From NCBI GenBank assembly GCA_029204225.1, contig MU832570.1, positions 1 through 64,000 on the forward strand: a DNA stretch of 64,000 bases. Direction: 5' to 3'. This DNA is from Diphasiastrum complanatum (Eukaryota > Streptophyta > Lycopodiopsida > Lycopodiales > Lycopodiaceae). Positions 1 to 64,000 of this stretch are shown one piece after another. The position numbers and the translations under genes were made by a program. A model generated the notes under the pieces. The model had not been told where the DNA came from. It was given only the letters and a program-made list of their open reading frames with translations, and searched no databases. Numbering within the stretch: position 1 is the stretch's first letter; each line of letters starts with the position of its first letter.

Positions 1-807
1 TCCTACATGCAAATGAGGAATGATAACAAAAACATCCCCAAGAAAATGGCAACAAGAACCCAAAATGTCGCATCATCATAGTAAATGTCATAGTTTGCAG
101 TTAAGAACTGTGAATCACTGTTCGCTTCAAAATTCTTCAAGAAGCAAAATCAAGATTTTTGCACTTTCTCTCTCTAGAACGAGGCTCTAATACCAAATAG
201 GCCTAAACGACTTGGTGGTTGGCTCCTCCTATGTCTCGGCATCGGGGTCCACCAACATGTCATCTATGAAATCCCCCTGACCATCATCCCCCCTCTTGTC
301 CTGCCCCTCGGTAGTTTTTAAAAGAACAAGATTTAAAGAAAAATATTTTAGAAAACTTGCCCTAATTTTTTTCTATTCAAATCGGTTGATAATCATTTTT
401 AATCACAATAGTGATCCAAATAGGCAGATGGGAAACATTGGTTCCCACAAGGAATGGGTCATATGCACATGGGACATCCCAAAGCTCAAAAGTCGATGTC
501 GGAAATTGAATTCCAACGTATAAACTTGACCCAAAAGATCCTCCTTAAGAGTGGCAGCTCTTTGTACATTGTTAATTTCAATTCATATTTGATAACTAGC
601 CTGACAACTAGTTATCTTTCCTAAACACTCTAAAGCTTTAAGATGAACCCCTCTAATTCTATTACAGTGAATAAGGTCCTCTAGGGCCCAATTGAAGACT
701 TTACAAACCTTAACTCTACATGGGAACCAATTAACACTCAAAATTATTGCCAAAAATCTTAATTTCACATACAATGACATGAAGAAGAAATTAACTGCTT
801 GACAAAC
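1..807. other. No firm gene; possible downstream part of hyccin gene
   Basis: No ORF here has recognisable family features. If the hyccin gene (minus strand) continues beyond the candidate exon at 808-935, its later exons should lie here or left of the window. A short open minus-strand stretch around 430-570 is the only candidate I see, and I cannot support it with splice sites or homology. Confidence 0.3.
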
Positions 808-935
808 CTGGAGTATGTGGGCGAGCTCCAACTTCATTTGAGCCAAAGAATTGTAAGGAAGGGTATCCCTTGGTAGTTGAAGAACCATCCGCAACCGCCT
901 TCTCTATGTTTGGAAGTATAACCCTCCTCCCAATC
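808..935 (-). CDS. Candidate third exon of the hyccin-like gene
   Basis: On the minus strand a 128-nt stretch is bounded by an AG acceptor (after TTGGTAG) and a GT donor (CCAG|GTTTGT). Read in phase 0, as exon 2 would require, it begins D-W-E-E-G but meets TGA before the donor. Read one base later it is open throughout and contains I-E-K-A-V-A-D-G-S-S and F-F-G-S-N-E-V-G. Either an unseen small exon sits between 936 and 1464, there is a one-base indel, or the exon is not real. Its position and orientation fit the gene, and similar length exons are common, but the frame conflict keeps confidence low. Confidence 0.35.
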
Positions 936-1465
936 CTACCAAGTTACACACAATTTTGTTGAAAAATTACATGCCTCCTTAATCTTATGGCAGAAAAGTC
1001 TCAATATTATGTAATTTGAGCAATAAATATTTATTAGAGAAAAAAGCTTTAATATTCATAAGAGTTCAAATATATTGTCTATCTATAGCGAAAATGGATG
1101 CATGCTAGGCTTACGATCATGTATGACTTCATAGCATTCAAGAATTTGGATGCTACATTTGTGGATTGATACTATATTATGTCGATTTCAAAAGTGAACT
1201 AGCCTCTTTACATTATAAGGAATGCTATACTGAACAAACTTCAAAAAACTAATATGACTTTCAACACAATACGGGTAGGATAATGGTAATCTTTCTATAA
1301 CGTAAAGTGACCCTTGCTTCTACTTTTAAGGACAAAATTCTGCAATTCACCTCCATATCATACTTCTACAAGTGAACTAAAGCAAGTGTACTCAGCCCTA
1401 ACGATTGAACATGGCACTAAATGGCATGTAACAAAGCAAAAGACTAGTGATCTGAGGTTTCTTAC

Positions 1466-1612
1466 AAGCAACTGCTCTTTGATTCTTGGAGCCAAATCAC
1501 TCAAAGCACTGCTAGAAGAATGATGCCTTCCTAAAAAGTGGTCGTTGTAGGCAGCATCCACTTTCCGAAGAGTCTCAAAAAGTTCCTTTGATTTGGCAAG
1601 AACATTAAGAAC
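1466..1612 (-). CDS. HYC: Exon 2 of the hyccin-like gene
   Basis: This 147-nt minus-strand exon (49 codons) is bounded by TTCTTGCAG at the acceptor and a strong GTAAGA donor. It starts and ends in phase 0 and encodes a helical stretch beginning V-L-N-V-L-A-K-S-K-E-L-F and ending P-R-I-K-E-Q-L-L. Exon 1 ends ...Q-L-I-F-K at a phase-0 donor, so the join preserves the frame, and the joined sequence continues the helical hyccin domain as in plant homologues. It lies about 7.25 kb from exon 1 because the intron is filled with transposons. Splice sites and phase were read from sequence; the homology judgement is from memory of the family. Confidence 0.68.
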
Positions 1613-2030
1613 CTGCAAGAACATTTTGTGTCAAGTTTTAACTACAAAACTTTCAATAAAATGCTTGTACTACTGCAGTCAATACTTCTTAACAAACAAT
1701 AACGAAAGAGAAGTCCACTCGACATCCCCTTGACATCAATATAATGTCATGCCTGCATTCACTTGTGGTCCTCGAATTGGAACCAAAACCATACTCTGAG
1801 AAATGCAAACGCATACGTCATTCTAACCAGAGAACTTTTACATATGGGATGTTATGTCTAGGATAATGTCCAACATAAAAAGGAGACATTCAAACCATAA
1901 AGTCTTAGACCATCAAGTTCATTATGCATAGCATGGACCAAATGCTACCACAATGCACATCCCTCATTAAAGCCCCTGTTTTGGACTCAAAAAGGCCCCT
2001 TTCTTGCCTAAACAAGAAAGGGGAGATTAA

Positions 2031-2243
2031 TAGTCCTATGTGGCACTTTAGCATAAGCTCATCATGCATGGGTTAAATCATTATTCAATAAGTTCCACAT
2101 AGACTAAAGTGGAAAATTAATTAACTCACTATTAGTCCTCCGTGGCACTTTAGCATAAGTTCATCATGCATGGGTTACATCACAGTTCAATATGTTCCAC
2201 ATAGACTAAAGTGGAAGATTGATTAACTCAATAATAGTCCTCA
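2031..2243. repeat. Two-copy 102-bp tandem repeat
   Basis: Units at 2031-2132 and 2133-2234 begin TAGTCCT and share the GTGGCACTTTAGCATAAG and TCCACATAGACTAAAGTGGA segments; the start of a third unit follows at 2235. Within each unit the two segments form an imperfect inverted pair (CACTTTAG and CTAAAGTG). The units differ at only several positions. Confidence 0.85.
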
Positions 2244-2467
2244 GATTTTGAATTCCTTTTTTACTTTATTTTTGTAGCTATTCAATTTCTTCTTTCCTGA
2301 TTTTGGGGATTAAATTATGACCGCTGGATCAAGGTTGCATCGAATCGCGGTTCGAACCGCCTTTTACGGTTCGAACCATCGAATCGTTTGGACCCGGTTT
2401 GAACCGTTCGAACCGTCTGGCCCTAAAACGATTCCATTGGCTCGGCCCTCGGGATTCTGTTCGCTGC

Positions 2468-2469
<2 letters not shown>

Positions 2470-2542
<73 letters not shown>

Positions 2543-2623
2543 GGTGGGTGTGCACTCAGGAGTCAGCACTCTGTGTGCACTGTGCATTTGCCATTCAGAT
2601 TGTGTGTGTGTGTGTGCTCAGTG

Positions 2624-2662
<39 letters not shown>

Positions 2663-3000
2663 AGAGAGAGAGAGAGAGAGAAAATGGTGCGATTTTGTGT
2701 GTGTGTCCACTGTCTTTTGATGTGTACAGTGTGTGAGTGAATCAGTGAGTGTGTGTGAGAGAGAGAGTGTGTGTGTGTGATATTATGATATTGTGTGTGT
2801 GTGTGACATGTGTGCATTGTGTGTGTGTGTGTGTGTGTGTGAGTTTTGAGATGTGTGCACACTGCACTGTGAGTTTGTGTGAGGCTTGAGCATTGAGATT
2901 GTGTGTGTGTGCACTGTGTGCACTGTGTGTGTTTGTGTGTGTCAGTGTGTGTGCACTCAGCACTGTGTGTGATATTTTGTGTGACATTGTGTGCACTATG
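2470..3000. repeat. GA and GT microsatellite block inside the hAT element
   Basis: About 67 bp of pure GA (2470-2536) is followed by GT-rich tracts interspersed with short GA runs up to about 3000. Apparent ORFs here are repeat translations (Arg-Glu, Val-Cys, Thr-His) and are not genes. Another GA tract lies at 3220-3248, just before the BED coding segment. Confidence 0.9.
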
Positions 3001-3216
3001 TGTGTTGAATCTTGATGGGGTTCAATGTGGGGCCTGGGCAATGGGCATTGTGAGATGGTTGTGGGACCTGGGTAGCTACTTAGTTAGAAGTTAGAAGTTA
3101 GAACTTAGAAGTTAGGAGTTAGTGACTAGGCTGAGTTAGTAGTTACTAGTTAGTACTAAGTAGTTACTAGAGTCTAGTTAGAACTTAGAACTTAGAGAGA
3201 TCTGTAGACTATCACC

Positions 3217-3250
<34 letters not shown>

Positions 3251-3255
3251 CCACC

Positions 3256-3504
3256 ATGCCGAGGGATAGGGATCCCTTGTGGGATCACGTCACCATCGTT
3301 GCGGCCTATGGAACATCGGGCACGAAGAGATGGACTTGCAGATACTGTCACCAGTCTTACACTGGAGGGCCCACACGCATCAGGGCACATTTGTTACGTT
3401 TGAGGGGGTACGAGATTGCCGCATGCATGCATGCTCCTGCACGCTACTCACTCTTGTCGCATCGGAGGAGGTTGGCCCTTCGAGGATGGGGCCCAGACCG
3501 AGAG
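3256..3504 (+). CDS. BED zinc-finger exon of the hAT transposase
   Basis: The segment starts MPRDRDPLWDHVT and contains C-R-Y-C followed by a basic stretch and R-A-H-L, the C-x2-C...H pattern of plant BED fingers that bind DNA. Such fingers sit at the N-terminus of many hAT transposases. A GT donor (AGAG|GTAAAC) follows at 3505 and an AG acceptor at 3667-3668, which would give an intron of about 164 bp. The downstream frame joined by that acceptor meets a stop soon after, so the splice or the exon frame is disturbed. Confidence 0.7.
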
Positions 3505-3668
3505 GTAAACATTCAACTCTAAGACTCTTACACTTCAAAGTTCAAACATTGACCAAGTTTTAACTTTTAACTTTTAGCTCACATGATACATCAAGTTTGA
3601 AGTTTCAATTTCATTGATCATCTAATTTCTATATTGTATTGTGATTTCAAATTTGTCTTTTTTGGCAG

Positions 3669-6500
3669 ATCGAGATGCAGTCAATGCGACACAGCCAGAG
3701 GCCACCACATCACGCCCCCAAGTTGCCATCCGCTCACCCCTCGCTTCCCATCGCCCAGAGGACAGAGCTGTAGATGAGGCAGGGCCTAGTACCCGGCCTG
3801 ACCCGCCTTCTGGTGCAGGATCTTCGACACCACCTCCAGCCATGACCATACCGGCACCACATCATCTGACATCCACCTGAGAGAGGGAGAGGTAGACGGG
3901 GCCGCACTACACAGATGTGGGGTAGGGAGTACTATGTGTCCAGCTTCGCTCCCAGAGCCATGGCAGAGGCAAAGGTTGTCGTTCGACAGTTTTTTCCACC
4001 TGCGCATTTGGCTAGGACCCCAGCATGGAGGAGGGCGATGAGTGCGGTGAGTGCGATTGGGTAGGTGTGGCAGGGGCCATCTTGCGAGCACCTGAGGACG
4101 AAGGGGCTTCTTGATGAGCGGGCTTCTGTTGACCAGAAGCTAGAGCCTCTCAGGAAGGCATGGGCCCAGTACGTACTACTTGCTTTTAACTTTATCTACT
4201 CTAAACTTTAAAGACTTTATGATGATTGTTAAATTGTAGGCGTTAATTGTAAATTACTTGTTAATTGCAATTTGCAGGCTGCAGCTAGCTATTTATGTTT
4301 AATCATTGCCACTGAGCACTTGAGTCTTGAATTCGGAATTCCAAACTCATGCACATTGCACATTGCATTGTATGGTTGTGCAGGTGGTCACAGATAATGC
4401 GTCAAACTGCGTCTCCATGGGTAGGCTCGTTAATGAGACCTACCCTCACATCTTTTGGACACCTTGTGCTGCACACTGCCTGGACTTGTTGGTTGAGGAT
4501 GTGGCCAAGATTCCATGGATTGCAGAGGTGGTGTGTACCGCACGGTTCTTGGTGAGATTTGTCACCAAGAAGCCTAGGGTCCTAGCCATGTTTAGGAGAC
4601 AGTCCCCCTTGGATGTCTTGAGACCTGCCCCCACCAGGTATGCAAGTTGCAACTCAAATTTGATTCTTGAATGCGCTTCTGTAGACTGTTGGAACTTGGT
4701 AAGTATTTACTATTTACTGTTTAGTTAGTAGTAATAAATATTTCATGCAATGATGCACGTGCCATGTATTGTCTTGACTCTTGACTCTTGTCAGAAGTTA
4801 GAACTTAGAATTTGTCACTTGTGCAATGTGCCCTATCATCTATGCAAGTTTGCATTTATGTTAACGACTGCTGAAAGTTCATTAGGGCTTGAGGTAGATG
4901 GTTGTTGCTGTTGACTGGGCGCAGTGGGGGCCGTCACAGGAGCCCAAGAGTAAGAGATTCGAGCGGACCGTTATGCATTCACCATTTTGGGATGAGGCTC
5001 GATCCATTGTGGTGGGCCTACAGACCATCTACACTGTCCTACGCCTTACAAATCGAGAGGGCTGCACATTGGGCCTCTTGTACGAGTTCATGGACAGGCT
5101 GGGCGAGCAGTTGAGGCTTTGCACGACCATTAGCCCAGAGAGGTATTATGTATATCAAGAATCAAGATTCAAGTTTCAAATGTAGTATGTAGACAGTAGT
5201 ATGCAGTGTGTACTATGATCTATCATGTACATTGTAGTATGTACTATATTGTATAATTATTACTGTGTCTTGACTTTTGAATCTTAATTCTTGCAAGCTT
5301 ACGGAGGTCCTGCTCCTTTGGTTGAGCAGGTGGGAGTGGTTTCATAGGCCCCTGCATGCCATGGCCCACATACTCCATCCACTTTGGAGGAATGAGGAGC
5401 TAATCACAGATAGGGAGAATGCCTATATCTCCCGAGTTGATCTTGATGTACGCGAGCAGGATAACCTGTTGGATGAGCTTCAGATTTTCAGGCAAGAGAC
5501 CTTGGAGTTCGCCACTGGCCCGACGCTTTTGAGAGAGGGTAATAAACTGACCATGTGGCATGGTCCATTTAACATTACAGTTTAAGTACTAAGTTCTAAC
5601 TGCCCCTTGAACTGTGATTCAGGCCAGCTACGTCCCGTGTCATGGTGGTCGAAGTTTGGGGTTGATGTCCCCAAATTGCGTCGCCTTGCCATCAGGATTC
5701 TCTCACAGGACTGCACTGCAGTCGTTTGTGAGAGGAACTCGAGTGTCCATTCCATGATTCACACGAAGAAGAGGAATCGACTATCATCAGCGCAGTTGGA
5801 GAGGTTGGTGTACGTACATGCCAACCTGAGACTTTTGGGTAGTAGCAGAGCCTATCCAGGTAACTTGTACACCATAAATTATAATTTCTAACTTCTAACA
5901 TGTGATCCATCATCCCAGGTGGCAGGACCTAGTTGGCAATTAGTAGAAACTATTATACTAAATAGATCATATTACATACTACATACTACATAGTAGATAC
6001 TAGACTGTACTATGTAGCTAAATTTTAACTTTTGTCGAGACTCGGCCCTCCAAATTTTGTCTTGATTTCAATGTGCATTGTGACATGTGCGTAGGTTAAT
6101 CCCGATCTGATCGATGTGGCAAAGGTTCCAGAGTTGCCACCGAGAGACCGGTCAGAGGAGGACGTGTACGCATTCCTCAATGAGGAGGCCATGCAGAGTG
6201 CAGGTAAGAAATTAGGATTGTCTAAGTAGTAAGGTGACAGGTCTTGAATTAAATTTTCGAAGTTTGAAGTTACTAATTATCGTAAATTGTAATTTACTAA
6301 TTTGCAGGCAATAACACGTTTGTCCCTCTTTGTGTGCACTGTGCAGGGCCTGTCACTCGAGCAGAGCGTAGGAGGAGGGCAGGAGAGGCTAGCAACTCCC
6401 GTGCTCATAGCCCCGAGGACGAGTCTAAGTCTGAGTCTGAGGCATCGTCAGGGTCAGAGTCCTCAGAGGAGGAGGAGTATGAGGATGAGGAGTCCTAGGA
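3669..6500 (+). pseudogene. hAT transposase body (DUF659-like and hAT C-terminal), split and decayed
   Basis: Recognisable plus-strand pieces run in the order expected for a BED-type hAT transposase. A low-complexity Pro/Ser linker (3671-3880) leads into the DUF659 entry region (about 3880-4170). Then come V-T-D-N-A-S-N-C and C-A-A-H-C-L-D-L-L (4381-4690), the helical middle (4892-5145 and 5290-5545), and a W-W-S-K-F-G segment typical of the C-terminal dimerisation part (5623-5860). An acidic Ser/Glu tail is at about 6350-6500. Several pieces are bounded by plausible AG and GT splice sites, so part of the fragmentation may be introns. The segment normally lying between the entry region and V-T-D-N is missing, and stops interrupt some joins. 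Probably non-functional. Confidence 0.72.
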
Positions 6501-7845
6501 GGGTGGGGATGAGGATGAGGGGCATCATACCTCTGCCTCTGATGAGGATTTCGCAACTGAGCCTACCACTCGAGAGGCCACAGCAGGCTCCACAGACCAC
6601 CAGCGAGTGGGAGGAGACTCAGGCGTAGGAGAGCTTAGAGTGCTCACTGCAGCCTAGGCCCTGCTCAGTGCTCATTGATGTCAGTCTTCAGATGATTGTA
6701 GTATGTACATTAGATCATTGTAGTTACTAGTTACTAGTCTGTAGATGACACTACGATGTTCATGTCACGACTCACTAGATGAGCATTGACTCTTGAGCTG
6801 TTTAGTATTTACAGTGTAGTATGTACACATCATGATTTATCATCAGACACATCGCGCATTACATTGGTGACCGGACTCATGAGGCACCTGGCATTTGTAT
6901 TTACTATTTTGTTATGATTCATGAATCATGATATATTATGGATTCTAGAATCTAGTTTCAAGTTTCAAGTTTCAAGTTTCTGATTTCTGAAGTTAAGTTT
7001 TAACTGTAGTATGTACTATGTACTATGTAGTCTGTAACCTGTTTAAGTTTTAACTGTAGTTACTAGTATGTACTATGTAGTCTGTTTAAACTTGGGTCAT
7101 GACTCAATGCTCATAATGTCATTCTAATTTCTGTAAATTTTGTTTTGAAAATTGAATCTTGATACGACAGGTCACACCGTCACAAGAGATCTGATTATCC
7201 TGAATTCTGATATCTGTAAATTTAGAGGAAGATTGAAATTGTTTAGCTATTAAAATTTAAGTATCTGTGCTATGATCTATCAGTGAATGTTTGAATTTTT
7301 TTTTGAAGAATTGAAAAAAAAAAGGTTCGAACCGTTTTCCGATTCGAACCTAGCCTGGCGGTTCGAACCTCAAAGAATCGGTTCGAACCGGCCGGTTCGA
7401 ATCGACCTGTTCGAATCGGGATGCAACCTTGCGCTGGATGTGCCATGTCATAGGACCATTCCATCTAAGTTGTCATTTGTTTATTGGTAAACCTGTCATC
7501 ATTAACAATAACCATGATTAGTTAAAAGGCCCTTTTTGAGTCCAAAAACAGCCCTCGTGACTCACGTGGTCAGCGCCGTAGAATAGGTGGTCACATGCCC
7601 AAAAATATCATTCATACACCAAACCATATAAAAAAGCAATGGCGATTTTGAGTGTTCTTGAAGAAGTTCAAGGTTTCACAAATAAAGAAAAGCTCAAACC
7701 AAAATGACCAAAGGGAAGCTCTTACCAACACTACTTGCTGATATCTTAATGAAAGTTATCGTGCAAGCTAGAAAATAAAGAGAAACATCCTTGTGGAAAT
7801 TGTTGGAAATATCGCTCTATGTTTGAGCATCTTGGTTCAGATAAC

Positions 7846-8069
7846 CAAGGTTACAAACCGGCCGATTCGAACCGATTCTTTCCGGTTCGAACCGGCAGGC
7901 CAGGTTTGAATCGGAAAACGGTTCGAACCGAAAAAAAAATTTCAAAAAGTTTTTTTTGACTTTTGGGGGGTTCTTTTTTTTTTTTCAAATCCGGTCCGAA
8001 CCGGGTCCGAATGGTTCGAATGGTTCGAACCGTGGTTCGAGGTTCGAACCGCGGTTCGATGCAACTATG
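7846..8069. mobile_element. hAT-type miniature element (224 bp) related to the 5.1-kb hAT
   Basis: It runs from CAAGGTTAC to GCAACTATG and carries the same GGTTCGAACCGG-type subterminal repeats as the large hAT. It is flanked by CAGATAAC (7838-7845) and CAAATAAC (8070-8077), an 8-bp duplication with one mismatch. It has no coding capacity; the centre is poly-A/T. It is likely a non-autonomous derivative mobilised by a related transposase. Confidence 0.83.
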
Positions 8070-8154
8070 CAAATAACTGAATACTGAATGAACTTGGTAA
8101 AACTAGACATTTTTCAGGTTTGAGATACTAAAACTTCCAAGACTGACTCTTTAT

Positions 8155-8385
8155 CATAGAATTAATGAACCGTGGGCGGTTCACCACGGTTCTGAGAACC
8201 GTACAGTTCTCAAATTTTTTTGGCCAGAACCGTGGTGAACCGTGTAGTTATTAATTAATTAATCAATTTTTATTTTTTTTAGTTCATTTTTTATGAAACA
8301 TTAATTAATAAATAAATTATTTATTTATTTATGATGAACTATACCACGGTTCATGAACCGTGGTACGGTTCACCTGGGTACTATG
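8155..8385. mobile_element. Second miniature element (231 bp) with perfect 8-bp duplication
   Basis: The ends are CATAGAATTAATG and the inverse GTACTATG, with internal GGTTCACCACGGTTC and CCACGGTTCATGAACCG inverted repeats. CTCTTTAT occurs on both sides (8147-8154 and 8386-8393), a perfect 8-bp duplication as expected of hAT. The subterminal motif (ACCGTGGT) differs from that of the neighbouring element, so it belongs to another family. The centre is AT-rich and non-coding. Confidence 0.82.
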
Positions 8386-8863
8386 CTCTTTATCAACTAG
8401 TGCCTATTAAAGTGGCCTCTACAAAAGAAATTGAGAAAGAGTCCCTATATGAATCCCTATATCTATCCACTCTTTGACTTGATAAATCTGCAGAACAGCT
8501 CACTGGTTTGTCAAAGATCAGGAATTACAGCCACTTGGTTAAATCACAAAAAAGTGACAAATACCCAATTGTAAGCCTTAGGTCTGCAGCTGGCAACAAT
8601 TTTCAAAGTATCACCCCACGTCATCTACAAACAATTTGGTGTGAATTTTTTAACTAACTTTGCATCTGCAGTGATGGAAGCCAGATCAATAAGAAGCACA
8701 TTCACATATAATTGGGCAAGTTATCCTCTAAATCCTCCAAAATGAGACATCCAGACCAATTATTTTTGTGTCAACATGGTTTAGACGAAATACGTATCAT
8801 CAACAAAACTTCTCGAGGCAGAAAATTAGACAATGGAAAAGAAGCTGAGCTCTAAGATTAAAC

Positions 8864-10435
8864 CTTGAAAATGAGCTGAAAGATTGTCTCTGCATCTATG
8901 TCCACAAATTTGAAAGTGAACTCCAAAAAGTGCCCCACTAGCGAAGTGTAAAATAGGTAATTTGCCAGCAGATAGCCCTGCCATTGCCCAGCGTACTGAG
9001 AAGTGTTTTCACTAGCCCTCAGAGCAGAACATATAGGTGATGCACCCCAAGTATGATCACTAGTGAGCTTGTGCTCACTATCTTTAGGCAACTGTTGTGC
9101 GGCAGAAAGTGCCTCGGCAGATTCCCATGGTTCCAAGAAATCAAGCCAAATATCTACTAGGTGAGAAATATTCTTAACAGGGCTTCCAACCGGCCAGAAG
9201 CGGAAGGCTCTCAGCAGAAAACGGTACAGTGGTCTCTGCAGATATTGCAAATGTGGAGCAATGGGGGAAGAAAGCATGGAGCTCATTGGCACCACCAGGC
9301 TCGGTCCCATGCCAGATGACAGGAGCCCTTTCCTTCTATAGCCCATTCCAATATCCTCTGCAGAAACCATACCATAAAAATCTTTCGTGCTGATTCGCAG
9401 AACAGAGTTGAAATAATTGATTAAGTGTTTCAATGCATCCGTGAGGTCAATGCCCGGTGGGATGTATGATAACAACCCTCCTGCCTGGAGCTGAATATGA
9501 AGGGAATGGCGGATCGAAAGGGGAAGAGGAAGGGGATCATCGTCGACAAGCCAGAAATCTATAAGAGTATTCACAAGAATGCTAGCATGGGTCGTCCCTA
9601 GGGCATCGCTTTGTCCGCCATGCCAAAACGAGCTGCCGGAATTCCCCTTTTTTGCGAGTGGATCAACAACAAAGTGCGAGAGATAGAGTTGCAGCAGATG
9701 CAAGTAGGGGTGAAAATGCACGGCAGGAAATCCGTGGTGGGCAGCATGATGCAGGCCAGGGATGGAGGAAGCCCAATGCTCGATTTGTGTTCGCAGCTGC
9801 GCAGAGCGAGAGGATGAAGAAGACCTAGGTTTTCGACCTGCTCCGTGCATTGAACCCGCATCTTTGCAAATGGCATAGTAGGCAAACCAGAAGATATAAT
9901 ACTGGAATACATCCAGCTCCACCTGCACACCCCCTGATGGAAGCTCTTTCAGCCTATTCTTAAACAACACCGAAACCTCTCCCAATATGGCTGCCCCTTT
10001 GGGTAGAGCCAGCAAGCGGCGCACCCAATCCGGCAACCGCTCACTCGGAAATGCATATCGAACAAAATTTTCTTTATCTGCAGCAACAAGGGAGCTGAAG
10101 AGAGCTCCTGTGGGAGCAAGAAGAGCCACCAGAGCCTGTGCTGCTGCTTCATTCCCTGGCTGGGAAACTAAGGCAAGCCATCCGCCTCCTATCTGTGTCT
10201 GGGAAGCGGTAGCAGGTGCTGAGGGGGAATGCAGGTCGTCATAGCCGAAGATCCTGCGCAGCAGCAAGGGGAAGCAGAGGCGGAAGAAGGCGCGTGGCTG
10301 GTGACGAGCTTCGGCTTCCAGCGCTGGGCAAAGAGCAGTGATGTCGAGAGCAGTGGAAGCTGATGAGAGCAGAAGGCTCCGCAGGCGCTGGATGTCGTCG
10401 TTGGTGTCCGAAGCAGCAGGGCGAGAACCCGCCAT
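8864..10435 (-). CDS. HYC: Hyccin-domain (FAM126-like) protein, exon 1
   Basis: The minus-strand exon encodes about 524 residues from MAGSRPAASDTNDD to ...F-Q-L-I-F-K. The protein matches plant hyccin-family proteins: an N-terminal helical region (A-L-C-P-A-L-E-A-E), then L-P-S-G-G-V-Q-V-E-L-D-V-F-Q-Y-Y and L-Y-F-Y-T-S-L-V-like motifs typical of the domain. In plants, hyccin proteins scaffold a plasma-membrane complex with PI4K-alpha1, NPG-type and EFR3-like partners that makes phosphatidylinositol 4-phosphate. I chose the ATG at 10433-10435 (context AGCCATGGCG) over the in-frame one at 10597, because the upstream extension is a basic low-complexity stretch encoded by a GAA-type microsatellite. 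The ORF runs into the intron (G-T-T-T-A-A) at 8863, so it is not the protein's true end. No signal peptide or membrane segment is seen. Family assignment is secure; orthology to HYC1 or HYC2 is not determined. Confidence 0.9.
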
Positions 10436-10450
10436 GGCTCTTATGACCTT

Positions 10451-10481
<31 letters not shown>

Positions 10482-10600
10482 GCCCTTTTGCTCTGTCGTC
10501 CGCCATCCCTGCTACCAGGGAGGCTCTTCTCTGCAACTGCTTTTGTTTTGTTTTTTTTTCTGAATTCCAACAAACACAAAGAGAAACAAAGAAACAAAGA
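10436..10600 (-). promoter_or_regulatory. Probable 5' UTR with GAA/CTT microsatellite
   Basis: Directly upstream of the chosen start, plus-strand CTT repeats (about 10450-10485; GAA on the coding strand) and a T-rich stretch occupy the leader. Purine-rich leaders of this kind are common in plant 5' UTRs. No TATA box is obvious in the next 200 bp. Confidence 0.5.
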
Positions 10601-11040
10601 AACAAGAAAGAATGTTGTGTCTTATCCCACAAAGGCCTTTTCCATAAACATAAACATGAAATTTGTTGGATTGAAAAAGAAAACTTACCTACTAAAATTT
10701 TCGTTCTTTTCTCTGAGGTTCAAACAAGTGTATTTATTAGCTTTTTTGTTAAAGAGATGAGTATTGGTAAGTTAAGTTAGTGTGATGATTCGTTTGTGTT
10801 TCTATAATGATTTAAGTTGCAAGAACTGACACAATTCCTATCACAAAAGTAGTTACATTTTTTTGAATCGTAGAACTAAGATTGTGTATTGGGACTGAAA
10901 ATGACTGAGAATTGTGTATGAGACGATTTTGAAAATAAATAGATGATCTTCATTCGATGGTAATTTTTTCCAATGGATTTAATATTTTGATCACAAATTA
11001 TGTCTGTCGTTTTGAAATTTTGAGGTTGGCAAAGATTCAA
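10601..11040. other. AT-rich intergenic, no feature recognised
   Basis: This should include the promoter of the hyccin-like gene on the minus strand. I see no clear core element, ORF or repeat. Confidence 0.4.
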
Positions 11041-11300
11041 GAATATTCACAATAATCACGATCAGTATTCACAATAATCATAATCGATATTCATGAATAT
11101 TCACAATAATCACAATCAATAATCACGAATATTCACAATAATCACAATCAATAATCACGAATATTCACAATAATCATGATAAGTATTCACAAATATTCGA
11201 GATCAGTATTCACAATAATCATGATCAATATTCATGAGTTATCACAATTATTATGAGTATTCATGATCATTATTCATGATCAGTATTCAAGATATTCACT
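11041..11300. repeat. Minisatellite with a 32-bp unit
   Basis: Units of the form TCACAATAATCACAATCAAT plus AATCACGAATAT (32 bp) repeat in tandem, perfectly for two units at 11101-11164 and imperfectly on both sides. AATATTCACAATAATCA is the shared core. No coding capacity. Confidence 0.85.
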
Positions 11301-11425
11301 TTTCGAAATTCACGATTTTAGATCATGTAGTCTTCAGGTTACATCTCTGAAAGGTCGATCAATTCTTCATCCAATATATGGAAGACATTTTATGTACATC
11401 CTGCAAAAGTATAGCAAAGCCCCAC

Positions 11426-11610
11426 ATGCATGCATTCATGATAGGTTCACAATGTGAGATCATTGTTTGCATATCTTCCTAGGAATGTTTAAGGGCAACA
11501 AATGTTTTTTTTCCAACCATCTATCAATCATGCATCAATGATAGGCTGACAATGTCCAATCGTGCAATGTTTGCATGTCTTCGATAGAAATGTTTAATGG
11601 CACCAAATGC
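11426..11610. repeat. Imperfect two-copy tandem duplication, about 100 bp apart
   Basis: CATGCATTCATGATAGG...GGGCAACAAATG at 11426-11502 recurs as CATGCATCAATGATAGG...GGCACCAAATG at 11529-11610. The region is non-coding. Confidence 0.65.
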
Positions 11611-12530
11611 ATTATAGTTTATCCCTTAGCCAAGTTCCAAGCCTTAAAAGTTTAGACCTTCATCACATATTACCCTTTAACATTGCCTTTCTTCCAAACT
11701 CCATTGACCAACCTCACCTCATAGTCTCATTCGATGTATTGTTATCCTTTTGCACATTGATGGTTTTCCATTCATATCTCCCAATCTTGAATTGCCATAT
11801 TGTAAGTATTACTTATTGACATAAAAATATCACCATTGTTGCAAGACATTGTTATAAAGAATCAAACATCAAACAAGAACGACGTGGTATTGTAGCACAA
11901 AGGCCTTGCCATATCATATTGTTGTATTCTAGCAAGGCAAATATTGTATACATTGTGTTAATCCAACAATGTTAGCTATATGGTAATGCATTGGTGACAT
12001 AATACAACAATAATAAGCTGAATATAGACATTTAAAACTTCAACAGATAATAATAAAACTCGGTACAAGCACTAGAAAGTTCAATCTCTTACGATACATC
12101 TTTTCTCTTTTTGTATTTTAGAATATGAGTTTGGTTTTGTAAAGAAAGAAATTCTAATTCTAATACGAAATCTTACAACAATTGTCAATACTATAATTGC
12201 CTTGTGGAATGTTGAGTGATCTACACCTTAGACGCATCTTATCATCACACTCTTTGAGCTCATGGATGTGCTAGTTGTTGACGGTCTGGCAAACCACATT
12301 TATTTGTTGTTGGCCCACAAGTACAACTTGAACAGCGTTGGAAGCAAAAGTATCCATGGGTTGAGATGGCACAAAGACACTCGGCTAGGAACTATGGATA
12401 CTACTCAAAAAAGAAAAATGAATGGGAAAGGGAAGTGTGGTGAAAATTGTGTGGTGGTGGTGGAGGTGAAGATGGGCGGATAGCAGTGACTATGGCCATT
12501 GTGATAATGGTGTCAGGAGGCGGGGAGGAC
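11611..12530. other. No recognisable gene
   Basis: Only short ORFs without family features (such as 12262-12483, Lys/Gly-rich) are present. I see no splice-flanked exon or repeat structure. Confidence 0.4.
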
Positions 12531-12539
12531 ACGTTAAAA

Positions 12540-13292
12540 ATATTTATTGGCACGCCCTCGAGAGTTGACATGTCCTAGAATGCAGGAGTGTCAATGAGTG
12601 ACTGAAGGACTTGGTGCATGAGTTGGTTGAGTGTGGTGGAGTCAAAAGCTGAAGTTGGCAAGGATGTCATTTGTGCAATGGGAAGGGACTGGACTTGGGC
12701 AAAAACAGCCATAGGAGGGATGTTTGAAGGGGAAATTTGAATGTGGTGTGTAGGTTCTCGTGGTGGGGATCATGGAGAAGATGTGTGGGCCATTATGGCG
12801 ATATCATGGATTTGGTTAGAATGGCTCAGACTGTGGGCACTAGAGACGGCAAGGATATTACCCAAAAGGGTTTGGCAGACGGCAGCAGGATCGGCTAACT
12901 TGGCTTGGTGATCTGGGAAGTAGGTTTTGATAATATCGGTTAGTAAGCCACCTGTAGTGACTTTATGGGATTTGTTAAGAGCTACATAGAGCTCTTTGTG
13001 GATCAAGATGGCCCAGTTGTAGGTAGGCAGGGGATTGGCAGTGTCATGTGGAAATAATTGAGAAGATAGCGGAAGGAAATCTTAGAGATTCTATCTACTT
13101 GTGTTTGAGCCAACAATCAGGCACATTATAACCAATGAGGTTGCTGCTCATAGGGGGAGACTTGTGATGGACGATATCAGAACGCCATCATTGGTTAGGA
13201 GGAGGTAGGCGTAGGGTCCAAGTAAGAGCCAAACTGCTCAACATGAACCGCTTGACCCCAAGTTCGAGGTAAGCCAAGTGCCTCTAATACCA
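12540..13292 (-). pseudogene. Probable LTR-retroelement leader and gag-like fragment
   Basis: On the minus strand TGGTATTAGAGGC (13280-13292) resembles a decayed initiator-Met primer-binding site. Downstream is an open stretch (13006-12770) with L-L-T-D-I-I-K-T-Y-F-P-D-H and V-C-Q-T-L-L-G-N-I, continuing in degraded Pro/Ser/Thr-rich sequence to about 12540. The layout, PBS then a helical protein then a low-complexity tail, suggests a gag. I do not recognise the family. Confidence 0.4.
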
Positions 13293-13297
13293 ACTCT

Positions 13298-15355
13298 TGA
13301 GTTAGTTGGATCGTCATTGGCGTACCATCATCTATTTGGATGGTGAAGGTGGAGGGTTCACCAGGAAAGCTAGCAAGTGAAGCATCTCAAGAGAGAGGAC
13401 TCCTTACAGGGTACAAACAGTTCAAATAGCAAGAAGAGACAAAGTTCCTCCGATCTGAGCTTCAGAGAAGTATTCAGAAGGATCGAAATAGGTGAATTCT
13501 TGGAAGAATTCTAAGAAATTGTTCAAAAAACCGTTACGATGAATTGTTTCGGAAAATGGATGTGGCAATTGGCCAGGACTTCTACAGTACTCTATCAATT
13601 ACTATGAGGAGTGGATCAAAAGCTAGAGCATGGTAGTAGCATCTCAAGATTTATAGGATTTGGAATCCATTTATAGTAGGAGGAGAAAGAAGTAGCTCAA
13701 AAAAACTAGCTATAGTGGCCTATTTTTGGAAAAACAGAAAGACACGGATCTTTCTCCATAGGTTCTTCGTTTAAAATTTTGAAACTAAAATTTAGATTGG
13801 ACCCGACATTTAGAATGGGCAATTTTTCATCAAGAAACTTCAATTTGAAGTTACGGTTCATTTTGCAAGGGACATTGGCATTGGGGCTAACTAGAGCTAG
13901 AGGGCACCAAATTTGGTCGTTCTTGGGCCAAATCCCTGAAACTTGTTGCTTAGAGCTGGGGAACAGACGACATCACCAAGCAGGGAGAAATATATATTTC
14001 ATCACCATTCCAGTGAGCGGAGTGCGGGTGACTTAGTGATGGGCTACATTCGTCATTTTAGTGCTGTAGGGCCAAATTTGGAACAATTTTTGGCTAGTGC
14101 AGGGTGGCATGAGGCACTATCTCATCAAAATCATATTTGCTTACTTCTGACAGGGTAACAGGGTGTTTGGGAGTTGTAAATGCGGAATGAGGGCGAATGA
14201 GAGCATAATGGTGTGGAGAAAGCTAGTATTGGCGATGAATGTGATGTTTGGCATCGTGACTACTCATCATTGGTGACAATTTTGAGAGGGCACTCAATAA
14301 TAGGTGAGAGATAGGGCATGGATTGTCGATTACAAGTCAAAAATTCTAGTGATCGGGTTCAACTTTTGGAGTTAGAAACGACCAATGTCGGGTGACGTTT
14401 GGAGGAACGCTCTCACAAGCAAGATCGGTAGTGGTAGTGTGAGTCGGGTGATAGCTGCATTGATACACGCATTTTCAACTTGGAAATTTATTGGTCGAGG
14501 GAGAGATTGGGGCTAGCTTGGAAGTACACACATAGTAGTCACGGGTGATACAAGTGTGTGGTGGTACTAGTTTAAAGCCATTGAATAGGATAGCGACCTT
14601 GCATTGGACGAACTTTGTGTGGGACATGTGGGAGATGAAGAACGGGTCGGTAATCACACTCTGGAGACTCTTGGCGAGTGGTAAGTGTGATGTCTTTTGG
14701 GTTTTGTTGTTGGTAAGTTAATTCAAATTTTGTCATGGTAGTTGTTAAAGCCATGTAGTTTGTTATCAATGAGATATACTTCAATTGTCAATTTGGACAA
14801 ATCAAGTCCAATTTGTCATATCAGTATTGTATGAGGGGTAGATTCCAGTTATTACAATCACCAAGTGAATATCTCCTTAGATCCCATTAAATGGAACCAA
14901 AAGGACACCTGTGGAGTAAAACCACCCAATCAACAATGGTTAGTCAAAACCCTAACCACTTCACCCCCAAGCCAAGGTGATTGAATGCAAGAGAGAAGAG
15001 GATTCTGGATGAAGGTGCCCCTAAATCTCATCTAGGGTTGTCCCACACTTTGCCAGAGTCATTTCCTTAACATTTGAGGCTCTTTGGAAAAAGCGAAAAC
15101 TGCGACACTGTGATTTCACACGAGATTTCTATCAGACAAAAAATGCGAAAAAGAAGACACTACATTTTTCAACAGGATTTCTGACAGACGAAAAATGAGA
15201 CATTGTCGTAAACTCCATGTAATTTAGTAGACTGTGTAAAAACACTTGTAATTCTGTAGATTTGTGTAAACACACGTGAAAATCCGCAAAACTGGATTAA
15301 CAATGGATGAAGATTAAAACCGATTAGTTAATTGGTAAGAAGGAGAATAATCCAA
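13298..15355 (-). repeat. Putative LTR (minus) ending TGTTGGATTATTC; outer 350 bp similar to family-B LTR
   Basis: Read on the minus strand it begins TGTTGGATTATTC at 15355. The part at about 15000-15230 matches 37140-37300 (CAAATGTT...ACTCTGGCAAAGTGTGGGA), which lies in the 5' LTR of the family-B Copia element. A shorter copy of its first 130 bp is at 20996-21134. If the PBS-like site at 13280-13292 is its partner, the LTR would be about 2.06 kb with a 5-nt spacer. The inner part (13298-14990) has no match elsewhere in the window, so the left limit is tentative. It abuts the truncated family-A element at 15356. Confidence 0.45.
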
Positions 15356-15690
15356 CATAAAGTAGACTTGAACAACACTTCCTTGCTACTCCTTTGACCT
15401 TACTTGAGTCTTCAATAAGCTGCAAAAACATATCCATAACATCTTTGCCAATTACCTATCCTTTGATGCTCTTCACTAGCTCCAAATTGCCAACTTTCCT
15501 TTTGACTAGTTGAAGCCCTTTGAGATCAACCTCTTGATCTTCAGCTTGACCATCAAAGTCATTGAACAAACTCTGTTTTCTAGATCCATTACTTGATTTT
15601 ACAGCAAGATAACATCCATCCACTTGCATAGCATCATCTAAAGATGCTCCACTCTTAATAAGAGCTTGATACTCAAGATCCATTGCTTGG
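15356..15690 (-). other. RT-replacing segment, left copy (part)
   Basis: This is the portion of the left family-A copy that follows A-L-I-K-S-G and has no similarity to Copia RT. It encodes D-L-K-G-L-Q, G-N-L-E-L-V-K-S-I-K-G and runs to a truncation at 15356. It matches 43200-43520 (plus) and 61560-61745 (minus). Confidence 0.8.
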
Positions 15691-18094
15691 ATCCACTCTT
15701 CTTTCCTTGATTCATCTACACTTGCAGGTTCATCAAAAGAGGCTAGGGAAGCAACATAATTTTCAGAAACTACTTGCTTACCCTTTTCATCATATGTGAG
15801 CCTTGCAGATACTTGTCTTCCCTTGATGTTCTGGTTTTGACTTGATGAACGTCCATCATCATCACCATCCAAAGTAGGATCCTTTACATTAACATCAAGA
15901 ATGTTAGATCCATCCAAACCTTTATCAATCATGCTTGAAGACACTTTTGGAATGTTCTCCTCATCAAAGATGACATCTCTACCAACAATCACTTTCTTAG
16001 TAGAAGGAATGTAAACCTTGTAGGCTTTACTCCCCTCACTATATCCAACAAAAATACCTCTTCCTGAAGATGGATCCTCCTTGGTCCTATCATCAAGAGT
16101 AATGTTGACATAGCATGTGCATCCAAAGGCTCTTAGAAAGTTGACACTCGACCTCCCCTTGAATAGCATCTCAAAGGGTGTCCTTCCGTCCAAAATAGCA
16201 CTCGGCCACCTATTGCACAAGAAATTGGCACACAACCAAGCTTGATCCCAAAATGGTTTGTCAAGATTAGCACTTAATCTTATGGCCTTAGCACTTTCAC
16301 ATAAAGTCCTATTCTTCCTTTTAGCCACTCCATTTTGTCGTGGGGTCCTTGATGTTGTATACTCCCTCTTGATCCTATGCTCATCACAAAAGGCCTTGAA
16401 CTTGGTAGATACGTACTCACCACAATTGTCACTCCTTAAGCACTTGATCCTTGTGGAAAATTGGTTCTCCCTTGCATTCTTGAACTTGATAAAGGCATCA
16501 TACACTTCATCCTTGCTCTTTCGTGAATATATTCAACAAAATCTACTAAAATCATCAATGAATGTTACATATATCTTAGCTCCACTATTGCTAATTTTAG
16601 TAAATCCATGAATATCCGAATGTACAAGTTGAAAAGGCTTTGTAGATCTAGATATAGATCTAGTATAAGGTAGTCTATGTGACTTAGACAAAGCACAAGA
16701 CTCACAAACATGTTTAATGCCACTTAAGGAACTTGGAAGACCTATCACAACCTTCTTTCTTGCGATTACCTCCAATGACTTGAAGTTGAGGTGTCCCATC
16801 CTTCTATGCCAAACCTCTTGAATAGGTATTTGCTCCCTTGCAACACATCCAACTTGGTTAGCAATAACACAAACACCTAGTTTGAACAACTTACCTTGTC
16901 TTTTACCTTTTCCAACCAAGACATCCTTCCTTTTGATCATACAAGCATCTCCATCAAACTCCACCTTGAGGCCTTTACTTGCATTTGACTCACAAAGCAA
17001 ATTCTTGGTAGCAGATGAAATAACCAAAACATCCTCCAAATGAACATTACTATTTGTAGAGAGAAAAATAGAAATTGTGCCAATCCCTTTGATTGCAGAC
17101 TCACCATCATTGGCCATGTAGATCACTCTCTTGTCATCTCCATATGCCAACAAAGAAGTGAAATACTCTTTGTGAAAGTCATGTGTGAACTTGCTCCACT
17201 ATCAATCCACCAAGGATCTAGATCTCCATCATTAGCAAGCATACATGAAGACATCACAAAAGCATCATCATTTGCATCTTGAACATCCAAACCATCTTCT
17301 TCAAAAAGTAAGATTACCTTGTTTGTCTCCTTGATCTCTCTTCTTCTTGTAGCGCTCACTTGCAAAGTGTCCTTTGATGCCAGAATAGAAGCACTTGAGA
17401 TTTGATCTATCCTTCTTTTTGCCACTTGAAGAAGCATCCACTTGATCTTGCCCTTTAGACCACTTACTTTTGGTTTGCCCTTGAATTTGCCCTTTGTGAA
17501 CATAGCATCCTCTTGAAGTGTCGATGTAGGTCCACCTCGCCTTAAAGCCTATATTCTTCATTGATCATGGTCTCTTGAAGATCCATCAAACTTGGCAAAG
17601 TCTTTTTAATAGAAATACTTTGAACAATGTTAGCATGATCATCCAACAAGCTATTAAGAACAACTTGAACAAGCTCTCCTTCCTTAATGCTTTCATCAAT
17701 GCAAGCCAACTCATCATTCAATGCTTTCATCCTCAAAACAAAAGTCTGGACTTTCTTCATTCTTTTGCAAACAGGAAAAAATTTGCCTTCTTAGAGTCAA
17801 CACTCTAAAAGTAGACTTGGATTCATAAAGCTTCTTCAATGATCCCAAGCATCCAAAGATGATGTGCACTTACCAAGTTCCTTTAGAAGCTCAATTGTAA
17901 CATTCATCTTTATCATGTCTAGAGCCTTACCTCACTTGATCTTGTTGTGTTGTTGGTATCTCCTCCAAACCTACAACAATATCCAAAACATCATTCATCT
18001 CAAGATGTAATTCCATCCTCACTTTCCACAATGAATAGTTACTTGAGATAAGCCTATCATTGGCTTCCAACATGACTCCAATTGAGGTTGCCAT
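15356..18094 (-). pseudogene. Family-A Copia element, left copy (gag, protease, integrase, RT replaced)
   Basis: The minus-strand gag start ATG is at 18094 (MATSIGVMLEAND). It is followed by the gag helical region, a zinc knuckle (about 17390), protease W-I-D-S-G-A (17190) and the integrase HHCC and core with L-V-H-S-D-I-H-G and R-S-D-N-C-G-E-Y. Frameshifts break it into several ORFs; the longest is 15456-16505. After A-L-I-K-S-G-A-S, where reverse transcriptase should begin, the sequence switches to an unrelated stretch (D-A-M-Q-V-D-G-C-Y, later E-L-V-K-S-I-K-G) shared with two other places in the window. It is truncated at 15356. The 5' LTR is at 18696-19345. Confidence 0.85.
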
Positions 18095-18683
18095 GTAGCA
18101 ATGACCTGATCTTCTCTTTCAACCTGTTTCAATGCACAAATCACTCCTTTGAACAACAACAAATGCTTTCAAAAGAAATCACCAAGATTTAAAACTATCT
18201 CAAAAATTCTCTTTTAGCACTTATACCAAGCAAATCAACACATAGAATCATGGAATCTTGATCAACCTATGATCTATACTCAATCTTATGAATTTTTCCA
18301 CTTCCTAAGATTGAAACACACTCAAATGAAGTCCAGCAACCTCACTATCTAGAGATTCAATCAAAATTTGGGTTTTGACAAAATCACAAAAAATTGACTA
18401 TTCCAAATATACATGCAAATGCTGAAAATTTGATATGCAATCTATTACCCAGCACTAGGGCTGATCCAATGATCCAAAAATTGGCCAAATCCAGTATGTG
18501 AAATCAAAAATAGAAATGTATCAAGTTTGTAAACCTATATAGGATTTTGATCTACAAAAGATCCAATCTACAAAAGCAAAAAACTCGATTTTGGTGTATA
18601 ATCCCCTCTAGCATGCTCTAGTCTTGATATCTTCACCAAATCATTGATAGATTTGATTTCCTCCGTCATAACCTGAAACACAT

Positions 18684-18695
18684 GCTTTGATACCA
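18684..18695 (-). promoter_or_regulatory. Primer-binding site of left family-A copy
   Basis: Minus-strand TGGTATCAAAGC follows the LTR directly and matches the initiator tRNA-Met PBS (TGGTATCAGAGC) with one change. Confidence 0.85.
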
Positions 18696-19345
18696 TTTAA
18701 AGGATTTCAGATCATTGATGATCCAATCCATGTCCCTAATCTTTGGTTACAAAAGAAGAAAATCCTACCAATCTCACCAATGTAGAAAAATCAGCATCTA
18801 CACACAAAATGAGATGCAAACTCTAATAGAACTTGATCAAACATGAATCAAATGATAATGTACTATTTTTGTCCATACAAAACTAGAAAGATACTATATT
18901 TCACACGTGTGAATCCAAAAATAGCAAATATAGAACATTCTACACATAGAATTGCATGCAATCACAAGTATAGTGCACCAATGGATAGTAGAACCCAAGA
19001 GAACCATATATAAGCATGAAATGAGATAGAGAAGAGAGAAGATGTGTCTCTCCATGAGTTTCCTCCTTTTATAGCAGGTCCAAAACCTATTTGGCCACTT
19101 GGTTTTCCCTCCAAAATGCTAACCCTACTATTTTTGGATCTAGATTCAAAGTACCCAACATTCAAATTTGAATCTACTCAAACTCGCCTTCTAACTTTCC
19201 CACACTTTCAAAAAGTATTTATTCAAATGAAATTTAGACTAATGAACTTTGAAAAGTCGATCTCTGAGTCTAGAGACAAAGTTGGCCTCAATTTTCCAAA
19301 TATGGAAATATAGCAAGTATGATCAAACTAGTTGAATCTTTCACA
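18696..19345 (-). repeat. 5' LTR of left family-A copy (650 bp)
   Basis: On the minus strand it starts TGTGAAAGATTCAACTAG at 19345 and ends at the PBS. It has a TATA box (CTATAAAAGG near 19070) and a palindromic TTCACACGTGTGAA (18900-18913). It matches 44283-44757 over most of its length. The last bases (CTTTAAA) lack the expected CA, a mutation or local change. It lies inside the internal region of the LTR element whose LTR is at 19828-20995. Confidence 0.88.
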
Positions 19346-19827
19346 CAAAGCAACATTTGTGTTGTTGGGAGAGATGTTATGGCAAGCAATGAGATCTGAT
19401 CCTGCAGTCTCCATCTGACTGTAATATAGGATCTCAGAGAGTGATGTAGAGCTCATTTTACAACCTCTATCTAGCAGTTGTTTAGAATTCCTAGAGAGTG
19501 TGAAATATAGAGCTGAGTTTTACTTCATGGCTTGACAAAGGAAGGCTTAGGTTTGAATATGGGTAGAATTTCAGGCAGTTCCTCAGCTTGTAGAGACCAT
19601 CATTGGAAAGAGGCTCATGGAGTCTGTCCTTCCTGCCTAATTGAAAGACTGCTTGCTTTAACATGCTTTAACAGAGCGGTTGTTGTTTCTTGCAGGTCGT
19701 TTTGCAGGTAGGGTAGTTCGTTTGCAAGGTAGACTGCAGATGAGAACTGTTATGGATCTGTTCAAGAACACTGTTGCAGCAGGTATGGGTTTATGAGGTG
19801 TGGAATTCAAGCAGCAACGGTGCCAAA
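19346..19827 (-). other. Leader of the family-C element, no ORF
   Basis: Between the family-C PBS and the family-A LTR is 480 bp of non-coding leader on the minus strand. Its gag would have followed but the sequence is cut by the family-A insertion at 19345 and does not reappear left of it. Confidence 0.5.
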
Positions 19828-20995
19828 TGTTGATAGGGTCTCTATCTTAGAATCTGTTAACTAGTTCTTTGTTTCGTTACTTCTTTTGCTGCTTGTTTTA
19901 CAACTTTAACAGCTTGGTATTCTGCTTGTCAGTAGAGACTGTGGGCACTTCTTGAGATTATCTTTCTTGTTTTAAGGCCCAGATTAGGCAGAAGGGCTGA
20001 TAATCATTGTAGTATTGTCCTGCTTGTCAGAAGACATCCGGATGGGTCTCTCTTGAACTGATTGCACATGCATAATCAACCAAAATGCAAGCCAATGCGT
20101 TCAACAAATGATCTACGTTACTGCTCAGTTGAACAACGATGGATTCCTACTTCTACTTTGCTGCAAAATGAACTGAAATCAGATCCTAAGCACTACTATA
20201 CTTGCATAAATTTACAAAACAAGAAACAAGAACTAATCTACAACATTTTAACGGTCCAAGAATCAAGAAACCAACTAGTCTTTTGATTCTTGGACATCCC
20301 AAGAACATCAAGAACTAGAATGTTGGAGGATTATGCAAGATTTATGCCTCAATTCTAGCCTATTTAGTTTTCTTGAATGCTGGTTCCTATATTAATCCAC
20401 AAGAAAACATGAAATCTAATCCACAACTAGGAAATCAAGAAAACTAATCCACTCTAAATCCACAACCACACACAATATGAATGGAAGGGCATGATCATAG
20501 GGGCATCACTCCAGAAAACCATCATGATCAAGCAACTCAATGGATGTATCTAACTCATGGAGGCTCTTCTCATTTCAGCATGGAGTTGATACAATACACA
20601 AAAAGCTCCTCTTCACAAAGAGGGAGCCTCTTAAATAAGCAAGAGAGCTCCTTAGGTGGCAACCTAGTGGAATTTCCACATTTCACAAATTACAAGTGGA
20701 ATAATGCTCTCCACTAGAGGTCACCATCAAAAGGTGGCTCACTCTACTTTCTTTAAGAGGGGTCTACTTGCATTTATTACATTTGCCTAGAAATACTACT
20801 TCCTACATGGTCATTCCAACTTTCGGAATTCACCACGAGGGTTACACAGTTCTTGCTTGCCATTCCTAACTAGCATTTCTCGGCTCTCAGTCTTCGTTAG
20901 TCTCGTCTTCTTAGAGACCTCCTCGGTCTAAGGTGAGAGGTGCTCTTGAGTTGCTCTATCCGAGTATCTTGGGGATTCGTCAGAATCAGCCAACA
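19828..20995 (-). repeat. Ty3-type LTR (family C), 1168 bp, with adjacent PBS
   Basis: Read on the minus strand it starts TGTTGGCTGATTC at 20995 and ends CCCTATCAACA at 19828. TTTGGCACCGTTGC (19827-19814) follows directly and looks like a primer-binding site different from the Copia one. A second copy in the opposite direction is at 30049-31190 plus 37057-37066. Short ORFs here (for example 20481-20717, mirrored at 30340-30576) are shared by both copies and are LTR sequence rather than genes. Confidence 0.87.
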
Positions 20996-21134
20996 ATTTT
21001 TGCAGACTATCTAAAAACACTTGTAAATCTGCAAATTGTATAAAAACACAAAAAAATCCACAGAACTAGATAAACAATGGATGAGAATTAAAATCGATTA
21101 GTCAATTAGTAAGAAGGAAAATAATCCAACACAT
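20996..21134 (-). repeat. Fragment of the LTR seen at 15355
   Basis: It shares about 130 bp with 15225-15355, including AATCGATTAGTCAATTAGTA and the terminal TAATCCAACA. It abuts the family-C LTR at 20995/20996, so the family-C element probably inserted into it. Confidence 0.75.
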
Positions 21135-22136
21135 ATGTGGGTGTTTTCAACATGACGCTACCAAGCAAATTCGGGACTTAGTCAAGATTTTGACATTTTT
21201 TTTGGCGTGACACATCCACGCCAATAATTTTTTGGCAACTTTGTCGGTCAAAAATGGCTTTCCACACGACATAGTTAGAAATCCCGTCCAATTTGCTATT
21301 TTCAGTCAAAATAGACTCTCCCATGTTTGCCATCTTGAAACTGCCCAAAACTACAACCGCAGGATAAAAGAGATATTCTGAGCACAATGGCCATGTCGAA
21401 AACCTATAAAATTTCACACTAGGCCTCTAATTGCTTAGGTGGCAATTTGCAAGCCAAGACGATTTCCAAACGTGAATGGCCTTCTACTTCACACTACTGA
21501 CTACCCGCTCCCTGAAAGGGGAAGAAAATGTTTGGCATCTATTGAGCACTTTCTCCATGGAAACACTATTTTCTTGTACCCTACTTGCAGATACAGTCCA
21601 AGTGCCCTTCATTTGGAGTCCATAGCCCTTCGTTTGGTCCAAAATGGTTAAGATATGAGGAAATAAGGGCTTATCTTAGAAAAAAAGGAGGGACGACAAT
21701 GGGAGTACATCCCCCCCCCCCCCCCCCCCCCCCCCCACTCCCCCTCCCCCTGCTGGCCCACTCCCTTCCTCCAGGCCGCGGGCTCCCTTAGGGGCGCAGG
21801 GCTCAGACTAAAATTTGTCAAGAATTTTTTTTTACCACATGTCCCAGCAAAAGTTTCTAAACATTGCGATGTATGATGAATTACTTGTCCCAAGAAACAT
21901 AGTTAAATTGTTTGCCATGCATGGCAAATCTCTAAGAAAGTTGTTCTAAATATTGCCATGCATGGCAAATTTCTAGACAAGGTTCTGTAACTATTGCCAC
22001 ACAATGTACTACCACGCATGGCAAATCTCCAAACTACTTGCCCCAAGAAAAAAATGGTTATATGACTTTTCGTGGCTCCACCATGAAAATTGTTTTGGCC
22101 CTCCTTTAAAAAAAAAATTCAAGAAACTATTTTGGC
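21135..22136. other. Non-coding with a poly-C tract and a short tandem repeat
   Basis: A run of about 25 C lies at 21711-21736, next to a C/T-rich tract. At 21916-22040 three units of roughly 55 bp share GCATGGCAAATCTCTAA-like cores. No supported coding region. Confidence 0.6.
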
Positions 22137-22139
22137 ATG

Positions 22140-23225
22140 GTAGTGTCACACGTGGCGTTGCTACGCCAAATTTCAAGTGCCAAATTTAATATGAAAAATA
22201 TTTTGATCAAGAAAGAACTGTGGCACATCGTCATGGGTGATGAGCGAAGACCGCCAAATGAAGCGGATGTCAAAGTGTTCGACAGAAAGATGAGGAGGGC
22301 ATTGACCTTCATCAACTTGTCAGTGAAAGACCACTTCAATGATGTCGTTACACCAAGACATGCATGGGATGTATTGAAGGAGCAGTTTGAGATGTCAAAT
22401 CCATCAAGGATAATGTTTCTGAAGTCAAAGTTGAATGGTGCCTTAATGGAACAAAGGGAGCACATTGATGCTTAAATGACTATTGGTGAGCGCATATGTG
22501 ATGTTGAGGGCTGGTGCATTGAGTTGGCGCACAATGCATTGTGTGGCAATGTAGAGCCCTATCAATGTTCGATAGTATCCAAAGAAATGCTACTAACTTT
22601 TGACAAACTGACAAGGATTTTGATGCATGAAGAACAAAGCCGAAAAATGGTAAAAGCTAGACGCCAGAACATGAACGATCAAGCACTTGCAGCATGTCAA
22701 AAACAAGCCAAGAGCAAAGGCAAGAAGAACTTCAAATCACAGTATCCCAGCCTAGGAGGATGAGGGATCGTCCTTTAAGACCAAGAAGAAGACCAAATAC
22801 TTCTATTGTGGCAAAAAGGGTCATTATAAAAGTGAATGCTGAAAATTCTTGGCAGAATCAGGCAAGGGGAAGAAGCCAAAGCAAGCAGACAACCTTGTCA
22901 ATCGACACTACATAATCTAGCATCTTTATATCAACATTGTCATCGAACCTAGAAGATCAAGCTTGGTACATTGATTCTAAAGCCAATAGACATATAACGG
23001 GCAACATAGATTGGTGAATGGAACATCAGTCTCATAGGAAGGTACCTGATGGCAAAATCAAGATGAACAAGGAGGTACTTTACGTGCCAAGCTTAAAGAA
23101 AAATCTACATTTAGTTGGAGTCATCACTGATCAAAAAGTGAAAGTGGAATCTGCTCATGATCGTTGCTTTATGAAAGACATGAACCAAAAGTTCAAGGTC
23201 ATTGTGGATGGTACAAGAGAGCGTG
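22140..23225 (+). pseudogene. Copia gag to protease fragment, separate family
   Basis: Plus-strand reading gives a gag UBN2-like part (W-H-I-V-M-G-D, H-A-W-D-V-L-K-E-Q-F at 22140-22475). It continues after a stop (22476-22763), then a zinc knuckle Y-F-Y-C-G-K-K-G-H-Y-K-S-E-C at about 22797-22838 in another frame. The post-protease stretch with V-L-Y-V-P-S-L-K-K-N-L is at 23070-23110. Several stops and frame changes show it is dead. It ends at about 23225 against an unrelated direct repeat. Confidence 0.8.
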
Positions 23226-23227
23226 AG

Positions 23228-23400
23228 GACGGAATGGTCTGTACTTGGGATCCCTTGTAAATCTACAGACGGTCGTCGTGACACTCTTTGAAGGCAACTA
23301 TCGCCTGTGTGGAATCCTGTGTAAAAATGCAGTGTCGCATTGTTCGCCTTTCTCGAAAGAATTGTCACATATTTGAAAGTGCGTGAAATGGACTAAAAAC
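23228..23400. repeat. Direct repeat, copy 1 (with 24066-24250)
   Basis: It starts GGACGGAATGGTCTGTACTTGG and includes GACACTCTTTGAAGGCAACT, TTGTTCGCCTTTCTCG and GAAATGGACTAAAAACCTT. The same order and spacing occur at 24066-24250. It shares short motifs with the family-B LTR (TCGCCTTTTTCGC), so it may be LTR-derived. Confidence 0.8.
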
Positions 23401-23493
23401 CTTCAATGAACACTTTGTCGCCTTTTTCGCAAAATGTTTAGTGCTCAAGATGACCAAGAATTTGAAATAGCGAAGCTTTGTCGGGTGTTGGGA

Positions 23494-23614
23494 TTTTTGC
23501 CTATCAGAAATTGCGAAGGAAAGGCAGACTGTTGCGACAAACAGTTTAAATATGCAGACTGTTTAAAAAAAGTTCATTTTCTATAGGTTTCATTTGAGAG
23601 AGTAAAATTGATTG
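23494..23614. repeat. Inverted repeat arm 1 (with 25597-25717)
   Basis: CAGAAATTGCGAAGGAAAGG through TTTCATTTGAGAGAGTAAAA recurs in reverse complement at 25597-25717, with roughly 85-90 percent identity by eye over about 120 bp. Confidence 0.85.
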
Positions 23615-23639
23615 AAACGTAAGTATTTTAGACTTGGTT

Positions 23640-25560
23640 TGTAGCCGTAGTAGGCTTCAAACGGTGTCTTGGAGGTGACAGCCTTGTGCTGGAATAATTT
23701 TGCAGATAGCAGGCTGTAGAAATTGCTTCAACCCAAAAATTCTTGGGTAGTTGAGCGTTGACAGTCATGGATCGTGTAGCTTCCAATAGTGTTCGGTACT
23801 TTCCCTCAGCTACGCCATTCTACTGTGGAGTGTAGCTGGCTATGAGTTGATGGTGCACGCCACATGATGATAAGTAGTCCGCCATTTCATTTGATAGGTA
23901 CTCTCCCCCTGAATCAGATCATAGGGCCTTGATTCTCTGACCAGTCTTATTCTCAGCATATTGCTTGAATTCTTTGAAGCAATTGAATGCTTCTAACTTG
24001 TTCTTTATGAACATAATTTTGGTGAACTGGGAGTAGTCATCAATGAATGTGATAAAATTGGAGCATGAAGACGGAATGGTATGTACTTGGGATCCCTTGT
24101 AAATCTGCAAATGGTCGTCGCGACACTCTTTGAAGGCAACTTCGCCTATGTGCATCCCCGTGTAAAAATGCAATGTCACATTGTTCGCCTTTCTTGGGAG
24201 AATTGTCGCATATCTGAAAGTGCATGAAATGGACTAAAAACCTTTAGTGACACTAAACTTTACTACTTCTAAAAACATTGAGGGGCTTGATGTTTTAAAA
24301 ATGACAGCACACCATGTGCTATCGCTTCAGAGAAGTTATGAGTGAGGAAAACTCGCAAAACTCGCAAATGATTTACTCGCAAAATGCCAAACCTCATAGA
24401 TTGAAGCTTAGTGTCAGAATAACAATGTGCCAATCTATATAAGTATCCATGCCTCTTGCCAAGTGCAAGAATCTTATTTGTCCTACCAATAATTCGGCAT
24501 TGATCAGACTCAAATTCTACCAAATGGCCTACATCAGTGATTCTACTTACTGACAACAGATTTGTAGAGAGTTTAGGTACATGCAAACCATTTGATAGTA
24601 GTTTGAATTGATCGTGCTGGAATTTCAATCTTACCTTCGATAGTGTGCATGCTATCGTCGCCAAAATGAATGTATTTCTTTGTACTGTAAGGCATATAGG
24701 AGTGAAAATGCTCACGATGACTGGTCATGTAGCTCTAGAATCCAAAAACCAAGAATTATCAAGTCGCACCTTTTGGTCTTCGACCATAAACGCTCCTTCG
24801 TCCATGATGTTGAGTTTGGAAGATGTTGTGGCTGCATTCGTCTGTTGATCTGGCTGTTTGCTGACATTCTTTGCTTTTAATACCCTACAATCATGGATCT
24901 CATGATTACTGCATTTGTAATACTTACGGGACATCTTCTTCAATTGTGAATTTGATAATTGCTCTTGATTTTGTGTCGATTTTTGATTTGATGCGGACTG
25001 CTTAGAGCTTTTGTGCTTCTGCCGTTTTGATCCTTCGTTGACATATAGAGCATGAGATGACGAAGTTGACGAAATAATCTTGACTTTTTCGATTGTCTTC
25101 TTTCAGCAACATAGTGATAACTCTAGTGAGAGCTAAATCTAAGTGTGTCGATATAATCATCACCCAGTTCTCGCATGTAGAGGGCAAGCTTGAGAGCAAT
25201 GTCATGATTTTGTCTTGATCGTCGATGATCGATTCGACAACGACCATCTGTTGCAAGAGGTTTTTTAACTTGATTCACGTGATTCTGAAGTGAATCACCA
25301 TTCGACATCTTGAAAGTGAAGAATTTTCTTCTTAGGTGTAACTTGGAAGTCATGTTTCTCACATCATATAGTGAGCTCAGGATGTCCCATACTTCTTTTA
25401 AAGTTTGAGCTTCAGATATGTGGCCAATCTAAGTGTCTGATATATTGAGAATAATAAGTGCAAAAGCTTTACCATCCTTCATCTTCAAGCTTCACTTCGA
25501 TACTAGTAACAACATCCCACAACTCATTGGCGATTAGCAAGGTCTTCATTGTTGGAGTTT
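23640..25560 (-). pseudogene. Family-B Copia remnant (gag to integrase)
   Basis: Minus-strand order: gag (25560-25000; L-S-S-L-P-S-T-C-E-N-W-V), a zinc-knuckle remnant and protease region (24943-24725; N-S-W-F-L-D-S), pre-integrase (24715-24269; V-P-K-L-S-T-N-L-L-S-V-S-R), then the integrase core (24050-23660; F-I-D-D-Y-S-Q-F-T, S-D-S-G-G-E-Y, N-G-V-A-E). It parallels 38256-40060 piece by piece. Stops, frameshifts and the 24066-24250 insertion make it non-functional. RT and RNase H are absent. Confidence 0.85.
24066..24250. repeat. Direct repeat, copy 2, lying within a Copia integrase remnant
   Basis: It is about 85 percent alike to 23228-23400 by eye. On the minus strand it separates the pre-integrase segment (24269-24715) from the integrase core (N-F-I-T-F-I-D-D-Y at 24050), so it seems to be an insertion or replacement inside the family-B pol. 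Confidence 0.75.
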
Positions 25561-25596
25561 AATCTTACTCCTACTCATCCTAACTGCCTTCCTTCT

Positions 25597-25717
25597 TTCA
25601 ATTTTACTCTCTCAAATGAAACCTGTAAAAAATAAACTGTTTTTGAACAATCTACATATTTGAACTATTTGTCGCAATAGTCTGCCTTTCCTTCGCAATT
25701 TCTGATAAGCGAAAAAC
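25597..25717. repeat. Inverted repeat arm 2
   Basis: Reverse complement of 23494-23614. The two arms bracket the minus-strand family-B Copia remnant. Confidence 0.85.
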
Positions 25718-26270
25718 CCCTTCTGCATGGGCGTGACAAATTCGTCCGCTGCAATGCATCTGACTCAAGAGCATCAATATTGCTTGGCCTTTGTACCACA
25801 TATGACGGACTGGCAATTAGATTTTGAATTGGAGATTCAGTCTCATCAAGGTCAACTATTTCAACATTTCCTTTCTTACAACTCTTCATTTTTGTTGATA
25901 GTGGTTCTAGATGTATGAACACCTTGGTACTAAGATCATGTTCAATGACAAAAATCTTGTGAGACCCTTCACAAAAAGATTCGCATGGAATTAGGATGGG
26001 AATGCTTGTGGACATTTTAGATATTGAGTGATACAATCTGAAGCTATTCTTATCAATTTAAAATGCAAAGCCACGAGCAAATAGACTTGCTTGCAAATCC
26101 GTCTGAAAACCAACTTGATTGCACCTGAACCTGCAAACCAACCAGCAAGCCACAACAACTGCAAACACAAATGCACGGCTGGCCAATCCATTTGAGATTA
26201 GACTTGTTTTTGTATCAAACTGCAAAACCAGAGCCCACACCCATCAACTACACTCCTTCAACCGTCCCGT
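25718..26270. other. Unassigned; one open minus-strand stretch
   Basis: An ORF of 123 codons (25665-26036, minus) overlaps the inverted repeat and has no features I recognise. It could be retroelement-derived given both neighbours. Confidence 0.3.
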
Positions 26271-26274
26271 CATG

Positions 26275-26715
26275 CTCCATTTCCTTCATATCTCAGCCGA
26301 TGCTTTCCTTCATATCTCAACCGACGCTTCCCTTCATATTTCAGCCGACGCTTTCCTTCATATCTCAACCAACGCTTCCCTTTAAATCTCAACCGGCGTT
26401 TTTTTTTTTTCAAATCTCAATCGACGCTTTTTTTTTCAAATCTCAACCGACACTTTTTTTTCAAATCTCAACTGACGTTTTTTTTCAAATCTCAACCGAC
26501 GCTTTTCTTTCAAATCTCAACCAACGTTTTTTTTCAAATCTCGACCGACGGGTTTGCGTCAGATCTCGACCGACGGGTTCGCGTCAGATCTCGACCGACG
26601 GGTTTTCGATCAGATCTCGACCGACGGGTTTGCGTCAGATCTCGTCCGACGGGTTTGCGATCAGATCTCGACCAACGGTTTTGGGTCCAATCTCGACCGA
26701 CGAGATTCCTCACCA
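26275..26715 (+). repeat. Minisatellite, unit about 23-26 bp, coding-like in one frame
   Basis: Units such as CAAATCTCAACCGACGCTTT and CAGATCTCGACCGACGGGTT repeat about 18 times. The left part is T-rich and the right part GC-richer. Unit lengths keep a plus-strand frame open for 212 codons (26171-26809), giving a repetitive Ile-Ser-Thr-Asp/Arg-Pro-Thr peptide. I treat this as a repeat, not a gene. Confidence 0.85.
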
Positions 26716-26968
26716 TCTCAACCGACCAACTCCATGTCAAACCACAGAACTTTCAAATGACCACCATCTCCCCAAAGCCTTAGAGGTTGAAAAAAAAAAA
26801 AAGGCATGAACACCAATTTTTTTTTTTTCCAAAAAACAACACCCATGCCAATAGAAAGCTCTTTTCATATTGAGTTTTCCCTTGACTTCATAAAAGACCC
26901 AAAAAATTCTAAAAACATTAAAAACCCTAAAAAACCATCAATATTAGAAACTCATACCCCAGTACCCA

Positions 26969-28330
26969 ATGGACCAGCATACAGATCTTGAAATCCCAGA
27001 CGTTTATCCATACGAGGTAAGGTCCCCTACAGCAGAACAAATCAGACGTCATAGATTCTACCGAATGCGATCCCAACCCTATGAGCCCTCCACAAACCCA
27101 TTCGAGGGACAAGAACTTGATAGAGTCGAGTCCTCACGAGCCAAAACCCATGTTCATGGTGTTGAAACATCCCATGCCAGAACACACCTAAATGGAGTTT
27201 CTGCTACCCACAATGCTCATCATGAGAGACATACACCCAAGCTAGATCTACCCAAGTTTGACGGTAGTTCGGACCCTCAAAGATTTTTGCAAATCTTTGA
27301 GAATCATGTGATGTGTATGGCGAAACATCTCTTGCTGCTATGGTCCAACTATTTTCGATGACCATGATCGCTAAAGCACATGATCGGTTTTTCAACCTTG
27401 ATTGTGAAGAAAAGATAGACTGGTCAATTTTAAAAGAGTCCTCTGTCAAGCACTTTAAGCCCTTTCACTTGATCGAGAGCCCTTTTGTCAAATTGAGTAA
27501 CATCAAAATGACAAAAGACGAACGCGTATGAGACTATATCGAGCATTTCAAATGCCTCAAAAGTCAAGTACAAGAACAGCCCTCTGAACAGATGCTCATC
27601 ATTTGGTTCCTAGTCGGACTTCCAAGATGGATTAGACGGAGCTTAAATCCAATGATGAATATATGAGCCTAAAATTAACTATGTTTGATGCCATCAAGGA
27701 AGAAGACAAAGGATCAGATGTTGACGAATCCAGGGAAAGGTGAGCACCACGTGCTCCTGTCCATGAGTCAAAGCCGATCGAGGACACCCGAGATCAGCTT
27801 TGGAAATCCCAGTTGGAGTTGCTTCATAAGCAACATCAACTACAGATGGAGAAACTCACCAATGAGTTTCAAACTACCTTGAAGTCTATCCAAAGCAGTA
27901 TGCCTGGTCAGCCAAACTCTGCACAAGTACCTTATAGACAAAAAACAATATGGTGCCCACACTGCCGGGCTACCCATTCTGTTGATGCTTGTCCTTCATA
28001 TCGGCACATACAGTCCAACAATATGAAGAAAAACCATCACAATCTAGACATTCCTTGACTTATCATGAATACCCACCGGAAAGTCCAGAACCACTGACCA
28101 AACAAGATGGCTATGCCGTTATACAAGGGCCATTGCACACCAGATGTTTCATCTGTGGTGAAACTGGCCACTTCATGGCTGATTGTCCATCAAGACCAAG
28201 TACCATGTTGAGTGTCATGACTATATCGGAAAACACAGTCTCAAAGATTGTCCAAAACAACCAACTAAGATCCTACCTACCCATCACGTCAGTTATGAAT
28301 CACGATAGGATCCTCACAACAACAACATGA
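26969..28330 (+). pseudogene. Ty3/Gypsy gag with zinc knuckle
   Basis: Reading begins MDQHTDLEIPDVYPYEV. The gag core follows with P-K-L-D-L-P-K-F-D-G-S-S-D-P and, after frame changes, W-S-I-L-K-E-S-S-V-K-H-F (27313-27531) and a G-L-P-R-W-I-R stretch (27615-27640). A helical linker and C-F-I-C-G-E-T-G-H-F-M-A-D-C (28146-28190), a CCHC knuckle, complete the gag. At least two frameshifts and a stop (about 27530) break it. Protease and RT are not recognisable downstream. Confidence 0.82.
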
Positions 28331-30048
28331 GCACCATGACAACCAATAGTTAAACTTGCTGCTCAATCAAGAAGTTTCTTGCAAACTTCTACATTACCGC
28401 ACAATACGCCAGCTCCATAATGCAAAAAGACACTAATATGAAATGAGTCCTTGTCGAAAGAAAAGCGAAACCAATATTCCGTCATCTGCTACAATTTCCA
28501 ATCAAGAGCAACCTCCAAAGGGAATTGACAGTTTTTCTCCCCTTCTACACGTCAACTACAGCAAGATCGAAACAAATTTAGTTAAAATTTGTTCAATCCT
28601 TAGTCCAGTCACATGTTCAATGTGTTTTCAACTACGTGTTCCACACGCCAATCCAATCCTGAACATGAACAACTACCAGTAGATTTTTTTTTTTTTGGGG
28701 GGGGGAGAGAGTGGATCTACTTGGATCCACTGGAGTAGTTACGCTGCCAACAACAACATCAACAAGATCGACAGCCAAGGTCACAATTCAAAAATGAAAA
28801 AGAAAAGACTAAAGAAGACAGATGGACAATCCAAAGCGACTCAATCAGAAGAAGTATTCTAGTCACAACAAAGATCCTTCGGAAAGGGAAACACAAGCAT
28901 TGGAAAATCAGTCTCCATCAACCGATCTCTCGCCATACTTCTGCACCCATTCTCATGCCTATTGTTCACACCATCTACCGATGTCACCACCTCCACCCTT
29001 CCTTCCACCTGTCTGTTTATTATCAGTTCATTGTTCTTCTGAGAAATTCTCATTTTTTTTATAGTCTTACCAAAGCAGCTGATAGATCATTGCAAGTGTC
29101 TTGCGAAGACCAACTACCACCTACAATGGTTGATCAGCCAAAAGAAGATCTAAGAAGCAGGCGAAGCAGCTAGAAGACATAAGAAGTCACGCAAAGAAGC
29201 TGAGGAGAAAAGGACAAAACTTAAGCAACAGATGAGTCAGATCGATCTTGATCAAAAGAAACTCTCTGGAGCAATGATAGTTGAATCCTCTCTTATGAAG
29301 CCCAAAGAGATCCAAAAGTAACGGATCAAAAGAAAGAGTTGCAGAAAAAGAAAGAGGATATAACATGAACCTGCAAATAAAGTGAGCTCCCCACCTAGCA
29401 AGTGGTGGTCAAAGCTCAACATTGCAAGGGTCCAAGGCTGCAACTGTAGAACTATTAGTTCCTTCACCCTTCTACCAAGCCTTCATCATGTTTCCTTATC
29501 GTTACCAAATCGTCCATTCAAATCTGTTCCTACCACCAAATTCTTGTTGTTGAGTCCATCCCCTTGAGATTGATAACCAAAGTTTGTGCAACCTACCCGA
29601 TCGAAGGTTTTCCTTAAGATTGAAACTTCAACTGAGCAAAGAATTGTAGAAACACCCAGAAGCAAAATGGAGGATACAGACCTCCCAGAAGTTAGTACCT
29701 GCCAAGAAACCAGAGATGAAACCGTCAATGGCAGATACAAGTGATAAAAGGACATGAGGAGGCACTCATGCATGCAGAGTTGTGAAGCTGCTGAGAGCTC
29801 TCCAATTCTGAGAATGTCAACCACCTATAACAATAAGACATTCTGATCCAATTGCAACAATTTGTGAAAACAATTTTTGTGATAAAGACTGGCAACAATA
29901 AACACTTGGTTTTATGAAGTGAACGAGGATCTACGCTTTTCCAAGTGCCGATCGAAGATGCCAATGCGAAAACAGAGCGACATCGTCCAATATGAGTTGC
30001 AGTGGGTCCTGCAACACATTAGAGGTTTAGGGTTTAGGGTTGGGATGA
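28331..30048. other. Decayed sequence downstream of the gag, no supported gene
   Basis: Many short ORFs occur on both strands. A Lys/Glu-rich plus-strand stretch (about 29130-29370) may be a remnant of a polyprotein linker. A G-run flanks 28690. Two and a half TTTAGGG units at 30024-30043 look like a telomere-type motif but are too short to mean anything. Confidence 0.4.
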
Positions 30049-31190
30049 TGTTGGCTAATTCTGATGAATCCCCAAGATACTCGGAAAGAGCAACTCAAGA
30101 GCACCTCTCACCTTAGACCGAGGAGGTCTCTGAAAAGACGAGATTAACGAAGACTAAGAGCCGAGTATGAGAGCCGAGAAATGCTAGTTAAGAATGGCAA
30201 GCAAGAACTGTGTAAGCCTCATGGTGAATCCTGGAAGATGGAATGACCATGTAGGAACTAGTATTTCTAGGAAAATGTAATAAATGCAAGTAGACCCCTC
30301 TTAAAGAAAGTAGAGTAAGCCACCTTTTCATGGTAACCTCTAGTGGAGAGCATTATTCCACTTGTAATTTGTGAAATGTAGAAATTCCACTAGGATGCCA
30401 CCTAAGGAGTTCTCTTGCTTATTTAAGAGGCTCCCTCTTTGTGAAGAGGGGCTTTTTGTGTATTGTATCAACTCCATGCTAAAATGAGAAGAGCCTCCAT
30501 GAGTTAGATACATCCATTGAGTTGCTTGATCATGATGGTTTTCTGGAGTGATGCCCCTATGATCATGCCCTTCCATTCATATTGTGTGTGGTTGTGGATT
30601 TAGAGTGGATTAGTTTTCTTGCTTTCCTAGTTGTGGATTAGATTTCATGTTTTCTTGTGGATTAATATAGGAACCAGCATTCAAGAAAACTAAATAGGCT
30701 AGAATTGAGGCATGAATCTTGCATAATCCTCCAACATTCTAGTTCTTGATGTTCTTGGGATGTCCAAGAATCAAAAGACTAGTTGGTTTCTTGATTCTTG
30801 GACCTCTAAAATGCTGTAGATTAGTTCTTGTTTCTTGTTTTGTCAATTTATGCAAGTATAGTAGTGTTTAGGATCTGATTTCAGCTCATTTTGCAGCAAA
30901 GTAGAAGTAGGAATCCATCGTTGTTCAACTGAGCAGTAACGTAGATCATTTGTTGAACGCATTGGCTTGCATTTTGGTTGATTATGCATGTGCAATCAGT
31001 TCAAGAGAGACCCATCCGGATGTCCTCTGACAGACAAGACATAATACTACAACGAGAACCCGTCCCTTCTGCCTGATTTTGGGCTTGAAACAAGAAAGAA
31101 CATTAAGAAGAGTCCACCATCTCTGCTGATAGGTAGAAGAAGTCAGAAAAAGAACTTTTAGAAAACCAACAGATCCTCTGGAGCAGAGGA
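30049..31190 (+). repeat. Family-C LTR, second copy, split by the intact Copia
   Basis: It starts TGTTGGCTAATTC, matches the reverse complement of 19828-20995 along its length, and continues after the Copia insertion as TATGTCAACA (37057-37066), which restores the terminal CA. The total is about 1152 bp against 1168 for the other copy. No PBS follows, so this is a solo or 3' LTR. The insertion point carries the GAGGA duplication of the Copia. Confidence 0.85.
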
Positions 31191-31843
31191 TGTGAAAAAC
31201 TCAGATCCAAAAGATGCTAAAGTTTCATAAAGATCTTGGCCATGGAAGTTATGCACATCTAGATTGAAAAAATGATAGAAATTGTGATGTTAAGCATACT
31301 AAACATCAACTAAACATCAAAATCTGATCATAAGCTTCCACAAACAGAAACTTGCTGTCCCTGTCCGTACTTCAGAGCCTACAACCTGCATTTCACACGT
31401 GTGAAGCCATAGCAACAAAGAAATCACAATTCTAGTGGCTAGAATGCAAGATATGAACAAAAAAGTGAGAGAGAAGAAGATGGATCTTCAAAGAGCATAA
31501 CATTCATTCAATAGAATGAAAATGAGATGTGTACATACTCGTGGAGATGGCTATCTATAGCAGCCATAGTGCCTCTTGGCCACTTGTCTTATGATAGGCT
31601 AAAATTGGGGTCCAATAGGATTCACCCATATACCTAGAAATTTGGTCAAATAGGAATGCACCAAATTATGAGCCAATAGAAGAGCTCCACACTCGACCTC
31701 TTCTAATTAATGTGACCTCAAAAGTAGTGTACACATACTTTGGGCCTCTACATACATGTATGAACCTATCTCTAACTTTTATTTGGCCATAGGCCTACAA
31801 AATCTCAAGTTAGGAAAATACTACTAGTTGACAATTTTTCACA
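31191..31843 (-). repeat. 3' LTR of intact Copia
   Basis: 653 bp, identical by eye to 36399-37051 except C at 31555 (T at 36763). On the element strand this turns CTATAAATAG into CTATAGATAG. It contains the palindrome TTCACACGTGTGAA at 31392-31405. The gag-pol stop codon lies in its first five bases. Confidence 0.95.
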
Positions 31844-34800
31844 CTCCCTCTTCAACTAGTTTTAGCATAGATTTAGAAAGTACACCAAGACTTGTTCTAT
31901 GCTTGAAAAATAAGTCCTTTCCCAATGCTTTGGTAAAGATATCAGCCACACATTCCTTTGATGGGACATGTTCAAGCTTGATCTCTTTTGCCAACACTTG
32001 TTCTCTCACAAAATGGTAAGCCACCTCGATATGTTTGCTCCTTGCATGGAAAACCGGATTGCTTGCTAGACTTTGGGCTGAAAGGTTGTCACAAAAGATG
32101 ATTGGACTCTCTGAAAAATCCAGCAAATGAAGCTCCATAATCATCCTCTTGATCCACACCATCTCCTTTGTGCATGATGTCAAAGCTTTGTACTCGGCCT
32201 CACTAGAAGAAAGTGATATAGTTGCTTGTTTCTTCGACATCCATGAGATAGCTCCATCACCTATGAAAATAGCATGTGCATTTATGGATTTTCTATCCAT
32301 AAGGTCTCCTGCAAAATCTGAATCTGAAAAACCAAATAAGTTAGGTGATGAGCCTCTATAAACAATGCCAAAATCTTTTGTTCCCGAGATGTATCTCAAG
32401 ATCCTCTTTCCTAGTTTCCAATGTTCTATGCTAGGATCTTGCATGAATTGGCTTAATCTACCAACACAATAAGATAAATCAGGTCTTGTGATGGTTAGAT
32501 ATATAAGAGAACCTATTAGCTTCCTATAGAGAGTAATGTCCTCGAAGGATCTTTCATTACCTCTTATAGTTAGCTTTACATGTGATTCCATAGGTGTATC
32601 AATAGGATTTGCATCTACCATATGAAATCTATTGAGAATAGAAATAGCATACTTCTCTTGTGAAATAAAAGTGATTTGAGAAGTTCTAATTACTTCTATT
32701 CCTAAGATATAGCTCAAAAGACCAAGATCATGCACTTCAAATTCCTTTTTTAGTGCTTTCTTGATATCTTCTATATCTTCCTTGTTCCCTCCACTTAAAA
32801 TAATGTCATCCACATAAATTAGAAGGATTGTAACATCATTAGCACTAATTCTAAAGTAAAGTGAATGATCATACTCACTCATAGTGAAGTTTTGAGAAAG
32901 TAGAAAAGAGTTAAGCCTAGCATACCAACTCCTTGGTGCTTGCTTAAGACCATACAAACTTTTTTGTAGAAAACACACATGATTAGGCTTGCTATGAGAA
33001 ACATAGCTCTCGGGTTGCTCCATGTAGACTTCCTCTTCAAGATCACCATTCAAGAAAGCATTAGAAATGTCTAATTGCCAAAGATCCCATCCATAAAGAG
33101 TTGCAAGGGAAATGATTACTCTTATGCTCACCATCTTTGCCACGGGTGCAAAGGTTTCCTCATAGTCAATGCCATGCTCTTGAGCATAACCTTTAGCCAC
33201 CAACCTTGCCTTCAACTTGTTGATAGATCCATCTTGATTTGTCTTTACCTTGAAGATCCATTTGCATCCAATTGCACTTTTGCCCTTTGGAAGCTCCACC
33301 AATCTCCATGTGTTGTTCTTCATAAGTGCTTCAAACTCAAGATCCATTGCTTGGATCCATTCCTCTTTTTGCCTTGCTTCATCTACACATGAAGGTACAT
33401 CAAAAGAAGTTAGGAAAGCATAGTTGGATCCATCCACCACTTGCTTACCTTTGCCATCATAAGTGAGCCTTGAGGGTTTCACTTTATGCCTTGGAGTTCT
33501 CCTTGGAATTTGACTTGAAGAGGCTTCTTCAACATCCACATCCAATGTGTCATCAACTCCATTGTCATCAAGCACATTAGTTGCAACAACACCATCATCA
33601 CTTGAAACAACTTTTGGAATGTTACTTTCATCAAAAATGACATCCCTACTTGTGAACACTTTCTTGATTGAAGGAACATAAATCCTATATGCTTTGCTTA
33701 CTTCACTATAACCAACAAAAATGCCCTTTCTTGAAGATGGATCCTCCTTAGTTCTATCATCAAGAGTAATGTTGAAGTAGCAAATGCATCCAAAAGTTCT
33801 TAGAAACTTGACATTAGGCTTCGTACCAAACAAAGCTTCAAAAGGGGTTTTTCCTTCCAATACAACACTTGGCCATCTATTGCATAGGAAATTTGCACAC
33901 AACAAAGCATCACTCCAAAAAGGTTTAGGAAGATTAGCATTCAATCTCATTGCCTTTGCACTCTCACACAAGGTTCTATTCTTCCTCTCGGCCACTCCAT
34001 TTTGTTGTGGTGTTCTTGGACATGTGTACTCCCTCTTGATCCCATGCTCATCACAAAAGGCTTTGAATTTGTTAGAAATGTATTCACCACCATTGTCGCT
34101 CCTCAAGCATTTGATTTTGGTTGTAAATTGAGTCTCAATAGCAACTTTGAACTTGACAAACACATCAAACACCTCATCCTTGCTCTTTAGTAGATAAACC
34201 CAACAAAATCTACTAAAATCATCAATGAAAGTTACATACATCTTAGCACCTCCATTGCTAATTGTAGTAACACCATGAATATCCGAATGCAAGAGAGAAA
34301 AAGGCATCTTAGATCTAGATATAGATCTAGTATATGGCAATCTATGTGATTTAGACAAAGCACATTCTTCACAAACATGATTCAAGCAAGTAAGAGACTT
34401 GGGAAGTCCCCTTACTACCTCCTTTTTGGCTATTTCCTCCAAGGCCTTGTAGTTGAGATGTCCCATCCTTTTATGCCATACCTCTTGAATTGACATTTGT
34501 TCATTTGCCATGCATCCAACTTGGTTAGCAACAACACATGCATCAAGCTTGAACAATTTCCCTTGCCTTTTCCCTTTTGCAATGATACTACACCCCTTTT
34601 TGATCAAGCAAGCATCACCATCAAACTCAACTTTGAATCCTTTGTCAAGCATTTGGCTTACACTAAGTAAGTTCTTGGTAATGGATGGAATGAGCAAAAC
34701 ATCTTTCAATTCTATATTCCTATTTGTAGAAAGTGAAATAGGAATTGTGCCAATCCCCTTGATTGCACACTCACCATCATTTGCGGTATAGATTACCTTC

Positions 34801-35789
34801 CTATCACCATCAAATGCCATTAAAGATGAAAAATACTCTTTATGATATGTCATATGAGAAGTGGCTCCACTATCAATCCACCAAGGATCAATGTCTCCAT
34901 GATTAGCCAACAAGCAAGATGACATAACAAAAGCATCATTTGAAAGAAGCTCATCCCCACCCTCATCAATAGTTAGATTGGTTTGCTTTTCCCCTTGATC
35001 CCTCTTTTTCTTAAAACAATCACTAGCAAAATGCCCTTTGACTCCACAATAGAAACATTTTAGCTTAGATCTATCCTTCTTTTTGCCAAAAGTAGAGTGC
35101 TCACCTTGGTCTTGCCCTTTAGACCAATTGCTTTTACCTTTGCCCTTGAACTTGCCTTTAGAGAACATTGCCTCCTCTTCTCCTCCTTGAGATGTAGAAG
35201 ATGCTCCCACTCTTGTTTGCAACCTGAATTCTTCAGCCAACAAGACCTCTTGCAAGTCTCCAACACTTGGTAAACATTTTTGGATAGCATAACTTTGAAC
35301 AAGATTAGCATGATCATCCAACAAGCCATTGAGAATCACTTGAACAAGCTCCTCATTATTTATGCCATCATTAATGCATGCTAACTCATCATTCAATGCT
35401 TTAACTCTCAAAACAAAAGCATGTCCATTCTCACTCTTCTTTTGCATACAAGAAAAGATTTGCCTTCTTAAAGTCAACACTCTAGAAGTAGACTTGGATT
35501 CATAAACCTTCTTCAAGGCTTCCCAAGCTTCACTAGATGATGTGCACTTACCAACCTCTTTGATAAGCTCATTTGTCACATTCATCTTGATCATGTGAAG
35601 GGCTTTCTTTGCCCTCTTGTCATACCTCAATTGTTCTTGAGGTGCCAAAGGTCTCTCCTCCACACCTACAACAATATCCATCAACTCATTCATCTCAAGC
35701 AAAGACTCCATCCTTACTTTCCAAGTAGAATAGTTGAGGGAGGTAAGCCTATCATTGCTTTCCAACATGTAGCCTCCATTTGTAGCCAT
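31839..35789 (-). CDS. Copia gag-pol polyprotein, 1316 aa, uninterrupted
   Basis: One ORF encodes the whole polyprotein. Gag (UBN2-like) covers about residues 1-230, and the zinc knuckle C-F-Y-C-G-V-K-G-H-F-A-S-D-C about 245-258. Aspartic protease W-I-D-S-G-A-T is near 304-310. Integrase HHCC is about 439-477, and its core has catalytic D in L-H-S-D-I-H-G (about 502), D in R-S-D-N-G-G-E-Y (about 565) and E in N-G-V-A-E (about 601). The RT has the F-A-P-V-A-K-M region and Y-V-D-D-I-I-L-S-G near 993. RNase H has F-S-D-S-D-F-A-G-D near 1155 and S-S-S-E-A-E-Y. The D-D-E and YVDD residues are all present. The length suits plant Copia elements with gag and pol in one frame. The terminal stop TGA is supplied by the 3' LTR. 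The protein would replicate the element in cytoplasmic particles and insert its cDNA in the nucleus. Confidence 0.97.
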   Translation of the reverse strand: MATNGGYMLESNDRLTSLNYSTWKVRMESLLEMNELMDIVVGVEERPLAPQEQLRYDKRAKKALHMIKMNVTNELIKEVGKCTSSSEAWEALKKVYESKSTSRVLTLRRQIFSCMQKKSENGHAFVLRVKALNDELACINDGINNEELVQVILNGLLDDHANLVQSYAIQKCLPSVGDLQEVLLAEEFRLQTRVGASSTSQGGEEEAMFSKGKFKGKGKSNWSKGQDQGEHSTFGKKKDRSKLKCFYCGVKGHFASDCFKKKRDQGEKQTNLTIDEGGDELLSNDAFVMSSCLLANHGDIDPWWIDSGATSHMTYHKEYFSSLMAFDGDRKVIYTANDGECAIKGIGTIPISLSTNRNIELKDVLLIPSITKNLLSVSQMLDKGFKVEFDGDACLIKKGCSIIAKGKRQGKLFKLDACVVANQVGCMANEQMSIQEVWHKRMGHLNYKALEEIAKKEVVRGLPKSLTCLNHVCEECALSKSHRLPYTRSISRSKMPFSLLHSDIHGVTTISNGGAKMYVTFIDDFSRFCWVYLLKSKDEVFDVFVKFKVAIETQFTTKIKCLRSDNGGEYISNKFKAFCDEHGIKREYTCPRTPQQNGVAERKNRTLCESAKAMRLNANLPKPFWSDALLCANFLCNRWPSVVLEGKTPFEALFGTKPNVKFLRTFGCICYFNITLDDRTKEDPSSRKGIFVGYSEVSKAYRIYVPSIKKVFTSRDVIFDESNIPKVVSSDDGVVATNVLDDNGVDDTLDVDVEEASSSQIPRRTPRHKVKPSRLTYDGKGKQVVDGSNYAFLTSFDVPSCVDEARQKEEWIQAMDLEFEALMKNNTWRLVELPKGKSAIGCKWIFKVKTNQDGSINKLKARLVAKGYAQEHGIDYEETFAPVAKMVSIRVIISLATLYGWDLWQLDISNAFLNGDLEEEVYMEQPESYVSHSKPNHVCFLQKSLYGLKQAPRSWYARLNSFLLSQNFTMSEYDHSLYFRISANDVTILLIYVDDIILSGGNKEDIEDIKKALKKEFEVHDLGLLSYILGIEVIRTSQITFISQEKYAISILNRFHMVDANPIDTPMESHVKLTIRGNERSFEDITLYRKLIGSLIYLTITRPDLSYCVGRLSQFMQDPSIEHWKLGKRILRYISGTKDFGIVYRGSSPNLFGFSDSDFAGDLMDRKSINAHAIFIGDGAISWMSKKQATISLSSSEAEYKALTSCTKEMVWIKRMIMELHLLDFSESPIIFCDNLSAQSLASNPVFHARSKHIEVAYHFVREQVLAKEIKLEHVPSKECVADIFTKALGKDLFFKHRTSLGVLSKSMLKLVEEGV
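31844..31857 (-). promoter_or_regulatory. Polypurine tract of intact Copia
   Basis: On the element strand, purine-rich GAAGAGGGAG sits immediately before the 3' LTR, as required for plus-strand DNA priming. The same GAAGAGGGAG precedes the family-A LTR at 44273-44282. Confidence 0.9.
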
Positions 35790-36386
35790 GTTGCAATGAT
35801 TGATCTCTGATCTTTGACCTGTTCCAATGCACTAAGCACTCTCTTGAATCAACAAATGAAACACAAGAAGAAATCACAAAGATTTGGAACCTAAATCCTT
35901 ACTTTTTCTCTCTTTTCCTCACTTTTTTCTCAATTTTAGCCACTAGTTTTATGATTTCTTGATCAAACCAAGACCAAACCTCAATATACTTGCTTTTCCC
36001 TCACTCCTAAGATTGAAATACACTCTTGAATCATTCAGCAAACTGAAAATCAGAGGGTTACATCAATTTTGAAGTTTTTGACATGAAGAAGCAAGAAATT
36101 GAATCAAAAAACTATATGCTAGAATGGAAAACTAATAGGATCTTGTTGGATCTTGCATCTCCCTCTTTCCAAAACAATTTTTGTCTCCTTATTCTGATAA
36201 GTATAGAGGGAATTCGCCCTACTTCAATTGAAATGCATACAAATGATGTTTTGATCACAAAGATCCAATTTCTACACATAAATCAACAAGATTTTTAGCT
36301 AGAAACTTGATTGGAATGCTACAAAAGCAAACTCGCCCACAAATCTCTTCTAAATCTGGCAAAACCTGCACATTTGGCCGCCTAAT
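35790..36386 (-). other. 5' leader between PBS and gag of intact Copia
   Basis: About 600 nt of untranslated leader on the minus strand with no long ORF, A/T-rich. A leader of this length may carry packaging signals, but none can be named from sequence. Confidence 0.6.
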
Positions 36387-36398
36387 GCTCTGATACCA
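36387..36398 (-). promoter_or_regulatory. Primer-binding site of intact Copia
   Basis: Minus-strand TGGTATCAGAGC directly abuts the 5' LTR and is the standard plant PBS for initiator tRNA-Met. Confidence 0.95.
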
Positions 36399-37051
36399 TG
36401 TGAAAAACTCAGATCCAAAAGATGCTAAAGTTTCATAAAGATCTTGGCCATGGAAGTTATGCACATCTAGATTGAAAAAATGATAGAAATTGTGATGTTA
36501 AGCATACTAAACATCAACTAAACATCAAAATCTGATCATAAGCTTCCACAAACAGAAACTTGCTGTCCCTGTCCGTACTTCAGAGCCTACAACCTGCATT
36601 TCACACGTGTGAAGCCATAGCAACAAAGAAATCACAATTCTAGTGGCTAGAATGCAAGATATGAACAAAAAAGTGAGAGAGAAGAAGATGGATCTTCAAA
36701 GAGCATAACATTCATTCAATAGAATGAAAATGAGATGTGTACATACTCGTGGAGATGGCTATTTATAGCAGCCATAGTGCCTCTTGGCCACTTGTCTTAT
36801 GATAGGCTAAAATTGGGGTCCAATAGGATTCACCCATATACCTAGAAATTTGGTCAAATAGGAATGCACCAAATTATGAGCCAATAGAAGAGCTCCACAC
36901 TCGACCTCTTCTAATTAATGTGACCTCAAAAGTAGTGTACACATACTTTGGGCCTCTACATACATGTATGAACCTATCTCTAACTTTTATTTGGCCATAG
37001 GCCTACAAAATCTCAAGTTAGGAAAATACTACTAGTTGACAATTTTTCACA
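36399..37051 (-). repeat. 5' LTR of intact Copia, with promoter
   Basis: On the element strand the TATA box CTATAAATAG lies at 36769-36760, followed about 160 bp later by TTCACACGTGTGAA (36613-36600), a palindrome around the G-box CACGTG. Upstream (U3) is roughly 280 bp. The LTR ends TTTTTCACA next to the PBS. Confidence 0.93.
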
Positions 37052-37066
37052 GAGGATATGTCAACA

Positions 37067-38072
37067 GAAATACACGAAGTTTGTCGCATTTTCGCTCACT
37101 TTTCATTTTTCGCCTGCTAAGAATTACAAGTAAAATTACAGTGTCGGATTTTTTGCTTTTTAGCGACACTGTCGCCTGTCAGGATTTACGAGTAAATATG
37201 CAGTCACATTTTTCACTTTTTCCAAAGTGCCTCAAATGTTTAGAAAATTACTCTGGCAAAGTGTGGGATTACCCTAAATGGGATTTAAGGACACTGTCGG
37301 GTTTTTTTTTGCAAAAACCCGACGTTGTCGCCTTTTTGCGCCACTGTCGTTTGAGGCAGTTTTAGCTCATTTCTGCAGAAGTGACAGTTTTGGTTCATTT
37401 ATGTAGACGGATTATTAACTGTCAATTTTCACCGCTTATCAATAATCAATTTCTGAGAAGGAACTGGATGAATTCCAGCGGAAACTAGCCAACTGGCAAT
37501 TGCATTTGACGACTTAATTACTTAGTATAAATCAGTTGTTCATACATCTATATTCAAGTCATTATCTGAGATCAACATTGTGAATTGTGAAGGGGCTGAG
37601 TGTTATTACATAACAAAGTATTGTTGTTAGCTCTCTATCAAGCTTTCAAGCTTGAAGTCTCTTGAGCATTCTAGCTCAGTCTTTTAGAGATTTATTTTAG
37701 AGTTGCTATTGCGTTACTGCTTATCAACAGAGCTGCTTATTATCAGACTTATTCTCAGTTACTCAGAGACAACTTAGAGTGCGCGGTTTCTATCCTCTAT
37801 TGTCTTGCACCCATTAGCATCTGATTTTTTTTTCTGAATCAATATTATCTTCTTATTGTTAGAATGCATGCATCTCTGTATTGCTTTTGTAGCTGATAGA
37901 AATTGTCTGAGAATTCACTACTTTATGTTTGGCTAAGTAATCACTTAGTATCTAGCGATTTCAAAGTTAGTTGCTAAAGATTGAACGTGATTTTCATCAC
38001 TATTGCTTTGTTCAATTTTTGATAGGCATTCATGCATTGGAAGTGCATTATATTTCCATCCTATTTCTGACA
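37067..38072 (+). repeat. 5' LTR of family-B Copia (left end missing)
   Basis: At least 1006 bp ending ...TTTCTGACA directly before a perfect PBS. A TATA-like GTATAAATC lies at about 37535. Its first 230 bp match the 15000-15230 region. The left end abuts the family-C LTR at 37066, which probably inserted into or replaced its start. Confidence 0.75.
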
Positions 38073-38084
38073 TGGTATCAGAGC
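38073..38084 (+). promoter_or_regulatory. Primer-binding site of family-B Copia
   Basis: TGGTATCAGAGC follows CA of the LTR with no spacer, matching initiator tRNA-Met. Confidence 0.93.
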
Positions 38085-38255
38085 TTACCTACATGATATC
38101 AGAGCGAAAGCTCTAATACTTGATATCTTTCGCGATATCAAATCGATATCATATTCTTTAGTTCCTTTGGTCGTTTTAGTGTCGAGAATTGATTTTCTAT
38201 TGTTGGCATTACTACATCTTAGCGTCATCAATACAATCGATAGACTAAGTTCTAG

Positions 38256-40800
38256 ATGGAGTCTCAAAGTAAAGCTAGTCTTATCGTAGACAAGCTGAAT
38301 GGATCCAATTATCGTTTGTGGAAAGATGAAGTAAAACGAGTTATGGGATGTTGTTACAGGGTTAGAAGTAAAACCTGAAGATGACACAGAAGACTCAAAG
38401 TGGAAATCAAAAGATGGTAAAGCTTTCGTGTTTATTATCCTCAATATACCAGATACACAAATTGGACAGATAGCTAAAGCTAAAAATTCAAAAGACGTTT
38501 GGGACTTCTTGAACTCACTATATGACGTGAGGGACGGAACTACTAAGTTACATCTACAGAGGAAATTCTTCACAATCAAGATGTCTGATGGTGATTCTCT
38601 TTAGAGTCACATTAACCAGTTTAATAATCTCTTGCAATAGATGGCCGCTGTCGGATCAGTCATAGACGATCAAGATGCAATTATGACATTGCTTTCAAGC
38701 TTGCCCTCTACATATGAGAATTGGGTGATGATCATGTCGACACACTCAGATTTAACTCCTACTAGAGCTATCACTACTATGTTGCTGCAAGAAAACAATA
38801 GAAGAAGTCAAGACACTTTGTCTACTTCCTCCTTTCAAACTCTATATGTCAACAAAGGCTATAAGTGAAAGAAGCAAAAAAGCTCCAAGAAGGCTACATC
38901 GAATCAGAAACAGACTCAAAGTCAAGAACAATCATCAAATCCACAGTCAAAGAAGAAGATGTTTTGCAGGTATTGCAAGCGCAATAACCATGAGATCAAG
39001 GATTGCCAAATTCTCCAAGCAAAGAATGCAGCCAAGCAACCTGATCAACAAGCAAACACAGTTTCATCATCTCCCCAGGTCGACGTGGATGAAGACGCAT
39101 TCATGGTCAAAGATCAAAGCACATTTTTGGATGATTCATGGTTTCTTGATTCTGGAACAACTCAACACATGACCAGTCAACGTGAGATTTTCAACTCCTA
39201 CACGCCTTACAACACAAAGAAATTTGTTCATCTTGGTGACAATAGTACTCACACTATTGAAGGTGAAGGTACTATAAGATTGTGTTTCCAGCATGATCAA
39301 TTCAAACTACTATCAAAGGGCTTATATATTCCTAAACTCTCTACAAATCTGTGATTAGTAAGTAGAACTACAGATTTAGGACATAAGGTAGAATTCGAAT
39401 CTGATCAATGCAAAATTATTGATAGGAGTAATAAGATCCTTACACTCGGTAAAAGACAGGGTTACTTATATAGATTGGCACATTGTTATTTTGAGTCTAG
39501 TCAAGACTTGAACACCTTTGTTCTAGTCAATAAAGCATTACTATGGCAACATCGCTTAGGACACTTGAATTATGCATCTGTTTTGAACATGTCTAGACAA
39601 TCCATGGTTTTTGATCTCGACTATCCTTCTAGTAAGGTCAATCTCCCTGTCTATCATAGCTGCATCTTTGGAAAGCAGGCTAGGATTCCTTTTAGATCAA
39701 ACCATAGGCATGCAACAAAAGGTCTGTTAGATGTTGTTCATATAGATATATGTGGACCTATGAAAAGTTGTTAGATGCAAAGTATTTCATTACTTTTATT
39801 GACAAATTCTCCAGAAGAACAGTTGTTTCATTAAACAGAAATCAGAGGCTTTAATCAAATTTAGACAATTCAAAGAGCATGTTGATAATCAAACTGACAA
39901 ATGAATCAAAGCACTTAGGTCAGATAACGAGGGAGAATACATCTCCACCACATTCAAGGTATTGCCTTAACAACGACATTGAGCAACAATACATTACCTC
40001 CTATTTGCCTCAATCAAATGGTCTTTCTAAGAGAAAGAACAGAACCTTAGTTGAATCGGCAAAGTGATTTATCACATGCGACACTTTCGAAGTCCTTATG
40101 GGCTGAAGCTATTTCAACAACAACCTATATTCAAAACAGATGTCCTACTAAAGATCTCTCAGACAAAACACCATTCGAAGTTTCGACATGTACCAAACCT
40201 TCCTTATCAAACCTACGAGTTTTTGGATGTACTGCTTTTGCACAGATACCTCGTGATCTCAGGAAGAAGCTTGACTTCCAGATCATCAAATGTGTTTTCA
40301 TCAGCTACACTACTTCAGATCAAGCCTACAAGTTGTTCGATCCCATCGAGTCAAAGATATTCCCTAGCCGGGATGTCATCTTCATCGAAGATCAATTTCA
40401 AGACCTCAAAGGAAAGGGTAGTCCCCATGTAACCGGCTTGTCAGATTCTCCTAACATATTGAACTTTCCAGTTCCTCAGTCGACTATTCCCATTGAAGGT
40501 CCAAGCTCATCTACTCTCGACGAACACCATATCAACGACGAATTAGAAGATGATGATGTTGCAGTTCAGCAACTACAGTATGATGGAAATGATCAACTTC
40601 CTCTATTACCCAGAAGATCTTCAAGAGCTAGCAGACCACCTATCAAGTATATCGACGAGTCTGCAGCCTACCTTGTTCAGGAACCAACGTCTATCCAAGA
40701 GGCACTCAGTCAGCCTGATTCAGATATCTGGAAAGAAGCTATGGATAAAGAGTATTAATCTCTTATCAAGAACCAGACATGGACAATTGTCGAATTACCC
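38256..40800 (+). pseudogene. Family-B Copia gag-pol, truncated at the start of RT
   Basis: Reading from ATG at 38256 (MESQSKASLIVDKLNGSN), it shows gag with a stop at about 38343, S-S-L-P-S-T-Y-E-N-W-V (38700) and a knuckle C-R-Y-C-K-R-N-N-H-E-I-K-D-C (38965-39005). The protease follows, W-F-L-D-S-G-T-T (39140), then pre-integrase, and integrase with H-I-D-I-C-G-P and N-G-L-S-K-R-K-N-R. The linker (Arg/Ser-rich, 40080-40730) ends in W-K-E-A-M-D-K-E-Y, stop, and N-Q-T-W-T-I-V-E-L-P. At 40801 it changes directly into the gag of a different family. Stops at about 39354 and 39775 and several frameshifts make it non-functional. RT is missing beyond its first residues. Confidence 0.87.
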
Positions 40801-43196
40801 ATGGCAACCTCAATTGGAGTCATGTTGGAAGCCAATGATAGGCTTACCTCAAGTAACTATTCATTGTGAAAAGTGAGGATGGAATCACTTCGTGAGATGA
40901 ATGATGTTTTGGATATTGTTGTAGGTTTGGATGAGAGACCAACAACAAACAAGATCAAGTGAGGTATGACAAGAGGGCCAAGAATGCTCTAGACATGATA
41001 AAGATGAATGTAACCATTGAGCTTCTAAAGGAACTTGGTAAGTGCACATCATCTTTGGATGCTTGGGATTCATTGAAAAAGCTTTATGAATCCAAGTCTA
41101 CTTTTAGAGTGTTGACTCTAAGAAGGCAAATCTTTTCCTGTTTGCAAAAGAATGAAGAAAGTCCAAGTACTTTTGTTTTGAGGATGAAAGCATTAAATGA
41201 TGAGTTGGCTTGCATTGATGAAAGCATTAAGGAAGGAGAGCTTGTTCAAGTTGTTCTTAATAGCTTGTTGGATGCTCATGCTAACATTGTTCAAAGTATT
41301 TCTATTAAAAAGACTTTGCCAAGTTTGACGGATCTTCAAGAGATCTTGATCAATGAGGAATATAGGCTTCAAGCAAGGTGGACCTACATCGACACTTCAA
41401 GAGGATGCTATGTCCACAAAGGGCAAATTCAAGGGCAAAACGAAAAGTAAGTGGTCTAAAGGGCAAGATCAAGTGGATGCTTCTTCAAGTGGCAAAAAGA
41501 AGGATAGATCAAAGCTCAAGTGCTTCTATTGTGGCATCAAAGGACACTTTGCAAGTGAGTGCTACAAGAAGAAGAGAGATCAAGGAGACAAGCAAGGTAA
41601 TCTTACTCTTGATGAGGATGGTTTGGATGTTCAAGATGCAAATGATGATGCTTTTGTGATGTCTTCATGTATGCTTGCTAATCATGGAGATCTAGATCCT
41701 TGGTGGATTGATAGTGGAGCAAACTTTTCACAAAGAGTATTTCTCCTCTTTGTTGGCAATTGGAGATGACAAGAGGGTGATTTACACGACCAAGAATGTT
41801 CATTTGAAGGATGTCTTGTTTATTCCATCTATTACCAAGAATTTGCTTAGTGTGAGTCAAATGCAAGTGAAGGCCTCAAAGTGGAGTTTGATGGAGATGT
41901 TTGTATGATCAAAAGGAAGGATGTCTTGGTTGAAAAAGGTAAAAGGCAAGGGAAGTTGTTCAAACTAGATGCTTGTGTTATTGTTAACCAAGTTGGATGT
42001 GCTGCAAGGGAGCAAATACCTATTCAATAGGTTTGTCATAGAAGTATGGGACACCTCAACTTCAAGTCATTGGAGGTAATGACAAGAAAGAAGGTTGTGA
42101 TAGGTCTTCCAAGTTCCTTAAGTGGCATCAAACATGTTTGTGAGTCTTGTGCTTTGTCTAAGTCACATAGACTACCTTATACTAGACCTATATCTACATC
42201 TACAAAGCCTTTTCAACTTGTACATTCGGATATTCATGGATTTACTAAAATTAGCAATAGTGGAGCTAAGATGTATGTAGCATTCATTGATGATTTTAGT
42301 AAATTTTGTTGGATCTATCTACTAAAGAGCAACAATGAAGTGTGTGATGTCTTTATCATGTTCAATAATGCAAGGGAGAACCAAGTTTCCACAAGGATCA
42401 AGTTCTTAAGGAGTGACAATGGTGGTGAGTACATATCTACCAAGTTCAAGGGCTTTAGTGATGAGCATGGGATCAAGAGGGAGTATACAACATCGAGGAC
42501 CCCACAACAAAATGGAGTGGCTGAAAGGAATAATAGGACTTTATGTGAAAGTGCTAAAGCCATGAGGTTAAGTGCTAACCTTGACAAACCATTTTTGGAT
42601 CAAGCTTTGTTGTGTGCCAATTTCTTGTGCAATAGGTGGCCGAGTGCTATTTTGGACAGAAGGACACCCTTTGAGATGCTATTCAAGAGGAGGCCGAGTG
42701 TCAACTTTCTAAGATTCTTTGGATGCACATGCTATGTCAACATTACTCTTGATGATGGGACCGAGGAGGATCCATCGTCAAGAAGAGGTATTTTTGTTGG
42801 ATATAGTGAGGTGAGTAAAGCCTACAAGGTTTACATTCCTTCTACTAACAAAGTGATTGTCGGTAGAGATGTCATCTTTGATGAGGGGAAAATTCCAAAA
42901 GTGTCTTCAAGCATGATTGATAAAGGTTTGGATGGATCTAACATTCTTGATGTTGATGTAAAGGATCCTACTTTGGATGGTGATGATGATGGACCTTCAT
43001 CAAGTCAAAAGCCAAGGAGAACATCAAGGGAAAGACAAGTACCTGCAAGGCTCACATATGATGAAAAGGGTAAGCAAGTAGTTTCTAGAAATTATGTTGT
43101 TTTTATAACCTCTTTTGATGAACCTACAAGTGTAGATGAGGCAAGGAAAGAAGAGGAGTGGATCCAAGCAATGGATCTTGAGTATCAAGCTCTTAT
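40801..43196 (+). pseudogene. Family-A Copia element, right copy: gag, protease, integrase
   Basis: It starts exactly at the gag ATG (MATSIGVMLEAND) with no leader or 5' LTR of its own. A stop and frameshift disturb gag near 40869 and 40960. Gag helices (40959-41380), zinc knuckle C-F-Y-C-G-I-K-G-H-F-A-S-E-C (41521-41565) and protease W-W-I-D-S-G-A (41700) are followed by a frameshift. The integrase is open from 42046 to the linker, with H-S-D-I-H-G, R-S-D-N-G-G-E-Y and N-G-V-A-E. Compared with the intact Copia it keeps the same domain order and about 70-80 percent similar residues by eye, up to D-L-E-Y-Q-A-L-I-K. RT should start here but does not. Confidence 0.88.
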
Positions 43197-44080
43197 TAAG
43201 AGTGGAACGTCTTTTGGAGGATCTTCTTGTATAGATGATGCTATGCAAGTGGATGGATGTTATCTTGATGTAAAATCAAGTAATGGATCTAGAAAAAAAA
43301 ATTTGTTCAATGACTATGATGGTCAAGTTGAAGATCAAGAGGTTGATCTCAAAGGGCTTCAACTAGTCAAACGGGAAGTTGGCAATTTGGAGCTAGTGAA
43401 GAGCATCAAAGGAGAGGTAATTGGCAAAGATGTTATGGATTTGTTTTTGCAGCTTATTGAAGACTCAATTAAGGTCAAAGGAGCATCAAAGAAGTGATTT
43501 TCAAGTCTGCTTTACTTGCTCTATCTCATGTTTGAGCATTTTCATGTGGATATGGTCAACAAACTAGTTACATTGGTGAGCATCATTTTGATGTTGGATT
43601 TGTACTAGATTTTTTGGCTGGTTTTGTTGATGAAAATGAAGCTATTGGAGGTTCATTATGTCACTCATTCATGTCCAAGTCATCAAGTGGTGATGGCATC
43701 TTATGGCAAGATGGAGATGGAGGCTCATTCATGGAGTGTCATTGTGGATACATGGCAACAAAGGACAAAGGAGGAGGAGACATGCAAGAAAATGTTGATC
43801 ACTCACATTTATTGTTTTTTTGCTATATTTTTTCAAAGAGTTCAGAGTTGAAAACATGGTGGAATCATTTCATTTACATTCTATTTGATTCTTCATGTAT
43901 TAGTTACTTCTTGACATGTAAAATTGATGTAAGAAATAGTGAAGCATCCCAAGTGGACACTATTCTCTATATCAATTATGGTTGTTTCTATTTTGAGCAT
44001 TACATGATCATTGGAAGGAGATCTATTCTTAGGAAGAAGATCATTCTTATGATGGATCAAAGTTCTATGATCAAAACTAT
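43197..44080 (+). other. Non-Copia segment replacing RT and most of RNase H (family A)
   Basis: After A-L-I-K-S-G-T-S the integrase frame continues for about 100 codons of unrelated sequence (D-D-A-M-Q-V-D-G-C-Y, N-L-E-L-V-K-S-I-K-G, G-K-D-V-M-D-L-F) to a stop at 43495-43497. It goes on as 43500-44080, with a stretch A-G-F-V-D-E-N-E-A-I-G-G-S-L in another frame. No YVDD or other RT motif occurs. The stretch to about 43690 is shared with the 61.3-61.7 kb region and its start with 15356-15690. Origin unknown; a captured host fragment is one option. Confidence 0.8.
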
Positions 44081-44287
44081 GCTAGGAGCAAGCATGTTGA
44101 GGTGCAACAACATTTTGTGAGGGAGCAAGTCATTGCAAAGGAGGTGGAGCAACAACACGTGTCCTCAAGGGAATGTGTAGCTGATATCTTCACCAAAGCA
44201 GTGGGAAAGGACTTGTTCATGAAGCATAGGACATCACTTGGAGTGTTATCAAAGTCTATGGTAAAACTAGTTGAAGAGGGAGTGTGA
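44081..44287 (+). pseudogene. Family-A RNase H C-terminus
   Basis: Copia sequence resumes as Y-A-R-S-K-H-V-E-V and runs 69 codons to L-V-E-E-G-V and a TGA at 44285-44287, matching the last residues of the intact polyprotein (K-H-I-E-V-A-Y-H-F...). The final Val codon and stop overlap the first five bases of the LTR, as in the intact element. Confidence 0.9.
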
Positions 44288-44757
44288 AAGATTCAACTAG
44301 TTTGATCATATTTGCTATATTTTCATATTTGGCAAATTGAGACCAACTTTGTTTTTAGACTCAGAGATTGACTTTTCAAAGTTCATTAGTCTAAATTTCA
44401 TTTGCATAAATACTTTTTGAAAGTGGAGAAAAGTTAGAAGGCGAGTTTGAGTAGATTCAAAGTTAAATGTTGGGTACTTTGAATCTAGACCCAAAAATAT
44501 TAGGGTTAGCATTTTGGAGGGAAAATCAAGTGGCCAAATAGGTTTTGGACCTGTTATAAAAGGAGAAAACTCGTGAAGAGACACATATTCTCTCTTCTCT
44601 ATCTCATTTCATGCTTATATATGGTTCTCTTGGGTTCTACTATCCATTGGTGCACTATACTTGTGATTGCATGCAATTCTATGTGTAGAATGATCTATAT
44701 TTGCTATTTTTGGATCCACACGTGTCAAATATAGTAGCTTGCTAATTTTGTATGGAT
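44283..44757 (+). repeat. 3' LTR of right family-A copy (U5 end lost)
   Basis: It begins TGTGAAAGATTC and matches the left-copy LTR through the TATA box (GTTATAAAAGG near 44555) and the G-box palindrome (44714-44727, one change) up to TTGTATGGA. Beyond about 44757 similarity stops. No downstream target duplication was found. Confidence 0.85.
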
Positions 44758-45600
44758 AGCCTATGTAGAGAAATTGTGTGCATGATGAGTTTGACAATGT
44801 GTTGAAGCAATTTGGACATGGTTTGTTGTTCTTTGTACTCCTAGTTCATGTGATTTCTTCTATCACTATCTTGTAGTGATTCAATGGTAGATTCTAACTT
44901 GGAATCCAAGGGATTCTCAAATAGAAGATAGGCCCAACTTTAGAATACTTTTGGGGTTGAAATGGCCATGTGGCTTGACACACTCTCTTGTTGGTCTTAG
45001 TTGTACAAAACTTTCAGTTCTTCTAGTGATCTATTCTTAACTATTTATGTATATTATTCATCAACGCATGTGCTTTACAATTATTGTCTACAAACTAGCA
45101 ACGAGACCATTAAGAAATAGCCTTGCCTTTGTAAGGTCAGGCCAAAAACTTGCCAACTAAATGGGTCCAATAGGTCTTACTTCTTTGTTCCAATTTTAAA
45201 CTCTTAGATTAGTATCATCTAAATGGGTCCAATAGGTCTTACTTCTTTGTTCCAATATAAAAATGGATCCAATAGGTCGGTCTTTTTTGTTCCAATGTAA
45301 AGACTTTCAGATTAGTATCTTTAGTGATATATGATTTTGAGCAAAACTCATTTTGTATTTTTTTAGGAGTGAACTCATTTTTATAGAGACGAGTTACTGT
45401 AATATGTGAGAAATAAAAGAGTGTATGAAAATTACATGCTACTTGCTACGTATTAAACTCAATTTCACTCCTCTCCTTCCATGCCATTTCCTAGCTAGAG
45501 ACCTCCATTTGCTAGCATGCCATGTGCTATGAAATTTCGCAAGCAAGATACAAAGAAAACTCGCGAAACTCGTAGATGATTTACTCGCAGAAGGTCAAAA
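44758..45600. other. No gene; short tandem repeat inside
   Basis: At 45158-45300 three imperfect units contain AAATGGGTCCAATAGGTC plus TTGTTCCAAT. Otherwise unremarkable AT-rich sequence. Confidence 0.6.
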
Positions 45601-47182
45601 CCCAAGCCTTGAAAACCTTTGTTTGTGTCAATAAAGCATTACTATGGCATCAAAGATTAGAACACGAATCATACATCTATGTCGAACATGTTCAAACAAT
45701 CTCTAGCACTTGATCTCGTCTATCCGATGTAGGAAAAATAGTAATTATTCTTCCACAAAGAACATGATGCAAGTTTGAATAAATCAAACTAATATCAATG
45801 TCTTCAATCGCGATTTTATCTGATCTATGTACTAATAGAACAATATTTGTTCTGATTGAATATGCATGCAAAAATTATATGCGGAAGTAAGAGACAACTT
45901 AAGACAATATAGACAATAAGAAACTATTGATCAAAAACAAATTTATATAACTCTGAATCTGATTCATCAATATACATCTCTTGTTGTCTTATCTCGATGT
46001 TGTGTCTCTGATTGAGTGAGTTGGTTACAATGAGTAGTGCACATGTATTTATATTGCCATCGGACAAGTCTTTTGGTCTTTTATTTACAGGTCTTTTGGC
46101 CTTTCAATGCTGTAACAATAGATATCTAACCATTTAAGAAGATTGATATTCAAATAGATGCTCTGTTTCCAGGGTGTCGAATAAAATGTCTGTAAATTAT
46201 TCGCAACAATCCATCTCTTTGTCTCAGCCTCATGTTTTGTGAATTATTTGTGACACTTGTCTCTTTGCGACATTTTTGTCTGCGAATTATTCGCGACAGA
46301 TGACAATTCTTGAGATTGAAGAAGAAATCTAGAATATTTTGCGAACTGTTCGAGATAGTTTTGTGACAGGTGAGCTTGAAGAATAGTCCAGAAGATTTTG
46401 CGAATTGTTCGAGATAATTTCGTGACATCTGAGGCTTGAACAAGAAACAAAATATTTTGCGACAAGATTCTGTTCCCGAATCTTTCGAGCTTCAACAAGA
46501 AAGGCACGAGCTTCTACAAGAAACTGTTTTGCGAATCTTTCACGAATCTTTCGAGTTGAGTGCAAGACATATTTCATGAATCCTTTGTGAATCTTTACGA
46601 ATTGGTCACAGATAGAAATATCTCGAGTTCGCGTTCGTTTTTTTTCTCATCCTTTGTCAAGTAAACTTCTCACTTTGTTGGTAGAATCAAGATATGTCTA
46701 ATCAGTTGTTCTACATCCGACTGACAAAGTCGACATCCTTGTCTGTCATAGCTCTTGGAAAACATACTAGGATTTCTTGTAGATTGAGTCATAGACATGC
46801 AGTCATAGGCATGCAGCAAAAGAAACTCCAGAAATTGTTCATTTAGATATACGTGGTCCGATGCGAACTCCCTCGTTGTTTGATGCAAGAGATTTCATTG
46901 CCTTCATTGAAGAATATTCCAGAAGAGTAGTTGTTTATTTCATTAAGCAGAAATTGGAGGCTCTCAAATCTTTCGACAATCAAAGAGAGTGCAAAAAAAT
47001 TTTTTTGTAGAAGAATTAAGGCACTAAGGTCCGACAACGGGGGAGAATACATCTCTACCGAATTCAAGGAGTATTGTCTTAACAACGGCATTGATTAACA
47101 GTACATTACCTCCTATTCACCTCAGTCGAATGGATTTGCTGAGAAAAAGAACAAAACATTAGTCGAAGGGCTAAGTGTATGT
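45601..47182 (+). pseudogene. Family-B Copia pre-integrase/integrase fragment, split by a solo LTR
   Basis: 45618-45727 matches the pre-integrase part of family B (compare 39505-39640) and it resumes at 46721 with the next part (compare 39650-40070), including the S-D-N-G-G-E-Y and Q-S-N-G stretch at 47025-47130. Several stops and indels are present. It ends where the CT-bearing LTR begins at 47183. Confidence 0.83.
45728..46715. mobile_element. Solo LTR, 988 bp, with perfect 5-bp duplication
   Basis: It starts TGTAGGAAAAATAG and ends GTTGTTCTACA, flanked on both sides by TCCGA (45723-45727 and 46716-46720). It interrupts the family-B fragment exactly. Its right half has repeated TTTGCGAATTATTCGCGACA-like short motifs. 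No internal domain remains, so it was probably formed by LTR-LTR recombination. Confidence 0.9.
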
Positions 47183-47965
<783 letters not shown>

Positions 47966-47977
47966 TGGTATCAGAGC
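47966..47977 (+). promoter_or_regulatory. Primer-binding site after the 47-kb LTR
   Basis: TGGTATCAGAGC directly after the LTR's CA, perfect match to the plant Copia PBS. Confidence 0.92.
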
Positions 47978-48971
47978 TTGTGTTGCAAGTTATGAAAAGA
48001 TCATCCATATTTAGCAAATATTTGGAGGAGTTACCAATTCTAGAGTGTGCTAGATTGATTTCTACTCAAAAAACCGTTGATTTTTTTGCTGAAGTTGTAG
48101 GATGGCACCGTCATCGACCAGCCATACTACTTGTTGACTTGACAAGGTTATGTAGATGTTGTACTGAAGCTCATTCACCAACCAAGCCATCTTTTGGGCA
48201 GTCAGTGGTAATTGCTCCCATATGCCAATGTCAGGGAAGGAGCATTGGTAATTTGGATAAGGCATAGGGTTGTAAGGAAATTGTGTAGAAGAGGGGTTTG
48301 GGAGATAAGCAGGTGGAGGTGAGTGGGGTGTCAAAGGAGGAGACTGTGTTTTTTGAGGAGGTGATTGCAGTGAGGTAGGAGGTGTTGAAATTATGGGGGG
48401 AGAAGAAGCGCGGGGAGGAGAGGATATGAAAGGAATCTGATTGAGTAAATGGAGAGCAAAATTGTTGACATCGAGTGAGGAGTCAAACAGAGGTTAGGTA
48501 GGTACCGGAAAAGGTTTTGGGGGAATAGTAGATTCAAACCCAGTGCTAAGTGTGATGGAAGAGGTGGAAGTGTGAACTGTGATGGAAAGGGTGGAAGTGT
48601 TAAGTGTGATAGAAGGGGTGGAAGTGGTAGCAAGTGGTGTCTGTGGTGGTAGAGAGGTGGTGGGTGGAGGCGTAGTTGCCTAGACTGCTGAAGTACCTCG
48701 AGTGGCTGGAATCCCACCAATTGAACCAAAGCCAGATGCGCCGACATCCCCAGAGCTGCCTGCTGCTGCTATCGCCTGTCTTCTTGCTGCAACTTGGGGC
48801 TTCTTGTTGGGCTAAGAACTCCTTTGGGACCTGAGAGGGTTTAAGGCTCCCACCGAGATTCATCATACTCGGCTCCAATGTCACTAGATAAAATCTCGGT
48901 AGATATGGCGACTTCAGTACTGACCACCTTGCCTTTCTGCTTCTTGGTGGGTGGATCTGGCTGAGGATCTG
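47978..48971 (-). other. Pro/Ser/Thr-rich coding remnant (minus)
   Basis: Minus-strand frames give a Pro/Ser/Thr-rich stretch (about 48730-48250) and then W-E-Q-L-P-L-T-A-Q-K-M-A-W-L-V near 48220. Stops and frame changes are present. It may be the continuation of the ORF at 48972-49516. Confidence 0.35.
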
Positions 48972-49516
48972 CTACCGGAGGGCTGGCTCAATTTTTGGTT
49001 CTAGGAAATAGTGTTTCCAGCTCCTTGAGAGCGGCTGTTGTCTTACAGTTGTTGTCTTATGGCCCAGGTGTTGCTGGAGGATCATCTGCAGGAGGTAACC
49101 ACATTTAGTGGTTGTCTTACGTTGTTTGAGGGCCTCGGCAATCTTTTTTGCCCACTTAAAGGTGTGAGTGGGATCACTCAATGTCATGGTGAGTGCAAAA
49201 GGGTTGCTTGGAGGAATGTGATCCATGCGAATGATGTGGACCTCCGTCAGAATGAGAAGGATCTCTGTGGCTGCTCGTAACTTGGAATCTTTGATCCGTT
49301 TTGTGGCGATGCCATCGTGGGTGTGAGCAACGGTTTTTCCATTGTCAAGCAAGAACATCTTGAAATAATTTGGGTCGTAGCTGGTGCTCTTTCCTTGGAT
49401 TGATTCGCCAGAATCAGGATATCCGATCAGTTGGATCTTGGCTAGTGTTATATCAATGGAGACGTAGCTGCCATCCTTGGATGGGATATGGAAAGTGTAG
49501 GGGTATAAAATCTCAA
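48972..49516 (-). CDS. Unidentified protein fragment, about 180 codons open
   Basis: The minus-strand frame is open from 49516 to 48972: I-E-I-L-Y-P-Y-T-F-H-I-P-S-K-D-G-S-Y, then Y-D-P-N-Y-F-K-M-F-L-L-D-N-G-K-T and H-I-I-R-M-D-H-I-P. Composition is that of a real protein rather than a shadow. I do not recognise the family. No start codon is firm; the first Met is at 49358. It lies back to back with the plus-strand coiled-coil ORF starting near 49520. Both are probably parts of transposable elements, but this is inference. Confidence 0.45.
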
Positions 49517-49519
49517 TGC

Positions 49520-50957
49520 AAGGATACCACCTTCAAGATGTTTTGTAAATACGCGAATCAAGTTCTATTTTTGACAAATGCGGATGCAACTATTTCAGTC
49601 CAAAATTTTGGATATCTATTGGACGCGCTAGCCGACAATCCTGTATGCTTTGGCATCATTGCATACAAGGCTTTTTTGAGTTAAACACCAAAAAATTTCT
49701 AGAGTAGGAGTGCATGTTTCGCGATTATGCGACCATTTTGGAGTGTTAAGCGATCAAGAGAAAACCATGCTGATGGGAAGACTATTGCCTCCAAGACCAA
49801 TCGACATTTCCAGCCTCCTGATTATTCCTACTACAGCCACTACAGTAGCTGTTGTGCCAGCAATCAAAGTAACAGCTACAACTGCTATGGACATTGATGC
49901 TGTAGCATCTCAGACAGATGCAGTTGCTACTACCACCGCTATGGATACAGATGGAGCTGCTGCTACGGACTCATCCAGACCAGCCTCTACTTCAACCTCA
50001 CAGAAGCAGAAGAAGAATTCAAACACCTCGGATGATGATGCAACTCAGTTCGATACTTCAGGCAGGGCTCGAGCAGCGGCAGTTGGTGACACTGGGGCAA
50101 CGGATGACCAAGATAATTAACATGACAACCAGTCCCAGTGGTTCCGCTCCATGACAGAAAAAGCCAAGAATCTCATGGCTGATATTTATGAATTTGATCG
50201 CTACAATCAGAAGAAAATTTTGGACCTTATAGACGTAGAGCGAAAGTTTCAAGGCTCTCTTAAGGAGTCTTACAAGAAGATCGACTCGTTCGAATCACAT
50301 AACAACCAATTGATTGAACGAAATCGTTCCCTTGAAACACAGTTTCAGACTACAATCAACGAAGCTGATTCTTTGAAGAAAGTCAATAAGACGATTGAGG
50401 CCAAGTATGTAATTTATCAAACTAATATTGATTCTTTGAAACAACAACTGCTGGATGCAAATAAACACAATGTTGCTCTCCAGAAACATTTGCAAGAGGA
50501 GCGAGCAACACGAATAAAGACAGAAGCTGTGCTTGCTCTATGCAGCAAAGCAGGCTCACTCACAATAGACCTCTCAAAACTGAACCAACTCCAAGGCCAG
50601 ATGCTCGAAAATTTTTGAGTCGAGTTCCTGCAACCGCTTGAGGATGTGAAGGCACTTGTCAAAGAAGAGTTGGCTGAGTTGAAAGAGTTATCTATGGAAG
50701 CCAACCAAACTTGCAACGGGCCAGACTCTTATAATGAATACATACAGGCCCTGCTGCGAATTGATGATCTGACGTATCAACTTCAAGCTGTGTCTATCTA
50801 CTCAAGAGCCGCTGACCATCCAGAGTATTTGGAGGCAGTGGAGAAGATCGTCAAGCTCGAACAGGAGTTGTCAGATCTCAAACAACAGCTAGAAGGCCAA
50901 AAGTTAGTTGTTGAGTTGCAAACTCAGGATTTGGCATCAACAACTACTCAGTCAAAA
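49520..50957 (+). pseudogene. Coiled-coil protein ORF with two in-frame stops and one frameshift
   Basis: The first piece (to 49684) contains F-C-K-Y-A-N-Q-V-L-F-L-T and Y-L-L-D-A-L-A-D-N-P-V-C-F. After a frameshift one frame runs from about 49693 to 50957 with only two stops, TAA at 50118-50120 and TGA at 50616-50618. It has a Thr/Ala-rich low-complexity linker (49840-50110), a Gln/Lys/Glu-rich coiled-coil (about 50160-50600, I-D-S-F-E-S-H-N-N-Q-L-I-E-R-N) and a second helical part ending in an L-E-Q-E-L-S-D-L-K-Q-Q-L heptad stretch. It resembles the structural protein of a retroelement, but no zinc knuckle or protease is present. Function unknown. Confidence 0.6.
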
Positions 50958-50981
50958 TGACCATGTCGAGACTAGTCGAAG

Positions 50982-51056
50982 GTATGTGCTGAAAGATTCA
51001 ATGCATTTGCTGATCGAAAGTATGTGCTGAAAGATTCAATGCATTTGCTGATCGAT
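50982..51056. repeat. 38-bp tandem duplication
   Basis: GTATGTGCTGAAAGATTCAA plus TGCATTTGCTGATCGAAA occurs twice, at 50982 and 51020, nearly identical. Confidence 0.9.
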
Positions 51057-51082
51057 TCTGGAAGTGGTGTCCGCAATTTTCA

Positions 51083-52008
51083 AAGCTTAGCAGGAACATG
51101 TGCATAAGCTGCACAGCCAAAGATACAAATGTGAGTCAGATTAGATTTCCTACCCCACCATAATTTGTGTGGTGTCATGTGAGGAACACCAGACTTTCCT
51201 GTCCTATTCTGAATGTAAGTAGTTGTAGCTATTGCTTCAGCCCACAACACTCTTGGAGCCTTTGAATAGGCCAGCATGCACCTAGCAGCTTCCATTAGAG
51301 TCATGTTTTTTCTGTTTGCAACACCATTGTGCTGTGGTGTGTAAGATGTAGTTCTTCTGTGAATGATACCACGATCATTGCAGAAGTCAATGAATCGATT
51401 TGAGATGTATTCTCCACCTCGATCTATTCTGATCTGCTTCACTTTATTACCAGTGCATCTTTCTGCCCAATTCACATACTCTGAATTTGTCAAATGCTTA
51501 TGCTTTATTGTAAATAAGGTAGACTCTGGCAAATTTACTATAATCATCAATAAATGTAATGTAATATTTCGAGCCTCCTACTAAGATCACGTTGAAAGGT
51601 CCACAAATGTCTGAATGTACAAGCTCCAGAATCTTTGTGGTTTTGTAGGAGTCTTTGACAAAAGGAGTACATGACATTTTACCCTTCAGACATGCATCAC
51701 AAGTCATCAAACTAGTTGCATTCGAGATGCTCACCCCTGTGATTGCTCCATGATGGCTTGCTTGATATAGTGCCATTGAATTCATATGGCATAGTCTCTT
51801 GTGCCATAGAGTATCTAGCGAATCATCATGAGTCTGATGCACTTGATCTGCAGGTAGGCGTACCTTCAAGTGATACAAGTTGTCTTTTCTTCTTCCTTGA
51901 GTGATGAGCGTACTGGCACTTGCATCAACAACATTGCATGCCTCATCTGAGAACGTCACACACATCGTTGCATCAGCTACTCTTGCCACTGATAGCAAGT
52001 CCTGCTGC
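51083..52008 (-). pseudogene. Copia pre-integrase and integrase fragment, another family
   Basis: Minus strand from 52008 (D-L-L-S-V-A-R-V-A-D) has W-H-K-R-L-C-H-M-N and C-D-A-C-L-K-G-K of the HHCC finger, and integrase D in H-S-D-I-C-G-P. F-I-D-D-Y-S-K-F-A-R-V follows, then I-D-R-G-G-E-Y, Q-H-N-G-V-A-N and the start of the downstream stretch. One frameshift at about 51500. It begins abruptly after Gypsy RT sequence at about 52009, and ends at about 51083 next to the coiled-coil ORF. Confidence 0.87.
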
Positions 52009-53787
52009 AGACGGGATAGATAATACCTGTCTTAAGGTGCTGTTGAGTTCGTCTTTAACCATGAGGGAGTACTTTGGATTGAGACGATACTACCTCTATC
52101 GAACATGTATAGCATCTTCTTTAAGATCAATATGGTGCTCTCCGAATTCTGTAGGTATACTTTTCAAATCGTCGAGCGACCAAGCAAAAACATCTTGGTA
52201 CTCCTTCAACAATTCTGTAAATTCTGCTAATTCCGGTTCTCTAAGTGACTTTTAAACATGCACAAATCTACCAGGTGCAAGTTCAATTAGTTCAGTAGAA
52301 TCTGGTAGAATGATACCTTCTGTTATACTAGCCTTGGTATGGCCAAAAATTTTGCACATGGTTGACTCCAAAGATATATTCTTTTCGTCAGCCTGGTTCT
52401 TATTACCAAATCTGTGTTCAGATTCGTCACTTGAATCATCATTAGACTCTTTAGAGTTCGTGCCTGCAATTTTCATTTCTTCATTCAAAACATCCGCTTC
52501 AGCGTTTCAGGCATCGAAGAATTCTTCTTCGTTAGTATTCTCATAGCATTCGAAATATTGCACTTCGATGTCAGATGCATTGGAAAAAATATTTAATGCA
52601 TAAGAAGAATCTTCTGAGGTTAAACTGGTGTCAGACAAAGGAGTTTCACCTTTATATTTGTCACGACTCTAGGTGATTATTTGTTCTGCTGGCTTACCTC
52701 GATTATTGGTCTCACCAGTCTGAAATCTCAACTCTCTGGATTTCCAATAAACACTTGCGTTTGATTGATAAAGCTGGGGCCATCCAATTAGCACAGAATA
52801 AGATGACAAACCAAGTGGTTTGATAACTATAAAATTCATTGTGAAAGACTTGGCTTGAATGTAAACAATAACATCCTTCAATTTTTCAACATGTTTTCGT
52901 CACATCGAATCAACTAACTTGATATTTCGCTGTGTCGGTTGATTGTCAGTTAGCCCCAAAGCATGAGCTATGTTTTCTGTTATTATGTTCACGCTTGAAC
53001 CAGAGTCTACCGACACTTTTTCAATCAAACATCCCGCAATGGTAACATCAATTTCAAGTGCGCCAAGATCTCCTAAATCAATAGACAATATACCAGCATC
53101 TGGCAAAGAAATTTTTTTCTTTTTTCTTTTTAGGGGCAGAGAGACCTTTCAGTTGCTTACGATAATAAGTGTTGTCTAACAACAATTGCTCAAAAGTGAT
53201 GTTTGGATGAAGAGATCCAATATCAGTCACTATGTCATAGTCCTTTGTCTTTGATTTCGAGATTGGCTTGTCAATAACAACATTAGACAATTTAGTCTTC
53301 GATACTTCATCGTCCCCTTCCTCCAACGTGACCACCTTCTCTGTAGCAGCTAATTGAAGTTTAGTGTTGATAATTTCTTTCGCTTTTGCTGAGATTTCTT
53401 TTGCAAATAATTTTGCAGCATTGTGGTCATAGTCGGGGTCATCTTTAAGATCTTCTTTGGTTGTAGATTTGTTCGTCGATTTGCTTGAAGATTTCTTCTT
53501 CGAAGGTTTTCTGCGCTTCGTTGAAGATTTCTATTCGGGTTTCGAGGAGCCTTTGCTTCTCATTGTGACTTTGAATATCTTCTCTACATGACTTGGCCAG
53601 GACTGGTCTTTTGTCTTCACCAATTTTCCTTCAATAATATCAATCCTCTGCACAACAACATCAGTTGAAGCTTTTGCTTTCGAGTTTGCAATAGTTGGTG
53701 TTGCTACATATTGATATTTAGGTCGCGGCTTCTGCATGTCATGTACTTTTAGTACATTAGTGCTTTTCAACACATTAGAATATCCAT
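52009..53787 (-). pseudogene. Ty3/Gypsy gag-tail, protease and RT entry
   Basis: Minus-strand order: a Lys/Ser-rich linker (53773-53110), retroviral-type protease V-D-S-G-S-S-V-N-I-I (about 53020) and a spacer. Next are L-L-K-E-Y-Q-D-V-F-A-W-S and R-L-N-P-K-Y-S-L-M-V-K-D-E-L (52220-52040), the classic entry to Gypsy RT. Stops at about 53530, 53110, 52670 and 52256 and frameshifts break it. RT ends after a dozen residues where Copia sequence takes over. It continues the minus-strand Gypsy element whose gag is at 58690-59755. Confidence 0.87.
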
Positions 53788-54272
53788 TGTAAGCTTTGTA
53801 GGCCCAAAAGGAACTATTAGCCTTAAGAACAAGGCGGTTCCCTCTTTAGGCCCTACAAAGTATTAATAAGGATAATAGGCTAATAAGGGCCCACTGTAGT
53901 TTGAATAATACTTAACAAGAGCTAACTATCCCTCAAGATAGTTAAGTTAAGTAAGAGCATTGTCTATAACTAGGCAAGAGACATCATTTTATGAATCTTT
54001 TGGCTCATTTGCAAGTGAGAGCTTCTAGCTTCCTTGTGAATGTGAGCCATAGGGATCTCCATTGCTAGGTCTTATGTGCCCTATCCACATGAATCAATGC
54101 TCCATTTCCATTGATTGGACTCTTTCTTTCATTACTAATGTGATTCCATTGTGATCTCCATGTTTCTAGCTTTCTAATGATATGCTATCTTGAATGCTAT
54201 GTACTTTTCTTGCTATTGGCTTTACTTCTTTTGTAATTGCTATTTGCTTGGGATTTGGCACATGATATTTCT
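53788..54272 (+). repeat. LTR of an element inserted into the Gypsy (about 485 bp)
   Basis: It starts TGTAAGCTTTGTAGGCCC and ends before TGGTATCAGAGC at 54273-54284. The final bases (ATATTTCT) lack CA, so the exact end is uncertain. Contents include GGTTCCCTCTTTAGGCCC and CCTTGTGAATGTGAGCC. No matching 3' LTR was found to the right within the window. Confidence 0.65.
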
Positions 54273-54284
54273 TGGTATCAGAGC

Positions 54285-56822
54285 ATAGATCCATGATTCA
54301 TGATGATTCTATGAGGATTCCATTAGATTTGATGATTTTATTTTTTTTGTAGCTTTCTTTTTGCTAATTTCTAACTTTGAATTTTTCAGTTCTGTTCAGA
54401 CAAATTTTTGACATTTAATTTCGCTTTTCATTTCTAGTTTGATCCAATACTTTGTAGAGCTTTGTTTCAGCTTTAATTTGCACCAATTTTCAAGCCATTT
54501 GAATAAGAGATGCGAAAGTTATTGCACTTTTTCCAAAAGCTGTCAAAATAGGTGACTAGAATTTTGTTTTCAATTGATTTGAATTCTTCAGATTTGATCT
54601 GAGTTTTTATTTCAAGTTTCCTTCCATAGGATTAAAAAGCATTGTTTTAGCTTTGATCTGATCCATATGGCAGGTCATTTGGAGTAGTATCCAGAAAGTT
54701 ATGACAAATCTTGATTTGTAGCTCTAGTTTTGTTAGTTTTCTTTCTTCAAAAATTTCAACCCTGTTTTGTTGTTAATTTGACATACCAAATCACATTCAA
54801 TCATTGATTTGATACTATAGCCTGATAGAGCTTGTTTTTATCTTTTTAGATGTACTAAGTTTGTGTGATTTGGATCAATATTGAGTAATTTATGATCAAA
54901 TCACTAGAGATGAGTTAGATTAGCCATAATCTTGGAAATTTTTTTTTTTTACAAGTGAGAGAGAATCACTTCAAATTTTCAGATTTGAAGTTTAGTTTTC
55001 TTTGTAGTTTTCTTTCGCATTTTTCATTTTAAAGTCTTATTAAAAAAAAACAGACCTAACCCTACCTACCGAAAGCCCTAACTTCTATGCGACCTAACCT
55101 GACCTAATCCTAATTCATCTCTCTCTCTCTCGCGCGCGCGCGCACGCGCGCAGGCAGAGATCGCGAGCCTCCATTTTTGCCATCGTCATTTCTGTCAATG
55201 TCACCTGCTCAATTTCGCTTATAGCCTTCTTCTCACAATCAAACGCAGTCCTGGCTCGCTGAAGCTCCTGACATCTTGTCCGAGACATTGAGCTTTGCAG
55301 CAGCAGCCGCCTCAGTATCAGCCTCGTATACGATCCACTAGGGCCAGTGACATCCAGCTGCAGCCCACCGACACTCCAATTGAGCCTGGTAGATGTCTCA
55401 ACAATGAGTTTCACTTCCCAATTTTGATGGCTTATGCCATCGAAACCTCGAGACTTGATGCTAAAGGATCTAACTAATCTGGGTCTCAAAAGTTTTATAC
55501 AATAACTACAAAGGATCAATAACACGCTATGCTCTTCCGACCAATGCTGCTTGATTCCTCTGAGACTAGCACAATTGCGACGGGCCATCAGCATGGATAG
55601 CAGACTGGTGCACAAACAATTCTTCCCCGCCATCATCAGGAGTGATAAACCCAAACCCTTTGGTGCTATTGAACCACTTCACCGTGCCAGTGTGCTTGTC
55701 AGATTTATTCTCTTCCGCCATCGCTACTTCACTTTCTGATACCGATTTCTTCTTTGACCTCTTTAAGTTCGTCGGTTACCTACTTCCTCTCTTCGTCGGC
55801 TACCTCTTGTCTCTCTCTGCCCCTCTCTCCTCGCGACTTCGGCTACGTCGTTCCTCTCTCTACTCTCCCTCTCCTTCGGTTACCGCGTTTCTCTCTCTAC
55901 TGCACTCTCTCTCATTCAGTTGAGATTTCACGCAATCCATTCGGTTACCTCATTTCTCTCTGTAACCCTCTTCGGTTACCTCGTCTCTCTTTCTAACGAC
56001 TTCGGCTACATACTCTCTCTCTAAGTTGCGTCAGTTGAGATTTTCTTTCCTTAAGCTGCGTCGGTTGAGATCCTCTCTCTAAGTTGCTTTGGTTGAAATT
56101 TTCTCTCTCTAAGTTGCAGAACATTCCACTCCATGTCTCACCTCTGTGCTCGGTAATAAAATAAATAAATTTTTGTCGGCATTTTAAAAATAAATTGACG
56201 GTTCCCAAGATCATCCACGAGCACCAGAATGCACCATAGAAGTAACCAATTTTGTTTTTGCCATAAATTTTAAAAACTTCACGGTCTTTCTTCGAGCACA
56301 AAAATGTTGTGGATTCCAAAATTTATTGAATTCAATTTTGACTTTTCTTTAACCCCTTTCTTTTAAGTTGTTTATTTCATTTTATTCTCATTCTTTGATT
56401 GTACAGAACTTCCTTGTTTGAGCTCAGATTCCAATGTTGTAAAAACGAAAAGTAATAAAAAAGATGAGCCTGACACTGCTAAGTTATTAAAATTGTGTCA
56501 TTATTACTTTTCAAATTTCCTTCAAGACCCCTTTTCTTGAGTCAGATTTTACGTGTTTTTATTAGTTATTTTTGAAGTTCCATATCTTTTCTGTTTTGGC
56601 TCAGAATTCAACGCTGTAAAAAGCAAAGTTGCTTGTGGTGACAAATTCAACACAACTGCTACTTCATTTTAATTTGTTACGCTTTTCATTCACAACCACT
56701 TTATTCTTCGAGGACTTAGAATTTTTAAGTGGGTGGAGAAGAGCAATTTTACCAGCTTGTAAAATACCATTTTGAATAAATTTCAGACGGTGAAATCATA
56801 GTCCACAAGTCTTCACTAGTTA
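54285..56822 (+). other. Leader of the inserted element, non-coding, CT- and GC-rich patches
   Basis: T-rich sequence to about 55070 is followed by CTCTCTCTCGCGCGCGCGCG at 55117-55150 and several CTCTCTC tracts (55790-56110) with repeated GTTGAGATT and CGGTTACCTC motifs. Short ORFs (55115-55654 minus, 55642-55996 plus) have no recognisable content. A leader of 2.5 kb is long, so other insertions may be hidden here. Confidence 0.45.
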
Positions 56823-57807
56823 ATGATGGATTACCGTTATAGTCAAAACATTCATCTTCCATCTATTGATGAAATACAATCTAAAATCGTATGTTACAGC
56901 CTTGCATTTGACGGACAACCAAGTTCAATCAGCATTGATGATTGGTTGACTAAATTGGAAGCTTATTTCTGCCATCGCCATTATTCTGAAGAGCATAATT
57001 TATTTTGCTTCACTGTGCTTTCAAGGACAAGTTTGAGCATGGTGGGATACTCAAGCACATTTGAGCATAAAGCTTTGGAGTCAATTCAAAATTGCTTTCA
57101 TTGATAATATTACCAGATTTTATGAGAAATCATTCAAATCTCTCAAACAAACTGGTTCTGTACAACAATTTAATCAGCAATTCTTGTTGGTTCAGAAGAC
57201 AAAATTTGAGTATAGAAAATGTTTGAACTACTATGTGGGTTTCCTTCAAATGCCTATAAAGAATGTGCTTCAACCAACTCTTTCCAAATCCATTTATGCC
57301 GCTAGTTTTATGGAGTTGCGCAATATGATGGATCGTGCACTTGCTCTGGAGCACTTATCTACAAACCATATCAATGAATGGTGGAAAGTCACCGCTCAAC
57401 AGAAACCTTATTATTACAACCAACGACTGTTTGAATACGCTAGTCCTACCTTTGATGGTAGCATCCACTCCATTAATGAAGACAATTGGCTAGAGGATTC
57501 GGATTATAACTTCTACTATAGTGGAGGTATTGCTGACAATGATATAGTTTTCTTTGCTTCATCGGGTTTCCAAGGACATGTTCAGTCATGGTGGAACATC
57601 GTTTACGACTTTCTTCTTGAGAATTGGTTAACTTTCAAAAGAGTTTGTAGACAGATCTTCAATCAATCTGACTTCATCCAATGGTGTTCTTTGGACCAAA
57701 CAACTACAATTGTTGAGTACAATAGAGAATTCAAACAAATGGTCCCAATATTTGATTATGGAGAAGTATATCTTGTACAATGCTGGAGCATTGTAGAAAA
57801 CTATCTA
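56823..57807 (+). pseudogene. Gag-like protein with two Retrotrans_gag-like domains in tandem
   Basis: The first domain (56823-57104, then 57061-57400 in another frame) shows A-F-D-G-Q-P-S-S-I-S-I-D-D-W-L, L-E-A-Y-F and S-V-Q-Q-F-N-Q-Q-F, with a frameshift near 57090. A second domain follows in the same frame: T-F-D-G-S-I-H-S-I-N-E-D-N-W-L (57451-57500), Q-S-W-W-N (57580), L-T-F-K-R-V-C-R-Q-I-F (57630) and V-E-Y-N-R-E-F-K-Q-M. Both have the F-D-G...W...W/F...F-N-x-x-F plan of Ty3-type gag. Downstream pieces (57780-58082, 58179-58430) are probably continuations. Function: capsid-like structural protein if intact; here broken by at least two frameshifts. Confidence 0.65.
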
Positions 57808-58229
57808 TGAGAGCTTTTGAGAATAATTTTATTTTTGACAATGATCTAAGGGAGTATGAGGTATTCAACATGGATACTGGTAGAAATGAAGAGATTTCAT
57901 TAATCCATGGAACTTCTACTTGTATCAATACTTTGGATTATTGTTCAATACCTCATGGATCCATTAGTCAAGAGCTTCAAGTGGCTTTTGTTGGAGAAAC
58001 TTACTCCTATGGATTCTCTAGAACTCAGAAGCCAAATTGTAATTCACGTGCATATTCAAAATGTATGGATGTGAATGATTAGGAACATTCTCTCAGTCAA
58101 CCAACACTCTATAGGAAGCTGATTTTAAAATATGCCATCAATCTGTATCAGTTTCTTTGGAGAGGTTTACATTGCTCAGTGGACTCTAATGTGATCAATC
58201 TTCAATTGAATAATGTCAACAATGATTGT

Positions 58230-58670
58230 TCACCATCAATGGTTATTTGGAACAATCGAAACATCAAATCCCTGGTTCAACTTTGGAATGTATTTTCATT
58301 ACTTGGGATTGATGCTTCAACGATTTATATGGGTGACTGCAAAATTTATATTGCAAGACGAGAGTCCATATGTGAGGTCAATCAAGTCAAATATTCACTA
58401 CCACCTGTGAATGAGGTATTGACCAAATTTGAAGAAATATATTTTGGTCAACAATATGCCCAGAGATATGCTTCATCATACGACCGAGTTTCAATATTCA
58501 TGCCGACTACTTCGTATAGAACATTTATATTTGAACAACAATTTATGACTATCATTGCTCATGGAAGAATTATAATGTTCTTCATCAAGTTGGTTAAACA
58601 ACATGGATTGCCAGCTACGATAGAAGAGCCAGATGCAAGACAAAACCAAGAATCCAAGGGAATTGGATAA
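58230..58670 (+). pseudogene. Possible decayed continuation of the inserted element
   Basis: The stretch with V-N-E-V-L-T-K-F-E-E-I-Y and, near its end, F-I-K-L-V-K-Q-H-G-L-P-A-T-I resembles the H-G-L-P motif of Gypsy integrase. Short and decayed, and it overlaps the opposite-strand Gypsy gag tail. Confidence 0.3.
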
Positions 58671-58689
58671 GCATCTAAATTGGTATGAT

Positions 58690-59755
58690 GTCGAGGAAGC
58701 AGACAAAAGAGGATATTGCGGTGACACACTCTGTCCACTTCTTGGTGCAAACTTTGGTCTATCTTGCTGGACTGATACTGCAGTACTCTGAACATAATTA
58801 GTAGTCGCATCATTCTGAAAAATAAAAGTACCTTCTGGGCAATATACTTTACATTCACAGTGGTGCAGTCTTTCTTAGCATGTCCAGAAGTTCCACATTT
58901 TGTACACCACATTCCTAAGTTGGAAGATGAAGCTTTTGGTCTTTTGTCTGCAACTTCAGAGATCTGCACTTTCAAATCATTAATTTTTTTATTAAGATCA
59001 GCCATATTACTCTTCCAAAGCTTTTCGACTTTAGAAGTTGACGACTTATCCTCGATGGTTTTCGTGTCGTCCTTGCGCTTGGATCGTCGTTTACTTTTTT
59101 TATCTCCTTTATCAGCTTCTGATTCTGATGAATCACTACTTTCGGACTCCGAGCTTGAAGAACTAGTAGTTGAGTCAGAATTTGAATCATCTTTGCTATC
59201 ACTAGAATCAGTTTTATACTTACGAGATCTTTTAGTTGAGCGTCGCTTTCATACTAGTTTCGAGGTCTCGAAGTTTTCAGCACTAGCTATAACTACTGCT
59301 AAGGAAGTCATGTCCCCTTGTTTACAATACCGATCAATCTTTGGTGGTAAACCAGCCAAAAACCATTCGATCTGCATATCAACAGGATATACACTGGTTA
59401 GTTTTCTTATAAGATTCTTAACCTTTCGTGTAACCAGATTCTTTAGTCTTCTTCTAAACATTGTTTAGACGCCCTAGATTTATAATCGATTTCTCTGAAT
59501 TGGTTCAGAAATGCATCTTTCAGTAGCTACACGGCCTTGTTCAACTTGAATGTACCATATGCGTGCTTGCTTTCTCAACCGACCATGAAAGATTTGTAGT
59601 TTGTCTACGTCAGTTTCTTCGTTATTTGCATTAGCAATTGACTCAAATTGCGAGACATAGCTATCTGCATCATCTAAAGTAGTCCCTTTAAAATAATTGT
59701 ACTTAGTTTTTTGAAATAGAAGTGAAACGTGCGGCAGGACTCTCCATACCAAAGC
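58690..59755 (-). pseudogene. Ty3/Gypsy gag with zinc knuckle
   Basis: Reading from 59752 the minus strand gives the gag core Y-F-K-G-T-T-L-D-D-A-D-S-Y-V-S-Q-F (about 59690) and W-Y-I-Q-V-E-Q-G, then in another frame P-V-D-M-Q-I-E-W-F-L-A-G-L-P (59400). An Asp/Glu/Ser-rich stretch (59210-59060) precedes C-T-K-C-G-T-S-G-H-A-K-K-D-C (58910-58870). Frameshifts at about 59480 and 59230. Protease and RT of the same element lie beyond the inserted LTR element, at 53787 and below. Confidence 0.85.
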
Positions 59756-59927
59756 TAATTAGGAGTTCAAGTAACTGGGCAGTGATCTCGTCGAGATTTC
59801 TTCGACTCGCACTCTCACTTTGTCTTCATAAAAATTCCTCTCTAAGCTTACAATATCGTTCTAATTGGCGTTCTCTATCTAACATACACCAGAATTGAAG
59901 ACGGATGTATCAACTTTCCTAAGCCAT

Positions 59928-59944
59928 CCTCGACATTGGCACCA
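59928..59944 (-). promoter_or_regulatory. Primer-binding site of the Gypsy element
   Basis: Minus-strand TGGTGCCAATGTCGAGG lies 5 nt after the LTR. It differs from the Copia PBS and has the TGGTGCC opening of Ty3-type elements that use other tRNAs. Confidence 0.65.
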
Positions 59945-59949
59945 AAAAT

Positions 59950-61231
59950 TGGTATATGTCGTGCTATATCAACAAGGTTAATATAGATTCTGTAGAAAAT
60001 AATGTCGAATCCACAGAGGACAGTGTTAGAAAGTTATGTATTTGTTGGTACAATTTATGATTTATTTCGAGTAAAGTGACTTTGGGCGTTAATCTGGTTG
60101 TCAACAGACATTAGAAAGTAACTAGTATTACTTGTGTTGGGGTGTGTAGTGTTAATAATTTCAGAACAACAGTCTTGCCTCTATCAAATCGAATGAAATG
60201 CGTTCTACAGGTGAGATGTTATCAGAGTAGTACATCTATACTACACTCCGGCTGATTAAGGTGTCAACAGAGAGTTGAGAAATGTTCGATGCATTCGTGG
60301 TTGTGCAGTCAATCAGTTAATCGCATTCACGGACTGTTCATTTCTAGACAGAAGTCCTCAACAACTTAAGTCCAAGGTTATGGTTAAAGAACATAAAGAG
60401 TTCTAGAGCACATTAGAAACTTATGTCAGTTACAAGCAGGAACAGATCAAAGACTCAATTCTTCAATTAGGGACTGACATCTCAAATGTATACATACAGT
60501 TTTATTCAATGATCGTGCTAGACTGCACCAAATGTAGATGTTATTCGAGTGCCGAAAAGAAAGTATTCGCGACAAACAAATAACATGATTTTAAGACAGT
60601 TCTTTAGAGCATGTTTTACGGATACACAACAAACGATTGTAATGCGCTAGAGAGTCTGTCTGACCAGAGAGTAATTCATGTAATGCGTTAGAGATTGCTA
60701 GTAGACTCAGGATCACTCACACTCAACAGTGCGGAGAACAGAGATAAGGGAGAATAACTCTCAACACTCTATTCACTTCTTCAACCTCTTACAAATACAT
60801 AAACTCTTCTCTCTCGATGGTCGAGACTGAAGTGTGTGATCAATATATGTTCTATGGGGCGAACAAACACACATCTAAAACAACAGGGGCGTCGCTCTCG
60901 TGAAAAGGTCTAGTTAACAATTAGGTTGAGTATATGTTCAATTATACCATAAGAGGTATATTTAACTAAGAGTTAAAATTACTCTAGTTTAAAATGTCGA
61001 TTCATATCTAGTCGTTTCGCGTGGAGGGCCTAATAAAGGCTATCCAAGGCAATGTTTTCCCTTTTAAAGGTTTTGTCCTTAAATACAAGACAAGTACTTA
61101 GGAGATATATTCTCGAAAAATGACTAAGGCCTCTTAATGATTTATATTTATCCAGCTCATATCGTCATTTTCGAGTATGTCATGCCATATTTAGGTTGAT
61201 ATTCAGTATTTAACAATTTTGTGGCATCACA
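59950..61231 (-). repeat. 5' LTR of the Gypsy element, about 1.28 kb
   Basis: On the minus strand it starts TGTGATGCCACAAAATTG at 61231 and ends ...GACATATACCA at 59950, followed by the PBS and gag in the expected order. A second LTR copy is not in the window because the 3' end of the element is lost after RT entry. Confidence 0.72.
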
Positions 61232-61755
61232 TCCAGCACCACATGACTCCATAAACCAAATAGATTGCACTAGTCCATCTTCAAGATCTACTTGACACAA
61301 AAAAATGACCATAAATTCACCAAAAAATGACAATCTTCAAGTATTGGCACAAGTAGCTCAACACTTGAGAACTTAGGCATGGATGAGTGATATAATGAAC
61401 CTCCAATAGCATCATTTCCATCCACAAAACCAGCCAAGAATAGTACAACTCCAACAATAAGATATTGCAAGACAATGTAGCTAGTTTGTCCATATCTTGA
61501 CAATTTGCACACATTCACATGAAATAGCTCAAACATGAGATAGAACAAGTAAAGTAAACTTGAACAACACTTCCTTGCTGCTCCTTTGACCTTACTTGAG
61601 TCTTCATACGCCTGAAAAAATAGATCCATAACATCTTTGCCAATTGACCTTTCTTTGATTCTCTTGACTAGCTCCAAATTGCCACATTTCCTTTTGTGTT
61701 GTTGAAGCCCTTTGAGACTAACCTCTCGATCTTCCTCTTGACAATCGCGCACCAT
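61232..61755 (-). CDS. Third copy of the RT-replacing segment, open as one 155-codon ORF
   Basis: The minus-strand ORF runs from ATG at 61755 to a stop at 61288. It encodes V-S-L-K-G-L-Q, G-N-L-E-L-V-K-R-I-K, G-K-D-V-M-D-L-F-F and K-V-K-G-A-A-R-K, then a hydrophobic stretch L-I-V-G-V-V-L-F-L-A-G-F-V-D-G that could be a membrane segment. It is similar in protein and DNA to 43300-43690 but without Copia sequence on either side. It has no interruption where the family-A copies have one. Function unknown; it may be a piece of the donor locus or of another element. Start codon and coding status are uncertain. Confidence 0.55.
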
Positions 61756-62390
61756 ATTTTATCTTGAAAACAGTTTTTTTGTGAGAAACAAAATGAAACA
61801 CATGTCAATTTTTCATAATATTTGAAGTCATTTTAACTTGGTAACAAATTTTTTATCAACATACAAGTGTGTATATCATTTACTATGTTGACTTGAGTAG
61901 TGTCTTCATCATTAGAATGATCTAAATGTAATTCATCTCCTTGTGGTGAAGTGCATATATGCACAAGTACAAACACAAATAACATAAAGTTAATCAATTT
62001 AGAAAAATGTTGATTTTTAGATGGTACGAGTTTTATATGTAAATTCTTATATGATTCTTTTGCATCTTGTTATAGATTATAAACACATGTTTATCTTTTT
62101 TTTGGTTATCACAACTATGAAACCCTAGCTCTAATATGCATTAAAGTTTTGTAATTGTTTTTTTTTTTTTCACTTCATTTCAATATATTTTTGGTTCATT
62201 GTAATGTATTGTATGTTATGAATGTAGTAATCATGTCGGGGTCCAACAATGGTGACAACAATGGAGATTACATTTCGAATTTTAAAACTAAATCTCAAGC
62301 AAAACGCACAATTGCAAAATTTGATGCATAGTCAAGGCGAGGGAAACCGGCCTCACAAGTAGCTCGCTCACCCCCCATTTCGAAGAGTCT
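61756..62390. other. AT-rich, no supported gene
   Basis: A short plus-strand opening at 62235 (M-S-G-S-N-N-G-D) stops after about 30 codons. Otherwise non-coding. Confidence 0.4.
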
Positions 62391-62871
62391 TCCACAAATC
62401 CCTTCTACAACGTAGATCCAAAAGGAAATATTATCACAAATTGTAAGAGGAGGGTGGTTTTAGATAGAATGTATTCTTTATGCCAACATTATTTTGGCGA
62501 TAAAATATTTGTGAAATGGGCAGAACAATCCAAATAACTTAAATCACGGATGATTAATACTCTTCATGAAGAATTTTCACAGGATGTAGAATTTGACAAA
62601 AAAGAAATAAATAAATATATGCGCTTGTGGATATGACATCGTCATGATTCAGTACGATGAGCTTATAAAGATGGGACATCCAAAACCCACTGGTGTTTAA
62701 CGCACAATTGGAACTTGATAAAAGCTGAATCAAAAACACTAGAAGAGTACAAGCTTCAAAAAAATGCCATTGTAGCTAGGATGCAAGGAATATGCAATCC
62801 TAAACTGGGATTGAGCAGGAAGGGAGACTTGCAAGCAAGCATGGCAAGTGAATCTAAGAGAATGTGAATCG
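62391..62871 (+). pseudogene. Decayed ORF of unknown type, three internal stops
   Basis: One constant plus-strand frame of 160 codons (F-Y-N-V-D-P-K-G-N-I-I-T, later E-I-N-K-Y-M-R-L-W-I, T-H-N-W-N-L-I-K-A-E and A-I-V-A-R-M-Q-G-I) is broken by only three stops (about 62537, 62637, 62661) and ends in TGA near 62869. The plan loosely recalls N-terminal ORFs of En/Spm-type elements, but I am not sure. Confidence 0.4.
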
Positions 62872-64000
62872 ATAACTTTGGTCGTCATTTTTCAAGTTTC
62901 CGGCCTTGCCCGACGTTTAACTACTATGGTTAATTACAGAGATTAGTTAGTTAAGCATGAGATGTAATAACTTTTCTGTATGCTCGTTTCAAAAATCGAG
63001 GCTAGAGCTTTAAGAGTATTGTGATAAATCTTGGTGTGCTCAATGCAAAAACTAAAGCATGAGTACAATGAAGCAGGAGTACAATGCACACTTTTGAAAT
63101 CTTTGTATGCTTACAGTGAAATATGAGGCGGGATGATTTTTTAGCATGACATAGACATTACAAAAGTAAGGTATGCTAGGTCTATTCAATTTAATTGATT
63201 GTAGTTTGAAGCATTTACATATTGTAGCTATCAACAATGGCAATGTTCCATTTGCATGTTGCACTTCATATGGAATGTACTCAAATTATTAAGAAGCATT
63301 TGAAAGCTATAGAGAATGATGCTGAAATTGTTAGAGAATTGAGAATAAATAATCATAAGAAATTTATAGATTTGTGGGTGGATGGATCAATTTATTTAGA
63401 GATCCAACTACCAATTTGTGTCCAAAATTCAGGTCCGTAACTCATTTTCTCAAATTTGTATGCAAATAAAATAGTGGATTACTTGGATATTGTCAAAGGT
63501 TGCATGATATTGGAATGCATAGCGTATCGTCTTAATGAGCAATTACAGTTTGCTAATCAACAATTGCATTGTGCAAATCAACAATTGCTTCATTGTGTGC
63601 AAAAATTTAAAATATATTTTTGATATACAAGTTTTAAAAAAGACAATGATAAAAAGAAAAAGAAAGAGAGTATTGATGAAGAATATTGATGACTTATCCA
63701 CACATAGTGATAATCAGAAAAAAAAGGATTCAAGCATTTAAGTATGTTTTCTTATAAACTGTTTATTTGATTTGTATTTGTCATTTAAGTTTGATTTTGT
63801 AATTGATAACATGCATTATTTAATTTATTAAGCATAATTTGAGTTTTATATGTTTGTTGCATATCATGTTTGGTGGCAAATAACTATTTAACAGATCATT
63901 CATGCATTGGAGAATCTCTAAATCATGTTTTACCGAGAAAGTCAGCAAAGACAATGATGAAAAATGCTCAATTTGAAGAAATGAAAAAATAAATTGCAGA
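62872..64000. other. No supported gene to window end
   Basis: A 67-codon plus ORF (63237-63440) and a Lys-rich one (63535-63741) have no family features. AT-rich. Confidence 0.4.

What the first reader, a model, noticed from the sequence alone, without database searches (positions are those of the whole stretch)
43197..44080. Copia family whose reverse transcriptase is replaced by a recurring foreign segment
Seen: both family-A copies (15356-18094 minus, 40801-44287 plus) match the intact Copia from gag through integrase. Both switch at the same codon (A-L-I-K-S-G) to sequence with no RT motif, and the plus copy returns to Copia for the last 69 codons of RNase H. Two independent copies with the same breakpoint argue that the replaced form itself amplified. 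The segment occurs a third time at 61232-61755, where it is an open ORF with no Copia flank. Known: Bs1-type elements show that LTR elements can capture host DNA and move as RT-less forms. Inference: family A is a non-autonomous lineage carrying a captured segment, mobilised by the intact relative.
Basis: partly seen in the sequence, partly recalled or inferred. Interest (0 to 1): 0.85.

Follow-up and report, generated by a model that had tools for sequence, protein, structure and literature searches.

The report
RT-less Copia family sharing a module
In what is probably a clubmoss genome, one jumping-gene family lost its copying enzyme, carries in its place a piece shared with a second crippled family, and still spread to over a thousand places, which suggests that such elements persist by borrowing enzymes and swapping parts.

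Summary
Both window copies and 28 of 28 fetched genome copies (three are duplicates of others) switch from Copia integrase-tail sequence to the segment at the same codon. A 35-base junction pattern has 1,195 matches (control 0), so the RT-less form itself amplified. The genome is very probably the clubmoss Diphasiastrum complanatum.

In its longest form family A is LTR-gag-PR-INT-[1,059-bp segment]-RNase H-LTR: the segment replaces codons 828-1121 of the window's intact Copia, nearly the whole RT domain. The window copy is a shortened variant. Nine of 20 loci hold an LTR pair; two have perfect 5-bp target-site duplications.

The "captured host DNA" reading is not supported. The segment is the 3' part of the long ORF of a second high-copy, RT-defective Copia family (B); the "third copy" is a fragment of B. 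Best explanation: recombination (template switching) between A-like and B-like RNAs, then amplification in trans. Variants shared by copies show third-codon-position excess in gag, PR-INT and RNase H but not in the segment, so the segment looks like cargo. The intact Copia is an unproven helper: its LTR is only ~50% like A's. New variant of the semi-autonomous LTR retrotransposon kind.

The parts
40800..43209 (+). Family A plus copy: gag, protease, integrase and integrase tail (5' truncated, no 5' LTR here)
43210..44085 (+). Segment S (bases 1-499 and 664-1059 of the long form seen in L016) in place of RT
44079..44287 (+). Remnant of RNase H, last 69 codons (1248-1316 of the intact Copia)
44283..44756 (+). 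Matched part of the 3' LTR of the plus copy
15641..18095 (-). Family A minus copy: gag to integrase tail
15358..15640 (-). Segment S bases 23-305 in the minus copy, then broken off
18872..19346 (-). Presumed 5' LTR of the minus copy, by position (94% to 44282-44756)
61228..61746 (-). Third occurrence: segment bases 109-630, a fragment of family B (93-94% to B copies), unrelated flanks
31191..37051 (-). Intact Copia (ORF 31839-35789, 1316 codons; LTRs differ at 1 of 653 positions), used as reference; absent from the other haplotype

Best explanation
Family A is a Copia lineage in which nearly the whole reverse-transcriptase domain was replaced, probably once, by the 3' module of the long ORF of a second RT-defective Copia family (B). 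The likely event is template switching between two co-packaged RNAs at short microhomologies. The replaced form kept LTRs, tRNA primer site, PPT, gag, protease, integrase and (long form) RNase H, and was then copied many times with RT supplied in trans. The swapped-in segment is carried along; it shows no sign of being needed as a protein in A. Shown: structure, single 5' breakpoint, copy number, LTR/TSD integration, the segment's presence in B, the selection contrast. Inferred: a single event, the direction B to A, template switching as mechanism, RT supply in trans.
For: Same 5' breakpoint in 30 of 30 A copies examined, three of them duplicates, and 1,195 junction matches. LTR pairs in 9 of 20 loci, about 650 bp where complete, TG..CA ends, PBS TGGTATCAGAGC and PPT; perfect 5-bp TSDs in L025 and L028. 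LTR divergence 0.009-0.078 over nine A pairs. Segment bases 3-1056 of 1059 recur at about 87% in 3 of 3 B copies fetched with flanks, inside B's long ORF that ends ...LVEEGV like Copia pol. In B the frame runs through the segment in L029 (371 codons), with one stop in L030 and a frame change near the 3' end in L031, whereas in 11 of 12 A copies translated it breaks in the segment's first half; this favours B as donor. A and B LTRs are 77-79% identical with the same PBS/PPT. Variants shared by >=3 of 27 copies, by codon position: gag+PR-INT+RNase H 16/12/37, p=8e-5; segment 26/40/20, p=0.98; Fisher 4e-5; with the integrase tail (12/11/13) included 28/23/50, p=6e-4, Fisher 3e-4; singletons flat (195/180/188).
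Against: No RT-bearing element with A-type LTRs was found, so the RT source is unidentified; the 16 of 16 RT-bearing copies checked have the intact Copia's LTR, but they were picked among exact matches to that Copia's own sequence (16 of 100 listed, of 1,521 counted), and the targeted search did not complete. The integrase tail alone shows no codon-position excess. The constraint signal could come from gene exchange with autonomous elements rather than from A's own proteins. A B-type protein (P0004) also lacks the segment's middle, so exchange may have happened more than once. TSDs match at only 4 of 5 bases in L016, L026 and the L019/L022 pair.
Confidence: 0.8

Rival explanations
1. Host-gene capture (Bs1 type): the segment is a transduced piece of a host gene, later shared between A and B.
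For: Most of the segment has no recognisable Copia domain and no Pfam match above the curated cut-off (best below it DUF4315, E 0.12). It is an orphan: the only protein-database hits are a B-type copy annotated as a gene and one ENA fragment; its N-terminal part had none.
Against: Every copy fetched lies in LTR element A or B, or is a fragment of B. Its end is the Copia pol terminus, and its start weakly resembles the Copia integrase tail. A low-copy host gene could hide behind thousands of repeats, because only the best 40 places are scored.
Confidence: 0.1
2. The segment is a degenerate Copia RT region that diverged beyond recognition inside B, so B is an old decayed pol and A received only its C-terminal part.
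For: B's part upstream of the segment resembles INT (z 7.4) and RT (z 5.8) with BLOSUM62, 0 of 300 shuffles each (also 0 of 300 with BLOSUM45), with the YVDD motif lost; the segment ends like pol and may start like the INT tail.
Against: Pfam finds no RT or INT there. The body of the segment shows no relation to RT or RNase H (72-157 and 189-249 of 300 shuffles reach the score). The INT-tail likeness of the start is weak: 2-3 of 300 shuffles with BLOSUM62 on L029, but 73-198 with BLOSUM45, and 31-46 with BLOSUM62 on L030. RT-like sequence lies upstream of that start, so the order is not colinear.
Confidence: 0.25
3. Ordinary debris: unrelated insertions of the same repeat in each Copia copy.
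For: Many copies are broken, and the third occurrence is a bare fragment.
Against: One breakpoint in 30 of 30 copies and 1,195 junction matches with control 0; 9 of 20 loci bounded by LTR pairs.
Confidence: 0.01

Closest known systems
RLG_Sabrina_SA / RLG_WHAM of wheat (PMC9744471; passages and section 2.7 read)
   Same: High-copy LTR elements lacking RT and INT but coding for GAG-protease (Sabrina_SA is called semi-autonomous there); Sabrina variants carry unique segments in place of genes.
   Different: They are Gypsy and keep only GAG-protease; family A is Copia and also keeps integrase and, in the long form, RNase H: nearly only RT is replaced.
RLG_Quinta with autonomous partner RLG_Cereba (PMC11302176; passages read)
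   Same: Family B has a similar plan: gag plus a long ORF part of unknown function.
   Different: Gypsy, centromeric, with a proposed autonomous partner; B is Copia, also has protease, and has RT- and INT-like relics.
Bs1 of maize (PMC13317346, passages read)
   Same: LTR element carrying sequence that is not its own.
   Different: Bs1 carries pieces of identified host genes; here the segment is shared with another retrotransposon.
BARE-2 and Veju recombinants (PMC13317346, passages read)
   Same: New subgroups attributed to abnormal template switching between packaged RNAs.
   Different: There an LTR region (BARE-2) or an unknown sequence (Veju) was gained; here nearly the whole RT domain was exchanged.
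Non-autonomous RLC_Angela of wheat (PMC9744471, passages read)
   Same: Non-autonomous relatives of intact elements (Copia by its RLC code), thought to depend on them.
   Different: Angela-n has a highly degenerate CDS; in A a constraint signal persists in gag, PR-INT and RNase H.

Membership tests
LTR retrotransposon | Paired LTRs with TG..CA ends, PBS, PPT | tested here: met
   LTR pair in 9 of 20 fetched A loci (some partial); PBS TGGTATCAGAGC, PPT
LTR retrotransposon | Target-site duplication | tested here: met
   Perfect 5 bp in L025, L028 and the intact Copia; 4 of 5 in L016, L026, L019/L022; not assessable in the partial pairs
Ty1/Copia superfamily | gag-PR-INT-RT-RNase H order with Copia-type domains | tested here: inconclusive
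   gag, PR, INT and RNase H in Copia order and similarity; RT absent
Non-autonomous / semi-autonomous LTR element | Lacks an essential enzyme yet amplified | tested here: met
   No RT match within the A element in 20 of 20 fetched loci (some have other Copias nearby); 1,195 junction matches
Non-autonomous / semi-autonomous LTR element | Autonomous partner with matching LTRs/PBS | tested here: inconclusive
   PBS, PPT and LTR ends match the intact Copia; LTR bodies about 50%; no A-LTR element with RT seen, targeted search unanswered
Bs1-type host-gene transduction | Segment derives from a host gene | tested here: inconclusive
   Traced to family B, an LTR element; a masked low-copy search could not be run
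RLG_Quinta-like gag+DUF element (family B) | gag ORF plus long non-RT/INT coding part within LTRs | tested here: met
   L029-L031: gag, PR, then ORF with no Pfam match above cut-off in L030 (best below it: NUMOD-like, E 0.0027, 17.7 of 27 bits); paired LTR and PBS seen in L031 only, the 5' LTRs of L029 and L030 lie outside the stretch

The most novel reading that the evidence does not exclude
A and B form a two-part system that lives by division of labour: A supplies gag, protease, integrase and RNase H under purifying selection, a partner supplies RT, and a shared, otherwise unknown module circulates between RT-less families because it does something in cis (packaging, or RNA stability by keeping the frame open) or as a fast-evolving protein in B.
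Probability: 0.2. Interest if true: 0.75.

Novelty: new variant of a known kind. Interest (0 to 1): 0.5.

Why it matters
It gives a clean natural case of an LTR retrotransposon that lost essentially only its reverse transcriptase, shows a constraint signal in its other domains and still reached more than a thousand places, very probably in a lycophyte; the paper searches made here (listings only, capped) showed no such system there. The same module in two RT-defective families shows modular exchange between non-autonomous elements. It also warns that an orphan ORF in a retroelement need not be a captured host gene: a B-type copy is annotated as a hypothetical protein of the plant.

Tried and rejected
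Host-gene origin: protein searches with the segment (none, P0004 and P0005) and with B's X part (none), and Pfam scans gave no host family. Structure prediction of the segment: mean pLDDT 31, not used. Viral-contig search with P0005: nothing. Independent debris: rejected. Codon-position test: run several times as copies were added or dropped. A first version with 21 copies at the >=2-copy threshold looked flat in INT (26/26/30) and led me to think that A was unconstrained; with 27 copies thresholds 2, 3 and 4 each gave p below 0.01 for gag+PR-INT+RNase H, and with the integrase tail included p was 0.014, 0.0006 and 0.0003. The threshold and the grouping were chosen after seeing data. Dropped before the final count: L009 (other haplotype of the window copy), L022 and L036 (99.8% and 100% duplicates of L019 and L034). 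Not obtained: counts of medium and long 3' junctions and of B ends, A-like elements with RT, and the DNA search for more B copies; the genome search did not complete.

Full report
Genome. The window lies in a 1.74-Gb genome of 5,176 contigs. The best protein hit of the segment's 3' half in family B, P0004, is named 'hypothetical protein O6H91_02G086300 [Diphasiastrum complanatum]' and sits on a contig of 83,909,787 bases, the length of contig C2 here. The identification rests on that. The window contig C1052 looks like an alternative haplotype of C17 at about 22.8 Mb (98.8-99.6% identity).

Observation. Family A matches the intact Copia through gag, protease and integrase and then switches to the segment after A-L-I-K-S-G / A-L-M-K-S-G, where the intact Copia reads A-L-M-K-N-N-T-W-R-L. 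I aligned both window copies, 20 of 20 fetched loci (L009-L028) and the intact Copia: the A copies switch at the same place. Eight of eight further loci (L032-L039) align through it. Three of the 28 are duplicates (L009, L022, L036). The loci were best matches to a query with only a few Copia bases at its start. Independently, a 35-base junction pattern with up to 3 mismatches has 1,195 matches in the genome, with 0 for the reversed control. For comparison, the corresponding integrase-RT junction of the intact Copia has 1,521, control 0. Both counts depend on the pattern chosen.

Anatomy of family A. In the long form (6 of 20 loci) a segment of 1,059 bp replaces codons 828-1121 of the intact Copia; the Pfam RT domain of that Copia spans 825-1068. 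RNase H follows from codon 1122, as one open stretch in L016 and L025. Thirteen of 20 lack segment bases 499-664 (some lack more) and one is cut off after base 499. RNase H starts at codon 1122 in 7 of 20, at about 1248-1260 in 10, and is missing in 3. The truncated form joins at ATGCTAGGAGCA, a 12-base word present both at the long form's segment end and inside its RNase H. The window plus copy is of the reduced type and has no 5' LTR; the minus copy breaks off inside the segment.

Transposition. Nine of 20 loci hold an LTR pair by my cut-off, three of them partial (L010, L012, L013); the full LTR is about 650 bp, TGTGAAAG..TTTCACA, followed by TGGTATCAGAGC and preceded by GTTGAAGAGGGAG. L025 and L028 have perfect 5-bp duplications (TATAG, TAAAG); L016, L026 and the L019/L022 pair match at 4 of 5. 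K2P between LTRs of the nine pairs runs from 0.009 to 0.078; L019 and L022 are one duplicated insertion (99.8% alike, same 3' flank). So RT-less elements were integrated over a long period.

Origin of the segment. A search with the third copy (61200-61800) gave 3,142 first-look candidates; 40 were scored, the best other than the window and its haplotype at 93-94%. Three of these fetched with flanks (L029-L031) are a second LTR element, family B: Copia gag and protease, then an ORF part without clear INT, RT or RNase H by tblastn, containing segment bases 3-1056 at about 87%, ending ...LVEEGV immediately before a 3' LTR. The paired LTR and the PBS were seen in L031 only; the 5' LTRs of the other two lie outside the stretches. 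L030 is open over 996 codons, then one stop, then 206 more codons; L029 is open over 371 codons across the segment; L031 changes frame near the segment's end. Three further B copies (L040-L042) also carry most of the segment. The third copy is segment bases 109-630 with unrelated flanks, i.e. a fragment of B. Upstream of the segment B has a stretch resembling integrase (z 7.4) and one resembling RT (z 5.8) with BLOSUM62, each reached by 0 of 300 shuffles, and the YVDD motif is gone; Pfam reports neither. The segment's start weakly resembles the integrase tail: 2-3 of 300 shuffles with BLOSUM62 on L029, but 73-198 with BLOSUM45 and 31-46 with BLOSUM62 on L030; its body resembles nothing tested. 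Pfam has no match above a curated cut-off and a fold prediction failed (mean pLDDT 31).

Direction and mechanism. In B the frame is continuous through the segment in one of three copies and nearly so in another; in 11 of 12 A copies translated it breaks in the first half of the segment. This favours B (or a B-like element) as donor and A as recipient. A and B LTRs are 77-79% identical, so the RNAs could plausibly be co-packaged. Template switching is inferred from replacement inside the element and short shared words at the joins; it was not observed. P0005, from a 1,041-bp ENA contig of unknown organism, aligns without gaps across the truncated-form junction at 66% amino-acid identity with L028, so the fusion may be older than this species.

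Selection. On 27 A copies (29 aligned; L022 and L036 dropped as duplicates; L009 left out before alignment) I counted variants by codon position. Shared by at least 3 copies: gag+PR-INT+RNase H 16/12/37 (binomial p 8e-5), segment 26/40/20 (p 0.98), Fisher 4e-5. At thresholds 2 and 4 the direction is the same (p 0.002 and 0.0004 against 0.997 and 0.97). Singletons are flat (195/180/188; segment 93/86/80). The integrase tail, left out of that sum, shows no excess of its own (12/11/13); with it included the totals at threshold 3 are 28/23/50, p 6e-4, Fisher 3e-4. An earlier run on 21 copies was not clear. So the Copia domains were constrained in the amplifying lineage or were refreshed by exchange with constrained elements, and the segment was not constrained in the frames tested. 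No autonomous family was available as positive control. In B (6 copies) shared variants show no clear excess and the sample is small; pairwise dN/dS among three copies was 0.3-0.6 in gag-PR and 0.5-2.2 in the segment.

Helper. The window's intact Copia is very young: one difference between its LTRs, absent from the C17 haplotype, which shows the empty site. It belongs to a homogeneous family: 16 of 16 RT-bearing copies checked carry the same LTR at 99% or more, but these were picked among exact matches to its own junction on C1 and C2. Its LTR is only about 50% like A's, though PBS, PPT and LTR ends agree. It may help A now, but an earlier or different RT source is at least as likely. The search for RT-bearing elements of A type did not complete.

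Known comparators. Wheat Sabrina_SA and WHAM (GAG-protease only), Quinta (gag + DUF1), non-autonomous Angela, BARE-2 and Veju recombinants, and Bs1 (PMC9744471, passages and section 2.7; PMC11302176 and PMC13317346, passages). The seven paper searches made (lists capped, titles and abstract starts seen) did not show a Copia family lacking only RT, nor a description of these families in Diphasiastrum; most subscription papers, possibly including the genome's own, are not in that library.

Verdict. A real, amplified, RT-less Copia family; the swapped-in part is shared with another retrotransposon family and not demonstrably from the host. New variant of a known kind.

Noticed in passing
31191-37051: The intact Copia is polymorphic between haplotypes: the C17 haplotype (L009) has the empty site, so it inserted very recently.
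   Followed up: yes
38216-43154: This 4.9-kb stretch, including the gag-INT part of the plus copy, is absent from the C17 haplotype (L009), probably a deletion there.
   Followed up: partly
40051-40800: A different Copia's sequence runs up to the start of its RT region and is joined directly to the gag start of the family A plus copy.
   Followed up: no
L031, L040: Two of six family B copies share an internal deletion (L030 reverse-strand coordinates about 1577-2108), so B has subfamilies too.
   Followed up: no
20016-20995 and 30049-31041: Inverted pair of about 1 kb at 94-97% identity, an unidentified repeat.
   Followed up: no
8858-10597: 579-aa ORF that looks like a host gene (from memory it resembles an Integrator subunit; not tested).
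   Followed up: no
2317-3000: GA/TG microsatellite tracts that yield an artefactual ORF.
   Followed up: no
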